From Blepharisma japonicum (lineage: Eukaryota; Ciliophora; Heterotrichea; Heterotrichida; Blepharismidae): a DNA stretch of 64,000 nt. Positions 1-64,000 of the stretch are shown one piece after another. Under the pieces are notes generated by a model. It did not search any database. It worked only from the letters and a program-made list of their open reading frames with translations, and was not told where the DNA came from. Made by a program: the position numbers and the translations under genes. The first letter of the stretch is position 1. Every line of letters begins with the position of its first letter. The stretch is taken from contig CATKHK010000078.1 of assembly GCA_949751835.1 (NCBI GenBank), forward strand, positions 62,001-126,000, read 5' to 3'.

Positions 1-549
1 AAATATACAGAAAATGATCAGAAAATAGCTAATGAATTGGTTCAAGGCGAGCTGAAATCTTTTGAGCCTGGGGATTATTTGAAAGAATTACCTTTACCAA
101 GGACAAGTTTTGAATTGGCTCCTTATTTCAAAGAATTTTTTGACAATTATTCTAAAGAAAAACCTGAAAAAAATGATGCGAAGATAGAGAATCCTGAAAA
201 TCCAATCGAAGAGCTAAGAAAATCGAAATTACTTTTTTGTTATAATGAAATGAGGAACAGCAATCTTAAGCTACTAACAAAATTTGGAGCTGAAGCTTGG
301 AAAAGACATATTAAAGACCTGGATTCTTATCTGAAGAGGATTGAAAAAACAGTGAAAAACTATGAAAATTCTAACACAACTATCAATCAGCACCGGAAAG
401 CTGAGCAAGAAAATGCTGAAAATCAAATAAAATCACTCCAAGACCAATGAATCCATCTCGTCAAAAGAAATAGTGAGCTCAAAATCCTTCGAAACAGCAT
501 GGCCAAAAAGGTCAATAAACTAAAAAAACCAAAAATAGACAAAGAATAG
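1..549 (+). CDS. BCAS2: Pre-mRNA-splicing factor SPF27 / BCAS2 homologue, 3' part
   Basis: The frame is open from the first base, so the gene begins outside the window. The 182 visible residues match the BCAS2/SPF27 (Cwf7) family, a small coiled-coil subunit of the Prp19 complex in the spliceosome. Seen: a 'LPLPR' segment near residue 35, then a long helical part with 'AEAWKRHIKDL', and the C-terminal signature 'QWIHLVKRNSELK', which matches 'NWVSLVSKNYEIE' of the animal protein. The Trp in this signature is encoded by TGA (448-450), so reading TGA as stop would cut the most conserved part. The end is TAG at 547-549. The U-box gene follows tail to tail only 24 bases away. Confidence 0.85.
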
Positions 550-573
550 CCTATTAATTAACCTAAAAACATA

Positions 574-1563
574 TTAATTGGTACTGTCTTGAGCCAATGC
601 ATTTTCCATCTCCTGAAGCTCTTTTATCTCCTTTTCAATAGTTTTCTCTCTATTATCAATTTGTTTTCTAATTTCTTCCAATGTTGAGTTTTCTATAGCC
701 CACGTCGCCACAATATCTATTGCAGATAGCCCAGCTCCTATAGTAGACGCTTTCAAAAACTTGGCATTTCTCCCAGCTGTCATTATTGACGGCCAGCCCC
801 CTTTTAAAGAAAAAATGCTTTTAGTAGACTTTAAAGTCGTCGCTTTTAATGCTGATAAAGTTTTGTACTCTTTTACCATTTTTCATATCCTTGAGCCAAT
901 ATGGTAGCTTTGCATTGCTAAATTGCTGACTTCTACGAAATTTTTAGCTTTAAGCATAGAAACTTCGTATCGGATGGCAGCTTTTTCTTCTTCTATTAGG
1001 ACTTTTTTCATTTTTTTGAGCTGATTTTTTTCAATGAAGTATTGGGTTACTGTTGTACCAACACTAGTAAGACTTCCTACAATCATTGTGACTATCCCTA
1101 ACATGGCTAAAGGGGTAAAAATTAGGCCGGTACCTGCCATGTTTGCACTGATTCCGATTGTGTTGGAAATTTTGCAGCCAAGCAAGTGGCTTTCGAGGTC
1201 TTCTTTAATGTTGGTTAAATAAATGATAGATGTGCGCAGCTTACTGATGTATGTTTTTTTATTGGCATACAGCTTTTGTATGCTGGAAGCTAATTTATTA
1301 GGATCTTCAGCTTGATTAAGGCTTAATGCTTGCTGATTTTTTTTGATAAATTGAGAAATTTCATATCGGAGGAAGTAATTTTCGGCAAGATTTTTATGCT
1401 TTAAGTCTTTTTCAGTCACTGGCGAAGTTTTATTGCGACTGAGTCAGCTAGTGATTGCTGCTCGCTCATATGTGTTTCCATCAGCAGCATTGACAGGATC
1501 TTCCATTATTTCTTGAGTGATCGGGCATAAATATTCGTGCGGGATGTGAACTGACTCAGACAT
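574..1563 (-). CDS. U-box protein with ApoL-like hydrophobic hairpin (copy 1)
   Basis: A 329-residue protein when TGA is read as Trp (883-885 and 1444-1446). The N-terminal U-box (about residues 8-75) has the family core '[14 protein letters not shown]', 'AADGNTYER' and a TGA-coded Trp where sisters have W in 'AIxxWL'. U-boxes bind E2 enzymes, so a ubiquitin-ligase role is likely. After it come a helical '[20 protein letters not shown]' segment, a Gly/Ala-rich hydrophobic hairpin ('[19 protein letters not shown]...[18 protein letters not shown]'), a charged coil and a final hydrophobic helix with an acidic tail. That order resembles apolipoprotein-L proteins. Start ATG at 1561-1563; stop TAA. 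No close partner besides its sister genes. Confidence 0.85.
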
Positions 1564-1975
1564 ATTTGAATATTTATGTATTGGTCTTAAAAAATGGATG
1601 TGTCAGCATTTTTATTAATTAACTCAGAATTTTTTAGGATTTTCTAATTGTCTGAAAAAATTATATGCCTTTGTTACAAATACGCTGCATTATATATATA
1701 CGTATTTATTTATATGGTATTTTATTTAAACTTCGAATGATCAAATAGTTCTCTTGCTATAGACTAAGCTATAATTATATTTTAACTCTACCTTAATTGC
1801 AAGCATTTTTATTTATCATAATTTCTTATTAATTAAAATTTTTTCTTTCTAAGAATATTTATTGATAGGCTGGATCATTGAGCATTAAATATCCTTTAAA
1901 TTCTCGAAAAAAATGAAAAATAATAGTTTATAAAGAATTTAAAACATAATATTGCTGTATTAAGCTTGGCTTAAT
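1564..1975. other. Intergenic spacer
   Basis: AT-rich spacer of about 410 bases between two co-directed U-box genes. It should hold the promoter of copy 1 and the terminator of copy 2. I see no open frame, RNA gene or repeat I can name. Confidence 0.6.
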
Positions 1976-2938
1976 TTAAGCCAGTGCATTCTCAAACTCT
2001 TCAAGCTCTTTTATCTCCCTTTCGATGGTTTTCTCTTTATTATCAATTTGCATTTTAAATTCTTCCAATGTCGGATTTTTCACTGCCCATGTCACTACAA
2101 TATCTATTGCAGATAGCCCAGCCCCTAAGGCTGAAGCTTTTAAAAATTTCGTCGCTTTGCAGGCTGCTACTGCTGATGACCATCCCCCAATACCCAAGAC
2201 GCTTTTAGCAGAAACAAGACTAATATCTGCAGCTCTTAAAGCTTGAAAAAGCTGAGTGTGCTTCATGATTTTCCATATTCTTGAGCCAATTTGGTAACTT
2301 TTTATTCCAAAACTTAAAACACCCATTAAATATTGCGTTTTCATTTGAGAAACTTCATAGCGGACTCTAGCTTTTTCTTCTTCCATTAAGACTTTTTTCA
2401 TTCTTTTCAGCTGGCTTTTCTCTATGAAGTATTGAGTAACTGTTGTTCCGATCGAAGTTAAACTGCCTGCAACAATAGTTGCGACGCCTACAAGAGCTAA
2501 AGGGGTAAAAAGCATACCAGTTCCTGTAATACTTGCACTGTTTCCGACTGTATTGGAGATCTTGCAGTTAAGTAAATGCCTGCTGAGGTCTTCTTGGATA
2601 TCAGTTAGATAAATAATAGTAGTTCGTAGCTTAAGGATGTAGGCTCGTTTATTTTCAAGTGTTTTTTCTAGACTGAAACTTGTTTTATCTTCTAAAGAGT
2701 CTACAGATGGATTTTTTTCGTTAAATTTAGAAATTTGAGAGGCAAGGCGGCGATTTTCGACAAGGTTTTTATGTTTCAAATTTTTTCCAGTCACTGGTGA
2801 AATATTATTGTGCTCAAACCAGTGCATTATGGCTGCGCGCTCATATGTATGCCCATCAGCAGCGACAACAGGTTCTTCCATGATATCTTGAGTTATCGGG
2901 CATAAATATTTCTGAGGAATAGAAGCTGGTTCAACCAT
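1976..2938 (-). CDS. U-box protein with ApoL-like hairpin (copy 2)
   Basis: A complete 320-residue protein. U-box at about residues 8-78 ('[27 protein letters not shown]' in parts, 'WFEHNNISPVTGK'). The central part carries 'LTDIQEDLSRHLLNCKISNTVGNSASITGTG', then two hydrophobic helices ('MLFTPLALVGVATIVAG') and '[20 protein letters not shown]'. The C-terminal helix '[15 protein letters not shown]' is followed by an acidic coiled tail. The hairpin plus C-terminal amphipathic tail is like the ApoL family; membrane insertion is inferred. It is closest to copy 1, as shown by the shared 'SRIWK' and 'KFLKAS' segments. Confidence 0.85.
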   Translation of the reverse strand: MVEPASIPQKYLCPITQDIMEEPVVAADGHTYERAAIMHWFEHNNISPVTGKNLKHKNLVENRRLASQISKFNEKNPSVDSLEDKTSFSLEKTLENKRAYILKLRTTIIYLTDIQEDLSRHLLNCKISNTVGNSASITGTGMLFTPLALVGVATIVAGSLTSIGTTVTQYFIEKSQLKRMKKVLMEEEKARVRYEVSQMKTQYLMGVLSFGIKSYQIGSRIWKIMKHTQLFQALRAADISLVSAKSVLGIGGWSSAVAACKATKFLKASALGAGLSAIDIVVTWAVKNPTLEEFKMQIDNKEKTIEREIKELEEFENALA

Positions 2939-3412
2939 AATTAAAATACAGATTTTTGATATATAGAATCTATATTAATGTAAACTTAGTTCTAATAACT
3001 TTAGCCAAATACATTGATAAAAATAGTGGCATGTGATAAATATTTATTCTTCTTTTATATGCATTGCTAAATTTAAATTTACTTTTGTGCGCCTTTAGTG
3101 GACTGTCTTTATTGATTTTAAGTTTAATCTGTTTAAGTGTCATAATGAGATAAAAGTAATAAGGTTTTATGCCTTAATAACTTAGTTTTACTTCAGGTCT
3201 GAATTCTCAAATAAAACATATAATGTTATTGTAATATAATATGTATTTTAATGATGCTTGAAATAATCAAGAATTCCAACTTACAAAAACATTGAAAGAT
3301 TTTCTCAATTACTTCAAGCCAATCCGTAATAATTTTAATAGGTAAAATCTTACTAATCTAATGAATTTCAACTCTTTTAAAACTAGCTATTACTATATTA
3401 GCTTAAGATGTA
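2939..3412. other. Intergenic spacer upstream of U-box copy 2
   Basis: AT-rich, no credible coding frame. The first about 60 bases after the start codon are repeated almost unchanged at about 3872-3905, upstream of a decayed copy, so they probably include the family's 5' untranslated and promoter sequence. Confidence 0.5.
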
Positions 3413-3871
3413 GAGTTCTCTAAATCCTCAAGCTCTTTCATCTGTATTTCAATCATCCTTTATTTACAGTCAATTTCATTCTTAATATCTTCTAATGTCG
3501 AGTTACTCATCATCCGAGTCATCACAATATCGATACTCGATATTGCAGCTCCAGCTACTGTACAATATTTCGACAATCTTCCAGCTCTCAGAAAATTACA
3601 TCCATTTAAAGCTAGCAAGATTATGTTGCTCGCTCTTAAAGCTGTGCTAATTGATTTTAATTAATGATATGCCTAATATATTTTTTTAAAAATCTCTATT
3701 TGTAAATTTTTTTGAAAAGAAAACTCTATTAGAATTATGTTTATAATGGAAGTTATCAAAAATTTAATAGATCGAAATAATATATATATAAAAATATATT
3801 CTGCTCTTAAAAATATATTAAAGCAATCGGACATAAATATTTCTGAGGATAGGAGCTGCTCAACTATAATT
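3413..3871 (-). pseudogene. Decayed U-box/ApoL-like gene with central deletion
   Basis: 3413-3610 matches the C-terminal coding part of copy 4 (acidic tail and last hydrophobic helix), and 3825-3871 matches the first codons of copy 2 including its upstream sequence. The U-box and hairpin between them are missing. No open frame spans it. It is a clear remnant of the same family. Confidence 0.7.
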
Positions 3872-4346
3872 AAAATACAAATTTTTGATATAGGTTCTAT
3901 ATCAATGTAACATTTTTCTAATAATTTATATCTAATAAATTAATAAAAAATAGCAGCTATGATAACTATTTATCTTTATTATATATGTATTGTTAATTTT
4001 AATTATATAAAATTTATTTTTGTGCATCATTAATGAACGTCTTTATTGACTTTAAGCTTAAGTTCTCAAAAATCATAACTGTGATAAACTAAAGTTTTTA
4101 TATTCTGATGACTTAGCTTTATTTTACGTTAGAAAATTTTGCCAATAAAATTAATTAAATTGTAATATGATGCATATTTTAAGGACGTTTTAAAATGATC
4201 AAGAAGCAATAGAAAACAGAGAAAGATAAGTTTCTTCAAGCAAATTTCACAGAAAATTCTATTGGGGAAAATCTTAATAATATAAAATAAGAAATGAATT
4301 TCTATTCTGCTTCACAACTAGATATTACTATTACAAGCAGATATTA
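3872..4346. other. Spacer, 5' flank of the decayed copy
   Basis: Its first part (to about 4140) is homologous to the upstream flank of copy 2 (2939-3230), showing that flank and gene were duplicated together. The rest holds nothing I recognise. Confidence 0.5.
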
Positions 4347-5384
4347 TTAATTTAAATTCAGAGATTTCTCTAGATTCTCTAGATTCCCAAGCTCTCTCAT
4401 CTGCATTTCAATTATCCTCTCTTTACAGTTAATTTGATTCTTAATTTCTTCTAGAGTTGAGTTATTCATCGTCCAAGTCATCAACATATCGATACTCGAT
4501 ATCGCAACTCCAGCAACTGCACAATATCTCGACAATTTTCCAGCTGTCAGTACCTTACCAAGCGTTCCCCCTCCACCCACAACGTTAGTCGCAGGCTTCG
4601 CAGCAATATTTGCAACTCTTACAGCTTGCAAAGCTTTCAGCTGACTTGCGATTTTTTCAATTCTTGCCCCAATCATGATGGTTTTTGTCACAATATTTGC
4701 AGTTTCTACAAAATACTGAACTTTAATTTCAGAGACTTCATAGCGGATTTCAGCTTTTTCTTCTTCAATTAAAATTTCTCTCATTTTTTTGAGCTTTCTT
4801 TTCTCTATATAATGCTGGGTCATCGTTGTTCCTAAAGAAGTTAAACCGCCTGCAACTAAAGTTCCAATCCCTAATAAGGCGAAAGGAGTAAAAAGAAGGC
4901 CGGTTCCTGCAATACTTGCTCCATTTCCAGCAGTGTTGGAAATTTTGCATTTAGTTAAGCTTCTTTCTAGATCTTCTTTGATATCAGTTAGAAAAATAAT
5001 AGAAATCCTGATAGCGTCAATATAATCTTTTTTATTGGAAATTGCTCTTCGCAAATTTGAAACCACTCTGCTAAACTCTTCGATAGGTAAATTCATCTCG
5101 TTACGCTGCATTAAGTCAATAAATTGGGGAGCTGCTGGAATTGCTTCTAATGGGGCTAAACAGTCATTAAATTGAGAAATTATGGACCGGAGACGGTGAT
5201 TTGGGACAACTTCTTTATGATTTAAGGCTTCTCCTGTCATAGGAGAAGTATTGTGCCGCTCAAGCCAAAGGATAATCGCTGTACGCTCATAAGTATGCCC
5301 ATCAGCAGCGACTACAGGGTCATCCATTATATCTTGAGTGATTGGGCATAAATAGTCTTCAGGGATGAAGGCTGGGTCGACCAT
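4347..5384 (-). CDS. U-box protein with ApoL-like hairpin (copy 4)
   Basis: A complete 345-residue protein, the longest of the family here. U-box residues 8-78 ('YLCPITQDIMDDPVVAADG', 'WLERHNTSPMTGEAL'). A spacer 'LAPLEAIPAAPQFIDLMQRN' lengthens the linker. The hairpin reads 'NGASIAGTGLLFTPFALLG' and 'GTLVAGGLTSLGTTMTQHYIEK'. A variable Ala-rich region and 'CAVAGVAISSIDMLMTWTM' precede the acidic tail. U-box homology suggests E2 binding; the membrane role is inferred. Stop TAA. Confidence 0.87.
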   Translation of the reverse strand: MVDPAFIPEDYLCPITQDIMDDPVVAADGHTYERTAIILWLERHNTSPMTGEALNHKEVVPNHRLRSIISQFNDCLAPLEAIPAAPQFIDLMQRNEMNLPIEEFSRVVSNLRRAISNKKDYIDAIRISIIFLTDIKEDLERSLTKCKISNTAGNGASIAGTGLLFTPFALLGIGTLVAGGLTSLGTTMTQHYIEKRKLKKMREILIEEEKAEIRYEVSEIKVQYFVETANIVTKTIMIGARIEKIASQLKALQAVRVANIAAKPATNVVGGGGTLGKVLTAGKLSRYCAVAGVAISSIDMLMTWTMNNSTLEEIKNQINCKERIIEMQMRELGNLENLEKSLNLN

Positions 5385-6115
5385 ATTTTAAGAAACGTTA
5401 TCTGAGATTTACTTAAGTATATATTTTATATTTATTATGATATTTTATAATTCTATAAAAGGGAAATTTTGAAAGAATTCGAAATTTTTTGGTCATATAA
5501 AGCTAGAGGACTTTTTAAGCTTTTAGAAGAATAACAATAGGAAATATTAGCTAAATACTCAAATATATTCAGATCTCCCTATTTTATTAAAAAGCTGAAT
5601 AACTTGGTAGTGATTAAGTATAATCAAATTGCCATTTGTGAAAAATTAGATAATTAAAATAGCTATATTAGTTTTAAAAATCATTCGTTATTGCAAGATT
5701 TTTACTGGCATGACGTGATTTTGACCAAGAAAAATAAATAAAACATTAATTGTAGTAAATTTATGCTAGCTTATATAGAGAGAAATTCTTAAGCTAATCA
5801 TACAAAAAATGAAAAGAACTTATAGGAATTAAACCCGATTTAGGGTAATATCATATAATTTATCACATACTGATTTATTTTGGTCTAACAAAAGCTGATA
5901 TATGAAAAAAGCTCTTATTTTTTATATCAATTGCATTTTTATTTTCCTCAATTGAGGAAAAATATATAGAATGCTCATCTTGTAGTCATTATTATAGTCT
6001 TTAAATCTTTATAAATCGGCTATCTAGATATAAGGCATGAACTTCAAGATTTATCACATTAAAAATACAATTAATTAGCAGTTTAGAGTTATATATCATT
6101 TTTTCCATAATTTCT
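5385..6115. other. Intergenic spacer
   Basis: About 730 AT-rich bases upstream of U-box copy 4. Short open frames occur on both strands but none has a protein pattern I can defend. Confidence 0.5.
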
Positions 6116-6440
6116 TTAAAACATATGGCTTGAAATCGAACAGCTCTCTGATAGTGCTTCATATTGAGGATCTTCAATTCTTGGCCCTTCTTCTTTTTTG
6201 GCTTCTTCGGGTGAAATCTCAAAAAATGTGCTTGCGCCTTCATTCTCAGTCCTTAAATACAGTCCTGGATTTTCATCCTCTTCGTAGAGAATTGTCCTGT
6301 TGGTATCCTCAACAAGGAACTCTTCTAACTCAAAGGTATTATAACTTCATGATCTGGTAGGCCAATTGATGAATCTTCTGAGACTCTCAGAGTAAAACCT
6401 TCTTCTTTAACATAAGTGCGAAGATTTTCCCATTTTAGTA
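6116..6440 (-). pseudogene. Fragment of an unknown acidic protein gene
   Basis: The minus strand holds a coding-looking stretch with phrases such as 'LEEFLVEDTNRTILYEEDE' and 'FFEISPEEAKKEEGPRIED', ending in TAA at 6116-6118. Upstream (to about 6440) the coding look continues in another frame ('GFTLRVSEDSSIGLPDHEV'). The upstream piece has a more decayed match at about 9123-9240. I do not recognise the family. It is most likely a broken host gene, or an exon with missed small introns. Confidence 0.4.
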
Positions 6441-6769
6441 GCAATAATTAGACGCAAAATCTTAAAATTATAATAAAATTATTGAAGTTACTCCTTATAT
6501 AAGGAAACTTTTTCGTTGCTATTTTACAAGAAAATATTTTATTTTCCCTTTCAGGCATTCTTAATGTTTTCTTTCTCTATTTCTTCCTCATTATCATATC
6601 GCAAATACTTTTCTCCTCTAGTACATCAATATGTCCTTTACTATTTGAGTCAATATGAAATATACTTTTCATATGATCAATTATCATATATCATGAGCAC
6701 TTCAAAGAATAAATAATGATATTTGAGATTTTGATGCTAATTTAATTTCCCTTAATAAAATTTATGAAA

Positions 6770-6930
6770 GCCGCTAAAAATTAGAGAAAAGGCATGGAGA
6801 GGGAAGGGGTGTTGATAAGCTCAATGGCTTTAATATTGACAATTTTGCATCAGATTTAAGACATGGAAAGGAAAGCGTATCTATTTAAATGGATCTACAT
6901 ATGATGGAGACTTTTTAAAGGTGATGGGTC
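6770..6930 (+). pseudogene. MORN-repeat remnant
   Basis: In pieces the plus strand reads 'RHGEGRGV', then 'RHGKGKRIYLNGSTYDGDFLK', the Gly/Tyr pattern of MORN repeats, but without one open frame. A second copy is at about 9655-9795 and a longer one at 38244-38632. A fragment only. Confidence 0.45.
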
Positions 6931-6967
6931 GAAATTGTCAAATATTATTATTATTTAAGATGTTATC

Positions 6968-7933
6968 TTAATCCTTCTCCAAATCTTCGAGCTCTTTTAT
7001 CTGCGCATCAATCAGTCTTTCCCTGCAATTAATCTCGTTCTTAATTGATTCTAGGGTTGAATTATCCATTGTCCATGTCAAAACAATATCAACAGTCGAT
7101 ATGACAGCTCCTGCAACTGCACAATATTTGGAGAGTTTCCCCAAAGTCAGTACTTTTGACACCCCTGATCCTCCAGAAACCACGTTTGCAGTAGGCTTCA
7201 CAGCAATACTTGCAACCCTGGCCGCCTGTATAACTTGAACCTGCCTTACAATTTTACCAATTCTTGCACCAGCCATGGCTCCTTGAGTTATAATGTTTGC
7301 AGTTTCTACAAAATATTGGGCTTTAATTTCAGAGACTTCACAACGAATTGCAGCTTTTTCTTCTTCAATTAAGACTTCTTTCATCTTTTTTAGCTTGCTT
7401 TTCTCTATGAAGTGCTGGGTTATGGTGGTTCCTATTGAGGTTAAACCGCCTGCAATTGCACCTATTATGCCTACGACAAATGCAGGAGTAAAAATAAGTG
7501 GAGTACTTGCAATAGCAACACCGTTTCCAACAGTATTGGAAACTTTGCAATTGAGTAGATGCTCTTGGAGGTCTTCTTTTATATCAGTTAAATAAATGAT
7601 AGTAATTCGGATTCTGTCAATATAGTCCTTTTTCTTGGAAATCGCATTCTGCATGTTGGAAATTGCATTGGCTTCTTCATCTTCTTCTGAAGAAATTGTC
7701 TGACGAGTTCGATCTAAATATTGAGATATAATAGAACGGAGACGGTGGTTTTCGACAAGATCCTTATGTTTAAGCTTTTTTCCAGTCATAGGAGAAGTAT
7801 TGCTTCTTTCAAGCCAAAGTGTGATTGCTGCCCTATCATAAGAATGCCCATCAGCAGCAACCACGGGATCTTCCATGATTTCTAGATTGATTGGACATAG
7901 AAAATCATCAGGGATGCTATTGGACTCAACCAT
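6968..7933 (-). CDS. U-box protein with ApoL-like hairpin (copy 5)
   Basis: A complete 321-residue protein. U-box residues 8-78 ('[19 protein letters not shown]', 'WLERSNTSPMTGKKL'). Linker with an acidic 'SSEEDEEAN' run. Core 'KKDYIDRIRITIIYLTDIKEDL', hairpin 'VGNGVAIASTPLIFTPAF' and '[21 protein letters not shown]', variable Ala/Val region, then 'CAVAGAVISTVDIVLTWTM' and the acidic tail. Closest sister is copy 6, made by the tandem duplication. Hydrophobic hairpin plus U-box suggests a membrane-associated ubiquitin ligase (inferred). Confidence 0.87.
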   Translation of the reverse strand: MVESNSIPDDFLCPINLEIMEDPVVAADGHSYDRAAITLWLERSNTSPMTGKKLKHKDLVENHRLRSIISQYLDRTRQTISSEEDEEANAISNMQNAISKKKDYIDRIRITIIYLTDIKEDLQEHLLNCKVSNTVGNGVAIASTPLIFTPAFVVGIIGAIAGGLTSIGTTITQHFIEKSKLKKMKEVLIEEEKAAIRCEVSEIKAQYFVETANIITQGAMAGARIGKIVRQVQVIQAARVASIAVKPTANVVSGGSGVSKVLTLGKLSKYCAVAGAVISTVDIVLTWTMDNSTLESIKNEINCRERLIDAQIKELEDLEKD

Positions 7934-8444
7934 AATTTAGGAAACGTTTATATGGGATTTTCATATTTAGGCAAATAGCCTATTTTATTTAATAGATTTT
8001 TTGAATTCTATAAAAAATGGAACTTAGCTTATTTCTGATAAACTATAAAAAAATAATAAATTTATTAGTTTAATATAAAAATTGACATTAGTTTGTTTAA
8101 ACTCTTGTATGTTAAAAACAATTGTGGATAATCAAGAAAAAATTTTGAAACGCCCATAAGGAGTATTTTTAATGTCTTTTTGAGGATAATCTTTTATTAT
8201 ATTTTTTAATTAATTTTGTATCTTATGATAATTTTAGACATAGCTAGTTGATCTACAAAATAAATCTTATCAGCTAATTTTGTGAAGAAACTATTTTAGT
8301 AAGCATAATAAATGTCGAAATTGCTTGAAGTTAATATTTGGCTCAATTATAAAGAGTCATGGCCATTTTTAATTTTGAATTCAAGTTTAATAATTCATTG
8401 TGCAATTGTTAGTGTGTATTTAACCTTCTTAATTGGGTAAATTA
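7934..8444. other. 5' flank of U-box copy 5
   Basis: AT-rich and non-coding. It is homologous to the flank of copy 6 (10740-11265) and, more weakly, to 35000-35290 and 41600-41840, next to other U-box remnants. The flank is therefore part of the amplified unit. A promoter is expected here but I cannot place one. Confidence 0.5.
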
Positions 8445-8650
8445 ATTTCTCTGGGCAATCTTCCAGCTGCCAATCGTTTTGCCCATTTACCCCCTTCTAA
8501 TGCAAATTTAGTCGCAGTCTCTATGCAGATTTTCACATCTGTTCCCAGAATTTGCAATTCTCCTTTAATTATTTTCAATTCTTGTACCAATAATGATTTT
8601 TTTGCTATATAATTTGGTGCCTCTTCACTATAATTGGACTTTCACCCGCT
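8445..8650 (-). pseudogene. U-box/ApoL-like remnant (C-terminal part)
   Basis: Matches the variable C-terminal region of the family, for example the segment equivalent to 4530-4700 of copy 4. It is short and has no open frame. The same remnant survives in longer form in unit 2 (11605-11985). Confidence 0.5.
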
Positions 8651-9122
8651 TTTCACTTTCAAATATTTTCAAAAACAATTATATAGGCAACTGATATATA
8701 AAATAAAATTAATCTCTGCTGAGGGTGTAAAAGTTCAATTAAATCACTATTATTTCTTCTTTTTTATATTATTATCAATGGTTTATTTTATATTCATATG
8801 AGCTGCACGATAATTGTCGAATTATAACCCTTATACATTTTATTTTTCACATTTTTAAAATTATTAATGCTGATAAGAAAAGCCACAAAAATTAAACCAA
8901 TTTTCCCTCTTATATATTAACTGAGGTTTCTACCACATTATGCAGCCTAATAATAGAACAGAAAACAGTTCTGGCTAATCTATTTTGAAAATGATAGAAA
9001 ATATTAAATAGGGAGCAAGCTAGATACAACTTACAATTTACGACTTGTGACATCAAATAAGCAATTATTAAAAGTAACGAAATTAAAAATAATAGTTAAA
9101 AGAACTTATTTTATATAATGGT
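8651..9122. other. Non-coding end of duplication unit 1
   Basis: Homologous to 11985-12424. The last about 120 bases match the sequence just downstream of the giant receptor gene and of the mini-receptor (about 35500-35600), so an old receptor 3' end once lay here. No gene. Confidence 0.45.
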
Positions 9123-9833
9123 TTCATGATCTGGTAGGACGAATTGATGAACCTTCTTAGACTCTTAGAGTAATCCTTTTGAATGAATTTTATTTTTCTT
9201 TTCTTTAACATAAGTGTGAAGATTTTCCCATTTTAGTAGCAATAATTAGACGCAGAATCTTAAAATTATAATAAAATTATTGAAGTTACACTTTCTAACA
9301 CAACAATTAAAACGGCTTGATAGCCTCTCTAATGGCAATTTACAACCCATCCTCAATAAGGAAACTGTTTACAGGCTATTTTACAAGAAAATATTTTATT
9401 TTCCAGATTCAGGCATTCCTAATATTTTCTTCTTTAATATTTTCTTATATATTTCTTCCTCATTATCATTTAGCAAATACTTTTCACCTCTAGTACATTA
9501 ATATGTCCTTGACTATTTGAGTCAGTATGGAATGTACTTTTCATATGATCAATTATCAAATATCATGAGCACTTCAAAGTATAAATAATGATATTTGAGA
9601 TTTTGATGCTAATTTAATTTCCTTTAATAAAATTTATGAAAGCCGCTAAAAATTAGAGAAAAGGCATAGAGAGAAGGGGTGTTGATAAGCTCAATGGCTT
9701 TAATATTGACAATTTTGCATTAGATTCAAGACATGGTAAGGAAAGCGTATCTATTTAAACGGATCTACAATGATGGAGAGTTTTTAAAAATGATAGATCG
9801 AAATTGCGAAATGTTTATCATTAAGATTTAATC

Positions 9834-10739
9834 TTAAGCCTTCTCCATATCTTCAAGCTCTTTTATCTGCTCATCAATCAGTATTTCCCTGGAACCAATT
9901 TCCTTCTTAATTAATTCTAGGGTTGAATTATCCATTGTCCATGTCAAAACAATATCAAGAGTTGATATGGCAACTCCTGCAATTACACATAATTTCGAAA
10001 GTTTCCCCAAAGTCAGTACTTTTGACGCCCCTGATCCTCCAGAAACCACATTTGCAACAGGCTTCGTAGAAATAATTGCAACTTTGGTCGCATTCATAAT
10101 GTTTGTGGTTTCTAATATATAATGGGCTTTAAATTCAGAGGCTTGATAACGAATTGCAGCTTTTTCTTCTTCAATTAAGATCTCTTTCATCTGTTTTAGC
10201 TTGCTTTTCTCTATGAAGTGCTGGGTTACAGTGGTTCCTAGTGAGGTTATACCACCTCCAATTGCACCTATTATTCCTACGACAAATGCAGGAGTAAAAA
10301 AGAGTGGAGTACTTGCAAGAGTGACACTGTTTCCAACAGTATTGGAAACTTTGCAATGGAGTAGATCCTTTGCGAGGTCTTCTTTTATATCAGTTAAATA
10401 AATGATAGTCATTCGGATTCTGTCAATATAGTCCTTTTTCTTGGAAATCGCATCCTGTATGCTGGAAATTGCATTGGCTTCTTCATCTTCTTCTGAAGAA
10501 ATTGTCTGACGAATTCGATTTAAATATTGAGATATGGCAGAACGGAGACGGTGGTTTTCGACAAGATCACTATGTTTAAGCTTTTTTCCAGTTATAGGAG
10601 AAGTAGTGTTTCTTTGAAGCCACCGCGTGATTGCATCCCTTTCATAAGTATGCCCATCTGCAGCAACCACAGGATCTTCCATGATTTCTTGATTGATCGG
10701 GCATAGAAAATCTTCAGGGATGTTATTAGATTCAACCAT
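9834..10739 (-). CDS. U-box protein with ApoL-like hairpin (copy 6)
   Basis: A complete 301-residue protein, the shortest intact member. U-box residues 8-78 ('[19 protein letters not shown]', 'WLQRNTTSPITGKKL'). The hairpin reads 'VGNSVTLASTPLFFTPAF' and 'GAIGGGITSLGTTVTQHFIEK'. Compared with copy 5 it lacks about 20 residues between 'ILETTNIM' and 'ATKVAIIS', an in-frame loss in the variable region. The last helix 'CVIAGVAISTLDIVLTWTM' and the acidic tail are kept, so it looks functional. Its role is inferred as for the sisters. Confidence 0.87.
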   Translation of the reverse strand: MVESNNIPEDFLCPINQEIMEDPVVAADGHTYERDAITRWLQRNTTSPITGKKLKHSDLVENHRLRSAISQYLNRIRQTISSEEDEEANAISSIQDAISKKKDYIDRIRMTIIYLTDIKEDLAKDLLHCKVSNTVGNSVTLASTPLFFTPAFVVGIIGAIGGGITSLGTTVTQHFIEKSKLKQMKEILIEEEKAAIRYQASEFKAHYILETTNIMNATKVAIISTKPVANVVSGGSGASKVLTLGKLSKLCVIAGVAISTLDIVLTWTMDNSTLELIKKEIGSREILIDEQIKELEDMEKA

Positions 10740-11604
10740 AATTTAGGAAAAGTTTATTATCGGTTTTTATATTTAGTCAAATAGCCTTATTTTATTTAAT
10801 ACATTTATGAATCTACAAAAATGGAACTTAGCATATCTCTGATAAACTATAATAAAATAATAAATATATTAGTTTAATATAAAAATAGGCAATTAGCTTA
10901 TTTAAACTCTTATATTTTAAAATAAATTGTGGATATTCAAGAAAAAATTTTGAAACACCCATAAAGGAGTTTTTTTAATATCTTTTTGAGGATGATCTTT
11001 TATTATATTTTTCATTAATTTCAGTATCTTATTGATAATTTTAGCAGTAGCTAGTAATCTACAAAATAAATCTTATCAGTAGATTTTGTGAGGAACCTAT
11101 TTTAGTAAGTATAATAGATGTCGAAATTGCTTAAAGTTAATGTTTGGCTCAATTATAAAGAGTTATGGCCACTTTTAATTTTGAATTCAAGTTAAATAAT
11201 TGATTGCTCAATTGTTAGTGTATATTTAACCTTCTTAATTGAGTAAACTAATTTCTCTGGGCAATCCTCCAGCGTGATACCGAGAGTTGTCCAGAAATTC
11301 TATTTTTGGAGTTTTTCTCTTGGGCCCTACCAGAGTCCCCAACTCACAGAAATAATAATCTGAAAAATCCTTAAAAATAGGCCATCAAATATACGCAAAG
11401 CTTAAAGAATATGCTATCCCTCTTATTCTTACTCTTTAAATTTGTTTCTTATTGTTATTTTTTACTATTGTCCCTTAACATTTTTCCATTATTGATGTTT
11501 TCTTTTGTTATCCTTGTGTTCCTCTTTATTGTCGTTCCTATGCTTTATTAATTTCTTTTTTATTCTTCTTATTTCTTGCTTTTTAAGCCTACTTCTTAAA
11601 CTTG
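10740..11604. other. 5' flank of U-box copy 6 and extra segment
   Basis: 10740-11265 is the duplicated U-box flank. From 11275 onward comes sequence not present in unit 1. Its first part is pyrimidine-rich on the plus strand and has no gene I can see. Confidence 0.5.
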
Positions 11605-11985
11605 AGCTCAGAAATAATTCATTATATCTTTTATCTACATTTCAATCATTCCCTTTATGACCAATCCCTTTATTAATTTTTTCAAATTTCAATCTGTCAT
11701 CAACCATATCAAAATATATAGATAGTTTATATAATGATCCTATTATCTACAGAATATTCAAATAATCTTCCATCTGCCAATCGTTTTGCCCATTTACCCC
11801 CTTCTAATGCAAATTTAGTCGCAGTCTTTGTGCAGATTTCACATCCTTTCCCAGAACTTGCCATTCTCCTTTAATTATTTTCAATTCTTGTACCAATAAT
11901 GATCTTTTTGGCTATAAAATTTGGTGCCTCTTCACTATAATTGGACCTTCACCCACTTTTCACTTTTAAATATTTTCAAAAACGT
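11605..11985 (-). pseudogene. Decayed U-box/ApoL-like C-terminal half
   Basis: Aligns with the acidic tail, last hydrophobic helix and variable region of copy 4, read on the minus strand, but without an open frame. Unit 1 of the tandem duplication keeps only its second half (8445-8650). Confidence 0.55.
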
Positions 11986-12453
11986 TTATATTAGGCAACT
12001 AATATATAAATAAAATTAATCTCTGCTGAGGATGTAAAAGTTCAATTAAATCACTATTACTTCTTCTTTTTTTATATTATTATCAATGGTTTATTTTATA
12101 TTCATATGAGCTGCACGATAATTGTCGAATTATAACCCTTATCAATTTTATTTTTCACATTTTTAAAATTATTAATGCTGATAAGAAAAGCCACAAAATT
12201 AAACCAATTTTCCCTCTTCTATATTAAGATGAGGCTTCTGCAACATTGTACAGCCTAATAATAGAATAGGAAACAGTTCTAGCTAATTTATTTGAGAATT
12301 AAAGAAAATTTTAAATAGGCAGTAAGCTAGATACAACTTCACAATTTACGACTCGTAACATCAAATAAGTAGCTATTAAAAGTAACGAAATTAAAAATAA
12401 TAGTTAAAAGAACTTATTTTATATACGATTTTGTTATGAAATGAATTAACTAC
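11986..12453. other. Spacer downstream of the giant receptor gene
   Basis: AT-rich. Its last about 120 bases match the region downstream of the mini-receptor gene (about 35500-35655), so it is receptor 3' flank. It should hold the terminator and polyadenylation site. No gene. Confidence 0.5.
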
Positions 12454-15400
12454 TTATAAATGAGTCTCGCTTTTATGCTGAATGAAAGTCACAATCACTT
12501 TAATAACTTGAATAACTGCAATATCACACAAAAGTGAAATAATAATCATCACCATCCACATCATATCTCCATTCCCATCAATCTTCTGAGTAATCCAATA
12601 AGCAGCCACCACAATAAACCCAATCACAGCTAAACATACCAGATATCCTATAACCCCCATTAATCTATTAATTGTTTCTTGCTTCAAGGCTTCTTTTATA
12701 TCACTTCTTATTTTTATTCTGCGTTTAATAAAAATCCAGCCTATTGATATTGCTAAAATATTGGAAAAGACTGGTGAAAAAATAGCGAATATAATGTGGA
12801 TATAGTCAATGTCTTGGGAAATTTCTATAAACCCATAATCTTTTGAGGAAGAAATCCCTGATTCGTATAATCTAATAAAAATTCCGTTGAAAAAAGCTTG
12901 GAGAAGGAGGGAAAAGATAAGCAGGGTACCTCTGGAGAGTCTTGAGTAGAATGGCATATAGAAGAAGAATGGAGAAATAAAGTAATAAGCTGTAAGAGGG
13001 TTTAGAGAAGTCTTTAGATAAGTATCATTCTCGTTGATTTCTTTTACTTTTTGAGGTCCTACTATAATATTATAATCAGGTGTATTTTTCTTCAACGCTT
13101 CATTATTATTTTTGTTCTTCGTTGCCATTCTCGGCTTATCTTCATTTTTCACAATAGTTTCCGGCACTATTTTTTTCTTATTCCAATATGAAACCTTCCC
13201 CAGATTATCAGCCGACTCAGGCATAGTTTCACAAAAATGTCCATCATTTCTCTTATAAAACATCGGCTTAGAGCTTTCAATCTCGTCACTTTCTCTTCTT
13301 TTTATCGGCCTCACAAAATTATCAAGCTCTGCAGTTGGAGTCTCTTTATAAATTTGATTATGCAGTTTAATAGCATTGATTTTTTCACTAGATAATTTTT
13401 TATTCTCAGTGGAGTCAATAAAAATAAAAATAAAAGCCATGATCACATACCCACCGGCTAGAGAACATATATAATAAAATGTTCCTTCCCATGCATCTTT
13501 TGATGGAGCATCTTCTGCAGTGTTATTTGGGGTTACGGTAGCTAAGTTTATGCCAGCTGAAAATAAAGAGGTATGGGAGCATCTACAAGATACTTCAGGA
13601 TAAGTGTAGTTTACATATTCACAACCTGAAGTAGACCATGCATTATTATTATAATAAACACATTGAATGGTCTCTCCTTTATTGACAGCTGAGTAGTAAG
13701 GAATAGTAAGATTAGCATAGCTTGGAGAAAAATCCAAGGAGAGAGTAACATTTCCGCTAGGCAAAATTTCTATTACTTTGAACTCTAGACCTCTTGAATA
13801 TGTTTCTGTATGATTAGTAGTAGCATTATTTTGGCCTTTTGGATTGTCATAAATTATAAAGATCGTCAGCATTGATTTAACCCCATCAATAATAACTGAC
13901 GCATTTGCAGGGAATGTAAAACTTCCATAATAGCTCGAGTTCGCTGTCGTCTTATAGCCCGCCAAGTCAGCTGGACTCAGCATCTGTACAGTTGAATGCA
14001 CATATGTGGAATCACTTGTAATAGTCTGCCCTAGCGCCATAGAGCTAGCCCCAGCCACATATAAATCAGTCAAAAGTTGGTTTGTGCTTGACAGCACACT
14101 AGGATTATTTTTAATTGAGGTAGAATTCACACCAGACGCTTGAGCGATCATACTTGTGCATGTCTTTATCTGAGAAGTCGTCATTTTGACATTATTATTC
14201 ATAATTTCCCCTAAAAGTGCTGTTGTAGTAGAAAACAGTGTTTGCTGATTGGCACCATTAAGAATTGCTGTCTGAGACGACGTGACGCCGCTTAATAAAT
14301 TCAAAACAGTCTGTGTGTTCTGGGCATCTATTGTTGGCAGAGAGCTCACGACTCTTTCTATTGCAGATAAGCTTGTAGAGGCAGCACTTTGTATATCGGC
14401 AGCTGATGATGACTTATTTGAAATAATAAAAGAGTTTAATGAGTTTGTAAGCATAATAAGCGTAGAGGAATCTGTATAGGAATTAGAAAGACTACTTTGA
14501 GCTGTAGATAAAAGTGAAGATGCTGTTGTATCCCCACGAGAAATGGTGACACCATTGCTGACGAGTGTGTAGCTTCCATATTCATCATAAACTTTTACAA
14601 ATAAAGTCATAGGGGTTATATATGGTAAAGTTACATATAAAAAGGAACTTTCATTTTTGACGTTTAATGGGGTTTCTAAAGTGCCATTATAAAAGCCAAA
14701 CTGATAGGTTAGAGGATCAATACTGCTTGAGCTTGACCAGCCTGGAGCATCTATATAGAAAACAGTAGAATATGCTGCACCTTGGCTTGGGGTTACTGAC
14801 AAAGATCCACCAGTCGGAGGCTTGCTAACAGTAAAAGGAACCTTGAATTTAGAAACAACAGTAGAGGTGGTTACAGTAAACAAGAAATTATAAGTCGCCC
14901 CGGGTGTTAGGGTGTTAGCTAAAAACCCAATACTTGTGGAATCTTTAGACCCCATCAGTGTATAAGTTCCTCCAGTTGTCATTGTCCATAAGCAGGTATA
15001 GCTTTCAGTTATCACTGGGTAGGCCCAAATAACAAAATTTTCTTGATAATTTACATATTTTGGTATGCTTGAAAACGTCACCGCTGCTGGGGTATAGGAA
15101 ACAACGTCCACATTTATTGTTGTGCTAGTGCTTCGAGTAGATTTACTTGCTGTAAACGTAAAAATGTAATAATTTCCTGCCTGTAAGGTGTTCCCTGATA
15201 GAGATAATGTTAAAGAGGTAGGAGATTTAATTAAGGAGGTACAGTTGCTATTGTTTAAACTACAAGTCCATGCATAGGATAGGGTATCTTTTTCTTTGTC
15301 TGGGTCTGTCACTGAAGGAGAAACTGATAAGATCGAAGTCGATTTTATCGTAATCAATGGGTTGGAAACAGTTACTATTAAATCTGAAGCTACATAGATC

Positions 15401-18400
15401 AAACTAAACTGAGCTTTTCCTGTCAAAGAATTTATCAGATCTGTTACAGATATCTCAAATGTATAAGTCCCTGGTGAAAAAGTATTTGTTGGGCAAAATA
15501 GTGTAGAAGCAATAGTTTGGGCACTCCAAAGGCGACTTTCGTATACAGTGCCTGTAGAATTAGTTAGTTTCCACTCATATGATAGTGTATCTGACATCTC
15601 GCAGCCACTTGTAGCTCTTACGCTAATTGATTTGCTTTGGCTTGTCTTTACTACGTAATTTATATTGGTATCAAATACCAGTTTTAAGCCTTTCCCGTAT
15701 ATCAATGATAATGACTGTGTCGTAGAAGCTGAAAACCCAAGTCAATTGAGCACAGTCAATGTTATATTAGTTGATGAAGCTATCAGCTTTTCCTTAGAAA
15801 TGGCAATACGCCCAGTAGTATAGTTATAATTCCCATCGCCATTTAAAGCTGGTACATCAGGGCTTGCAGAGACAGTCCACTTATACTGAAGAGGCCTGTT
15901 ATATCCGCCACTCGAAGAAGTTCCATCTAAGCTTAAGTCATTGCACTCAAGATACAGCTCTATAGGTGCTATAAGTGAAGCTACAGGAATAATCTCAGGT
16001 TTTGTGTATGTAGATTGTATATTCACGCTAACAGGACTTGGAAGAGCCCCACAAGTTGCTGTATTTGTATATAGCGTCATGGCCTTAAACTCCAATGGTC
16101 CAGTTGTTACAGTTGCGTTTACACCCAAAGTTACTAACAGCGATAGCATATCAGATGCCCAAGCACAAGTGGGAGAAACTCCTAGACTACTATATGAAGG
16201 ACTGTCAAACAAGCTTGCACAAGCTGATGGCATAGAAGTTTGCACTGCTTGTGACATAGTAAAATTAATCGCTTTATATGTAGAAGTAAACGTCGCTGAT
16301 ATATCAGAAGCTTGTAAATGATAATAGCAAGGCGCACATTGGGTCAAATACTGCATATAGTTAGTAGAGCACACACAAGCGTCTGCAGAAGAATCATAAG
16401 CAGAATGTTCAACACAAGAGCACTGAGACCCAGCTCCTGATGCTAAATTGATGCAACCTGTGCATTCATTTATGGCAAAACCAGTCAATGTAGAAGCGTC
16501 ACATAAAGCATCAAGATTAAGCTTACAGTTCCCACTGCGAACACAACCAGTTGTACAGGATGCGTCACAGTTTATGCAGGTTCCAGAGTAGTATTGCAGA
16601 TAGGTGCAGGATGTCAAGCAGTCGTTATCTGCTGTACAAGCGGTACAGCCACATGAAAAGCTAGGGGTCGGAGGCGTTATGGCGTAGTTGTAGATTTTAA
16701 TTTCATAAAGGTAACCTAAAAAGGATTGGCTCAGCGATATACTTTGTCCGACTGTAAATGTGTCTGATGTAAGGTCATCTAGAAAAGAATTAGCAATCGA
16801 AGAAATAGTCCCGCCTGTGCCATCAACATATACAATTGCTTGTGTGGCATAACCTATGCGTTGGACGACGATTGCAAAATTATGCCAAACATCCCAAGCA
16901 GAAAGTGCGGTTGCTGTAGCTGTCAAAGTGCTAGAGCTTGAAGTTTGGTCATTATATATTCTATATTTACAAGTAGGAACTTTAGTGGTTTGGTCAATAT
17001 AAAGTCCAGCTTTTATATTCCCACTACCTTCTTTGGCAAACAGGTAAAGGTTTTGGGTATTTGATAGAGGTCTTGCCCATATTAGAATGCTATGGGTGTT
17101 TCCCAGCTGTATTGAGGACGAATCTTCAGAGTTTGGAGGGAGCTGTACATAGCTTGACCCAGTAAAATACAATCCTAAATGCAAAATCGGATATGGGTCA
17201 TTTGAGTCAAAGTTCCCTAAATAATTACTTGAAGATCCCATATAAGCAATTTTCTTACTAATAAGATCAGCCACATTATTACTGATATTTTTGAATTCAT
17301 AATGTACAACCAAAGAGTTCGTCATATTAGCTGCACAAGCTCCAGTAGAAGCGGTATAACCTATAGGGCATGAACTTGTACAAAGATTTCCTTCAGGACT
17401 AATATAATATCCTGGGTTACATGTGCTGCAATCTCCATTATGTTTATTAGTGCAAGACTCACAGTTAGAAAAACACGCTGTACAAGCTAATGTAGTAGTA
17501 TCATAATAAGCTGACCCTGTGCATTGACAAACTCCCATAGAGTTCAAAGCTGCATTTGCAATGCATTGGGTGCATGTTGACACTGCAAAGTCTGTACATT
17601 TGTAGCATAAAGAATCATTACAGAGGTTACAGTCACTATTTCTGACACAGCCTTTAGTGCAGGAGCCTGAACATGATGAGCAGCCAGAGCTGTAGTAAGT
17701 GGTGATAGGACAGTTTACAATACAAGATTTGGTACTAGAAGGGCAGACACTGCAGCCTGAACAAGAAGTCCAGACTTCTGAGGAAAGAGACTGAGAGTTG
17801 CTTCAGGCTTTCATTTCATAGATAAAACCTTTGTAGTAGGAGCCTAAAGTACTTGGAGCTGTATTTTGGGCACCAAGAGTAAAAGTGTATAAAGACTGGA
17901 GATCTTCAAAGAAACCAGTACCGAGGTCGCCTTGGCTTGAGTCTTGATGACTATTTACAGTACATTGAATATAGCTGTTTAACCCTGAAATTGTAACTGT
18001 AAACCCAAAGAAATTCCACGCAGTTGTATATAAAGAACTCCCACATGTATAAGTAGAACTTCCAACCCCTTTGACATTTATAGTAATCACTGGGAATCCA
18101 GAACTATTAATAGTGGCATCGAGATAACTTGCTGCACTTGTACTATCCTGCTTAGAAAAAATAGTCCCAGAGCTTTGCGATGGGTTAATCCACATCCCTA
18201 TAGTCGACTTCGGGCTGAAAACCAGTTGCAAATTATTATTAGAATTCGTTACAAAGTTCATGACGGAATTTAACCCATTGAAATAATACCCTCTATATTG
18301 AGAAGGATAAGGATCATCTAAGTCATAGGTAGGGTAAAACGCTGAGGTTGACCCTGTAGTTATAGTAATCCCCTTCACAGAATCTGTAATAGTCCCTTGT

Positions 18401-21400
18401 ATTTTTATAAATATCGCATCAAAAACTAAGCCAACAACTCCATTGCAAGTCCCAGAGCCTGCTGTAAATCCAGTAGGGCAATATGGCATACATACACCCT
18501 GTATCCTATAGGCTCCTGACGCACACGTTGTGCACCCTGTCGTTGCTATTGAGGTACAGCTGCTACACAAACTCGGACACTGCACACAAGATTGGCTTGT
18601 AGAAATATATATATATCCAGAATTGCATTCACAAGCACTTCCAGTTCCTGATGAAAAGTGGCTATTTGTAGAGCAACTAGTGCAGCCTGTGCTTGTATAA
18701 TCAGTACAAATGTTACATAAAATATCATAACAAAGGTTGCAGGTCGTCCCTTTAATGCATGTATTACTGCTACAGCCACTGCAGCTTTGGCATGCTGAGC
18801 CATCCCAGTATTTATTATATGCGCAGTTTACTATGCAAGAGGTAGAGGCTAAGCAGACTGAGCAGCCACTACACCCAGTTGTAGTCATTTCTGATGAATA
18901 GCTGGTGACAACATCTTGCCATATTTTCATTGTATAAATAAAGCCTTGGAAAAAGGTCCCGAGTGTTCCAACACCTACATATTGTGCTCCTAATGCGATT
19001 GTAAATGAACCAAGATTGTCATTCAAATAGTCAACTGCAGCGCTGGTAGTGGAATCTGTAGCTCCGTTTAATATAAATGCAGCGGCAGTATATCCATCTG
19101 AGAGGATTTTAATTTGAACTGCGATGTGCCACCATGTAGATGTAGTTAGAGTTGCTGCAGAGGATACTGAATAAGTAGTCCCTGACGTCAAGGTTATTAA
19201 AATATTCATTTTTCCGTTGGTTCATGCCAGAATGATCGAGGCTTTTATTGTGCTTTGGTCTTGCTTAGAAAAAATAGTGCCATCACTGCTTGGGTTAACC
19301 CAGATTGAAAATGTTATTTTTGATGGGAAAGTTAGAGATTTTCCAGCAGAGTTAGCGTTTATGTGGACGACTGAAGCGCCGTTAAAATAGTAGCCTCTAG
19401 CATCAGCTGCTAATGGGTCATCGCTATCATAATTAGGATAAAATGAAGTAGAAGAACCTGTTACCAGTTTAAAGCCACTTATAGAATCTGTTAAGGACCC
19501 AAGAATTTTATTAGAAAAATCAATTGCAAAAATCTGCCCAATTCCGCTATTGCAAACCCAGTTAGTAGTGTCAGCTGTAAACCCATATGGGCAAAAATCT
19601 AAGCATTCTCCAAGCGTCATATAATAATTTGACAAGCATTTTGTACAAGAATTATGAACCTGGGATGTGCATGCATCACAGCCAGTTGCGCAGACCATAC
19701 ATGTCTCTGAGCTTGTGTCCCAAAAATAAGGATTCCCACACACACAAGTCCCAGACGGTTTTGAAGCATGATTTTTGCAGGTCTGGCACGAGGTTGGGCC
19801 AAAATCGGTACAATCAGAGCAGACCGGATCGTAGCACAAAGTGCAGTAATTCGCGTTTAAACATCCAGTTGTGCAGGATCCTTTACAATTTCCACACGAT
19901 GGTGTTGTAGGGTCATAATATTCTGTAATGCCACACTCAGGAAGGCAAGTTGTCGTTGCAGAAGGACAATAAGTGCAAGATGTAGGATTTGATGTGCAGC
20001 CTGAGCTCGTAATTCCCCAGCCTGAATCTGTATTAATGATATTATTTCAGATTTTTAGCTCATATATAAAGCCTTCATAGAAATTTGTGTGGGTAGTTTG
20101 GTCGCTCCAAGCAGCGCCTATAGTAAATAAATAGCTAGAAGTAGCGTCTAAGAAATAGTCATTGGGCGTTGTATGAGTGTTTTTTAGGGCTGCATTTATA
20201 TAGGAATTAATAACCGTTCCGACTGATGTTTGGAAATTAAGTGTATACGAGATGTGACTCCAAGTGTTTAAAGTTAATGTTGCCCCTGATGAATCTACAG
20301 TAACTGTAGACATCAGATTTACGAAAGAAACAGTCAGTTTTGGCTCAGAACTTACAATTTCATATACAAAAGAAATAGGCACAGATGCAGAATTCCCTTG
20401 TTTAGCTATCAAAGTGCCATCAGCAGCTGGTCTTACCCATATTGCGATAGTAAAATCTGACCCTAGCGTTAACTGTGCTGTATTATATTCTGTAAAAGGA
20501 GAAAGAATCACATAAGAATTATCAGCCGCTGAAAAGTAAAACCCTCTTTTATAAGTCGCCCAAGGGTCATCAGTGTCATAAGTAGGATAAAAAGCTGTTG
20601 TAGAGCCAGTTCTCATTTGGATATTAAATGAGCCTTGGTCAGTCACAGTTCCACTTATAGTGTCAAAATTATAGCTTAAAACCAAATCATTAGTCACGTC
20701 ACAAGAATTGCTTGCTGTGTTAGCGGTATAACCTGTAGGGCAGCTTGATAAACATATAGAATGGAACCAATAGTAAGGACTTTTGCATGCGGTGCAGTCC
20801 AAAGAACTAGCCCCAGTGCAACTGGAACAGTGGACGTCACAAGATACACAAGATTCTGTGGATGAGTCCCATAAAAATCCTGATTTGCATACACAGTCAT
20901 TTCCTGAAAATTCTGCATTAGTTATACAGTCTGAACAGGTATTTGCTATAAAATCTGAGCACGTAGAACATTTTTGGTCATCACAAAGGTTACATGTGAC
21001 ATCTGCCCTTACACAAGGTTTTGACCCACAGCCACAGGCTTGGCATGTAGATCCATTCCACCAATGGTCAAATGCACAAGTATTTATACATGCTGCAGTG
21101 CTTGCTGGACAGTAAGAGCATGCAAAGTCACCACTTGTGCATGTAGATGTCAGGTCAGTGCATGAAGGCTTATATTCATTATAGATTTTTAGCTCATATA
21201 GTATCCCAGTCCAAAAGTTTCCTAAGGTTCCTGGGCTTATATAATTGCCTCCTATTAAAATTTTAGGGCTGGCATTTGTTGTGTCTTTAAAATAATAAGT
21301 TCCCATGTCTTCTGCTAAAGTATCAGCAACTCCATTGATTCTGCATAACATATTAACATGCCCATTTGATTGCAAACTTATAGTGAATTCTACTAAATTT

Positions 21401-24400
21401 CAATCGGACACTAAAGAATTTGAGCAAGTATGAGTTGCAGAGGCACTCATTAACTCTGAATAAATCTCTAGTGAAGGAGTAGAATCAATAGTCATTTTTA
21501 TATAAGAATTCAATGAAGGGGTCTGCTTGGATACCAAAATCCCTGGTGCTGAATGACTAATTCAGGCTGCTATTGTAAACTCATTACCAAACTTAAATAC
21601 AGGAGTAGAAGCAGCTGAGTTTGGCGGGAGGGTCATAATAGACTGCCCTGTGAAATAGTATCCTCTATTTTGTATAGGATATGGGTCGTTACTGTCATAG
21701 TTTGGATAGAAATCAGTATCTAATCCAGCTAGCACCTTCACACTTTCACCACTCAAATCAGTCACAACTGCTTCTATTTTACTTGGGTTTATATAAAAAG
21801 CCGGACTATTATTCATTGTACAAGTTCCACTAGCAACAATATACCCTGTCGGACAATAAGGGTGGCAAGCTCCATTAAGAAAATAATAATTAGTTGCACA
21901 ACTTGAACAATACATATATCCAACGTCTGTGCAGGTAGAGCATGTGGAATCGCAAGCTGCACAAATCTCATTGGTCGAATCCCATATATAAGTTGTACTA
22001 CAGGCACAGCTGGAGCTGGAGAGGGTGTCTGCATGAGTTATGCAATCGATGCAGTCACTGCTATAATCAGTACAAGTTGCGCATTGTTGGCTTTTGCAAA
22101 GGCTGCATTTGCTATCAGTCCTAACACAGCCTAAGCTACTGCATGAGGATGAACAAGGGGTACAGTCTGTATCTGAAGTGCCTGTCCAGAACTGAGAAAT
22201 AGGACAGTTTGGAATGCAATTACCTGAAGATGGGCATACAGAACAGCCTGAGGAGCAGCCAGAGGTGAGAATGCTGGATATGGCTGAGTTTGCAGCGTTG
22301 TCAGTAGTAATTTCGTAGATAAAACCTGTAAAATATGAAGTGAAAGAGCCTGCACTTAAATGCTTAGCGCCTATTGCAGCTACGAAGCTAGAAGTAATAT
22401 CATCAAAATAGCTGAAACCCATATCAGTGGGAGAACTGTCAGCAACTCCATTCACATAGCAAGTAACCAATGTGTTTCCAGCACTATTTATAGTTATTTC
22501 AAACCCAATATGATTCCACGAATTCAAGTCCACTAAATTTTCACATGTCATAGATTTAGTATTTACTAAGTGCAGATAAATAGTCAATTGTGGAGCACGA
22601 GAAGCCAGCTGGACGCTAAAAATTTCATCATAGCTGCTCTGAGGATCCTGTTTCGCCAACAAATATCCAGTAGCAGCTTCTGGATTTATTCAAATAGTAA
22701 ACGTGAATTGAGGTGCCATAACGTAATTAGGTTCACTATAAATGTCAAAAGATGGCAAATGCATAATAGATTTTGTCCCATCAAAATGATATCCTCGTAA
22801 ATATGCAGGATATGGATCGTCATCATCGTAAGAAGGATAAAACGCATCCGTACTCCCTGTAACTGCAGGAATTGAGCTTTTACTGTCATATACAACCCCT
22901 TGGATTTTCATCAATAATAAGTCGAAAAACAAAGTATCAGTTGGGCTGCAAGTTTGACCACTTTCAGAGTAGCCTAATGGGCAATAATCCCTGCACAGTC
23001 CTGATAGCAGATAATATCCAGTCGAGCAGGATGTACAGCCTTTATGAGTTGCATCTGTGCATTGGTCACAGCCAGTCGAACAAGCTACACATGTTTCAGT
23101 AGTAGTTGAAAAATAAAGTGTAGGGTTACAAGCACAAGGTGATACTGACGCATCTGCAATGCAAGGAGTTCCTGTAGTGGGACATGACGTAAAGTCTGTG
23201 CATTTATAACAAATTTGGCTTGCACAAAGATTGCAGGACTGGTCATACCTTACACATCCTTTTGTGTTACAATTACTGTGGCATGATTTGCATGATGCCG
23301 ATGTCGTGTCCCAATACTGGCTTAAAGTGCACAAACTAAGGCAAGTCCCACTTTTTGGACATTGGCTGCATCCTCCTTGTCCTGTGCAGCTTGTTAGCCT
23401 ATCAACTGTCGTAGGACTACTTTCTAAGGTATTTCAGAGCTTAACACTATATATAAAAGCTCTTATAAAACTTCCAAAAGTTGACTGATCTGTGTGAGCT
23501 GCTCCGATATCATTAAGATAATTTGTTTGGGAGTCTTTTAATTTTCCTGCAGACACAAATTCGTTTGATGCCGCTGTATTACTATCTATGTAGCAATTTG
23601 CAGTAGTTGTTTTGGTGCTGGTAGAATATGTAGTCTGGATGACTATATAATACCATCTTCCATTAGTTATAGCTGTAGGGCATATATAGCTTGCTGTTAA
23701 GACTTTGCCCCAATTACTGCTCTTGTAGGTGCTGAGTGTTATCATAGGATAATAGCCTGATAGAGAAATAGTATAATAAGAGTCGACTGTTGCAGTGTTA
23801 GTTTGCTTTGAAAAAATAGTCCCTGCTGTCGCGGTAGGCCAAATTCAGGTAGCGAAAGTGTTGTCGGTACCTATATATAATATAGGTGTATCACTGCCAG
23901 AGTAGGGAGGGAGCTGGATGTAAGTGCTTCCTGAAAAATAATAGCCTCTTTCATACGTAGCCAAAGGATCATAAGTATCATAGGTAGGGTAAAAATTGTT
24001 GTTATTTCCTGTTAGTGCGACTATTGATTGTTCTGAATCGGTAATTGTATCTTGTATTTTATCAAAAGTAAGTGCCAAAATCGCGTCTATGTTGGATATA
24101 CAAATAGATCCGCTTTGTGTATATCCATTTGGACATGCAGTTCAACATTCTCCATTTAAATAATAAGATCCAGTACAAGATAAGCAGTCAAAACTTGTTC
24201 CTCCATCACAATTAAAGCATGATGCGTCACATGAAGCACATATTTGATGTGTTGTGTTTCAATAATGCTGATCATTGCATGCACATTGGTTGTTGGAATC
24301 TAAAGATGCGTTATCAAGACATGTCGTGCAGACTGCATCATATTCAGAGCATACAGAACAAATTATGTCAGTACAAAGATTACAAATTTCGCCATTTTCT

Positions 24401-27400
24401 CGGCAGCCTTTAGATAAACAGTTATTATTGCATGCTGCACAAGAATTATAGTTAATATTACTCTGGTATTGACCAATTGTGCAGGTAGGGATACAGTTTT
24501 GAGTAGCTAATGGACAAGCTGAACAGCCTCCTGAGCAGGAAGAAGCCTGATAATCACTTGTGGAGGGCGAATATGAGTTATCAATAATAATCTCGTATAT
24601 AAATCCTGTATATAAGTTGGTGTATGTGCTTGATGTTTTCAAAGATCCAATTGTTGAATAAAACCCAGTAGAAATATCCATAAAATAGTCAGTTCCATAG
24701 TCAATGCTTGATTCAGCGACACCATTTAGTGTGAAACTCAGTGCTGTGTTGGGCGTTGCAGAGTCTGTTTTTATAGTTATCATTATATGGTTTCAGCCGG
24801 AAATTATAGAATTTGTACAAGCTGAGGTTTTTTGTCCGTTGGTAAACATTTTTATTTGAATTGTAGGTTTCGAGTTTACTATAGAAAAAGTAAAAATATT
24901 GGCAAAAGATGAGTCGACTTTACTAATTAAAATCCCGTCTGAGGAAGGATTAACCCAGGCTTGGATTGTCATCTGTGGCGCTAATGTTAATAAAGGTGTT
25001 GAAACACTATTATAAGGTGCTAGATTAATTTTAGATGTTGATCCATCAAAATAGTAGCCTCTTTCATAAGCTGCAATCGGATCCTCATTGTCATAATCAG
25101 GATAAAAATCATCAGAATTTCCAGTGAAGATGTTTAATTGATTTAGAGATGATTCTATGATGACTCCACTAAGTATATTGAAATTGAATTTAAAAGCTAA
25201 AGTTGAAGATTTAGCAGTACATTCATTATTAGTGTTGTCTGGGTCATATCCCAATGGACAAAATGAGTGGCAAACTCCTGCAATAAGATATTTTCCGCTG
25301 ACGCAGGCTGAACAATAAAATTTGCATTCTGTACAGACTTGATTTGTGCTATCCCATATATACCCATTATTGCATGCACATTTGCTGCTCGAATCCAAAG
25401 ATGCGTTATCAAGACATGTCGTGCAAACTGCATCATACTCGGAGCATACAGAACAAATTATGTCAGTACAAAGGTTACAGATTGGGCCATCTTCTCTGCA
25501 CCCTTTAGATAAACAGTGAGAATCGCAAGAGGAACAGGCATCATAGTTGCCTCCCGTTCAATATTTATCAATTGTACAAGCAGGGAGACAGTTTTGAGTT
25601 GCTGCTGGACAGAATGTGCAACCTCCTGAGCAAGAAGAAGCCTGATAGTCACTTGTGGAGGGCGAATATGAGTTATCAATAATAATTTCATATATAAATC
25701 CTGTATATAAATTGGTGTATGTTGAGCTTGTTTTCAATGCTCCAATTGTTGAATAAAACCCAGTAGCAGTGTCCATAAAATAATCAGTTCCATAATCGAT
25801 ACTTGATTCAGCGTTACCATTTAGCGTGCAAATTTGTGCTGTGTTGGGCGCTGCGGAATCCGTTTTTATAGTTATCATTATATGATTTCAGCCGGAAATT
25901 ATAGTATTTGTACAAGTAAAAGTTTTTTGTCCGTTGGTAAACATCTTTATTTGAATAGTAGGTTTCGAGTTCACTATAGAAAAAGTAAAAATATTGGCAA
26001 AAGATGAGTCGACTTTACTAATCAAAATTCCGTCTGAAGAAGGATTAACCCAAGCTTGGATTGTCATCTGTGGTGCTAATGTTAATAAAGGCGTTGAATA
26101 AGATAGAAAAGGGGCGAGATTAATTTTAGATGTTGATCCATCGAAGTAGTAGCCTCTTTTGTAAGCTGCAATCGGATCCTCATTGTCATAATTAGGATAA
26201 AAGTCATCAGAATTTCNNNNNNNNNNNNNNNNNNNNNNNNNNNNNNNNNNNNNNNNNNNNNNNNNNNNNNNNNNNNNNNNNNNNNNNNNNNNNNNNNNNN
26301 NNNNNNNNNNNNNNNNAAGAAGAAGCCTGATAGTCACTTGTGGAGGGCGAATATGAGTTATCAATAATAATTTCATATATAAATCCTGTATATAAATTGG
26401 TGTATGTTGAGCTTGTTTTCAATGCTCCAATTGTTGAATAAAATCCAGTAGCAGAGTCCATAAAATAATCAGTTCCATAATCAATACTTGATTCAGCGTT
26501 ACCATTTAGCGTGCAAATTTGTGCTGTGTTGGGCGCTGCGGAATCCGTTTTTATAGTTATCATTATATGGTTTCAGCCAGGTATTAAAGCATTCGTACAA
26601 GTAAAAGTTTTTTGTCCGTTGGTAAACATCTTTATTTGAACTGTAGGTTTCGAGTTTACTATAGAAAAAGTAAAAATATTGGCAAAAGATGAGTCGACTT
26701 TACTAATCAAAATCCCGTCTGAAGAAGGATTAACCCAAGCTTGGATTGTCATCTGTGGTGCTAATGTTAATAAGGGCGTTGAATAAGATAGAAAAGGGGC
26801 GAGATTAATTTTAGATGTTGATCCATCGAAGTAGTAGCCTCTTTTGTAAGCTGCAATCGGATCCTCATTGTCATAATTAAGATAAAAATCATCAGAATTT
26901 CCAGTGATGACGTTTAATTGATTCATAGATGATTCTGTGATGACTCCGCTAAGTAAATTGAAATTGAATTTAAAAGCTAAAGTTGAAGATTTAGCAGTAC
27001 ATGCATTATTAGTGCTGTCTGGGTCATATCCTAATGGACAAAATGAGTGGCAAACTCCTGCAATAAGATATTTTCCGCTGATACAGGCTGAACAATAAAA
27101 TTTGCAGGGTGCACAGACTTGATTTGTGCTATCCCATATTTTGCCAGTTCCACAAAGCATACACGTCTCTGAGCTTGTGTCCCAATAATAAGCATTACCA
27201 CACACACAAGACCCAGATGCACCTGAAGCATCGGTTTTGCAGCTCGTGCACGAGGTTGAGCCAAAATCAGTACAAACAGAGCAAACTGGATCATCACACA
27301 AATTGCAGTAATTGGCGTTCAGACATCCAGTTGTGCAGGATCCTTTACAATTTCCACACGACGGTGCTGTAGGATCATAAAATTCAGTAATATCACACTC

Positions 27401-30400
27401 AGGGAGACAAGTTGCCGCTGCAGAAGGGCAATAAGTACAAGATGTAGGATTTGAGGTGCAGCCTGAGTTCGTAATTCCCCAGCCTGAATCTGTATTAATG
27501 ATATTATTTCATATTTTTAGCTCATATATAAAGCCTTCATAGAAATTTGTGCGGGTAGTTTGATCACTCCAAGCAGCGCCTATGGTAAATAAATAGCTAG
27601 AAGTAGCGTCTAAGAAATAGTCATTGGGCGTTGTATGAGTGTTTTTAAGAGCTGCATTTATATAGGAATTAATAACCGTTCCAACTGATGTTTGAAAATT
27701 AAGTGTATACGAGACATGGCTCCAAGTGTTTAGATTTAATGTTGCCCCTGATGAGTCTACAGTAACTGTAGACATCAGATTTACGAAAGAAACAGTCAGT
27801 TTTGGCTCAGAACTTACAATTTCATATACAAAATAAATAGGCACAGATGCAGAATTCCCTTGCTTAGCTATCAAAGTTCCATCAGCAGCTGGTCTTACCC
27901 ATATTGCGATAGTAAAATCTGACCCTAGCGTTAACTGTGCTGTATTATATTCTGTAAAAGGAGAAAGGATCACATAAGAATTATCAGCCGCTGAAAAGTA
28001 AAACCCTCTTTTATAAGTCGCCCAAGGGTCATCAGAGTCATAAGTAGGATAAAAATTCGTAGTAGAGCCAGTTCTCATTTTGATACCAAATGAGCTTTGG
28101 TCAGTCACAGTCCCACTTATAGTGTCAAAATTATAGCTTAAGACTAAGTCATTATCTACGTCACAAGAATTGCTTGCTGCGTTAGCGGTATAACCTGTAG
28201 GGCAGCTTGATAAACATATAGAATGGAACCAATAGTAAGGACTTTTGCATGCGGTACAGTCTAAATAATTAATTCCAGTGCAAGCAGAACAATGGCCTTC
28301 ACAAGTCGCACAAGTGTCTGTGGCTGAGTCCCATACAGTGCCTGATTTGCATACACAATCATTCCCTGAAACTTCTGCATTAGTTATACACTCTGAGCAG
28401 GTATTTGCAATAAAATCTGAGCACTTAGAGCATTGTTGGTCATCACAAAGGTTGCATACGACATCTGCCCTTACACAAGATTTTGATCCACAGCCGCAGA
28501 TTTTGCATGCAGATCCATCCCACCACTCATTAAATGCACAAGTGTTTATACATGCTGCAGTACTTGCTGGACAGCTTGAGCATGTAAAGCCACCACTTGA
28601 GCAGGTAGATGTCAGGTCAATACTCGAAGACTTATATTCATTATATATTTTCAGCTCATATAATATTCCAGTCCAAAAGCTTCCTAAGGTTCCTGAGCTT
28701 ATATAATTGCCACCTATTAAAATTATAGAGCTGGTACTAGTTGTATCTTTAAAATAATAAGCTCCCATGTCCTCTGCAGAAGAATCAGCAGCTCCATTGA
28801 TTCTGCACAGCATATTAACATTTCCATTTGCTTGCAAACTTACAGTGAATTCTACTAAATTTCAATTGGACGCTAAAGAATTTGAACAAGTATGAGTTGC
28901 AGAGGCACTCATTAGATCCGAATAAATCTCTAGTGAAGGGGTAGAATCAATAGTTATTTTTATATAAGTATCCAATGATGTGGTCTGCTTGGATACCAAA
29001 ATCCCCAATGCTGAATGGCTAAGCCAAGCTGCTATTGTAAACTCATTGCTAAAGATAATTACAGGACTAGAAGCAGCTAAGTTAGGTGGCAGGGTCATAA
29101 TAGACTGCCCTGTGAAATAATATCCTCGATTTTGTATAGGATAAGGGTCGTTATCGTCATAGTTTGGATAGAAATCCGTACTTGATCCAGCCAGCACCTT
29201 CACATTTCCACTACTCAAATCAGTCACAACTGCTTCTATTTTGTTTGGCTTTAAATCAAAAACTAGACTATCATTCAATGTACAAATTCCACTCACAGAA
29301 GTATACCCTGTTGGACAATAAGGATGGCAAGCACCATTAAGAGCATAATAATTAGTTGCACAGCTTGAGCAATACATATATCCGACTGCTGTGCAGGCAG
29401 AACATGTGGAATCGCAAGCTGCACAAATCTCATTGGTCGAATCCCATGTATAAGTTGCGCTACAGGCACAGCTGGAGCTAGAGAGGGTGTCTGCGTGAGT
29501 TACGCAATCGGTGCAGTCACTGCTATAATCAGTACAAGTTGTGCATTGCTGGCTTTTGCAAAGGCTGCATTTGTTATCAGCCCTAATACAGCCTTTACTA
29601 TTGCATGAAGATGAGCAAGAGGTACAGTCTGTATCTGAGGTGCCTGCCCAGAAATGAGAAATAGGACAGTTTGGAATGCAGTTACCTGAAGATGGGCATA
29701 CAGAACAGCCTGAGAGGCAGCCAGAGGTGAGAATGCTGGATATGGCTGAGTTTGCAGCGTTATCAGTAGTAATTTCGTAGATAAAGCCTTTAAAATAAGA
29801 AGTGAAAGAACTTGCAGCTGATTGTTTAGCACCGATTACAGCTGCAATGTTAGAAGTAATATCATCAAAATAGCTGAAACCCATATCAGTAGCTGAACTG
29901 TCAGCAACTCCATTTACATAGCAAGTAACCAATGTATTTCCAGAGCTATTTATATTTATCTTAAACCCAATATGATTCCACGAATTCAAAATCACTGGAT
30001 TTTCACAGGTCATAACTTGAGTACCTACTAATTGTAAATAAATAGTCATTTTTGGAGTACTAGAAGCCAACTGGACACTGAAAATTTCATTATAGCTATT
30101 CGAAGAATCCTGCTTGGCTAACAAATATCCAGTAGAAGCTTCTGGGTTTATCCAAATAGTAAACGTGAACTCGGGTGCTATAATGTAATCAGGAGAAGTA
30201 TAGGTGCTGAAAGATGGCAAATGCATAATTGAGCTAGTCCCATCAAAATGGTATCCTCGTAAATATGCAGGATATGGGTCATCAGAATCAAAAGACGGAT
30301 AAAATGCATCCGTACTCCCTGTAACTGCAGGAATTAAGGTTTTAGTGTCATACACAACCCCTTGGATTTTGGTCAATAATAAGTCAAAAAACAAAGTATC

Positions 30401-32938
30401 ACTTGGGCTGCAAGTTTGGCCACTTATAGTGTAGCCATATGGGCAAGAAGTCCTGCAGAGTCCTGATATCATATAATAGCCAGTAGAACAGGCTGAACAG
30501 CCTATATGAGAAGTATCTGTGCATGTGTCACAACCAGTCGAGCAAGATGAGCCTATGCGTGCTTCAGCAGTCTTTGAAATATAAAACGTAGGTAGACAGG
30601 TAGAAGCAGCTGCTGGACAGGCTGAGCAGCCTCCTGAGCATGAAGAAGTCTGATAGTCACTTGTGGAGGGCGAATATGAGTTATCAATAAGGATTTTATA
30701 TATAAATCCTTTATAATAATTGATGTAAACTGAGGCTGCTGTTTGCAGGGCTCCAATTGTTGAATAAAACTCAGTAGCAGTGTCTATGAAATAGTCAGTC
30801 TCATAGTCAGTACTTGATGTATCAGCGACACCATTTACCGTACAAATTAATGCTGTATTGTGAGTTATGGGGTCTAATTTCATAGTAATTCCAATATGGT
30901 TCCAACTAATTCTTCTTATAGTACTCATACAGGCAAAAGTTTTCTGCCCATTGATAGCCAAATTTATTTTAATAGTAGGCGTTGAGTCTATTATAGAAAA
31001 TGTAAAGATATTCACAAAAGACGAGTCGACTTTACTAATTAAGGTTCCTCCAGCATCAGGATTTACCCAAACTTGAATTGTCATCTGTGGCGCAATGGTT
31101 AATAAAGGTGTAGTATAGGAGTTGTAAGGTGTAAGATGCATAAGGGAAGTTGATCCATCAAAATAGTACCCTCTCTTGTAAGCTGCCATTGGATCCTTAT
31201 TGTCATGACTAGTATAAAATTCTGAAGAAGTTCCAGATATTATGTTTAAAGAATTCGATGTCTCTGTAATGACTCCGCTAAGAGAGTCAATAATAAGATT
31301 AAGAGCTAAAGTTGAGTCATTTGCATCACAATTATTCGTTTCACTATTTGCTGTATATCCTAAAGGACAAAAAGTACTGCAAACTCCTGCTATTAGGTAT
31401 TCTCCACTAGTGCAAGATAGCCATGAAGATGTCTCGCTATCGTAATACTTGCCTATACCATAAGCAGTCAAGCAGGTTCCATCATTAAGGCAAAAAGAAC
31501 AAGAAGAGCTACAGCCTGATGCCGAATAATCTGTATTAGTGAGATCTTTTGCGGCATTCCACATCCTTATGCTATATATAAAAGTATCTGATAAGGAAGC
31601 TATAGGGGAGCCTGAATTATCATAGTCAGAACCAATTCATATACTATAGCCCGAAAAACTATCATTGAAAAATCCACTATAAGTATAAGCTGGATCTTGA
31701 ACTCCATTGATATAAAATTTTACTTCTGATGACGAAAAAGGAGTATACGAGACTGAAAAGCCTATATTATACCATTGTGTAGTACCAAGAGTTGTAGCGG
31801 CATTTCTTGTTTCTAAAGTTCGTGGATTGCCTATGCTTAAAGTTAAATATGGGCAATTAATATTTAGGCTGTAAACGAGGTAATAGTCGGAATTACCGCT
31901 GCTTCTTTTTACTAAAATATATCCACTCGTTGACGAGTGAGTATATATCCATACTGAAATACTAAAGTCAGGTGCAAAATTAATTGAATTAGCTGATGGA
32001 TCAAGATCATTTGGAGGAAGTCGCATGTATTTTGACCCTGAGAAATAATAACCACGGCTTTCAGATGCATAATGACTATTTGAATTGTAGGTTGGATAAA
32101 ATGTTTCATCTGCGGGTCCTACAAAAACATTTTTATGATTGATGGAATCGACCACTGGATCAGCAATGTCCTTTAAAACAATGTTGAAAATTTCATCTCC
32201 TGGTATTTTGCATTCACAAGTGTTAGCGTCTGGAGAAATCCCTGTAGGGCATTCACCCATGCTTATTGCTGATTTGTAAGTATAGTCACTACAAGCTAAA
32301 TTTCTTTTTGTGTCAACACATGTATCATAAACTAGCCAAGGCGCGCAGCTTTTTTCACAATTTTTTTTACAGTCGCTTTTAGCTTGTTCTGGGATTTCAG
32401 CACATGAAACTTTTGATAAAAAATTTTTCATTGTAATTTCTATATCGATAAATCCTTTAAAGGAATTTTGGTTTTCAGAAAATCTCCCGATAAGCCAAAT
32501 AATAAGAGAATTTTCTGTTTCTTCTGGCTTAAGTGCAAATCCGAAGCTTTGCCAGTCACCTGGCAAATAGCTAGATGAGCAATTGAATTCGACTGGCTGT
32601 TTCATTTTTTCCTCATCAGGGATAATAAATTCTGTTGATGCCATTTTTAGTTCTTGGCCGAGTTTAGTAATAAGTATTTCTTTTTGCCCTGATGGTAGCT
32701 CAATCTTGATCTTGATTTGTTCTTGGTCCACTTTGATATTGTATCAGCCCATTCAGCATTCAGGGCTATCCCAAAGGTTGCATATTAAATGTGCTTGGGG
32801 ATTCGTATTCTTAAGAGCATTTTTTGAAAGATAACTCAGACATCTGCTGCATGAAGAAGCATCTGAGGCATTGCATTCTTCATAGCAGACACCACTTACC
32901 TTTATGAGGAGAAGGGAAAGTCAAAGATAAGCAAACAT
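12454..32938 (-). CDS. Giant polycystin-1-like GPS receptor (signal peptide, Cys-rich/LamG repeats, REJ, GPS, TM)
   Basis: With TGA as Trp, one frame runs from ATG (32936-32938) to TAA (12454-12456), broken only by the N gap. Order: signal peptide 'MFAYLWLSLLLIKVSG'; a unique Cys-rich start ('CNLWDSPECWMGW'); about 15 units of furin-like Cys knots ('CxxC...GYY...C...CPxGY') plus a laminin-G/ConA-like domain (core 'FYPxYDxxDPxxxxxRGYYF'); an REJ/PKD-like region about 15950-13700; a GPS motif about 13565-13665 with all four Cys and cleavage site H-T|S; TM1 about 13430-13480; a charged loop of about 150 residues without an obvious PLAT fold; then about 4-5 more helices. 'YSRLSRGTLLIFSLLLQAFFNG' in parts and 'MWMVMIIISLLCDIAVIQVIKV' resemble polycystin-1 TM2 and TM5. 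The channel half is absent. A surface adhesion or sensing role is inferred. Confidence 0.85.
13565..13665 (-). other. GPS (autoproteolysis) motif of the giant receptor
   Basis: Reads 'CVYYNNNAWSTSGCEYV' followed by 'EVSCRCSHTSLFSAGI'. The two disulphide pairs, the Trp and the H-T|S cleavage triplet (13567-13575) match the GPS motif of adhesion GPCRs and polycystin-1. Cleavage would leave a non-covalently held ectodomain of over 6,000 residues. Confidence 0.85.
19688..23128 (-). repeat. In-frame duplicated block, copy B (three units)
   Basis: Collinear with 27150-30590 at a constant offset of 7,462 bp (for example 20047/27509, 21375/28837, 19839/27301), so no net indel separates these landmarks. 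This copy continues smoothly on both sides and agrees in order with the plus-strand paralogue, so it is the original. Confidence 0.85.
24783..27140 (-). repeat. Near-identical 1,095-bp tandem units around the assembly gap
   Basis: The phrase 'ITIKTDSAxPNTA' starts at 24783, 25878 and 26563. The first spacing is 1,095 bp (365 codons). The second is 685 bp only because the gap replaces unique-length sequence. The LamG halves at 25630-26216 and 26316-26900 are almost the same base for base, which explains the failed assembly. Confidence 0.85.
26217..26316. other. Assembly gap (100 N)
   Basis: Exactly 100 N, a usual placeholder for a gap of unknown size. The coding frame shifts by one across it. 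It hides the end of one unit and the Cys-rich part of the next (between 'SDYQASS' and 'NSDDFYPNY'). Confidence 0.97.
27150..30590 (-). repeat. In-frame duplicated block, copy A (inserted)
   Basis: Copy of 19688-23128. Both edges are protein chimeras. At about 30590 a unit of the 'CPAAASTCLPT' type jumps into 'FYISKTAEA', which equals 'YFSTTTETC' of the block. At about 27150 'SSETCMLCGTG' jumps into 'KIWDSTNQVC' of another unit type. The plus-strand paralogue lacks this block. Confidence 0.8.
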
Positions 32939-32963
32939 ATTTATATAATTCAATGGATATTTG
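32939..32963 (-). promoter_or_regulatory. Conserved element at the giant receptor start
   Basis: Read on the minus strand, 'AATATCCATTGAATTATATA' lies within 25 bases of the ATG. Versions of it stand at the same place before the other three paralogue starts (37195, 39291 and 51614). Probably core promoter or leader sequence. Confidence 0.5.
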
Positions 32964-33590
32964 TTCAAAATATGCACAATGAATCGAAATTTAAATATAA
33001 ATTGGACGAATATTTATTTTTATGGGAGTTTTTGCGACGATAAAAGTTATTAAATGGAAAGGTTAAAATTTTTATTATCTAAGCATTTTAGGATTTATTG
33101 AATCACCATTTATCATGTCAAATTTTAATGAGTGTCCTTAGAAATCAATGTATTTAAGTATAAAAATTAAAAATTTTCTTTTAATCACCTTAAAATATAC
33201 TTGCATTACCCTGCGTCATCTATAATTTTATATAATTTTTTTTGACCTTAGATTATATGTAGCATTCTTTAGAAAAAATAAAACAGCCTTTGCTGGAGAT
33301 TTAACATCAAATTTCATATGAGATTGGATTAGGATTAGACTAAATTAAAGATAAACTCTCCTTGTTAATGTCACATCTAGGGAAGTTTTTAGAGGAAGCT
33401 TGATTAGCTTCAGACTAATCTTGTAGATTTTAAATGAATTTTTTTTCTCATCAGATCAGGGATGAGAGGAGAAAATAAATCGTTGAATTTAATCAACTCT
33501 TAGTAATGATTTTATCCATAAGTGCTTTATTTTCATCAACTTATATAATTTAATCCAGTTTAGGAATATAAGCTATAAAATGCTTAATCA
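32964..33590. other. Upstream region of the giant receptor
   Basis: AT-rich and non-coding. The first about 250 bases are homologous to the upstream regions of the mini-receptor (37220-37400) and of the N-terminal fragment (39315-39480), including 'gagtttttgcgac'. The promoter should be here. Confidence 0.5.
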
Positions 33591-34010
33591 TAAGGAATAT
33601 AATAGATCGAATTGAGACAAAATCTCTTATCCAATTTCTTTACTATCCTTTAATTTCTCTGCATTTTTTCTAACTATCCATTGTCCAGTTGAAATTAACC
33701 AGCAAGCAGCATTGCTTATTTAATATTTATCATTATTTTGGCTATCCATTTGTTGAAACTAACCAGCAAGCAACATTGATAATTGCAACTGCAAAGGCTT
33801 TTTTAATATTAGTTATTTTTGAGTTCTTTTCTTATTTTAAGAAAAGTTTACCAATCATGGCTAATTAAATTCCACCATTTACGTATTTTAAGAAAGCTAG
33901 ATATCAACTTCATCCACTGATGTGGGTGATTTTTAATAGCATTTCTTGTAAATATAATTATATAATCTTGGAATTTAATTTAATTTAGATTAAATGAAGA
34001 TTTATCTGGA
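33590..34010 (-). pseudogene. Strongly decayed U-box/ApoL-like remnant
   Basis: Aligns with 39700-40090 and, in part, 37690-37990. In the 39.7-kb copy both the C-terminal tail and the 'SPVTGK' end of the U-box are still visible, which identifies this more decayed stretch by homology. Confidence 0.35.
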
Positions 34011-34315
34011 GCTGACGAATAGATTTTTACCCTAAATAAAGTTCTCCGAAAAGAGAAAAATGATTTTATTATGATAAGATTTAAGCAATAAAATAATCTA
34101 TATTAACCTATAATTTAATCAATATTTGCATTTTCACATATAAATTGCTTTGTGATGATCTAAATTTTTTAGACTGATTAAAAATTAAATTACAAATCAA
34201 GCATAATTCTAATTTTACTTTTACAAATATGATAATACTTCAATACTTAAAAAAGCAATTCTATTTTAATTATTTTCACAACTGTTATAGTATAATTTGC
34301 ATTAGCCAGTTATAG

Positions 34316-35000
34316 AGTTAATTTTCGAGATCCTCAAGTTCTTTTATTTTTATTTCAATAATCCTCTCTTTACAGCCAATTTTCTTCTTAAATTTTTCTA
34401 ATTTAGAGTTGTTCATCGTCCACGGCAAATAAAAATTAATATATGATATAATGAACCCAACAATTGCATAATATTAAGATAATTTTCTAGATGCCAATAA
34501 TTTTGCCCATCATTCTCCTTTCAATACAACTTTAGTCGCAGGTTTTCTGCTGGTTTTCACAGCCTATCCTAGAACTTGTAATTCCTCTCAATTTTTTCAA
34601 TTCTTACACCAACTATGACCCCTTTTTGCAATATAATTTGAAGTTACTTAAAAAATAGGGTTTAACTTCAAAACCTGCAGCTTTCTTCTAATAATACTTC
34701 TTGCATTTTTTGAGCTATTTTTCTTCATGAAGTGTTGGGTCATGGTCGCACCTAAAAGAGTTAGTCCGCTTATAAATAATGCTCCTCCTGCACCTACTAA
34801 GGTTGAAGAAGTTAAAAGGCCTCCTTCTGAAAATCTTGCGCTGCTTCCTGCGGTGTTTGAGGTTTTGTAATCAAAGAGATGATTTCTAGGTCTGTTTTTG
34901 CTCTTTAATGATTAAGGATATTAAAACTTTTTACCTTGACATTGTAGTCTTTTATCTTGGAAATTATTTTTGCCTGATGGAAAGCTTTTTTAAGAATTGG
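34316..35000 (-). pseudogene. Decayed U-box/ApoL-like gene
   Basis: From left to right it matches the acidic tail, last helix, variable region and hairpin ('LxxAGGALFISGLTLLGATMTQHFMKK'-like pattern, in parts) of the intact copies on the minus strand. The U-box end is not recognisable and there is no long open frame. Its upstream flank (35000-35290) matches that of copies 5 and 6. Confidence 0.6.
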
Positions 35001-35662
35001 CAATATTATGTATGCTTAAATTCTCATATGCAAAAACTTTTACTACTTTTCTAAAAAGAAATCTTGCAACGCTTATAAAGAGCATTTTTAAAATTTTTGA
35101 GATAATATTTATTATATTTTGATTAATTACAATGAAAAGCTCAAATATGCAATTAATAATTCTAGTTATAGTAATCTAAGTTTCCAAAATATAATTTACT
35201 AATAGATTTTGTGAAGGAAACATTTGACCAAGTTTAATAGGCCTAAGATTTGCCATGAATTAATGTTGGCTCAATTATAATAGAATCCCTAGCTGCTAAA
35301 TTTATCTTCATGCAGAACTTTACCATGATTGTTGAAATACAACACATATCAATTGATTTTCTTTGCACTTTTTAAGAATTATTATCAGGTTGATGGGCTA
35401 AAAATAAAGAAAATCATTGAGATGAAGACTCCAACGCCTTATGCTGTCTAAGCATAGAATAAAAAATGAATTGACTTATTTGTTTTGAAATTAAAAATAT
35501 ATTAAATTGGGCAGTGAACTAGACCCAATTTCGCAATATATAATTCATGATATCAAATAAGAAGTTATCAAAATTAAGTATTATGGAATTTATTTTAAGT
35601 CTAATGATATGAATTAGATTTATTTCAAAACTATTTCTTTTATGATTTTTATATAAAATGAA
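35001..35662. other. Spacer: U-box flank and receptor 3' flank
   Basis: The left half is homologous to 10920-11160, upstream of a U-box gene. The right half matches the sequence downstream of the giant receptor (12330-12450). This order, U-box then receptor end, repeats the arrangement at 9.8-12.4 kb. Confidence 0.5.
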
Positions 35663-37195
35663 TTAATTATTACAGTGAGCCTCTCTTTTATACTTTATAT
35701 AAGTCATAATCACTTTAATAACTTGAATAATTACAATATCACACAAAAGTGAAATAATAACCATCACCATCCACATCATATCTCCATTCCCATCAATCTT
35801 CTGAGTAATCCAGTAAGAGGCTACCACAACAAACCCAATCACAGCTAAACATAGTAAATATCCTACAATCCCCAGTATTCTATTATTTGTTTCTTGTTTC
35901 AAGGCTTCTTTTATATCACTTTTTTTCTTTGATCTGCGTTTAATAAAAATCCAGCCTATTGTTATAGCTAAAATATTTGAAAAAGCTGGCGAAAAAATCG
36001 AGAAAATTATGTGAATATAGTTAATGTCTTGGAAAATTTCTATAAACTCATAGTCTTTTGAGGAAGAAACTCCTGACTCATATAACAAAATGAAAATTCC
36101 ATTGAAAAAGGCTTGAAGGAGGAGAGAAAAGATAAGCAAAGTGCTTCTGGAGAGTCTTGAGAAGAATGGCATGTAGAAGAAGAATGGAGAAATAAAATAA
36201 TAAGCTGTAAGAGGGTTCGAAGGAGTCTTTAGATAAGTATCATTATTGATTTCTTTTACATTTTGAGTATCTGCTATAATTTTATAATCATTTTTTATAC
36301 TCTTCAAGTCTTCATTTTTATCTTTACTCTTCACAATGATTTCCAGAACGATTTTTCTCTTACTCTTTAATGAAGCCTGCCCCATATTATCAGGTGACTC
36401 AGGCAGTCCATTATTTCTCTTAAAAAGTATCGGCTTTTCGCTTTCAATCTTATCAATGTCTAAGGTTGAAATCTCTTTAGCAATTTTATTATGCACCTTA
36501 GTAGTATTGAGTTTCTCTTTAGATAATTTTTTATTTTCCTTAGAATCGATAAAGATAAATATAAAAGCCATGACTTCATAACCCCCAGCTAAGGAACATA
36601 TATAATAAAATGTCCTTTCCCATGCGCCTTTTGATGATGCATCTTTTGTGGTGTTGTTTGAAGTTGAAGTAGCTGACTTTATGCCATCTGAAAATAAAGA
36701 GGTATGGGAGACCCTAGAAGAAACTTCAGGATTGGTATAGTTTAAATATTCACTGCCTGAAGTAGACCATGCGCTGTTGTCGTAATAAACATTTTGAATC
36801 GCTTCTCCTCCACTGAGAGCTGAGTAGTAAGGAATAGTAAGGTTTTGGCTTGGGAAAAAATCTTTCATTTTTCCCTCATCTTGGACAATAAATTCTGTTG
36901 ATGTAATTTTCAGTTCTTGGCTGAGTTTAGTAATTAATATTTCTTTCTGACCTAAAGTAAATTCTATTTTAATGTGTTCTTGGTCAACTTTGATATTGTA
37001 TGGGCCCATTCCACATTCAGGGCTATCCCAAAGATTACATATTAAATGGGATTGGAAATTGGTATCATTAGGAGCTTTTTGTGCTAGGTGGCTAAGACAT
37101 CTGCTGCATAAGGAAGTATCTGAGTCATTGCATTCTTCATCGCAGATCCCGCTTGCCTTTATGAGGAGAAGAGAAAGTCAAAGATAAACCAACAT
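35663..37195 (-). CDS. Mini-receptor: giant-receptor paralogue lacking the ectodomain
   Basis: A complete 510-residue frame from ATG 37193-37195 to TAA 35663-35665, with one TGA read as Trp in the signal peptide. Residues 1 to about 109 copy the giant receptor's start (signal peptide 'MLVYLWLSLLLIKASG', 'CNLWDSPECGMG', 'KVDQEHIKI'). At about 36865 'EGKMK' runs straight into 'DFFPSQNLTIPYYSAL', a segment just before the GPS in the giant gene. So the repeats and REJ region are gone in one in-frame step. The GPS remains recognisable but all four of its Cys are replaced (N, S, S, R), while H-T-S is kept. The membrane part is intact ('FYYICSLAGGYEVMAFIFIF' to 'IISLLCDIVIIQVIKV'). Probably a membrane protein without large ligand-binding parts. 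Confidence 0.8.
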
Positions 37196-37222
37196 ATTTA
37201 TATATTTTAATAGTTATTTGTT
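37196..37222 (-). promoter_or_regulatory. Conserved element at the mini-receptor start
   Basis: Minus-strand 'AATAACTATTAAAATATATA' before the ATG is a diverged version of the element found upstream of the giant receptors. Confidence 0.35.
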
Positions 37223-37690
37223 TAAAATATGCATAATGAATCAAAATCTAAATTATAAATTGGACTAATTTATTTTATGGAGTTTTTGCGACAATAAAAG
37301 CTATTAAATAGAAAGATTAAAATTTTTATTATCTATCTTTTAGAATTTACTTAAACAGCCTTTACATGCAAAATTTTGAAATAAAAACTTATACTCTCTT
37401 TTTAAAAGTCTTCTTAGAAATCAATATAAATCATATAAGCATAGGCTGATTAATTATAAAAATTCCATCAAAAGTGTCATTGAATTATCATAAATTTTAT
37501 ATAAAAATATTGTAAACTGATACTCAATAGTAAAGGAGTTATTTTTAATTGGAAAGATTAAAAATTTTGTTTTAATTACCTTAAAATTCTACTTGCGCCA
37601 GTCTCTAACATATATAATTTTATTTATAAATTCTTTATGTTCATCAACTTATATAGTTTTACCCCAGTTCAGAAATAAGTAATCTAATAG
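37223..37690. other. Upstream region of the mini-receptor
   Basis: Non-coding, AT-rich, homologous over its first part to the upstream regions at 32964 and 39319. No gene seen. Confidence 0.5.
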
Positions 37691-38240
37691 ATCTAATTGA
37701 GATAATATCTCTTCAAATCCTCAATCTCTTTCACTATTTTTTATTTTAGTCTATCTCTTTTCTCAAATGGCTCTTTAATTTTTTTCAGGGCCTTAGTATA
37801 CATTGTGCACAGTAAAACTAGATCAGAAAGTAGCCTTTAAATTTGCATAGGCTTTTTAGCATTAACTATTTTTGAGTTCTTCTCTTATGGATCAAGGATT
37901 ATTTCACCATTCATGATTATTTGAATTTCACCATTTAAGGATTTAAGTTAAGCTAGAGATTAGCTTTATTCACTAGCATTGATGAGCTATGATGATTATA
38001 AATCTTAAAATATATTTCTTATAATTTAGAATAGAAGAAGATACTTCTTGAGCTGATAAATGGGCTTTTATCTTAGGTAATTAGTGTAAAAATTTAGATT
38101 TTATAAGGCAGATATTAATGTTTTCGATAAGACTTTTGCAGTTATCAGAGAAATATTATTTGCTCAAACCAAGAAGTAATAACTAGCCTTCCATAAGCAT
38201 GCATATCAAAAATAATTTCCGGTCTTTCATAATTTCTTAA
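37691..38240 (-). pseudogene. Decayed U-box/ApoL-like remnant
   Basis: The left end matches the family's C-terminal tail ('cctcaatctctttca'), and 38140-38240 matches the second half of the U-box through 'PIT'. Between them the sequence is shortened and unrecognisable. Confidence 0.5.
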
Positions 38241-38243
38241 GCA

Positions 38244-38632
38244 ATGGGGCTTAAGAAAGGAAAATATATATATTTAGCAGAAGCTACATACGATGGGGAC
38301 TTTTTTAACAATGATAGGCATGGCTTTGGAATTTTTGATAGTGAAGAGATCCATACCGAGGCCGAATATAAAAATGATGGCTTAAATGGTTATGGAAAAC
38401 TCATTTGAAAAGGTAAATATCAATATGAAGGACACTTTTTAAATGGTACAATAAATGGATATGACCACATTGTTTTTGAAAAAGGAGAAGAGTATTGAGG
38501 AAATTCGTAGACAGACATTATAACGGAAAAGGAGTTTTAAAGCCAAAATGAAGTGAATGGATTCATGAAGGAGAATTTCATAATCACAAAAAATGGATTT
38601 TTTATCAGCACTCATCCATTGGTGGAAGGTAG
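38244..38632 (+). pseudogene. MORN-repeat protein fragment
   Basis: ATG at 38244 opens 88 codons with the MORN pattern: 'YDGDFFNNDRHGFGIF', 'YKNDGLNGYGKLIWKGKYQ', 'YEGHFLNG', 'GEEYWGN'. Three Trp in the whole stretch are TGA. After TAG at 38508 the same pattern goes on in the next frame ('DRHYNGKGVLKPKW', 'WIHEGEFHNHKKW') to TAG at 38630-38632, which points to one frameshift. MORN repeats bind membranes or scaffolds. It begins at the edge of a U-box remnant, so it is probably a captured gene fragment. Shorter relatives lie at 6770-6930 and 9655-9795. Confidence 0.6.
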
Positions 38633-38807
38633 AGAGCTTTTGGGTCAATAATTTAATGATAAAAGAAAATGCTCTGCATAAAAAATCTCGATTTCGTATC
38701 GTTAATGAATATTTTATAAGAGGACGAAAGTGCAATCATATTGATGAAATCGCACCATTCATTTACCTTGGAGATGGTATAGGGCAGGTGATGAGTTATT
38801 GCTAAAA

Positions 38808-39291
38808 AAATTTTGATTTTCAGAGAAACTCCCAATAAGCCAAATAATAAGGGGATTTTCTGTTTCTTTGGCTTAAGAACTAATCCGAGGCTTTGCCAGT
38901 AGCCTGGTAAATAGTTAGATGAGCAATTGAGTTCGACTGATTGCTTCGATTTTTCTCCATTATTTATAATAAATTCTGCAGATGTAATTTTCAGTTCTTG
39001 GTTGAGTTTAGTAATAAATATTTCTTCCTGTCCTGATGAAAGCTCGATCTCACTCCTGATTCGTTCTTGGTCAACATTGATATTGTATCAGCCCATTCAG
39101 CACTCAGAACTATCCCAAAGGTTGCATATTAAATATGATTGGGCATTGGTATTGTTAAGAGCATTTTTTGAAAGATGACTCAGACATCTACTGCATGAAG
39201 CAATGTCTAAGGTATTGCATTCTTCATAGCATAAGCCGCTTACCTTTATGAGAAGGAGGAGGAGAATAGAGAGTCACAGATAAGCAAACAT
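38808..39291 (-). pseudogene. N-terminal fragment of a giant-receptor paralogue
   Basis: From ATG 39289-39291 it encodes a signal peptide ('MFAYLWLSILLLLLIKVSG'), 'CYEECNTLDIASCSRCL', 'CNLWDSSECWMGWYN' and 'ELNCSSNYLPGYWQSLGL', very close to both giant genes and with TGA as Trp in three places. One base is missing after 'VLKPK', and the homology stops at 38808 next to MORN-like sequence. Only the first about 160 residues of the receptor remain. Confidence 0.75.
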
Positions 39292-39318
39292 ATTTTTATA
39301 ATTTAATGGATATTTATT
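39292..39318 (-). promoter_or_regulatory. Conserved element at the receptor-fragment start
   Basis: Minus-strand 'AATATCCATTAAATTATAA' directly before the ATG, the best match to the element at the two giant genes. Confidence 0.45.
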
Positions 39319-39700
39319 AAAGATAAGCACACTGAATCTAATTTAAAAATTTATAAATTGGACGAAGCTGTTTTTATGGCAGTTGCTGCAATGATAGTTA
39401 TTAAATTGACTGGTTAAAATTTTTATTAACAGACCATATTTAGAATATTCTTGAAAACCCTTTTACCATGTGAAATTTAAATAAAAATTAGAATTTCTTT
39501 AGAAAAAGTCCTTATAAATCAATGTATTCATATAATTAATTTGACCAGAATCATAATTAATTATAAAAATTCTATTAAGTAAAAAGATTAAAATTTTCTT
39601 TTGTTCACCTTAAAAATATATTTTATCAGCTTGCATAATATATAATTTTGCTAGGTTCAGAAATATCTGGTATAAGATGTTTAATCATAAGGAATCTACT
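39319..39700. other. Upstream region of the receptor fragment
   Basis: Non-coding; homologous to the upstream region of the giant receptor (32964-33250). No gene. Confidence 0.5.
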
Positions 39701-40220
39701 AGAGCTAATTGACCAAAAACTCTTCAGATTCCCAATCTCTTTTAATATCCTTTAATTCCTCTCTCTTTTTCTTAAATATTTCTTAATATTTATCAGTTAT
39801 TTACCTATTCATTGGCCTTGCTAAAACTAGACCAGAAAGCGACATTGATACTTGCAAAGGTTTTTTAATATTAACTATTTCTGAGTTTTTTTCTTATCGA
39901 TCAAGAAAAACTTTACCAATCATGGTTAATTAAATTCCACCATTTATGTAAGACTAGAGATCAGCTTTATCCACTAGTGTGAATGAGCTTTAATAGCATT
40001 TCTTGAAAATATCTTTATACAATCTTGGAAATAATTTTAATTTAGAATAAACGAAGATTTATCTGGAGCTGATGGATGGATTTTTTACCTTAGGTTATTG
40101 ATGGAAAATTTAAATATTATAAGCAGATACTAATGTTTCGATGTTTCGACAAGATCTTTATGTTATGAGGCTCGTCATCGGGAAAATATTACTTTGCTCA
40201 AACCAAGTGGCGATTACTAG
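39701..40220 (-). pseudogene. Decayed U-box/ApoL-like remnant
   Basis: Starts with the C-terminal tail pattern and ends at 40130-40215 with a match to the linker and 'SPVTGK...W' part of the U-box. The centre is lost. Homologous to the remnant at 33590. Confidence 0.5.
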
Positions 40221-40485
40221 AAAAAAGATGTATTTATTGATAAGACTTAAGAAATGAAATGAAATATATTTTAATTATTCAACTTAATCAATATTCGTAT
40301 TTTTGTATATAAATTGTTTTTGTGATGATTTAAAAATTTTATAGATGAACTAAAATAAACAAATTGCTTATAAAGCATAATTATGATTTTAATTTTGGAA
40401 AATGGAATAATACTTCAATGATCAAAAAGAAATTCTTTTTACTATTTTCAGTATAATTCCATTAGCTTAGAGTTAATTTTCCAAA

Positions 40486-41582
40486 TTTTCAAATTCTCTA
40501 ATATTTTATTTCAATCATCCTCTCTTTGCAGCTAACTAATTTTTTAAATTTTCCTATTTATTGTCAATTCCAAAAAAAAATCAATACTTGTATAATGACC
40601 CCAGCAATTGCATAATATCCAGATAATCTTGTAGCTGTAAATCGCTTTGCTTATCAATTCCTTTTAATGTAACTTTAGTCACGTCTTTGTTTGGTTTTCA
40701 CAACCTTTCCTAGAAATTGTAATTTATTCAATTTTTTCAATTCTTATACCAACCATGACCCATTTGAAATGCAATTTGATCCTTCTTCAAAAAAGTTGAC
40801 TTAATCTGCAGCTTTTTCTTCTTTCATTATGACTTCTTGCCATTCTGAGCTTGCTTTTCTCTATGAAGTGCTTAATTATGGTCATATCTAAAAGAATTAG
40901 ACTGTATGCAAATAATGATCCAATGCCTGCTAAGGCTGAAGAATTAAAAAGGCTCTATCCTGGTATCCTTGCACTGCTCTCTGCAGTGTCTAGATTGCAA
41001 TAAAATAGGCTTAAATTTTTATTCTTCATAGATTAATAAATAAAACTTGAGTCTTGACATTTAGTCCTTTTTTAGGAAATTATTTTCACAGGATGAAAAG
41101 CTTTTTTAATTTTCTTCCATAAGATACCAAAACCATTGAATATTCCAACTTTAATTAAACTTAGCAAAAAATTATTTAGTTTGCATGCTTAAACATAAAT
41201 TATATAATTACAATGCATTTTCGCTTTCAAGATTTTCAAATTGGAATCCGAAAACGTTTATATTATGCAAAATAAATGTAATTTTTGTTGACGATAGGAA
41301 CAAAAATTCTGCTCACTTACAGAAAATAGAAGTAAGGTTGCTGAGCCTAAGAGAGAGGGTCTCTCTAGTTCTTGATGGAAATTAAATTGGGAATCTTTAT
41401 GTGGAGGCAGCTTTCAACAATATTTTATATTTTAAGCCTTTCCCAGTTATTGAGAAAGCATCATCTCACTAAAGTCAAAGCCTGATCGCTTTACACTGAT
41501 AGTGTGCCCATCAGCAGTACTCATAACTTCTTTAGTAATTGGGCATAAATAGATTTCGCAATCGAGCCAACCTTGTATAGTA
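40486..41582 (-). pseudogene. Decayed near full-length U-box/ApoL-like gene
   Basis: The family order is still visible on the minus strand: acidic tail (40486), last helix, variable region, hairpin with 'MTxxKHFIEK' (about 40850-40980), linker, and a U-box end reading 'YLCPITKEVM' (about 41520-41560). No open frame spans it. Homologous to 34316-35000 but keeps more of the U-box. Confidence 0.6.
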
Positions 41583-42061
41583 ACACTCGATATTTAAAAA
41601 GAATGTTTATTTGAATAATAGCTTAATTATGCATAACAATGCCCATGTATAATTTATAAAAATGGATATTGTTGAAGACTACAAAAATCTATTTAATAAA
41701 ATAGCAAGCTATCTAATATTTATTTGTTCACATAAATTAAGAGCTGTATTTGCTAATCTTAATCAATAAATTTTGTGCAAAGAGACTTTTTTGTCAAACA
41801 GGACATGCAAGTAATGTAATGTTTGGTTAAATTATACTATAAGGTGGCTTTAAATAATTTTTGTTCAAGATAGATAACTTTTGAGAAAATAATTATTTGT
41901 AAGGCTATGAAAAGAATTATAAAATTCTTTAGCATACCAAAGAGTGAGCATCTGATAAAATAAACAAAAACTCTCTTTGAAAAGAGATTATATCGTAATT
42001 AAGAAATGTTAATAGATGATCCTCTTTCCTTATAATTAGCTTAATAGCAATTAAAAATTAT
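41583..42061. other. Spacer
   Basis: The left half is a diverged copy of the U-box upstream flank seen at 10740-11160 ('aatgtttggNtNaattata'). The rest, next to the stop of copy 7, shows nothing. Confidence 0.45.
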
Positions 42062-42976
42062 TTAATTAGAAAAGTAAATTTTCAAATCTCGAAGCTCTCT
42101 TGCTTCTTCATTGGCTAACCTCTGCTTATTCTCAATTTGCTTCTTGATTTCTTCAAGCGTCTCATTATCAAGTGCCCAAGTTGAAATAATATCTATTGCA
42201 GAGATTGCTGCACTTGTGGCAGCGAAGCCTTTAGAAATTTTTCCAGCACACATGATTCTTACAAGTAGCCCTTTTGCAGATGTAGAAATCTTTGAAGTCT
42301 TTGAAGTGCCACTTACAGCTAGTAAATCTCGAGCAGCATATGTAATATCTTGAAAATTTGATGAGATCATACCAGCATCAGCTGCAGCATTTACGGCATC
42401 TAAAAACAATCTTGCCTTAACATTATTGACCTCATATTTTAATTTTGTTTTTTCTTCTTCCAATAAGGCATTTTTTAGTTGTTCAGCCTTCCCTTTTTCA
42501 ATATAATATTGAGTCACTGAAGTTGCTAAAGAAGTTAAACCTCCTGCAATTAAAGTTCCCACCCCAACCAAGGATAAAGGAGTAAAAAGAAGATAAGTAC
42601 CTACAATACTTGCGCTGCTTCCTGTAGTATTAGCTATTTTACAATTGAATAATTCCTTTTCCAGTTCGTTTTTTATTTTAGTTAGACTAGATATGGATAA
42701 TAAAATTTTTTCAATGTATTCTTCTTTAGCCTTGATCATATTTCTCATGTAGAAAAATACTCTGTCGAGTTTCTCAGTCTCTGAAAGGGCTATTGGCCTC
42801 TTTTGTTGATTGAATTGATAAATTTCTGAAAGTAAGGCGGTATTTGAGATAAGTTCTTTATTTTCAAACTCTTTTCCTGTCACAGGAGAGTTATTTTCAT
42901 ATTCAAAAAAGAGGGTTATTGCTTTACGATCATAGGTGATCTCATCATCAGCTACTACAGGGTCTTCCATGATCAT
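42062..42976 (-). CDS. U-box protein with ApoL-like hairpin (copy 7), start unclear
   Basis: A 304-residue frame from the first in-frame ATG. The frame stays open 24 codons further, and these encode the expected beginning of the U-box ('VEPSLVPNEYLCPLTGMI'), but no in-frame ATG is there. The usual family ATG (43024-43026) is one base out of frame. So either the start has just been lost, or a sequencing error or unusual start is involved. The rest is intact: 'MEDPVVADDEITYDRKAI', 'NNSPVTGKEF', hairpin 'TGSSASIVGTYLLFTPLSL' and 'GGLTSLATSVTQYYIEK', last helix 'AATSAAISAIDIISTWAL', acidic tail. It is diverged from copies 1-6. Confidence 0.7.
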   Translation of the reverse strand: MIMEDPVVADDEITYDRKAITLFFEYENNSPVTGKEFENKELISNTALLSEIYQFNQQKRPIALSETEKLDRVFFYMRNMIKAKEEYIEKILLSISSLTKIKNELEKELFNCKIANTTGSSASIVGTYLLFTPLSLVGVGTLIAGGLTSLATSVTQYYIEKGKAEQLKNALLEEEKTKLKYEVNNVKARLFLDAVNAAADAGMISSNFQDITYAARDLLAVSGTSKTSKISTSAKGLLVRIMCAGKISKGFAATSAAISAIDIISTWALDNETLEEIKKQIENKQRLANEEARELRDLKIYFSN

Positions 42977-43051
42977 GCCAGTAAGTGGACAAAGATATTC
43001 ATTAGGAACAAGGGACGGCTCAACATTTGCTAGGTACTTATTATAAGTTTA

Positions 43052-43426
43052 ATCTTTTAGAAAATGTCTATATATATTGAAAATTTAATATTTTCGATTC
43101 TATTTGATTCTTATAGTCAAAAATCAAGAAATATGGTTTCTTTAGCTTTTGGTCTTCAGCATATAAGCATGTTAGAATTTTTTATTAATTTATGTAGAAT
43201 CTCTTATAAATTTTCATTAATTTTCATTTCTTTCTGCTTCATAATAATTTTTCTAGTTATTTTCTGGTTGAAGAGCATAGTGTTTTTCTTAGAGAAGCTT
43301 AATTGCTTTAATTAATTAAAGCTTAAAAGGTAAGTTATTGAGATTCTATACAAAGGAACAGATGCAAATTTTTATTTATTTTTTCAGGATGATTATATAA
43401 TCATAAGTAAATTTATTTACGGATAA
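43052..43426. other. Intergenic spacer
   Basis: AT-rich region between two U-box genes. A plus-strand open frame of 83 codons here (43064-43315) is hydrophobic and low in complexity and has no family match, so I do not call it. Confidence 0.5.
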
Positions 43427-44407
43427 TTATAAGCAATTATTACTCTCCATAATCCTTTCTAGCTCAGCAGCCTCTTGCTCTTGTAGGCTTAGCTTTTTTT
43501 CTCTATCTTTGATGCACTGCTTTATTTGTTCAAGGGTTTCATTGTCCATTTTCCATGTCATTACTATATCAGCAGCACTGAGTGCTGCCCCAACGAACCC
43601 AAACCATTTAGCCCTCGCGCCTATTTTCAGTGCCTTTGGAAAAGTAATTGCCTTTGCTGCACTTGCCGTCTGTGCTGAATTCAATGCTAAATTCGCTGCA
43701 CCAGTTGCTTTAAAATTATTATACGCTCTTACTAAAATCGTAGATTTTCTGATTTTGCTTAGCATAAATAAAGCCTGAGCTGTAGTTTTTCCAGCATCAA
43801 TTGAATTCCCTAAAGTCACAAATGTTGAGTTAAAAACTTCTTCAGCGTCTTCTTCTTGCTTAAGCACTTCTCTGATCTGCTCTTTCTTGTTTTTTTCAAT
43901 AAAATACTGAGTTATTGAAGTTCCAATGGAAGTCAGTCCGCCTACAGTTAATGCGATTGCTCCATATATTGGAACAGTAGTAAATAGCAGTGCAGTTCCT
44001 GCTATTGTCCCAATGTTTCCTGAAGTATTGGAAACTTTGCATCTGAAAAGATGCTCTTCTAGATTATTACTTAGTTCTGTAAGAGTTGTTATTGATTTCT
44101 TTATATGGTCAATGTACTTTTTCTTGGCATCGAGATGAATTCTCATATCATTTACAAGCTTTGCAAAGTCAACATCTTCGTTAGAAATTGAAGCTTTAAA
44201 ATCGAGAATCAAGGAGCGTAAAGCAAAATTTGGGATGAGGTTTTTGTTAGGCAATTCTTCACCAGTTCAAGGACTTAGATTGCTTTTTTCGATCCAGTCA
44301 GTGATAGCTGATCGTTCATATGTGTGGCCATCAGCAGCGATGACTGGGTCTTCCATTATTTCAAGGGTTATTGGACAGAAAAATTCATCGATTCGTCTTT
44401 CTACCAT
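43427..44407 (-). CDS. U-box protein with ApoL-like hairpin (copy 8)
   Basis: A 326-residue protein starting at ATG 44405-44407, with TGA (44267-44269) as Trp inside 'SPWTGEEL'. U-box: '[19 protein letters not shown]', '[15 protein letters not shown]'. Then '[27 protein letters not shown]', hairpin '[19 protein letters not shown]' and '[17 protein letters not shown]', an Ala-rich variable region, '[15 protein letters not shown]' and an acidic, Gln/Glu-rich tail. It is the most diverged intact member. Its start faces the deubiquitinase gene across a 337-base divergent promoter region. Confidence 0.87.
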
Positions 44408-44744
44408 TATGGTCTGGTGGTTTTAAATATTATTTACATTTTCCCTCTTAAGATGAGGCTACAAATATGATGTTTAATTAATTTATTGTGTTTTTTATAT
44501 AAAATTAAATCGTTGAATTATAAATCAACAATATTTATTTTAAATCGGCTTCCATCATATTAAATAGCATAATTAAAGGCTTATTTCAAGTATTAAAAAT
44601 AAGTTAAAATTAATTCCTAATTTATAGAAAGATATAAATTTGCTAAATTTAGAAGGTTTTATAAATAATTAGAATGAAAATTAAAAATCATACATTCAGG
44701 TATAAATTCATCTTTTCTAAATTTCATTTTTGTTATAACTATCA
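44408..44744. promoter_or_regulatory. Divergent promoter region
   Basis: 337 AT-rich bases between the start of U-box copy 8 (minus) and the start of the deubiquitinase (plus). Promoters for both must lie here; no single motif can be named. Confidence 0.5.
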
Positions 44745-47541
44745 ATGTCTTCTGCAAGTAATTTCTATTTTAGATGCAATACCTATTGGCCCTCTGCCTA
44801 TACAGGGCCCAGCGATGCCTACAGAAGATGAAGATATTTCTAGAGCTATTGAGATGTCTCTCTTAGAAAGCGGTAACAGTGTTGCTTCTTATGAACCTTT
44901 AAAGGCTGAGCAACGTTTGCGTATAGATGGAATTCCTGTCGGCTTAAAAAACATAGGAAATACCTGCTATTTTAACTCCTTGATGCAATCTTACTTTATG
45001 ATCCCTACACTGGTCGAAAAAATCTTAAACTTCAGACCTCATCCTTCTCAGTTGCAAAACCTTGAAGACAATAGCGTTGAAAATACCCGAAAAAAAGCCA
45101 GCATTGAGTTAGTCAATCAGCTGCAGCGCTTATTTGCTCACATGATCAGAAGCAATCGACTCTACGTTGACCCAGGAAATGTCCTTAAAGCACTAGTTGA
45201 TGATTTCGGCCAACAAATTGCTATTGGCGACCAAAAAGACGTAGGAGAGTTCAATATGAACTTAGTAGCCAGAATAGAAGAAGGTCTACAAACAGCCCAA
45301 CCTTACGAAGAAAACAAAGAAAAAAGATTAAATGAATCTCCTGACCTTATAAATCGAAAAAGCAGCATGGTCATTTCAGGTCACGAAATCAGTGAAGAAG
45401 GCATCATTTCTGAGCTTTTTTATGGAAAACAACACGAATTTTTGGAGGCTACTGAAAGGGATGGCTCTTTGGTCCGAATTAAAAATCTAGCACCTTTTGG
45501 GCAGATTATAGTAGACGTAGATGAAGGAGATTTGTATAGCGCGTGGGATATAGCTTATCATAGCCAAATTGAAGGGTATGTGACACCACAAGAAAATGCA
45601 ACGACAGCTTCTCAAGAGTTTTGGCTTGAAAAACTTCCTGGGATAATTTTATTTCAAATCCAGAGGGTGAAGTATGATATAGTGACGAACTCCAGCATTA
45701 AAATCCACAAGCAGTTTAAATTTCCAAAAATTTTGCATCCAGACCGATTTATGGCAAAAAATAAAGAAATTGGCTCAAAATTAAGAGAAAACATGCTTTT
45801 GCTTAAAAATCGTATAAAATTCCTTGAATCTTCTTTAGAAAAGTTAAGTAACTACAATTCAACTAATTCTGGGCTTGATACAATTCTACAGCAGACTATT
45901 GAATTTTTATCTTACAACGAAAATCCAAATCAAGCTATGGAAATTGACGAAGAAGGCCTTAGAATTTTTACCCCAGAAAAGGTGATAGCAAATCACCCTC
46001 AAATTTCTCGCTCAAAATCCCTCTTACAAGTCCTTACTAGAGAAATCGTCACAAAAATAAAAATGATGAAAACTCAACTAGAGCAGTATCAATTTCAAAT
46101 AGAAGAAATTTTTAATATCCCTCAGCTAAAAAACCATGAATACCACTTGCACTCTATCCTGGTTCACGATGGCCAAGCTGGGGCAGGACACTATTATGCA
46201 TATGTATACGATACTGAATACGAAGTATGGCGAAAATACAGTGACGTGACTATTACTCAAGTCGAAGAAAGAGAGGTTATGACTAATGCTTTGGGTGGAA
46301 ATGGGTATGTCTCTGCATATTGTTTGATGTATATTGAAAACTCTTTAATTAGAAGAGAAGCTCAAGGATGCATAAAAAACTTTAGAATAAAAGAGCTATA
46401 TGATCAGCCCATTGATTTGTATCAGAATTTATTATCGGCAGAGCTTAGATATGAAGTAGACGAAGAGAATAAAAAAACATATGATGAAGCTATGGAGTTT
46501 AAAATAAACAAAACAATTCAGCATATTCAAGACGTTTATTCTACAAGATACACACAGATAGTAGGCATGTTCAATAATTATAAAAATGTGGTAAAAATCA
46601 AGCCTGAGGACATAAAATATGAGCTTATTAATTTTGCTATGCATTTAAAAATAAAAGGTCAAGATTTTCTATGCAAGTGATATTTACTGGATATTTGTTT
46701 AAGAGAAGAAGAAAATGTGAATAAAGGAATTTCAGAATTAAATAAGATGGATCCAATATATTTGAAGCTTGGATCACAGTTTAAAAATGTGTGTAAAGAA
46801 GCGCCATACACTCTAGAACTATCAGCAGTTGACAGTCATGCCCTTATGAAAGAATTGAATGAGTTTAACATAAATTACCGCTCTGCTAGCGTATATATAT
46901 ATTTATATGATTTTTTGAAGAATGATAAAATGACTTGAATTTATCATTTCGTGAATGTATTTGGATGCCTTAGTGGAAACTATTCTAATGAAATCCAAAG
47001 AATGCCAAGTGAAATATACAAAATTTCATTGCTGCATATGACATTTATTATAAATCAGACTCTTTATATAAAAAATGTTAAAGATGCTATTGCGTGGGCT
47101 AATCATCTTTGCAGCTTCGCTACATCTACCTTAAGTCAAAATGATCCTTTTTATACTCAAATTAATTTCAGGCTTAAAGAGTCTCGAAATTGGGCTCTAG
47201 CCAATTTAGATGGCATCTATAACGACGATTACGATAAAGAACTAAGAGAAATCATCATGAGAATGGATAATTATGTTGTTTTTTTGACTTTTGACCAAAA
47301 TTTCCCATCCGAGCTTCAAGAATTGAAGATGAACATTGAAGGCAAAGTTAATTATGCTTGGAGTGACGGGTGGCAAAAAGATGGTATAGCCGTCAAATAC
47401 GCAGAAACCAGAAATAGCTTTTTGAATTCTAATTTTGCTGGTTGGGCTAAAGTTATTGAAAGAATTGCAATAACTAGAAATATAGTTCCAGAGTATGAAT
47501 TAAGAGAAATTGAAACGAGATCAGTGACTTTTCCTCAATAA
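44745..47541 (+). CDS. Ubiquitin carboxyl-terminal hydrolase, USP25/USP28 type
   Basis: 926 residues after removal of one 16-base intron (44758-44773) and with TGA as Trp at 46678 and 46936. The short first exon gives 'MSSA', and splicing joins it in frame to 'NAIPIGPLP'. A ubiquitin-interacting motif 'EDISRAIEMSLLES' (about 24-37) precedes the catalytic domain. The Cys box is 'GLKNIGNTCYFNSLMQS' with Cys69. The His box is 'LHSILVHDGQAGAGHYYAYVYD' (about 462-483) followed by 'WRKYSDVTITQV' and 'GYVSAYCLMYI'. A helical insert lies between the boxes, as in USP25/28, and the helical C-terminal part is also typical. It removes ubiquitin from substrates. Stop TAA. Confidence 0.88.
44758..44773 (+). 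other. 16-nt spliceosomal intron
   Basis: 'gtaatttctattttag' has GT and AG ends and the extreme shortness known in heterotrich ciliates. Removing it joins an ATG exon in frame to the UIM-USP coding frame; without removal the frame has a poor N-terminus. Confidence 0.8.
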
Positions 47542-47871
47542 CTAGATAGATAAGTAACAGACATAAGATATTAAATGTGTGCTAAATTTAATTATCAGCT
47601 GCAGAATTTTGAATTAAACATTATTAGATTAATAAAAAAAATATTTCCACTAATTTTCAACTTTTTCCCAGGCATTCTAAATCTCATCATCTTAATATTT
47701 ATTATTGTTTTCTAGAAATTATCAAGGAAAACATTTTCTCTAAATCATTATAATAAAGAAAAAAATACTCTAAATCTTTCAAAAATTCTTAATCCCTTAC
47801 ATTATCGTGAAAATCCTAATTTCTTCACAATCTTTTCATCCTAAAGTTTCCTTCATTTATCTTAATATTTT
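47542..47871. other. Intergenic spacer
   Basis: AT-rich 330 bases between two co-directed genes, deubiquitinase 3' end and N-myristoyltransferase promoter. Nothing else seen. Confidence 0.5.
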
Positions 47872-49110
47872 ATGGAATCAGAAAAAGAGGAACCAAAAAC
47901 AAGTCAGCATCGATTTATGCCAAATGAAGAAGAAACAAAAGCTACTCATCGTTTTTGGGACACACAGCCAATGCCACGACTCTCCACCCTGATTACCAAA
48001 GACGAATCATCTCAGCACGGCCCAGTGGATGATCCTAAGACAGTTGCCGATGTAAGACAAACCCCATACCCACTTCCAGTCGCATTCGAATGGGTGAGCG
48101 TTGATGTAAATGACGATGAATGGATGCAAGAAGTCTACACTTTGTTGACTGAAAACTACGTCGAAGATGACGACAGCTATTTCAGATTTGACTACTCCAT
48201 CCCATTCCTACGCTGGGCACTGACTCCAGAAGGCTACAAACAATCCTGGCACGTCGGTGTTGCTATTAAAGGCCGCAAAAAGCTGGTAGGCTTCATATCA
48301 GGGATCCCAGCCAAGGTCAATGTGTTCGGCACATCAATGGATATGTGTGAAATCAATTTTTTGTGTGTCTTCAAAAAGTACAGAGAAAATCGCCTCGCAC
48401 CAGTGCTTATTAGAGAGGTCACAAGAAGGGTGAATATAGAAAACGTGTGGCAAGCCATTTATACAGCTGGCGTTGTATTGCCGACCCCAGTGGCCCAGGC
48501 AAGATATTACCACAGGTCCTTAAACCCTATAAAACTTGTAGAAATTGGCTTTACTCGTTTTGGGCCTAAACTGAACAAGGCTCGTGCTCAGAAGCTTTAT
48601 AAGCTGCCAGAAAATCCTTTAATCCCTGGGCTAAGAGCTATGACCCCAAGAGATGTCCCAGCTGTCCATAGGATGCTTCAAGAGTACTTGCAGAGGTTTT
48701 CTTTGTATACAGAATACTCAGAATCTGATATTGCCCATTTCTTTTTGCCTCAAGAAAATATAATTTACTCTTATGTCGTCCAAAATGAAGCAGGGGAAAT
48801 CACAGATTTTTGCTCATTTTATTCTTTGCCTTCGTCTGTGCTTAAGAGTGCTAAACATAACAAGCTAAGGGCAGCTTATTCTTATTACTCAGTGCCTGGG
48901 GTGCATTCTCTTATGGATTTGTTTAAAGATATGCTGATTTTGGCAAGATCTAATGGTTTTGATGTGTTTAACGCTTTAGATATCATGGACAACATGACTG
49001 TGTTTAAAGAGCTGAAGTTTGGAATTGGCGACGGAAACTTGCAGTATTATCTTTATAATTGGAAAACTGAGCCAATGGTGCCTGCACAGGTAGGAGTCGT
49101 TTTAGTTTAA
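47872..49110 (+). CDS. NMT1: Glycylpeptide N-tetradecanoyltransferase (N-myristoyltransferase)
   Basis: A complete 412-residue protein. It moves myristate from myristoyl-CoA to the N-terminal glycine of proteins in the cytosol and at ribosomes. Signatures: 'EINFLCVFKKYRENRLAPVL' (from residue 160) with 'IREVTRRVN', 'AIYTAGVVLPTPV', 'YYHRSLNPIKLVEIGF', 'LPENPLIPGLRAM', and the end 'GDGNLQYYLYNWK...VGVVLV', whose free C-terminal carboxylate acts as the catalytic base in this family. The length is typical and the N-terminal 65 residues are the usual variable part. Only ordinary codons are needed. Stop TAA. Confidence 0.95.
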   Translation: MESEKEEPKTSQHRFMPNEEETKATHRFWDTQPMPRLSTLITKDESSQHGPVDDPKTVADVRQTPYPLPVAFEWVSVDVNDDEWMQEVYTLLTENYVEDDDSYFRFDYSIPFLRWALTPEGYKQSWHVGVAIKGRKKLVGFISGIPAKVNVFGTSMDMCEINFLCVFKKYRENRLAPVLIREVTRRVNIENVWQAIYTAGVVLPTPVAQARYYHRSLNPIKLVEIGFTRFGPKLNKARAQKLYKLPENPLIPGLRAMTPRDVPAVHRMLQEYLQRFSLYTEYSESDIAHFFLPQENIIYSYVVQNEAGEITDFCSFYSLPSSVLKSAKHNKLRAAYSYYSVPGVHSLMDLFKDMLILARSNGFDVFNALDIMDNMTVFKELKFGIGDGNLQYYLYNWKTEPMVPAQVGVVLV

Positions 49111-49156
49111 CTTAACCTTAGTTAGAATTAAAAAGTCTTATTAATCCTTATACTAA

Positions 49157-49786
49157 TTAAATTATCATAACTGTAGACTTATTTTTCACGCTATAATTCC
49201 CAATTGTTTTGGTATCATCGTTCATCTCTTGTATTGCAAAAACTATCCTTTCGTTTTCAGAAGGATATTCTTCCTTAATTCTTTTCTTTAGCTCTTCCAC
49301 TGTATCACTCTCTTTTATCTTGATTTTTTTCCTTTCCCCTGTGCTTAGCTCTTGAGCATATATAAAATAGGTGCTTTTTTCTTCTTTTTTGTTTTTTTTT
49401 TTGGTGAATTCTTCTTTGACGTCTGTGATTTCTTCTTTTAATTGGTTGATTTTTGATTTTAATTTTTCGTTTTCTTCAGTCACTTTTTTGTTTCTGTTTA
49501 AAATCATCTTCATGAGTTTTTTACCTGAGGATTTTCGCCTTCTAGGGGCTGATTGGTTTGCGAGCTTGTCGAGGACTTTTTCTCGAGAAACTCGTCGAGC
49601 GTTGACGTTGTCAGATTGGTTAAGCTTTTCTCGCTCTTTTAGCCAGCCACAGATGGAGGTGTGGCCGATGTTGTATTTTTCAGCTAAATCTCGGAGGGTT
49701 ATGTTGGTTTCTTCGTATTCTTCGATAATATTAAGCTTGTCTGCGACTGTTAGTCTTACTCTGGAGCGTTTCATTGGGTAGTCCAT
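49157..49786 (-). CDS. Helix-turn-helix / coiled-coil / ubiquitin-like fusion protein
   Basis: A complete 209-residue protein. Residues about 10-56 form a Psq/CENP-B-type helix-turn-helix ('LTVADKLNIIEEYEETNITL', 'LAEKYNIGHTSICGWLKE'), likely DNA binding. A basic stretch 'RRRKSSGKK' could serve as a nuclear signal. Residues about 96-135 are a Lys/Glu coiled coil. Residues about 138-209 look like a ubiquitin fold: 'TYFIYAQELSTGERKKIKIK', 'DTVEELKKRIKEEYP', 'QEMNDDTKTIGNYSVKNKST' and the end 'VMII'. It lacks a C-terminal GlyGly, so it is not a conjugated modifier. Role unknown; perhaps a transcription factor docking ubiquitin-pathway proteins. Tail to tail with NMT, 46 bases apart. Confidence 0.75.
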   Translation of the reverse strand: MDYPMKRSRVRLTVADKLNIIEEYEETNITLRDLAEKYNIGHTSICGWLKEREKLNQSDNVNARRVSREKVLDKLANQSAPRRRKSSGKKLMKMILNRNKKVTEENEKLKSKINQLKEEITDVKEEFTKKKNKKEEKSTYFIYAQELSTGERKKIKIKESDTVEELKKRIKEEYPSENERIVFAIQEMNDDTKTIGNYSVKNKSTVMII

Positions 49787-49908
49787 AGGAAATATTTGTA
49801 AAATAAATCCCCCAATTTTGAGATTTTAATTAAATTTTTTAAATTGCCCTATTTGATATATATGGCTTATAAAGAATTTATTTATTTGATAAACTAATTA
49901 TTTTATTG

Positions 49909-50191
49909 TTACTCAATTACTTTTCCTGCTTTCAAATAGTCAATGCAATCTTCATATGTATTATACCTATTGACCGCTTTAAATAGCTGCATTTTTGATT
50001 CAATTCCAGGGTAATTTCTTTTTATTTGATCAGCTATAAATATTTTGTGAGCATCCAGCGTTCCCAAAAGTTCAATTACTTTTTGAGTTGCTGGATCAAT
50101 AACAGGATGTCTTATTTCTGGTCCAGGGTTTGAAAAAAACATACCATTCCCAGGCTGCTGATAATCTGGATTTTCTTCACCATGACCTTCT

Positions 50192-50223
<32 letters not shown>

Positions 50224-51150
50224 TTCTGCTCCTCCTAAATTTAGCGAATACGAGATACTCATAACCTCACTCTCCCTCATGACCCTTAAGCTAATAGATT
50301 CCAAGTCTCCATACGGGATCACACATTCATGTATTTCTCCATAATCCAATTCTTTGCCTACATCATACTTTTGGCAGGTTTCATTGCAGAAAACATACAG
50401 CCCGTCAATAGGCTCTGGAGAAGAATTCATTATGGAGCATTTGACTAGATTTAGTCCATTGCTTTCTTCTTCTGAGATTGGTTCTGCCCCTTTAAACTCG
50501 ATTCTCATAATAGGGAAGATCTCAGACACAGGGTGATCATCAACTTTGGCTATTAAATGCTTTCCATAAATCTCTTGAACATCAAGTGGGCCTATATGCT
50601 TTTTTATGTCAATTTCAGGCTCAATAAGTCTGATTTCAGCTATTTTCAGCTTGTCTTCAAGGATAAAAAACTCGACTTTTCTGAAATTCTCTTTGGTTTC
50701 ATTGGCTACGTTGAGGATCCAGTTGTATTTATTTTCATCTGTATCGCTTGCTTTGCAGTAAAATCTTAGAATACTCACTTTGCACTCTTCAGAAATCTTT
50801 TCTTTTGGAAGGCTACGATGGATTTTTTGGATAACCATATTTGTAGATTCTTGAAGCTCTTTGAGAGATTTTATTGTGGAGGCGAGAATAGATGGGGAGG
50901 ACCTACCGTTGGATTTTGGAGCTTGATGGCATTGGGTTTGACTGCTGAGAGCTGCATTAATCTCTTGAAGCTGACGGTTGACGGATTCAATTTGCTGAGC
51001 CAGTTCTTGGGATTCTTGGACTGCTGATTTTGAAGAATCTTGGGCAATGCTCGCAAAAGCGGATTGAGTAATATCATGAAGATCTGACTTGGCTGTCTCG
51101 AGTAGCCATGCGGCGTATTTTTCAAGGGCTTCTTTGTTAGGCTGCGACAT
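49909..51150 (-). CDS. Unknown protein with coiled coil, beta-rich middle and poly-Glu tract
   Basis: A complete 413-residue protein I cannot assign. Residues about 40-75 are a coiled coil ('ELAQQIESVNRQLQEINAAL'). About 125-300 looks like one or two beta-sandwich domains ('VSILRFYCKA', 'CSIMNSSPEPIDGLYVFCN', 'ISLRVMRESEVMSISYSL'), a pattern reminiscent of the Ig-like NBR1 or 'next to BRCA1' type, though I would not insist. A Glu tract of about 14 residues follows (a ttc/ctc microsatellite at 50190-50226). The last 60 residues are helical ('QKVIELLGTLDAHKIFIADQ') and could be a UBA-like fold. If so, it might be a cargo-receptor-like protein; this is speculation. Start ATG 51148-51150, stop TAA. 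Confidence 0.75.
50187..50227. repeat. ttc/ctc microsatellite coding poly-Glu
   Basis: A run of ttc and ctc triplets, read on the minus strand as GAA/GAG. It lies inside the unknown protein and is likely variable in length. Confidence 0.8.
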
Positions 51151-51587
51151 ACTGAATATACAAAATTATAATATATAATGCTTTATTTATCAAATTAGCT
51201 AATTATTTGGATTAGAAAATTCTGACTGAAAGACAGTTATGATAGATAAGTAAAAATATTTTGGATGACATTTTTGATAGAAATTTTATAATTTATCTAA
51301 TCTATTGTATAAATATACATATAATTTAAGGTCTTTTCTCTTCTTCAAGGGTTTATAATATTTTTTAAATTCTGATATGATAATGAATATGTAAAGTTAG
51401 GTTAAAATAAGAAATGCTATCCTTTCCATTTATTGAAATTCAGTTTTCACTGTTTTAATGCAAAATTATAATAATAATTCAATATACAAAAAATAAAATT
51501 TTGCATTAGAAAAGCTATATTTTATTATAAAAATTGATATTATTCCAATTTATAATTGCCAATGCCTGCTCATTAGTTTTGTCCTTA
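51151..51587. promoter_or_regulatory. Divergent promoter region
   Basis: AT-rich sequence between the unknown coiled-coil gene (minus) and the second giant receptor (plus). Promoters of both are expected; no named motif apart from the element next to the receptor start. Confidence 0.5.
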
Positions 51588-51613
51588 ATGAATATCCATC
51601 AAATTATAAAAAT
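51588..51613 (+). promoter_or_regulatory. Conserved element at the second giant receptor start
   Basis: 'AATATCCATCAAATTATAA' ends a few bases before the ATG. The same element precedes the starts at 32938 and 39291 and, in weaker form, 37195, so it is the best candidate for a shared promoter or leader motif. Confidence 0.5.
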
Positions 51614-54600
51614 ATGTTGGCTTATTTTTTGTTTCCTCTTCTTCTCATAAAGGTAAGTGGGATCTGCTATGAAGAATGTGAGTCCTCCGATGCTTTTTCA
51701 TGCAGCAGATGTCTTAATCATCTATCCAAAAAAGCTCTTAATGATGAAAATTCCCAATCCCATTTAATATGCAACCTTTGGGACAGCTCTGAGTGCTGAA
51801 TGGGCTGATACAATATTAAAGTTGACCAAGAAAGCATAAAAATTGAATTTCCATCAGAGCAAAAAAATATATATATTAAACTCAGCCAAGAACTGAAATC
51901 CTTATCAGCAGAATTTTGAATTCATGATAAGGAAAAATTGAAAAAATCCGACGAGCTCAATTGCTCATCTAACTATTTTCCAGATAGCTGGCAAAACCTC
52001 GGATTAGTGCTTAAGCCTAAAGAAACAGAAAATCCTCTCATGATTTGGTTTATCGGGAGTTTCTCCGAAAACCAAAATTCATTTAAAGGATTTATTTATA
52101 TAGAAATTGCAACAAAAAATTTTTTATCAGAAATTTCATGTGCTAAAATCCCAGAACAAGCTAAAAACGACTGCAAAAAAGGTTGTGAAAAAAGCTGCGC
52201 TCCATGGTTAGTTTATGATACATGTGCTCATACAAAAAGAAATTTATGTGCTAGTTATACTTACAACGCTGCATTAGTTTTGGATCAATGCCCTACAGGG
52301 ATTACTGGAGACAGTTATTGCGATTGTCCAACACCAGGAGGTGAAATTTTCAATATTCTTTTAAATGGTATTGCTGATCCAGTAGTCGATTCAATTAATA
52401 GTTATCAAGTCTCTGTAGGAAACACAGGCGGAACATTTTATCCAACTTACGATTCAAATGATCCATATCCATCTAAAAGCCGTGGTTATTATTTCGCAGG
52501 GTCGAAATATATGACGCTTCCTCCAAATGACCTTGATTCATTAACAACTAATCCAATATATTTTGCGCCTGACTTTAGTATTTCAGTATGAATATATACT
52601 TATTCGTCAACAAGTGGCACTATTTTAGCGAAAAAAAGCAGTACAGGCTCCAGCTATTATCTTACTTACTCCCTAAATAGCAATATACCATCCTTAGCAT
52701 TAAGAATAGGCAGTTCAGGAACTTCAGAAACAAAAAGTGATACAACTACTCTTGGTACCGCACAATGGTATAACATAGGTGTTTCAGTTTCGTATGATTC
52801 TTCAACACCAGTATCAAATGTGAAGTTTTATACCAATGGAGTTAATAATGCTGATACTTTTAGTGAGTATTTCAATGACAATTATTTAGATTATAACATA
52901 TGAATTGGTTCTGATGATGGCAGCTCAGGTACAGCATTCTTAACAGATACTTTTTTATATAGCATAAGGATATGGAATGCAGTAAAAGACCTAACTAATA
53001 CAGATTATTCAACATCAGGCTGTAGTTCTCCTTGCTCTTTTTGCCTTACTGATGGAACATGTTTGGCTGCTTATGGGATAGACAAGTATTACGACAGTGG
53101 TACATCTTCATGGTTATCTTGTGACTCAGCCTGCGCTTCTAAAGGCTGTGTAAGAAATGATAAAAGCTGCAATTTATGCCCGAACCAATATTGTGCAACT
53201 TGCAGCAGCTGGAATACCTGTATTACCTGCATTTCTCATGCAGATTCAACGAATGCTCCTTGCACTTCATGTGGCACAGGCTATTACTGGGACAGTACTA
53301 ATGAAGTGTGCACTGATTGCAGTGGTGGAAAATATCTGATAGCAAATAGTGTTTGCAGTTCGTTTTGTCCTTTGGGATATACATCAAATACTGGGCCTAA
53401 TTATTGTAGTGCGAATGGCTCAGCTTTAGCTTTTAATCTTGTTATTAGCTCTCTTAGCGGAGTCGTCACAGAGTCAGCAAATTCTTTAAACGTTATTACT
53501 GGGTCTTCTTCAGCATTCTATCCTAATTATGACACAAAGGATCCAATGGCAGCTTATAAAAGAGGGTACTATTTTGATGGGTCAACATCACTTATGTATA
53601 TCGCACCTAATACAACGCCTGCATTAACCATTGCACCTTTGATGACAATTCAAGCTTGGGTTTATCCTTCTGCAGATGGGATTTTAATTAGTAAAGTCGA
53701 CTCATCTTATGCAAATATTTTTACTTTTTCTATAGCGGGCTCAAAGCCTACAATTGAAATTTTATTAGTTACCGGTGGGCAAACAACTTTTACTTGCACA
53801 AATTCTGTGAGTACTTCTGGTTGGAACCATATAGGGATTAAAATGAACTTAGATGCCACAGGGCACAATACATCACTTTTTTGTACTGTAAATGGCTTAA
53901 GTGATGCAGCAAGTACTGATTATGGAGTTGATTATTTTATGGATATTAATACTGGGTTTTATTCAACAATTGGAGCTTTGCAAACAGGGGCTTCAACTTA
54001 CTCCAATTACTATAAAGGATTTATATATAAAATTCTTATTTATAATTCTTATTCATCTGAAACAAGTGATCTGGGTTCTTCTTGTACAGGAGGCTGCTCC
54101 TCATGTCCAGCAACCACTGGCCAGTGCTTACCTATCTGCACAATTGGCCAATATTGAACTGGTGGCAACTATGACTCCTGCTCTTCATGCAATTCTAACT
54201 GTTTAGCTAAAGGGTGCAGAGAAAATGGCCCAATCTGCAACCTTTGTACCGACATAATTTGTTCTGAATGCTCTGACTATGATGCAGTCTGTACGACATG
54301 TCTTGCACACGCAACTAAAGATCCTAGCAACAGCAACCAATGTGCATGCGACAGTGGTTATTTATGGGACAGCACAAACCAAGTCTGTAATCCTTGCATT
54401 TTTTATTGTTCGGCCTGTGGCAGTGGATACTTTCTTATTGCAGGAGTTTGCAGTACTTTTTGTCCTTTAGGCTATACAGAAGACAGCACTAATAATAAAT
54501 GTGTAGCAAATACTTCAACTATAGCTTTAAAACTTATTATTACTTCCCTTAGTGGAGTAATCACAGAGTCAGCAAATTCTTTACAAGTAATTACTGGGAC

Positions 54601-57600
54601 TTCTTCAACATTCTATCCTGTTTATGAGAATAATGATCCAATGGCAGCTTATAATAGAGGGTACTATTTTGATGGGTCAACATCACTTATGCATCTCGCA
54701 CCTTATAGCACTTATCTAACACCTTTATTAACAATTGCGCCACAGATGACAATTCAAGCTTGGGTAAACCCTTCTGCTGATGGGACTTTGATTAGTAAAG
54801 TCGATTCATCTTTTACGAATATTTTTACTTTTTCTATAGCAAGCTCAAAGCCTACCATTGGAATTTTATTGGTCACCGGCGGGTCAAAAACTTTTACCTG
54901 TACGAATGCTATAACAACCGCTAGCTGGAACCATATAGGAATTACTATGAAATTAGACTCATCAGGGCAAAATACAGCATTGATTTGTGCGGTAAATGCC
55001 GTCTCTGATACATCAAGCACTGATTATGGGATTGACTATTTTATGGATACTGATACTGGGTTTTATTCAACAATTGGTGTTTTGCAAACAGGGGCGTCAA
55101 CCTACACCAATTACTATAAAGGATTTATATATAAAATCCTTATTGATAACTCATACACGTCCGCCATAAGTGACTATCAGACTTCTTCATGCTCAGGAGG
55201 CTGCTCCGCCTGTCCAGCAGCTACTTCTACCTGTCTACCTTCCTGCACAATTGGCGAATATTCAAGTGGCATTAACTACAATGCCTGCTCCTCTTGCAAT
55301 TCTAACTGTTTATCCAAAGGCTGTAGAGAAAATGGTCCAATCTGCAACCTCTGCGACGACATAATTTGTTATGAATGCTCCGATTACTCTGCAGTCTGCA
55401 GCACATGTCTTACACACGCATCTGTAGTAAGCAACAAATGTACGTGTGATGATCAGTATTATTGGGACAGCACAAATCAAGTATGTGCCCAATGTGATCC
55501 GTCGTGCTATACTTGTGATGGAGGAACGAGTGCTGACTGTTTATCTTGTACTGGCTCTTACTATTTAAATGGAGTATGCTATGCTACGTGTCCAAATGGA
55601 TATACAGGAACTGGGACTAGTTGTATTTCCAGCTTAAATTTGATTTTGGCACTTACTTTTGACAAAATACAAGACACAATTACAGACTCCGCTCAATCAA
55701 TTGTAGCACTAACAGGAAATAGCAATAGCTTTTACCCGACCTATGGGACCTATGATCCTCTGGCTGTTTATGATAGAGGCTACTATTTTTCAGGCAGCAC
55801 TTATATCCAGCTCCCTCCTTACTCTGGAAGTGCTACACCTATATTATATATCGGTACCGACAACACCTTCTGTACCTGAATATGGCCGACAGCTCCATCT
55901 GGGACTATTTTTTCAAAGCAAAATAACGCTGCATCAGTTGCCTCTTATTATACGATTTCTTTATCAGGATATTATCCTATGATAACACTCAATTCCTACA
56001 AGAGTGGCAGTACTGGCTCAACAATTACAGTAAGCTATGTATGCCCTTCAGCTATAACTAACGACAGATGGTATTATATAGTCATCCAGACTACATATTC
56101 TACCAGCACCAAAAAAACTACTGCAAATTGCTATATAGATAGCAGCACAGTGGCGTCAAGCCAATTTGTGGCTTCAGGAAAATTAAAAGACTCCCAAACA
56201 AATTATCTTAATGATATAGGGGTAGCACACACAGACCAGTCAACTTTTGGAAGCTTTATAAGAGCTTTTATATATAGTGTCAAGCTCTGAAATACCTTGC
56301 AAGGCAGTCCTACGACAGTTGATAGGCTGACAAGCTGCACAGGACAAGGAGGATGCTCCCAGTGCCCAGGAAGTGCGACTTGTCTAAGTTTGTGCACCTT
56401 AAGCCAGTATTGGGACACGTCATCGTCATCATGCAAATCATGTCACAGTAATTGTTATACAAAAGGATGTGTAAGGTACGATCAGTCCTGCAATCTTTGT
56501 GCGAGCCAAATTTGTTATAAATGTACAGATTTTACGTCATGCCCCACTACAGGAACTCCTTGCATTACAAACGCGTCAGTATCACCTTGTGCTTGCAACT
56601 CTGGGCTTTATTTTTCAACGACTACTGAAACATGCACGGCTTGTCCCACTGGTTGTGCCCAATGCACAGATGCAACTCATATAGGTTGTTCATCCTGCTC
56701 TAGTGGCTATTATATGCTCTCAGGACTATGCAGAAATTATTGCCCAGGAGGCTACTCTACAAGTGGCACAACTTGTAGCCCAAATACTCCTACTCTGTTT
56801 TTCGATTTATTATTGACCAAAATCCAAGGGGTTGTATATGACAGCAAAAGCTCAATTCCTGCAGTCACAGGGAGTTCATCTGCTTTTTATCCTTCTTTTG
56901 ATTCTGATGACCCATATCCTGCATATTTGCGAGGATACCACTTTGATGGGGCAACATCTATTATGCATTTGCCATCTTTTGGCACCTATACCTCTCCTAA
57001 TTATATTATAGCACCCCAATTCACGTTTACTATTTGGATAAACCCAGAAGCTTCTAATGGATATTTGTTGGCCAAGCAGGATTCTTCGAATAGTTATAAT
57101 GAAATTTTCAGTGTCCAGTTAGCTTCTAGTACTCCAAAAATGACTATTTATTTACAATTAGTAAGTACTAAAAGTATGAGCTGTGCAAATTCAGTGACCT
57201 TGAATTCGTGGAATCATATTGGGTTTAAGATAACTATAAATGGCTCTGGAAATACGTTGGTTACTTGTTATGTGAATGGAGTTGCTGATAGCTCAGCCAC
57301 TGATATGGGTTTCAGCTATTTTAATGACATTACTTCTAATATTGCAGCTGTAATCGGTGCTAAACATTTAAGTGCAGGCTATTTCACTTCTTATTTTACA
57401 GGGTTTATCTATGAAATCACTACTGACAACGCTCCAAACTCAGCCACATCCTACATTCTCACCTCTGGCTGCTCCTCAGGCTGTTCTGTATGCCCATCCT
57501 CAGGTACCTGCATCCCTAACTGCCCTATGTCTAAATACTGGACAGGCCCCTCAGCTACTGGCTGCACCTCTTGCGGATCCTCATGCACCTCCAAAGGTTG

Positions 57601-60600
57601 TGTCAGGGCTGATAACAAATGCAATCTTTGCAATAGCCAAAAATGCCAAATTTGTACCGATTATACCAGCAGTGCCTGCACCCAATGCATAACTAACGCA
57701 GGCACCACTACCAGCTGTGTCTGCAGTACAGGCTATACATGGGATTCTACCAATGAGATTTGTACAGCTTGCGACTCTTCATGTTCTAGCTGTACAGCAG
57801 TCGGGTTTACGTATTGTTCAAGCTGTGCCAGTAGTTATTATTCTCTTAACGGAGCTTGCCATCCTTTTTGTCCTACTGGGTATACAGCTGGAAGTGGAAC
57901 TTGTACACTGAACCATAGTCCAGCTTTTGATATGAAGCCAAGCAAAATACAAGCAGTTGTGACTGATGTGAGTGGAGAAAGTGTGACGGTGCTGACTGGA
58001 TCCGATATGAATTTTTATCCAAGCTATGATAGTTATGACCCTTATCCTGTACAAAATAGAGGATACTACTTCACAGGGCAGTCGATTATGAGCCTTCCTC
58101 CATATACAGCCACTTCTACCCCTAAATTCCTGTTTGGGAATGAGTTTACAATAGCAGCTTGGCTTAGTCATTCAGCATCAGGGGTTTTGGTATCCAAGCA
58201 GGACTCATCATCTTTGACTTCTTATGTAAAAATGACTATTGCTTCTACCCCTTCACTTACTATTTATTTACAACAAGCTGGCTCTGTGACGCATACTTGT
58301 TCAAATTCTTTGGCGTCCAATTGAAACTTAGTAGAATTCACTGTGGATTTACAGTCTAATGGAAGCCTTAACATATTATGCAGAATCAATGCAGTAGCTG
58401 ATTCTTCTGCTGAGAACATGGGGACTGGATTTTATTTAGACCTGACTAGTAGCTTTAAGTTTTTAATAGGTGGTCAATATATAAGCTCAGGTACATTAGG
58501 GACTTATTGGACTGGAATATTATATGAGCTTAAATTCTATAACGAGTATAAGTCTTCATGCACTGACCTGACATCTACCTGCACAAGTGGTGGCTTTACA
58601 TGCTCAAACTGCCCAGCAAGCACTGCAGCATGCTTAAACACCTGTGCATTTAATCAATGGTGGGATGGATCTGCATGTCAAACCTGTGGCTGCGGGTCAT
58701 TACCTTGTGTTAGAGCAGATGCCGTATGCAACCTTTGTGATGATCAACAATGCTCTAAATGCTCAGATTTTGTAGCAAATACCTGCACACAGTGTATAAC
58801 TAATGCTGGATTTTCAGGAACTGACTGTGTATGCAATACAGGCTATACATGGGACTCAACCACAGACACCTGTGAGACTTGCGAAACCCATTGCTCTGCT
58901 TGCACTGGAATTAATTATTTAGACTGTACTGCATGCAAAAGTCCTTACTATTGGTTCCATTCTATATGCTTATCAAGCTGTCCTACAGGTTATACTCCTA
59001 ACAATATAAACCATTCTTGTGACTTAATTAATGATTTGGTCCTAAGCTATAATTTTGACACTATAAGTGGGACTGTAACTGACCAAGGCTCATTTAATAT
59101 CCAAATGAGGACTGGATCTACAACAGCTTTTTATCCTACTTATGACGCTGATGACCCTTGGGCGACTTATAAGAGAGGATATTACTTTTCAGCGACAGCT
59201 AGTTCTTATGTGATACTTTCTCCGTTTACAGAATATAGCACCGCTCAGCTAACGCTAGGGTCAGATTTTACTATTGCTATATGGGTAAGACCAGCTGCTG
59301 ACGGCACTTTAATAGCTAAACAAGGGAATTCTGCCTCTGTGCCTATTTCTTTTGTATATGAAATTATAAGTTCTGAGCCAAAACTGACTGTTTCTTTCGT
59401 AAATCTGGGGTCTACAGTTATAGTAGACTCATCAGGAAACACATTAACTCTAAACACTTGAAGCCATATCTCGTATACCCTTAATATTCAAACGTCAGTT
59501 GGAACGGTTATTAAATCCTATATAAATGCATCCTTAATGAATACATATACAGAACCCACAGACTATTTCTTAGACGCCACTTCTAACTATTTATTTACTA
59601 TAGGCGCTGCGTGGAGTGACCAAACTACCCGTACAGATTTCTATGAAGGCTTTATATATGAGCTAAAAATCTGAAATAATATCATTAGTACAGCTTCAGG
59701 ATGGGGAATTACGAACTCAGGGTGCACCTCAAATCCTACTTCTTGTACATATTGTCCTTCTGCGACTACAACCTGTCTCCCTGAATGTAATATTCAGCAA
59801 TATTATGACCCTACAACACCTTCCTGTGGAAGCTGTAAAGGATCCTGCGCAACTGGGTGTCTGAATGCGAATTATTGCAATTTGTGCTATGATCCAGTGT
59901 GTTCTATTTGTACTGATTTTAGCTCAACCTCGTGCACGAACTGCAAAACCCATGCTTCAAGTGTGTCTGGGACTTGTGTGTGTGGGAATCCGTATTTTTG
60001 GGACACAAGCTCAGAAACATGTATGGTCTGTACAGCTGGCTGTCAGGCATGTACGACTCAAATACATAATTCTTGCACACAATGCATGTCTAATTATTAT
60101 ATGACACTGGGAGAGTGCTTAGACTTTTGCCCATATGGGTTTACAGCTGACACCACTAACTGGCTTTGCAACAGTGGAATTGGGCAGATTTTTGCAATTG
60201 ATTTTTCTAATAAGATTTTAGGGTCCTTAACAGATTCTATAAGTGGCTTTAAACTGGTAACTGGGTCTTCAACTAATTTTTATCCTACTTATGATAGCGA
60301 TGACCCATTAGCAGCTGATGTCAGAGGCTACTATTTTAATGGCGCTTCAGTTGTCCACATCAATGCTAACTCTGCAGGAAAAACCCTAACTTACCCTTCA
60401 AAACTAACATTTTCAATGTGGGTTAACCCAAGTAGTGATGGCACTATTTTTTCTAAACAAGACCAAAGCACAATAAAAACCTCGATCATTCTGGCAAGAA
60501 CTAGCGGTAAAATGAATGTTTTAATAACCTTGACGTCAGGGACTACTTATTCAGTATCCTCTTCAGCAACTCTAACTACATCTACATGGTGGCACATCGC

Positions 60601-63600
60601 AGTTCAAATTAAAATCCTCTCAGACGGACACACTGCCGCTGCATTTATATTAAACGGAGCTACAGATTCCACTACCAGCGCTGCAGTTGACTATTTAATT
60701 GACAATAACGGCTCATTTACCATCGCATTAGGAGCACAATATGTAGGTATTGGAACACTAGGGACCTTTTTGCAAGGCTTTATTTATACAATGAAAATAT
60801 GGCAAGACGTAGTCACCAGCTATTCATCAGAAATGACCACAGCTGGGTGTAGTGGCTGCTCAGTCTGCTTAGCCTCTACCTCTTGTATAGTAAACTGCGC
60901 ATATAATAAATACTGGGATGGCTCAGCATGCCAAAGCTGCAGTGGCTGTAGCAGTAATACATGCGTTAAAGGGACGACCTGTAATCTTTGCTATGATATT
61001 TTATGCTACGTTTGTACTGATTATACAAGCACAGGCTGTACTAGTTGCTCTACAAATAGCCACTTTTCGTCAGGAATTGGGAGTGCTTGTGCATGTGATT
61101 CTGGATATATATATGATTCTCCAAGCCAATCTTGTGTGCAGTGTCCGAGTTTGTGTAGCAGCTGTACTTCAGTAGTAACAACAGGGTGTACTACATGTGC
61201 ATCAGGGGCTTATATGATACAGACTGTTTGTATGTCATACTGTCCTACTGGGTTTACAGCAGGCTCTGGGACTTGTAATGGGGCTGTTGGCTTAGTGTTT
61301 GATGCGATATTTATAAAAATACAAGGGACTATTACAGATTCTGTGAAGGGGATTACTATAACTACAGGGTCAAGCTCAGCGTTTTACCCAACCTATGACT
61401 CAGATGATCCTTATCCTTCTCAATATAGAGGGTATTATTTCAATGGGATAAATTCTGTCATGAACTTTGTTACGAATTCAAATAATAATTTGCAGCTCGT
61501 TTTTAGCCCTAAGTTGACTATTGGGATGTGGATTAATCCATCACAAAACTCTGGGACTATTTTTTCTAAGCAGGATAGCACAACTGCAACGAGTTATCTT
61601 GATGCCACTATAAATAGCTCTGGATATCCAGTGATTACTATAATGGTCAAAGGGGTTGGTAGTGCTTCTTATACATGTGGGAGTGCCTTATCCACAACTG
61701 CGTGGAATTTCTTTGGGTTTACTGTCACAATTTCAGGGTTAAACAGCTATATTCAATGCACTGTAAACAGCCATCAAGACTCAAGTCAAAGCGATCTCGG
61801 TACTGGTTTCTTTGAAGATCTCCAGTCTTCATACACCTTTACCCTTGGTGCACAAAATACAGCTCCAAGTACTTTAGGCTCCTACTACAAAGGTTTCATC
61901 CTCGAAATGAAAGTCTGAAGCACCTCTCAGTCTCTTACGTCAGAAATCTGGACTTCTTGTTCAGGCTGCAGTGTTTGCCCTTCAACAACCAAATCTTGTA
62001 TTGTAAACTGTCCTATCACTACTTATTATAGTTCTGGCTGCTTATCATGCTCAGGCTCTTGCACTAAAGGCTGTGTTAGAAATAGTGATTGCAACCTTTG
62101 TAACGACTCTTTATGCTATAAATGTACTGACTTTGCAGCGTCAACCTGCACCCAATGTATTACAAATGCATCTTTTAACTCTATGGGAGTTTGCCAATGT
62201 ATAGGGTCAGCTTTTTATGATACTGCTACATTATCCTGTACAGCGTGTTTTTCTAACTGTGCGTCATGTACTAATAAACATAATGGAGATTGCAGCACGT
62301 GTAACTCAGGGTATTATATTAATCCTGAAGGAAAGCTCTGTACAAGTTCATGTCCTATAGGTTATACAGCTTCTTCAGGGACTTGTACAGCTAATAAGGC
62401 GAATTCTTTGATTGTGCAGTATAAATTCACAAAAATCAGTAATAGTGTGACTGATCTCATCAGTGGGAAAATTGCATATATGGGGTCTACAAGCAGTTAT
62501 TTAGGCAGCTTTGATTCAAATGACCCATATCCTATTTTGTACTTAGGACTGTATTTTACTGGGTCTAGCTACGTAAAACTTCCTCCTAATTCTGTAGATT
62601 CATCCTCAATACAGCTTGGGAACACCCATAGCATTTTTATATGGGCAAGACCTCTGTCAAACACTCAAAACCTTTACCTGTTCGCCAAAGAGGGGAGCGG
62701 GAATGTAAAAGCTGGACTTTATATTGACAAAACTACCAAAGTTCTTACTTCTACATATAGAATATACGACGACCAAACCTCAAGTGCTAGCACTTTGACA
62801 GCTACAGCAACCGCAATCTCTGCTTGGGATGTCTGGCACAACTTTGCAGTCGTTATCCAACGTATAGGTTATGCCACACAAGCAGCTGTATATGTCGATG
62901 GGACAGGTGGCACGATTTCTTCAATTGCAAATTCTTTTCTAGATGACCTGACATCTGACACCTTCACAGTTGGAAAAAGTGTATCATTAACCCAATCCTT
63001 CAAAGGCTACCTTTACGAAATAAAAATCTACAACTACGCCATAACCCCTCCAACCCCTACTTTTGCATGTGGCTGTGCTGCTTGTACAGCAGATAATGAC
63101 TGCTTGACATCCTGCACATATTTGCAATACTACTCTGGGACCTGTATAAATTGCGACGCATCTTGTACAACTGGCTGTGTCCGTAATGGGAACTGTAAGC
63201 TTAATCTTGACTCTCTGTGTGGCGCTTCTACATTGACAGGTTTTACTGCAGCTGAATGTACAAGTTGCGTCAATTTAGCATCAGGGGCTGGGTCTCAGTG
63301 TTCTTGTACTGAGCATTCTACTTATGATTCTTCTACAGACGCTTGTGTGTGCTCTACTAACTATATGCAGTATTTAACCCAATGTACGCCTTGTTATTAT
63401 CATTTACAAGCTTCTGATATATCAGCGAAATTTACTTCTACATATCAAGGGATTGTTTTTACTATGTCACAAGCAGTCCAGACCTCGATGCCATCAACTT
63501 GTACAAGCTTGTTTGACAGTTCTTCATATAATAGTCTAGGGATTTCTCCTACTTGTGCTTGGGCATCTGATATGCTGTCGCTGACGGTAACTTTGGGTGT

Positions 63601-64000
63601 AAATGCGACTGTAACGAATGGACCGTTGGTGTTTAAAGCGATGACGCTATACACAAATACAATCATTTGTGGACCTTTTCCTAGTCCTGTCAGCGTGAGT
63701 ATACAGTCTACATATGCAAAGCCAAATATTGTACCCATAGCTTCACTTATAGCGCCTGTTGAGCTGTATATTCAGTGCAATGATTTAAGCTTAGACGCGA
63801 CTTCTTCTAGTGGAGGATATAACAGGCCTCTTCAATATAAGTGGACAATCTCTGCAAGCCCTGATGTGCCAGCTTTAGATGGGTATGGGAGCTATAGCTA
63901 TACTACTGGATATATAGCCATTTCTAAGGCAGATCTAATAGCTTCTTCTGTTAGTATAACTCTGACTGTGCAAAATTGGCTTGGGTATTCAGCATCTACA
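51614..64000 (+). CDS. Second giant polycystin-1-like receptor, 5' part
   Basis: One frame from ATG 51614 to the window end (4,129 codons) with TGA as Trp at many places, such as 'ECWMGW' and 'LNTWSHISY'. Signal peptide 'MLAYFLFPLLLIKVSG', the unique Cys-rich start, then ten furin-like plus LamG-like units whose cores lie near 52.4, 53.5, 54.6, 55.7, 56.9, 58.0, 59.1, 60.3, 61.4 and 62.5 kb. At about 63.8 kb the REJ-like region begins ('SGGYNRPLQYKWTISASPDV', 'NWLGYSAST'), the point that maps to 15,730 in the minus-strand gene. The GPS and membrane part should follow outside the window. It lacks the 3.4-kb inserted block and extra tandem units of its paralogue, so it is probably closer to the ancestral layout. 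Confidence 0.85.
52400..62700 (+). repeat. Ten tandem Cys-rich + LamG-like units in the second receptor
   Basis: About 1.1 kb per unit. Each position has its own subtype, recognisable by the LamG core ('DPMAAYKRGYYFDG', 'DPLAVYDRGYYFSG', 'DPYPAYLRGYHFDG', 'DPYPVQNRGYYFTG', 'DPWATYKRGYYFSA', 'DPLAADVRGYYFNG', 'DPYPSQYRGYYFNG'). The same subtypes occur in the same order in the minus-strand paralogue, so most units predate the gene duplication. Confidence 0.85.

What the first reader, a model, noticed from the sequence alone, without database searches (positions are those of the whole stretch)
574..10739. Expanding family that fuses a U-box to an ApoL-like membrane hairpin
Seven complete or near-complete copies and at least six remnants share U-box, helical linker, a Gly-rich hydrophobic hairpin ('GGLTSxGTTxTQxxIEK'), a variable region, a last hydrophobic helix ('xAISxxDIxxTWxM') and an acidic coil. 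The order of hairpin, variable region, last helix and coil is like apolipoprotein-L proteins. I know of no described U-box-ApoL-like fusion. It could be a membrane-inserting ubiquitin ligase used in defence, organelle clearance or cell death.
Basis: partly seen in the sequence, partly recalled or inferred. Interest (0 to 1): 0.85.

Follow-up and report, generated by a model that had tools for sequence, protein, structure and literature searches.

The report
Ciliate U-box ligases with membrane hairpin
A Blepharisma-like ciliate carries a small, tandemly duplicated gene family that joins a ubiquitin-ligase domain to a helical hairpin predicted to enter membranes, laid out much like the human APOL channel proteins, although no sequence test shows that the two are related.

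Summary
Read with TGA=Trp, the window carries seven U-box + hairpin genes on the minus strand: five in 574-10739 and two at 42-44 kb. About four places hold remnants, and an eighth copy lies on contig 12. Window copy U6 has lost its in-frame start. In this genome the module was found only behind a U-box or as remnants.

The ApoL reading is partly supported. The hairpin is charge-free over 46 residues in 8 of 8.

No sequence test links the module to ApoL: PF05461 is listed for 0 of 8 proteins. Structure models are poor (pLDDT 57 and 60) and Foldseek gives no match at E<=0.001. Weak matches, each in 1 of 8, point to NheB and MakA instead.

Best reading: a lineage-specific, membrane-inserting U-box E3 ligase family with a loosely constrained middle region. 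Target membrane and pore activity are unknown.

The parts
574..1563 (-). U1: U-box + hairpin gene, 329 aa, two in-frame TGA (Trp)
   Evidence: Pfam U-box E 1e-20
1976..2938 (-). U2: U-box + hairpin gene, 320 aa
3412..3648 (-). Remnant: C-terminal part (last hydrophobic helix and coil) of a copy
   Evidence: tblastn E 7e-21 to U3 residues 262-337; two TAA inside the match
4347..5384 (-). U3: U-box + hairpin gene, 345 aa (longer linker)
6968..7933 (-). U4: U-box + hairpin gene, 321 aa; tandem duplicate of U5
   Evidence: repeats about 2.8 kb apart
7031..7123 (-). U4 residues 271-301: last hydrophobic helix (271-289) with the invariant Asp282, then the first two zipper positions (294, 301)
7406..7543 (-). 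Charge-free 46-residue hydrophobic hairpin of U4 (residues 131-176)
   Evidence: longest stretch without D/E/K/R is 46 aa in 8 of 8 copies
9834..10739 (-). U5: U-box + hairpin gene, 301 aa; in-frame gap in the variable region relative to U4
10515..10721 (-). U-box domain of U5 (residues 7-75)
   Evidence: Pfam U-box E 3e-21; same place
34303..34905 (-). Remnant: hairpin to coil with in-frame stops
   Evidence: tblastn E 4e-30; 1 TAG and 3 TAA inside; no Pfam family
37708..38267 (-). Possible remnant traces: coil (37708-37824) and U-box piece (38160-38267)
   Evidence: tblastn E 0.009 and 0.007, weak
40465..41557 (-). Remnant: U-box piece, hairpin piece and coil piece in gene order
   Evidence: tblastn, best E 2.6e-13 for hairpin and coil, 8.8e-4 for the U-box piece
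42062..42976 (-). U6: near-complete copy, 304 aa from an internal ATG; in-frame start lost, U-box altered
43427..44407 (-). U7: U-box + hairpin gene, 326 aa, one in-frame TGA; sister of the copy on contig 12

Best explanation
These genes encode a lineage-specific family of membrane-inserting U-box ubiquitin ligases. Shown: an N-terminal U-box, a charge-free hydrophobic segment that can form two helices with a turn at its centre, a variable region, a last hydrophobic helix with one invariant Asp, and a C-terminal four-heptad Ile/Leu zipper; the module was found only behind a U-box (or as remnants) in this genome and has spread by tandem and probably segmental duplication. Inferred: both ends stay in the cytosol, the hairpin enters an internal membrane from the cytosolic side, the zipper makes oligomers, and the U-box then ubiquitinates proteins on that membrane, while the variable middle region sets the target. 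The layout behind the U-box resembles that of APOL proteins (hairpin, addressing region, Asp-bearing pore-lining helix, zipper), so a regulated ion leak or membrane remodelling is possible, but it is not the part I hold most likely. A role in watching phagosomes, organelles or intracellular bacteria fits the tandem expansion and the loose constraint on the middle region, and is a guess.
For: U-box over the cut-off in 8 of 8 copies; the one copy compared with PDB sequences, U4, is nearest to solved E3 U-boxes (LubX, plant PUBs, CHIP, UFD2). 46-residue stretch without charge in 8 of 8, Kyte-Doolittle peaks there of 1.6-2.2. Both AlphaFold models break the long helix inside this stretch, around the T-P. 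One invariant Asp outside the U-box, inside the last uncharged stretch, in 8 of 8; I, L, V, M or F at Asp+12/19/26/33 in 30 of 32 cells against 0-16 of 32 in the nine other offsets tried. Signs of purifying selection between older copies: for U1-U2, U1-U3, U3-U4, U3-U5 and U6-U7, dN/dS 0.22-0.35 in the U-box and 0.22-0.39 in the hairpin part, 0.38-0.97 in the variable part (no significance test). Module found only in the eight genes and remnants, plus one row at E 0.29 (the tool calls its counts lower bounds).
Against: No experiment or transcript was available. Model confidence is low (pLDDT 57 and 60) and the hairpin could lie in a soluble helical bundle. U4-U5, the closest pair, have dN/dS 1.1-1.35 outside the U-box, so some copies may be under relaxed constraint, and U6 has lost its start. 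Ligase activity is assumed from the U-box alone. The last helix is short and only moderately hydrophobic (1.2-2.0).
Confidence: 0.55

Rival explanations
1. The C-terminal module is a true, remote homologue of apolipoprotein L, and the protein is an APOL-type channel or membrane remodeller with a U-box in place of the N-terminal bundle.
For: Same order of parts; charge-free hairpin as in APOL3-6, Asp in the last hydrophobic helix as in APOL1-6, and a heptad zipper next to it (against PMC8358165 and PMC8446801, passages). Rulers are near: hairpin 46 against 52 residues, hairpin end to Asp 86-110 against 120, Asp to C-terminus 39-47 against 50.
Against: PF05461 is listed for 0 of 8 proteins, not for the module's consensus and for nothing in the genome. 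First zipper position is Asp+12 here and Asp+20 or +23 in APOL1. No residue like Tyr351 (Asp+3) or Glu355 (Asp+7) is kept, though Tyr351 is said to be in APOL1 only. No four-helix bundle.
Confidence: 0.2
2. The hairpin belongs to, or converged on, the ClyA/Nhe/MakA type of alpha-helical pore-forming protein, so the protein is a pore former tied to a ubiquitin ligase.
For: U7 residues 70-181 match the NCBIfam NheB model at 186-297 (E 3.3e-5) and U1 residues 91-183 match MakA at 152-243 (E 0.0086); one module alone also matched XaxA (E 0.0031). In six-frame searches of the whole genome the best place for NheB is U7 (E 0.006) and for MakA is U1 (E 0.12). Reversed controls of four of the eight match neither. 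Foldseek's PDB lists hold SmhB, AhlB and MakA among the first twelve rows.
Against: Scores are 23 and 15 bits against cut-offs of 500 and 320, each in 1 of 8 proteins. Unrelated models do as well: proC matches U5 at E 0.0034 and PADLOC LeoBC matches the contig-12 copy at E 4.8e-5. The XaxA match was not listed for any full-length protein, and XaxA's best genome places are elsewhere. HlyE gives nothing; HBL's best places are unrelated, U1's coil being one of 25 rows. Control genomes ring with these models. Foldseek's first rows are an Smc coiled coil and a designed bundle, all at E>=0.009.
Confidence: 0.15
3. The hairpin is only an anchor that holds a ligase on the endoplasmic reticulum, lipid droplets or another organelle for protein quality control, with no pore and no defence role.
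For: Hairpin anchors need just such a charge-free stretch with a central turn (general knowledge). Neighbours include ubiquitin-related genes: a UCH-family protease beside U7 (Pfam) and small ubiquitin-like genes beside the contig-12 copy (read by eye).
Against: It does not explain why the last helix keeps an Asp in 8 of 8, nor the tandem expansion with a loose middle region.
Confidence: 0.3
4. The cluster is mostly decaying duplicates with no present function.
For: About four remnant places, U6 without a start, U4-U5 dN/dS 1.1-1.35 outside the U-box.
Against: Six of seven window copies and the contig-12 copy keep full frames; dN/dS of 0.2-0.4 in U-box and hairpin between older copies.
Confidence: 0.1

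Closest known systems
Apolipoprotein L family (human APOL1-6, Pfam PF05461)
   Same: Order of hairpin, addressing/variable region, Asp-bearing last hydrophobic helix, heptad zipper; hairpin without charge as in APOL3-6; multigene family, with clustered genes and rapid evolution also reported for APOLs (passages of PMC8358165, PMC8446801, PMC13177371).
   Different: U-box instead of the N-terminal four-helix bundle; no Pfam match in 8 of 8; zipper starts nearer the Asp; ciliate.
U-box E3 ligases (CHIP, UFD2, plant PUBs, Legionella LubX)
   Same: N-terminal U-box, 8 of 8 over the Pfam cut-off; PDB matches to these by sequence for U4, the copy tested.
   Different: C-terminal membrane hairpin module; no other Pfam domain passed its cut-off except a MIZ-type zinc finger model overlapping the U-box of U7.
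ClyA-type alpha-pore-forming proteins (NheB, MakA, SmhB, AhlB)
   Same: Long helix running into a hydrophobic hairpin; weak profile and fold resemblance.
   Different: No match near any cut-off; ligase domain in front; bacterial proteins.
Other U-box proteins of the same genome
   Same: Same kind of N-terminal U-box; 50 U-box matches in the genome, fragments included; Kelch and DUSP partners by Pfam, WD40-like and ubiquitin-like ones by eye.
   Different: Searches with the module return only this family, its remnants and one row at E 0.29.

Membership tests
U-box E3 ubiquitin ligases (PF04564) | U-box domain over the curated score | tested here: met
   8 of 8 copies, 34-76 bits against a cut-off of 21.4; U6, read from its internal Met, weakest
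U-box E3 ubiquitin ligases (PF04564) | E2-dependent ligase activity | not testable with these tools
   needs biochemistry
Apolipoprotein L (PF05461) | Match to the Pfam ApoL model | tested here: not met
   listed for 0 of 8 proteins (limit E 10; filters drop most above about 0.1); module consensus none; genome none at E<=1, where no control genome rang either
Apolipoprotein L (PF05461) | Hydrophobic helical hairpin (membrane-insertion domain), charge-free in APOL3-6 | tested here: met
   46 residues without D/E/K/R in 8 of 8; hairpin in both models at low confidence; membrane insertion itself untested
Apolipoprotein L (PF05461) | Asp (APOL1 Asp348) conserved within the last hydrophobic helix | tested here: met
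   8 of 8; the only invariant Asp outside the U-box; APOL side from passages of PMC8358165
Apolipoprotein L (PF05461) | Heptad leucine zipper behind that helix | tested here: met
   30 of 32 cells hydrophobic at Asp+12/19/26/33, Ile and Leu rather than Leu throughout; offset differs from APOL1's +23
Apolipoprotein L (PF05461) | N-terminal four-helix bundle before the hairpin | tested here: not met
   about 50-75 residues lie between U-box and hairpin in the seven copies with a full U-box; APOL6 too is said to lack the HC1-LZ1 part (PMC11726835, passage)
Apolipoprotein L (PF05461) | Same three-dimensional fold | tested here: inconclusive
   pLDDT 57 and 60; only the N-terminal APOL1 domain has a known structure
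ClyA-type alpha-pore-forming proteins | Match over a family cut-off | tested here: not met
   NheB 23 of 500 bits, MakA 15 of 320 bits, 1 of 8 proteins each; HlyE none in the genome
ClyA-type alpha-pore-forming proteins | Fold of a long helical bundle with a hairpin head | tested here: inconclusive
   Foldseek rows at E>=0.012 from low-confidence models

The most novel reading that the evidence does not exclude
A protist family of one-chain 'ubiquitinate and permeabilise' effectors: an APOL- or alpha-PFT-like channel module built onto a ubiquitin ligase. It would insert from the cytosol into the membrane of a bacterium, phagosome or damaged organelle, oligomerise by its zipper, gate ion flow with the invariant Asp, and mark the same membrane with ubiquitin, with tandem copies diversifying their middle region against changing targets.
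Probability: 0.15. Interest if true: 0.88.

Novelty: new variant of a known kind. Interest (0 to 1): 0.55.

Why it matters
The APOL papers whose passages I saw treat mammalian proteins. If a ciliate has built the same hairpin, Asp helix and zipper, either the module is far older than that or it has evolved twice, which would say which parts matter. A ligase fused to it would join two steps, membrane attack and ubiquitin marking, in one chain. The gene set is small (eight genes found here) and testable in a laboratory ciliate or in yeast.

Tried and rejected
Pfam ApoL on single proteins, on the consensus and on the genome: nothing. PDB sequence profile of the module: 11 rows, none significant, best Get1 at E 0.12. 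Foldseek in PDB and BFVD: no match at E<=0.001, lists full of long helices. Relatives in GTDB genomes, viral contigs and phages: none; these hold prokaryotes, viruses and phages, so how far the family spreads among ciliates was not tested. PADLOC: one-member matches only, best LeoBC E 4.8e-5 on the contig-12 copy; taken as helical similarity and not as a defence-family match. XaxA, HBL and HlyE models in the genome do not single out this family. U-box tree of 46 rows: the eight need three changes of label, one origin is not ruled out, too few columns to decide. The protein beside U7 (49909-51150) looked to me like an autophagy receptor; Pfam finds no family at E<=0.01, so this was dropped. Literature, listings only: U-box with apolipoprotein L, one unrelated paper; apolipoprotein L with invertebrate, domain architecture and homologs, none; Blepharisma with U-box, none; apolipoprotein L with ciliate, 14, the 10 listed unrelated by title; ApoL-domain terms, 94, the 30 listed name no ciliate in the title; U-box with ciliate, expansion and ligase terms, 68, none of the 15 listed describes such a fusion in title or abstract start; U-box with membrane, hairpin, ligase and protist terms, 12, likewise none of the 10 listed.
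Full report
What was checked. The window lies on contig C78 (62001-126000) of a 45.2-Mb, 224-contig genome. U-box genes in it carry TGA inside the frame, as in Blepharisma stoltei (UGA read as Trp, introns mostly 15 and 16 bp; passages of PMC9942806). I take it to be a Blepharisma or a close relative; no call names the organism.

The family. With TGA=Trp seven genes stand on the minus strand at 574-1563 (U1), 1976-2938 (U2), 4347-5384 (U3), 6968-7933 (U4), 9834-10739 (U5), 42062-42976 (U6) and 43427-44407 (U7). An eighth is on contig 12 at 307264-308310. All eight pass Pfam's U-box cut-off. The other seven are 38-61% identical to U1, and 52 alignment columns are invariant. U6 begins only at an internal Met, has an altered U-box, and no tiny intron was found that supplies a start. 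tblastn with all eight proteins at E<=0.01 finds seven more matched stretches in about four places of the window.

Spread. The genome has 50 U-box matches, some of them fragments of one gene. Searches with the C-terminal module of U3 and of the contig-12 copy return 12 rows each: the eight genes, remnants in the same cluster, and, for U3, one row at E 0.29; the tool calls its counts lower bounds. So here the module is known only behind a U-box. The same kind of U-box also stands before Kelch repeats and a DUSP domain (Pfam) and before ubiquitin-like and WD40-like parts (by eye). The tree of the eight joins U7 with the contig-12 copy (100/99). Both have as neighbours a protein with CENP-B_N and ubiquitin domains and a protein without Pfam family, which points to a segmental duplication. 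U1-U5 look like a tandem expansion; around U4 and U5 repeat pieces about 2.8 kb apart are 80-95% identical. A U-box tree of 46 rows could not show one origin of the fusion, nor exclude it.

Anatomy of the C-terminal module. In every copy the longest stretch without D, E, K or R is exactly 46 residues, beginning (I/V)(S/A)NT and ending in I just before EK. Hydropathy peaks there at 1.6-2.2 and again at 1.2-2.0 near the end. AlphaFold with eight-row alignments gives a long helix, a break inside the stretch, another long helix, a low-confidence middle and C-terminal helices; mean pLDDT is 57 for U1 and 60 for the module of U3, so the models support a hairpin and no more.

APOL hallmarks. In APOL1 the insertion hairpin is residues 177-228, and the last transmembrane helix (335-356) carries Asp348, which sets pH gating and cation selectivity and is conserved in APOL1-6. 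A zipper with leucines at 371, 378, 385 and 392 and hydrophobic residues at 368, 375, 382 and 389 follows; APOL3-6 lack charge in the hairpin (passages of PMC8358165 and PMC8446801). Here one Asp outside the U-box is invariant in 8 of 8, with 11-12 uncharged residues before it and 5-12 after. The positions Asp+12, +19, +26 and +33 are I, L, V, M or F in 30 of 32 cells; the other nine offsets tried give 0-16 of 32. A rule written from these features picks 11 of 105 different open frames of 200 aa or more in the window and the loci then on hand: the eight genes and three cut-off duplicates of them. The rule was made after seeing the family, so this shows only that it is not common in this small set. 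Distances differ somewhat: hairpin end to Asp 86-110 against 120, Asp to C-terminus 39-47 against 50, Asp to first zipper residue 12 against 20 or 23.

Against ApoL. PF05461 is listed for 0 of 8 proteins with the limit at E 10, though the tool's filters drop most matches above about 0.1; it is not listed for the module's consensus, nor found in the genome at E<=1, where the 14 control genomes were silent too, so that last result is weak. The N-terminal bundle is absent. The profile of the module finds no PDB chain with significance, but the PDB could not answer, since only the N-terminal domain of APOL1 has a known structure (PMC11726835, passage).

A second resemblance. NCBIfam matches U7 to NheB (E 3.3e-5) and U1 to MakA (E 0.0086), both across linker helix and hairpin. 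In the whole genome these two genes are also the best places for the two models (E 0.006 and 0.12), and reversed sequences of four of the eight proteins match neither. But each model matches 1 of 8, the scores are far below cut-off, unrelated models do as well (proC on U5, E 0.0034; LeoBC on the contig-12 copy, E 4.8e-5), XaxA, HBL and HlyE do not single out the family, and some control genomes ring with each of these models. Foldseek lists SmhB, AhlB and MakA among the first twelve PDB rows at E 0.012 and above, behind an Smc coiled coil and a designed bundle. A review calls the APOL hairpin similar to those of colicins, diphtheria toxin and BCL2 proteins (PMC7891394, passage). I read all this as one message: a helical hairpin of the kind that enters membranes, with no proven parent family.

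Selection. Nei-Gojobori dN/dS was computed for eight pairs. For U1-U2, U1-U3, U3-U4, U3-U5 and U6-U7 it is 0.22-0.35 in the U-box, 0.22-0.39 in the hairpin part, 0.38-0.97 in the variable part and 0.18-0.63 in the last helix and coil (undefined there for U6-U7). U4-U5 shows 0.49 in the U-box and 1.1-1.35 elsewhere on few changes. The two pairs with the contig-12 copy are saturated and undefined except in the variable part (0.10 at dS 2.8, and 0.73). No significance test was run. Older copies thus look constrained and the middle region looser, which fits changing targets or relaxed constraint equally.

How it most likely works. Shown: the domain set, the charge-free hairpin segment, the invariant Asp, the zipper pattern, the duplicated copies. 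Inferred: cytosolic U-box, hairpin insertion into an internal membrane, oligomerisation by the zipper, ubiquitination at that membrane. Open: pore activity, the membrane, the trigger. I put membrane-inserting U-box ligase at 0.55, a true APOL relative at 0.2, a ClyA-type relative at 0.15, a plain quality-control anchor at 0.3 and decaying duplicates at 0.1; these overlap.

Novelty. The paper searches named under Tried and rejected, seen as listings, found no U-box fused to an ApoL-like module and no paper holding both Blepharisma and U-box in the open-access library. They do not cover most subscription journals, preprints or protein databases. I call it a new variant of a known kind: a membrane-bound ubiquitin ligase with a new C-terminal module.

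Noticed in passing
window 12454-26505 and 26192-32977 (minus), with pieces at 35663-37195 and 38653-39330: Two very long neighbouring open frames (4683 and 2261 aa) that by eye look like tandem duplicates with Cys-rich repeats, with shorter similar frames among the U-box remnants; unknown residues (X) stand near the ends where they meet.
   Followed up: no
window 49157-49786 (minus); L067:8328-8966: CENP-B_N DNA-binding domain together with a ubiquitin domain, in two paralogous places, each near a U-box + hairpin gene.
   Followed up: partly
window 49909-51150 (minus); L067:6970-8166: Paralogous pair of about 400 aa (413 and 398) without any Pfam family at E<=0.01, part of the same duplicated block.
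   Followed up: partly
L068:2079-2543 and L068:2994-3464: Two small genes that by eye hold two ubiquitin-like repeats each, directly behind the contig-12 copy.
   Followed up: no
window 8457-9117 and 11764-12425: Diverged repeat pieces about 3.3 kb apart (86-97% identical in register) next to the U4/U5 duplication.
   Followed up: no
L017, L030 and other U-box loci of the genome: U-box genes with other partners: Kelch repeats (L017) and DUSP plus a weak RanBP zinc finger (L030) by Pfam, others by eye.
   Followed up: partly
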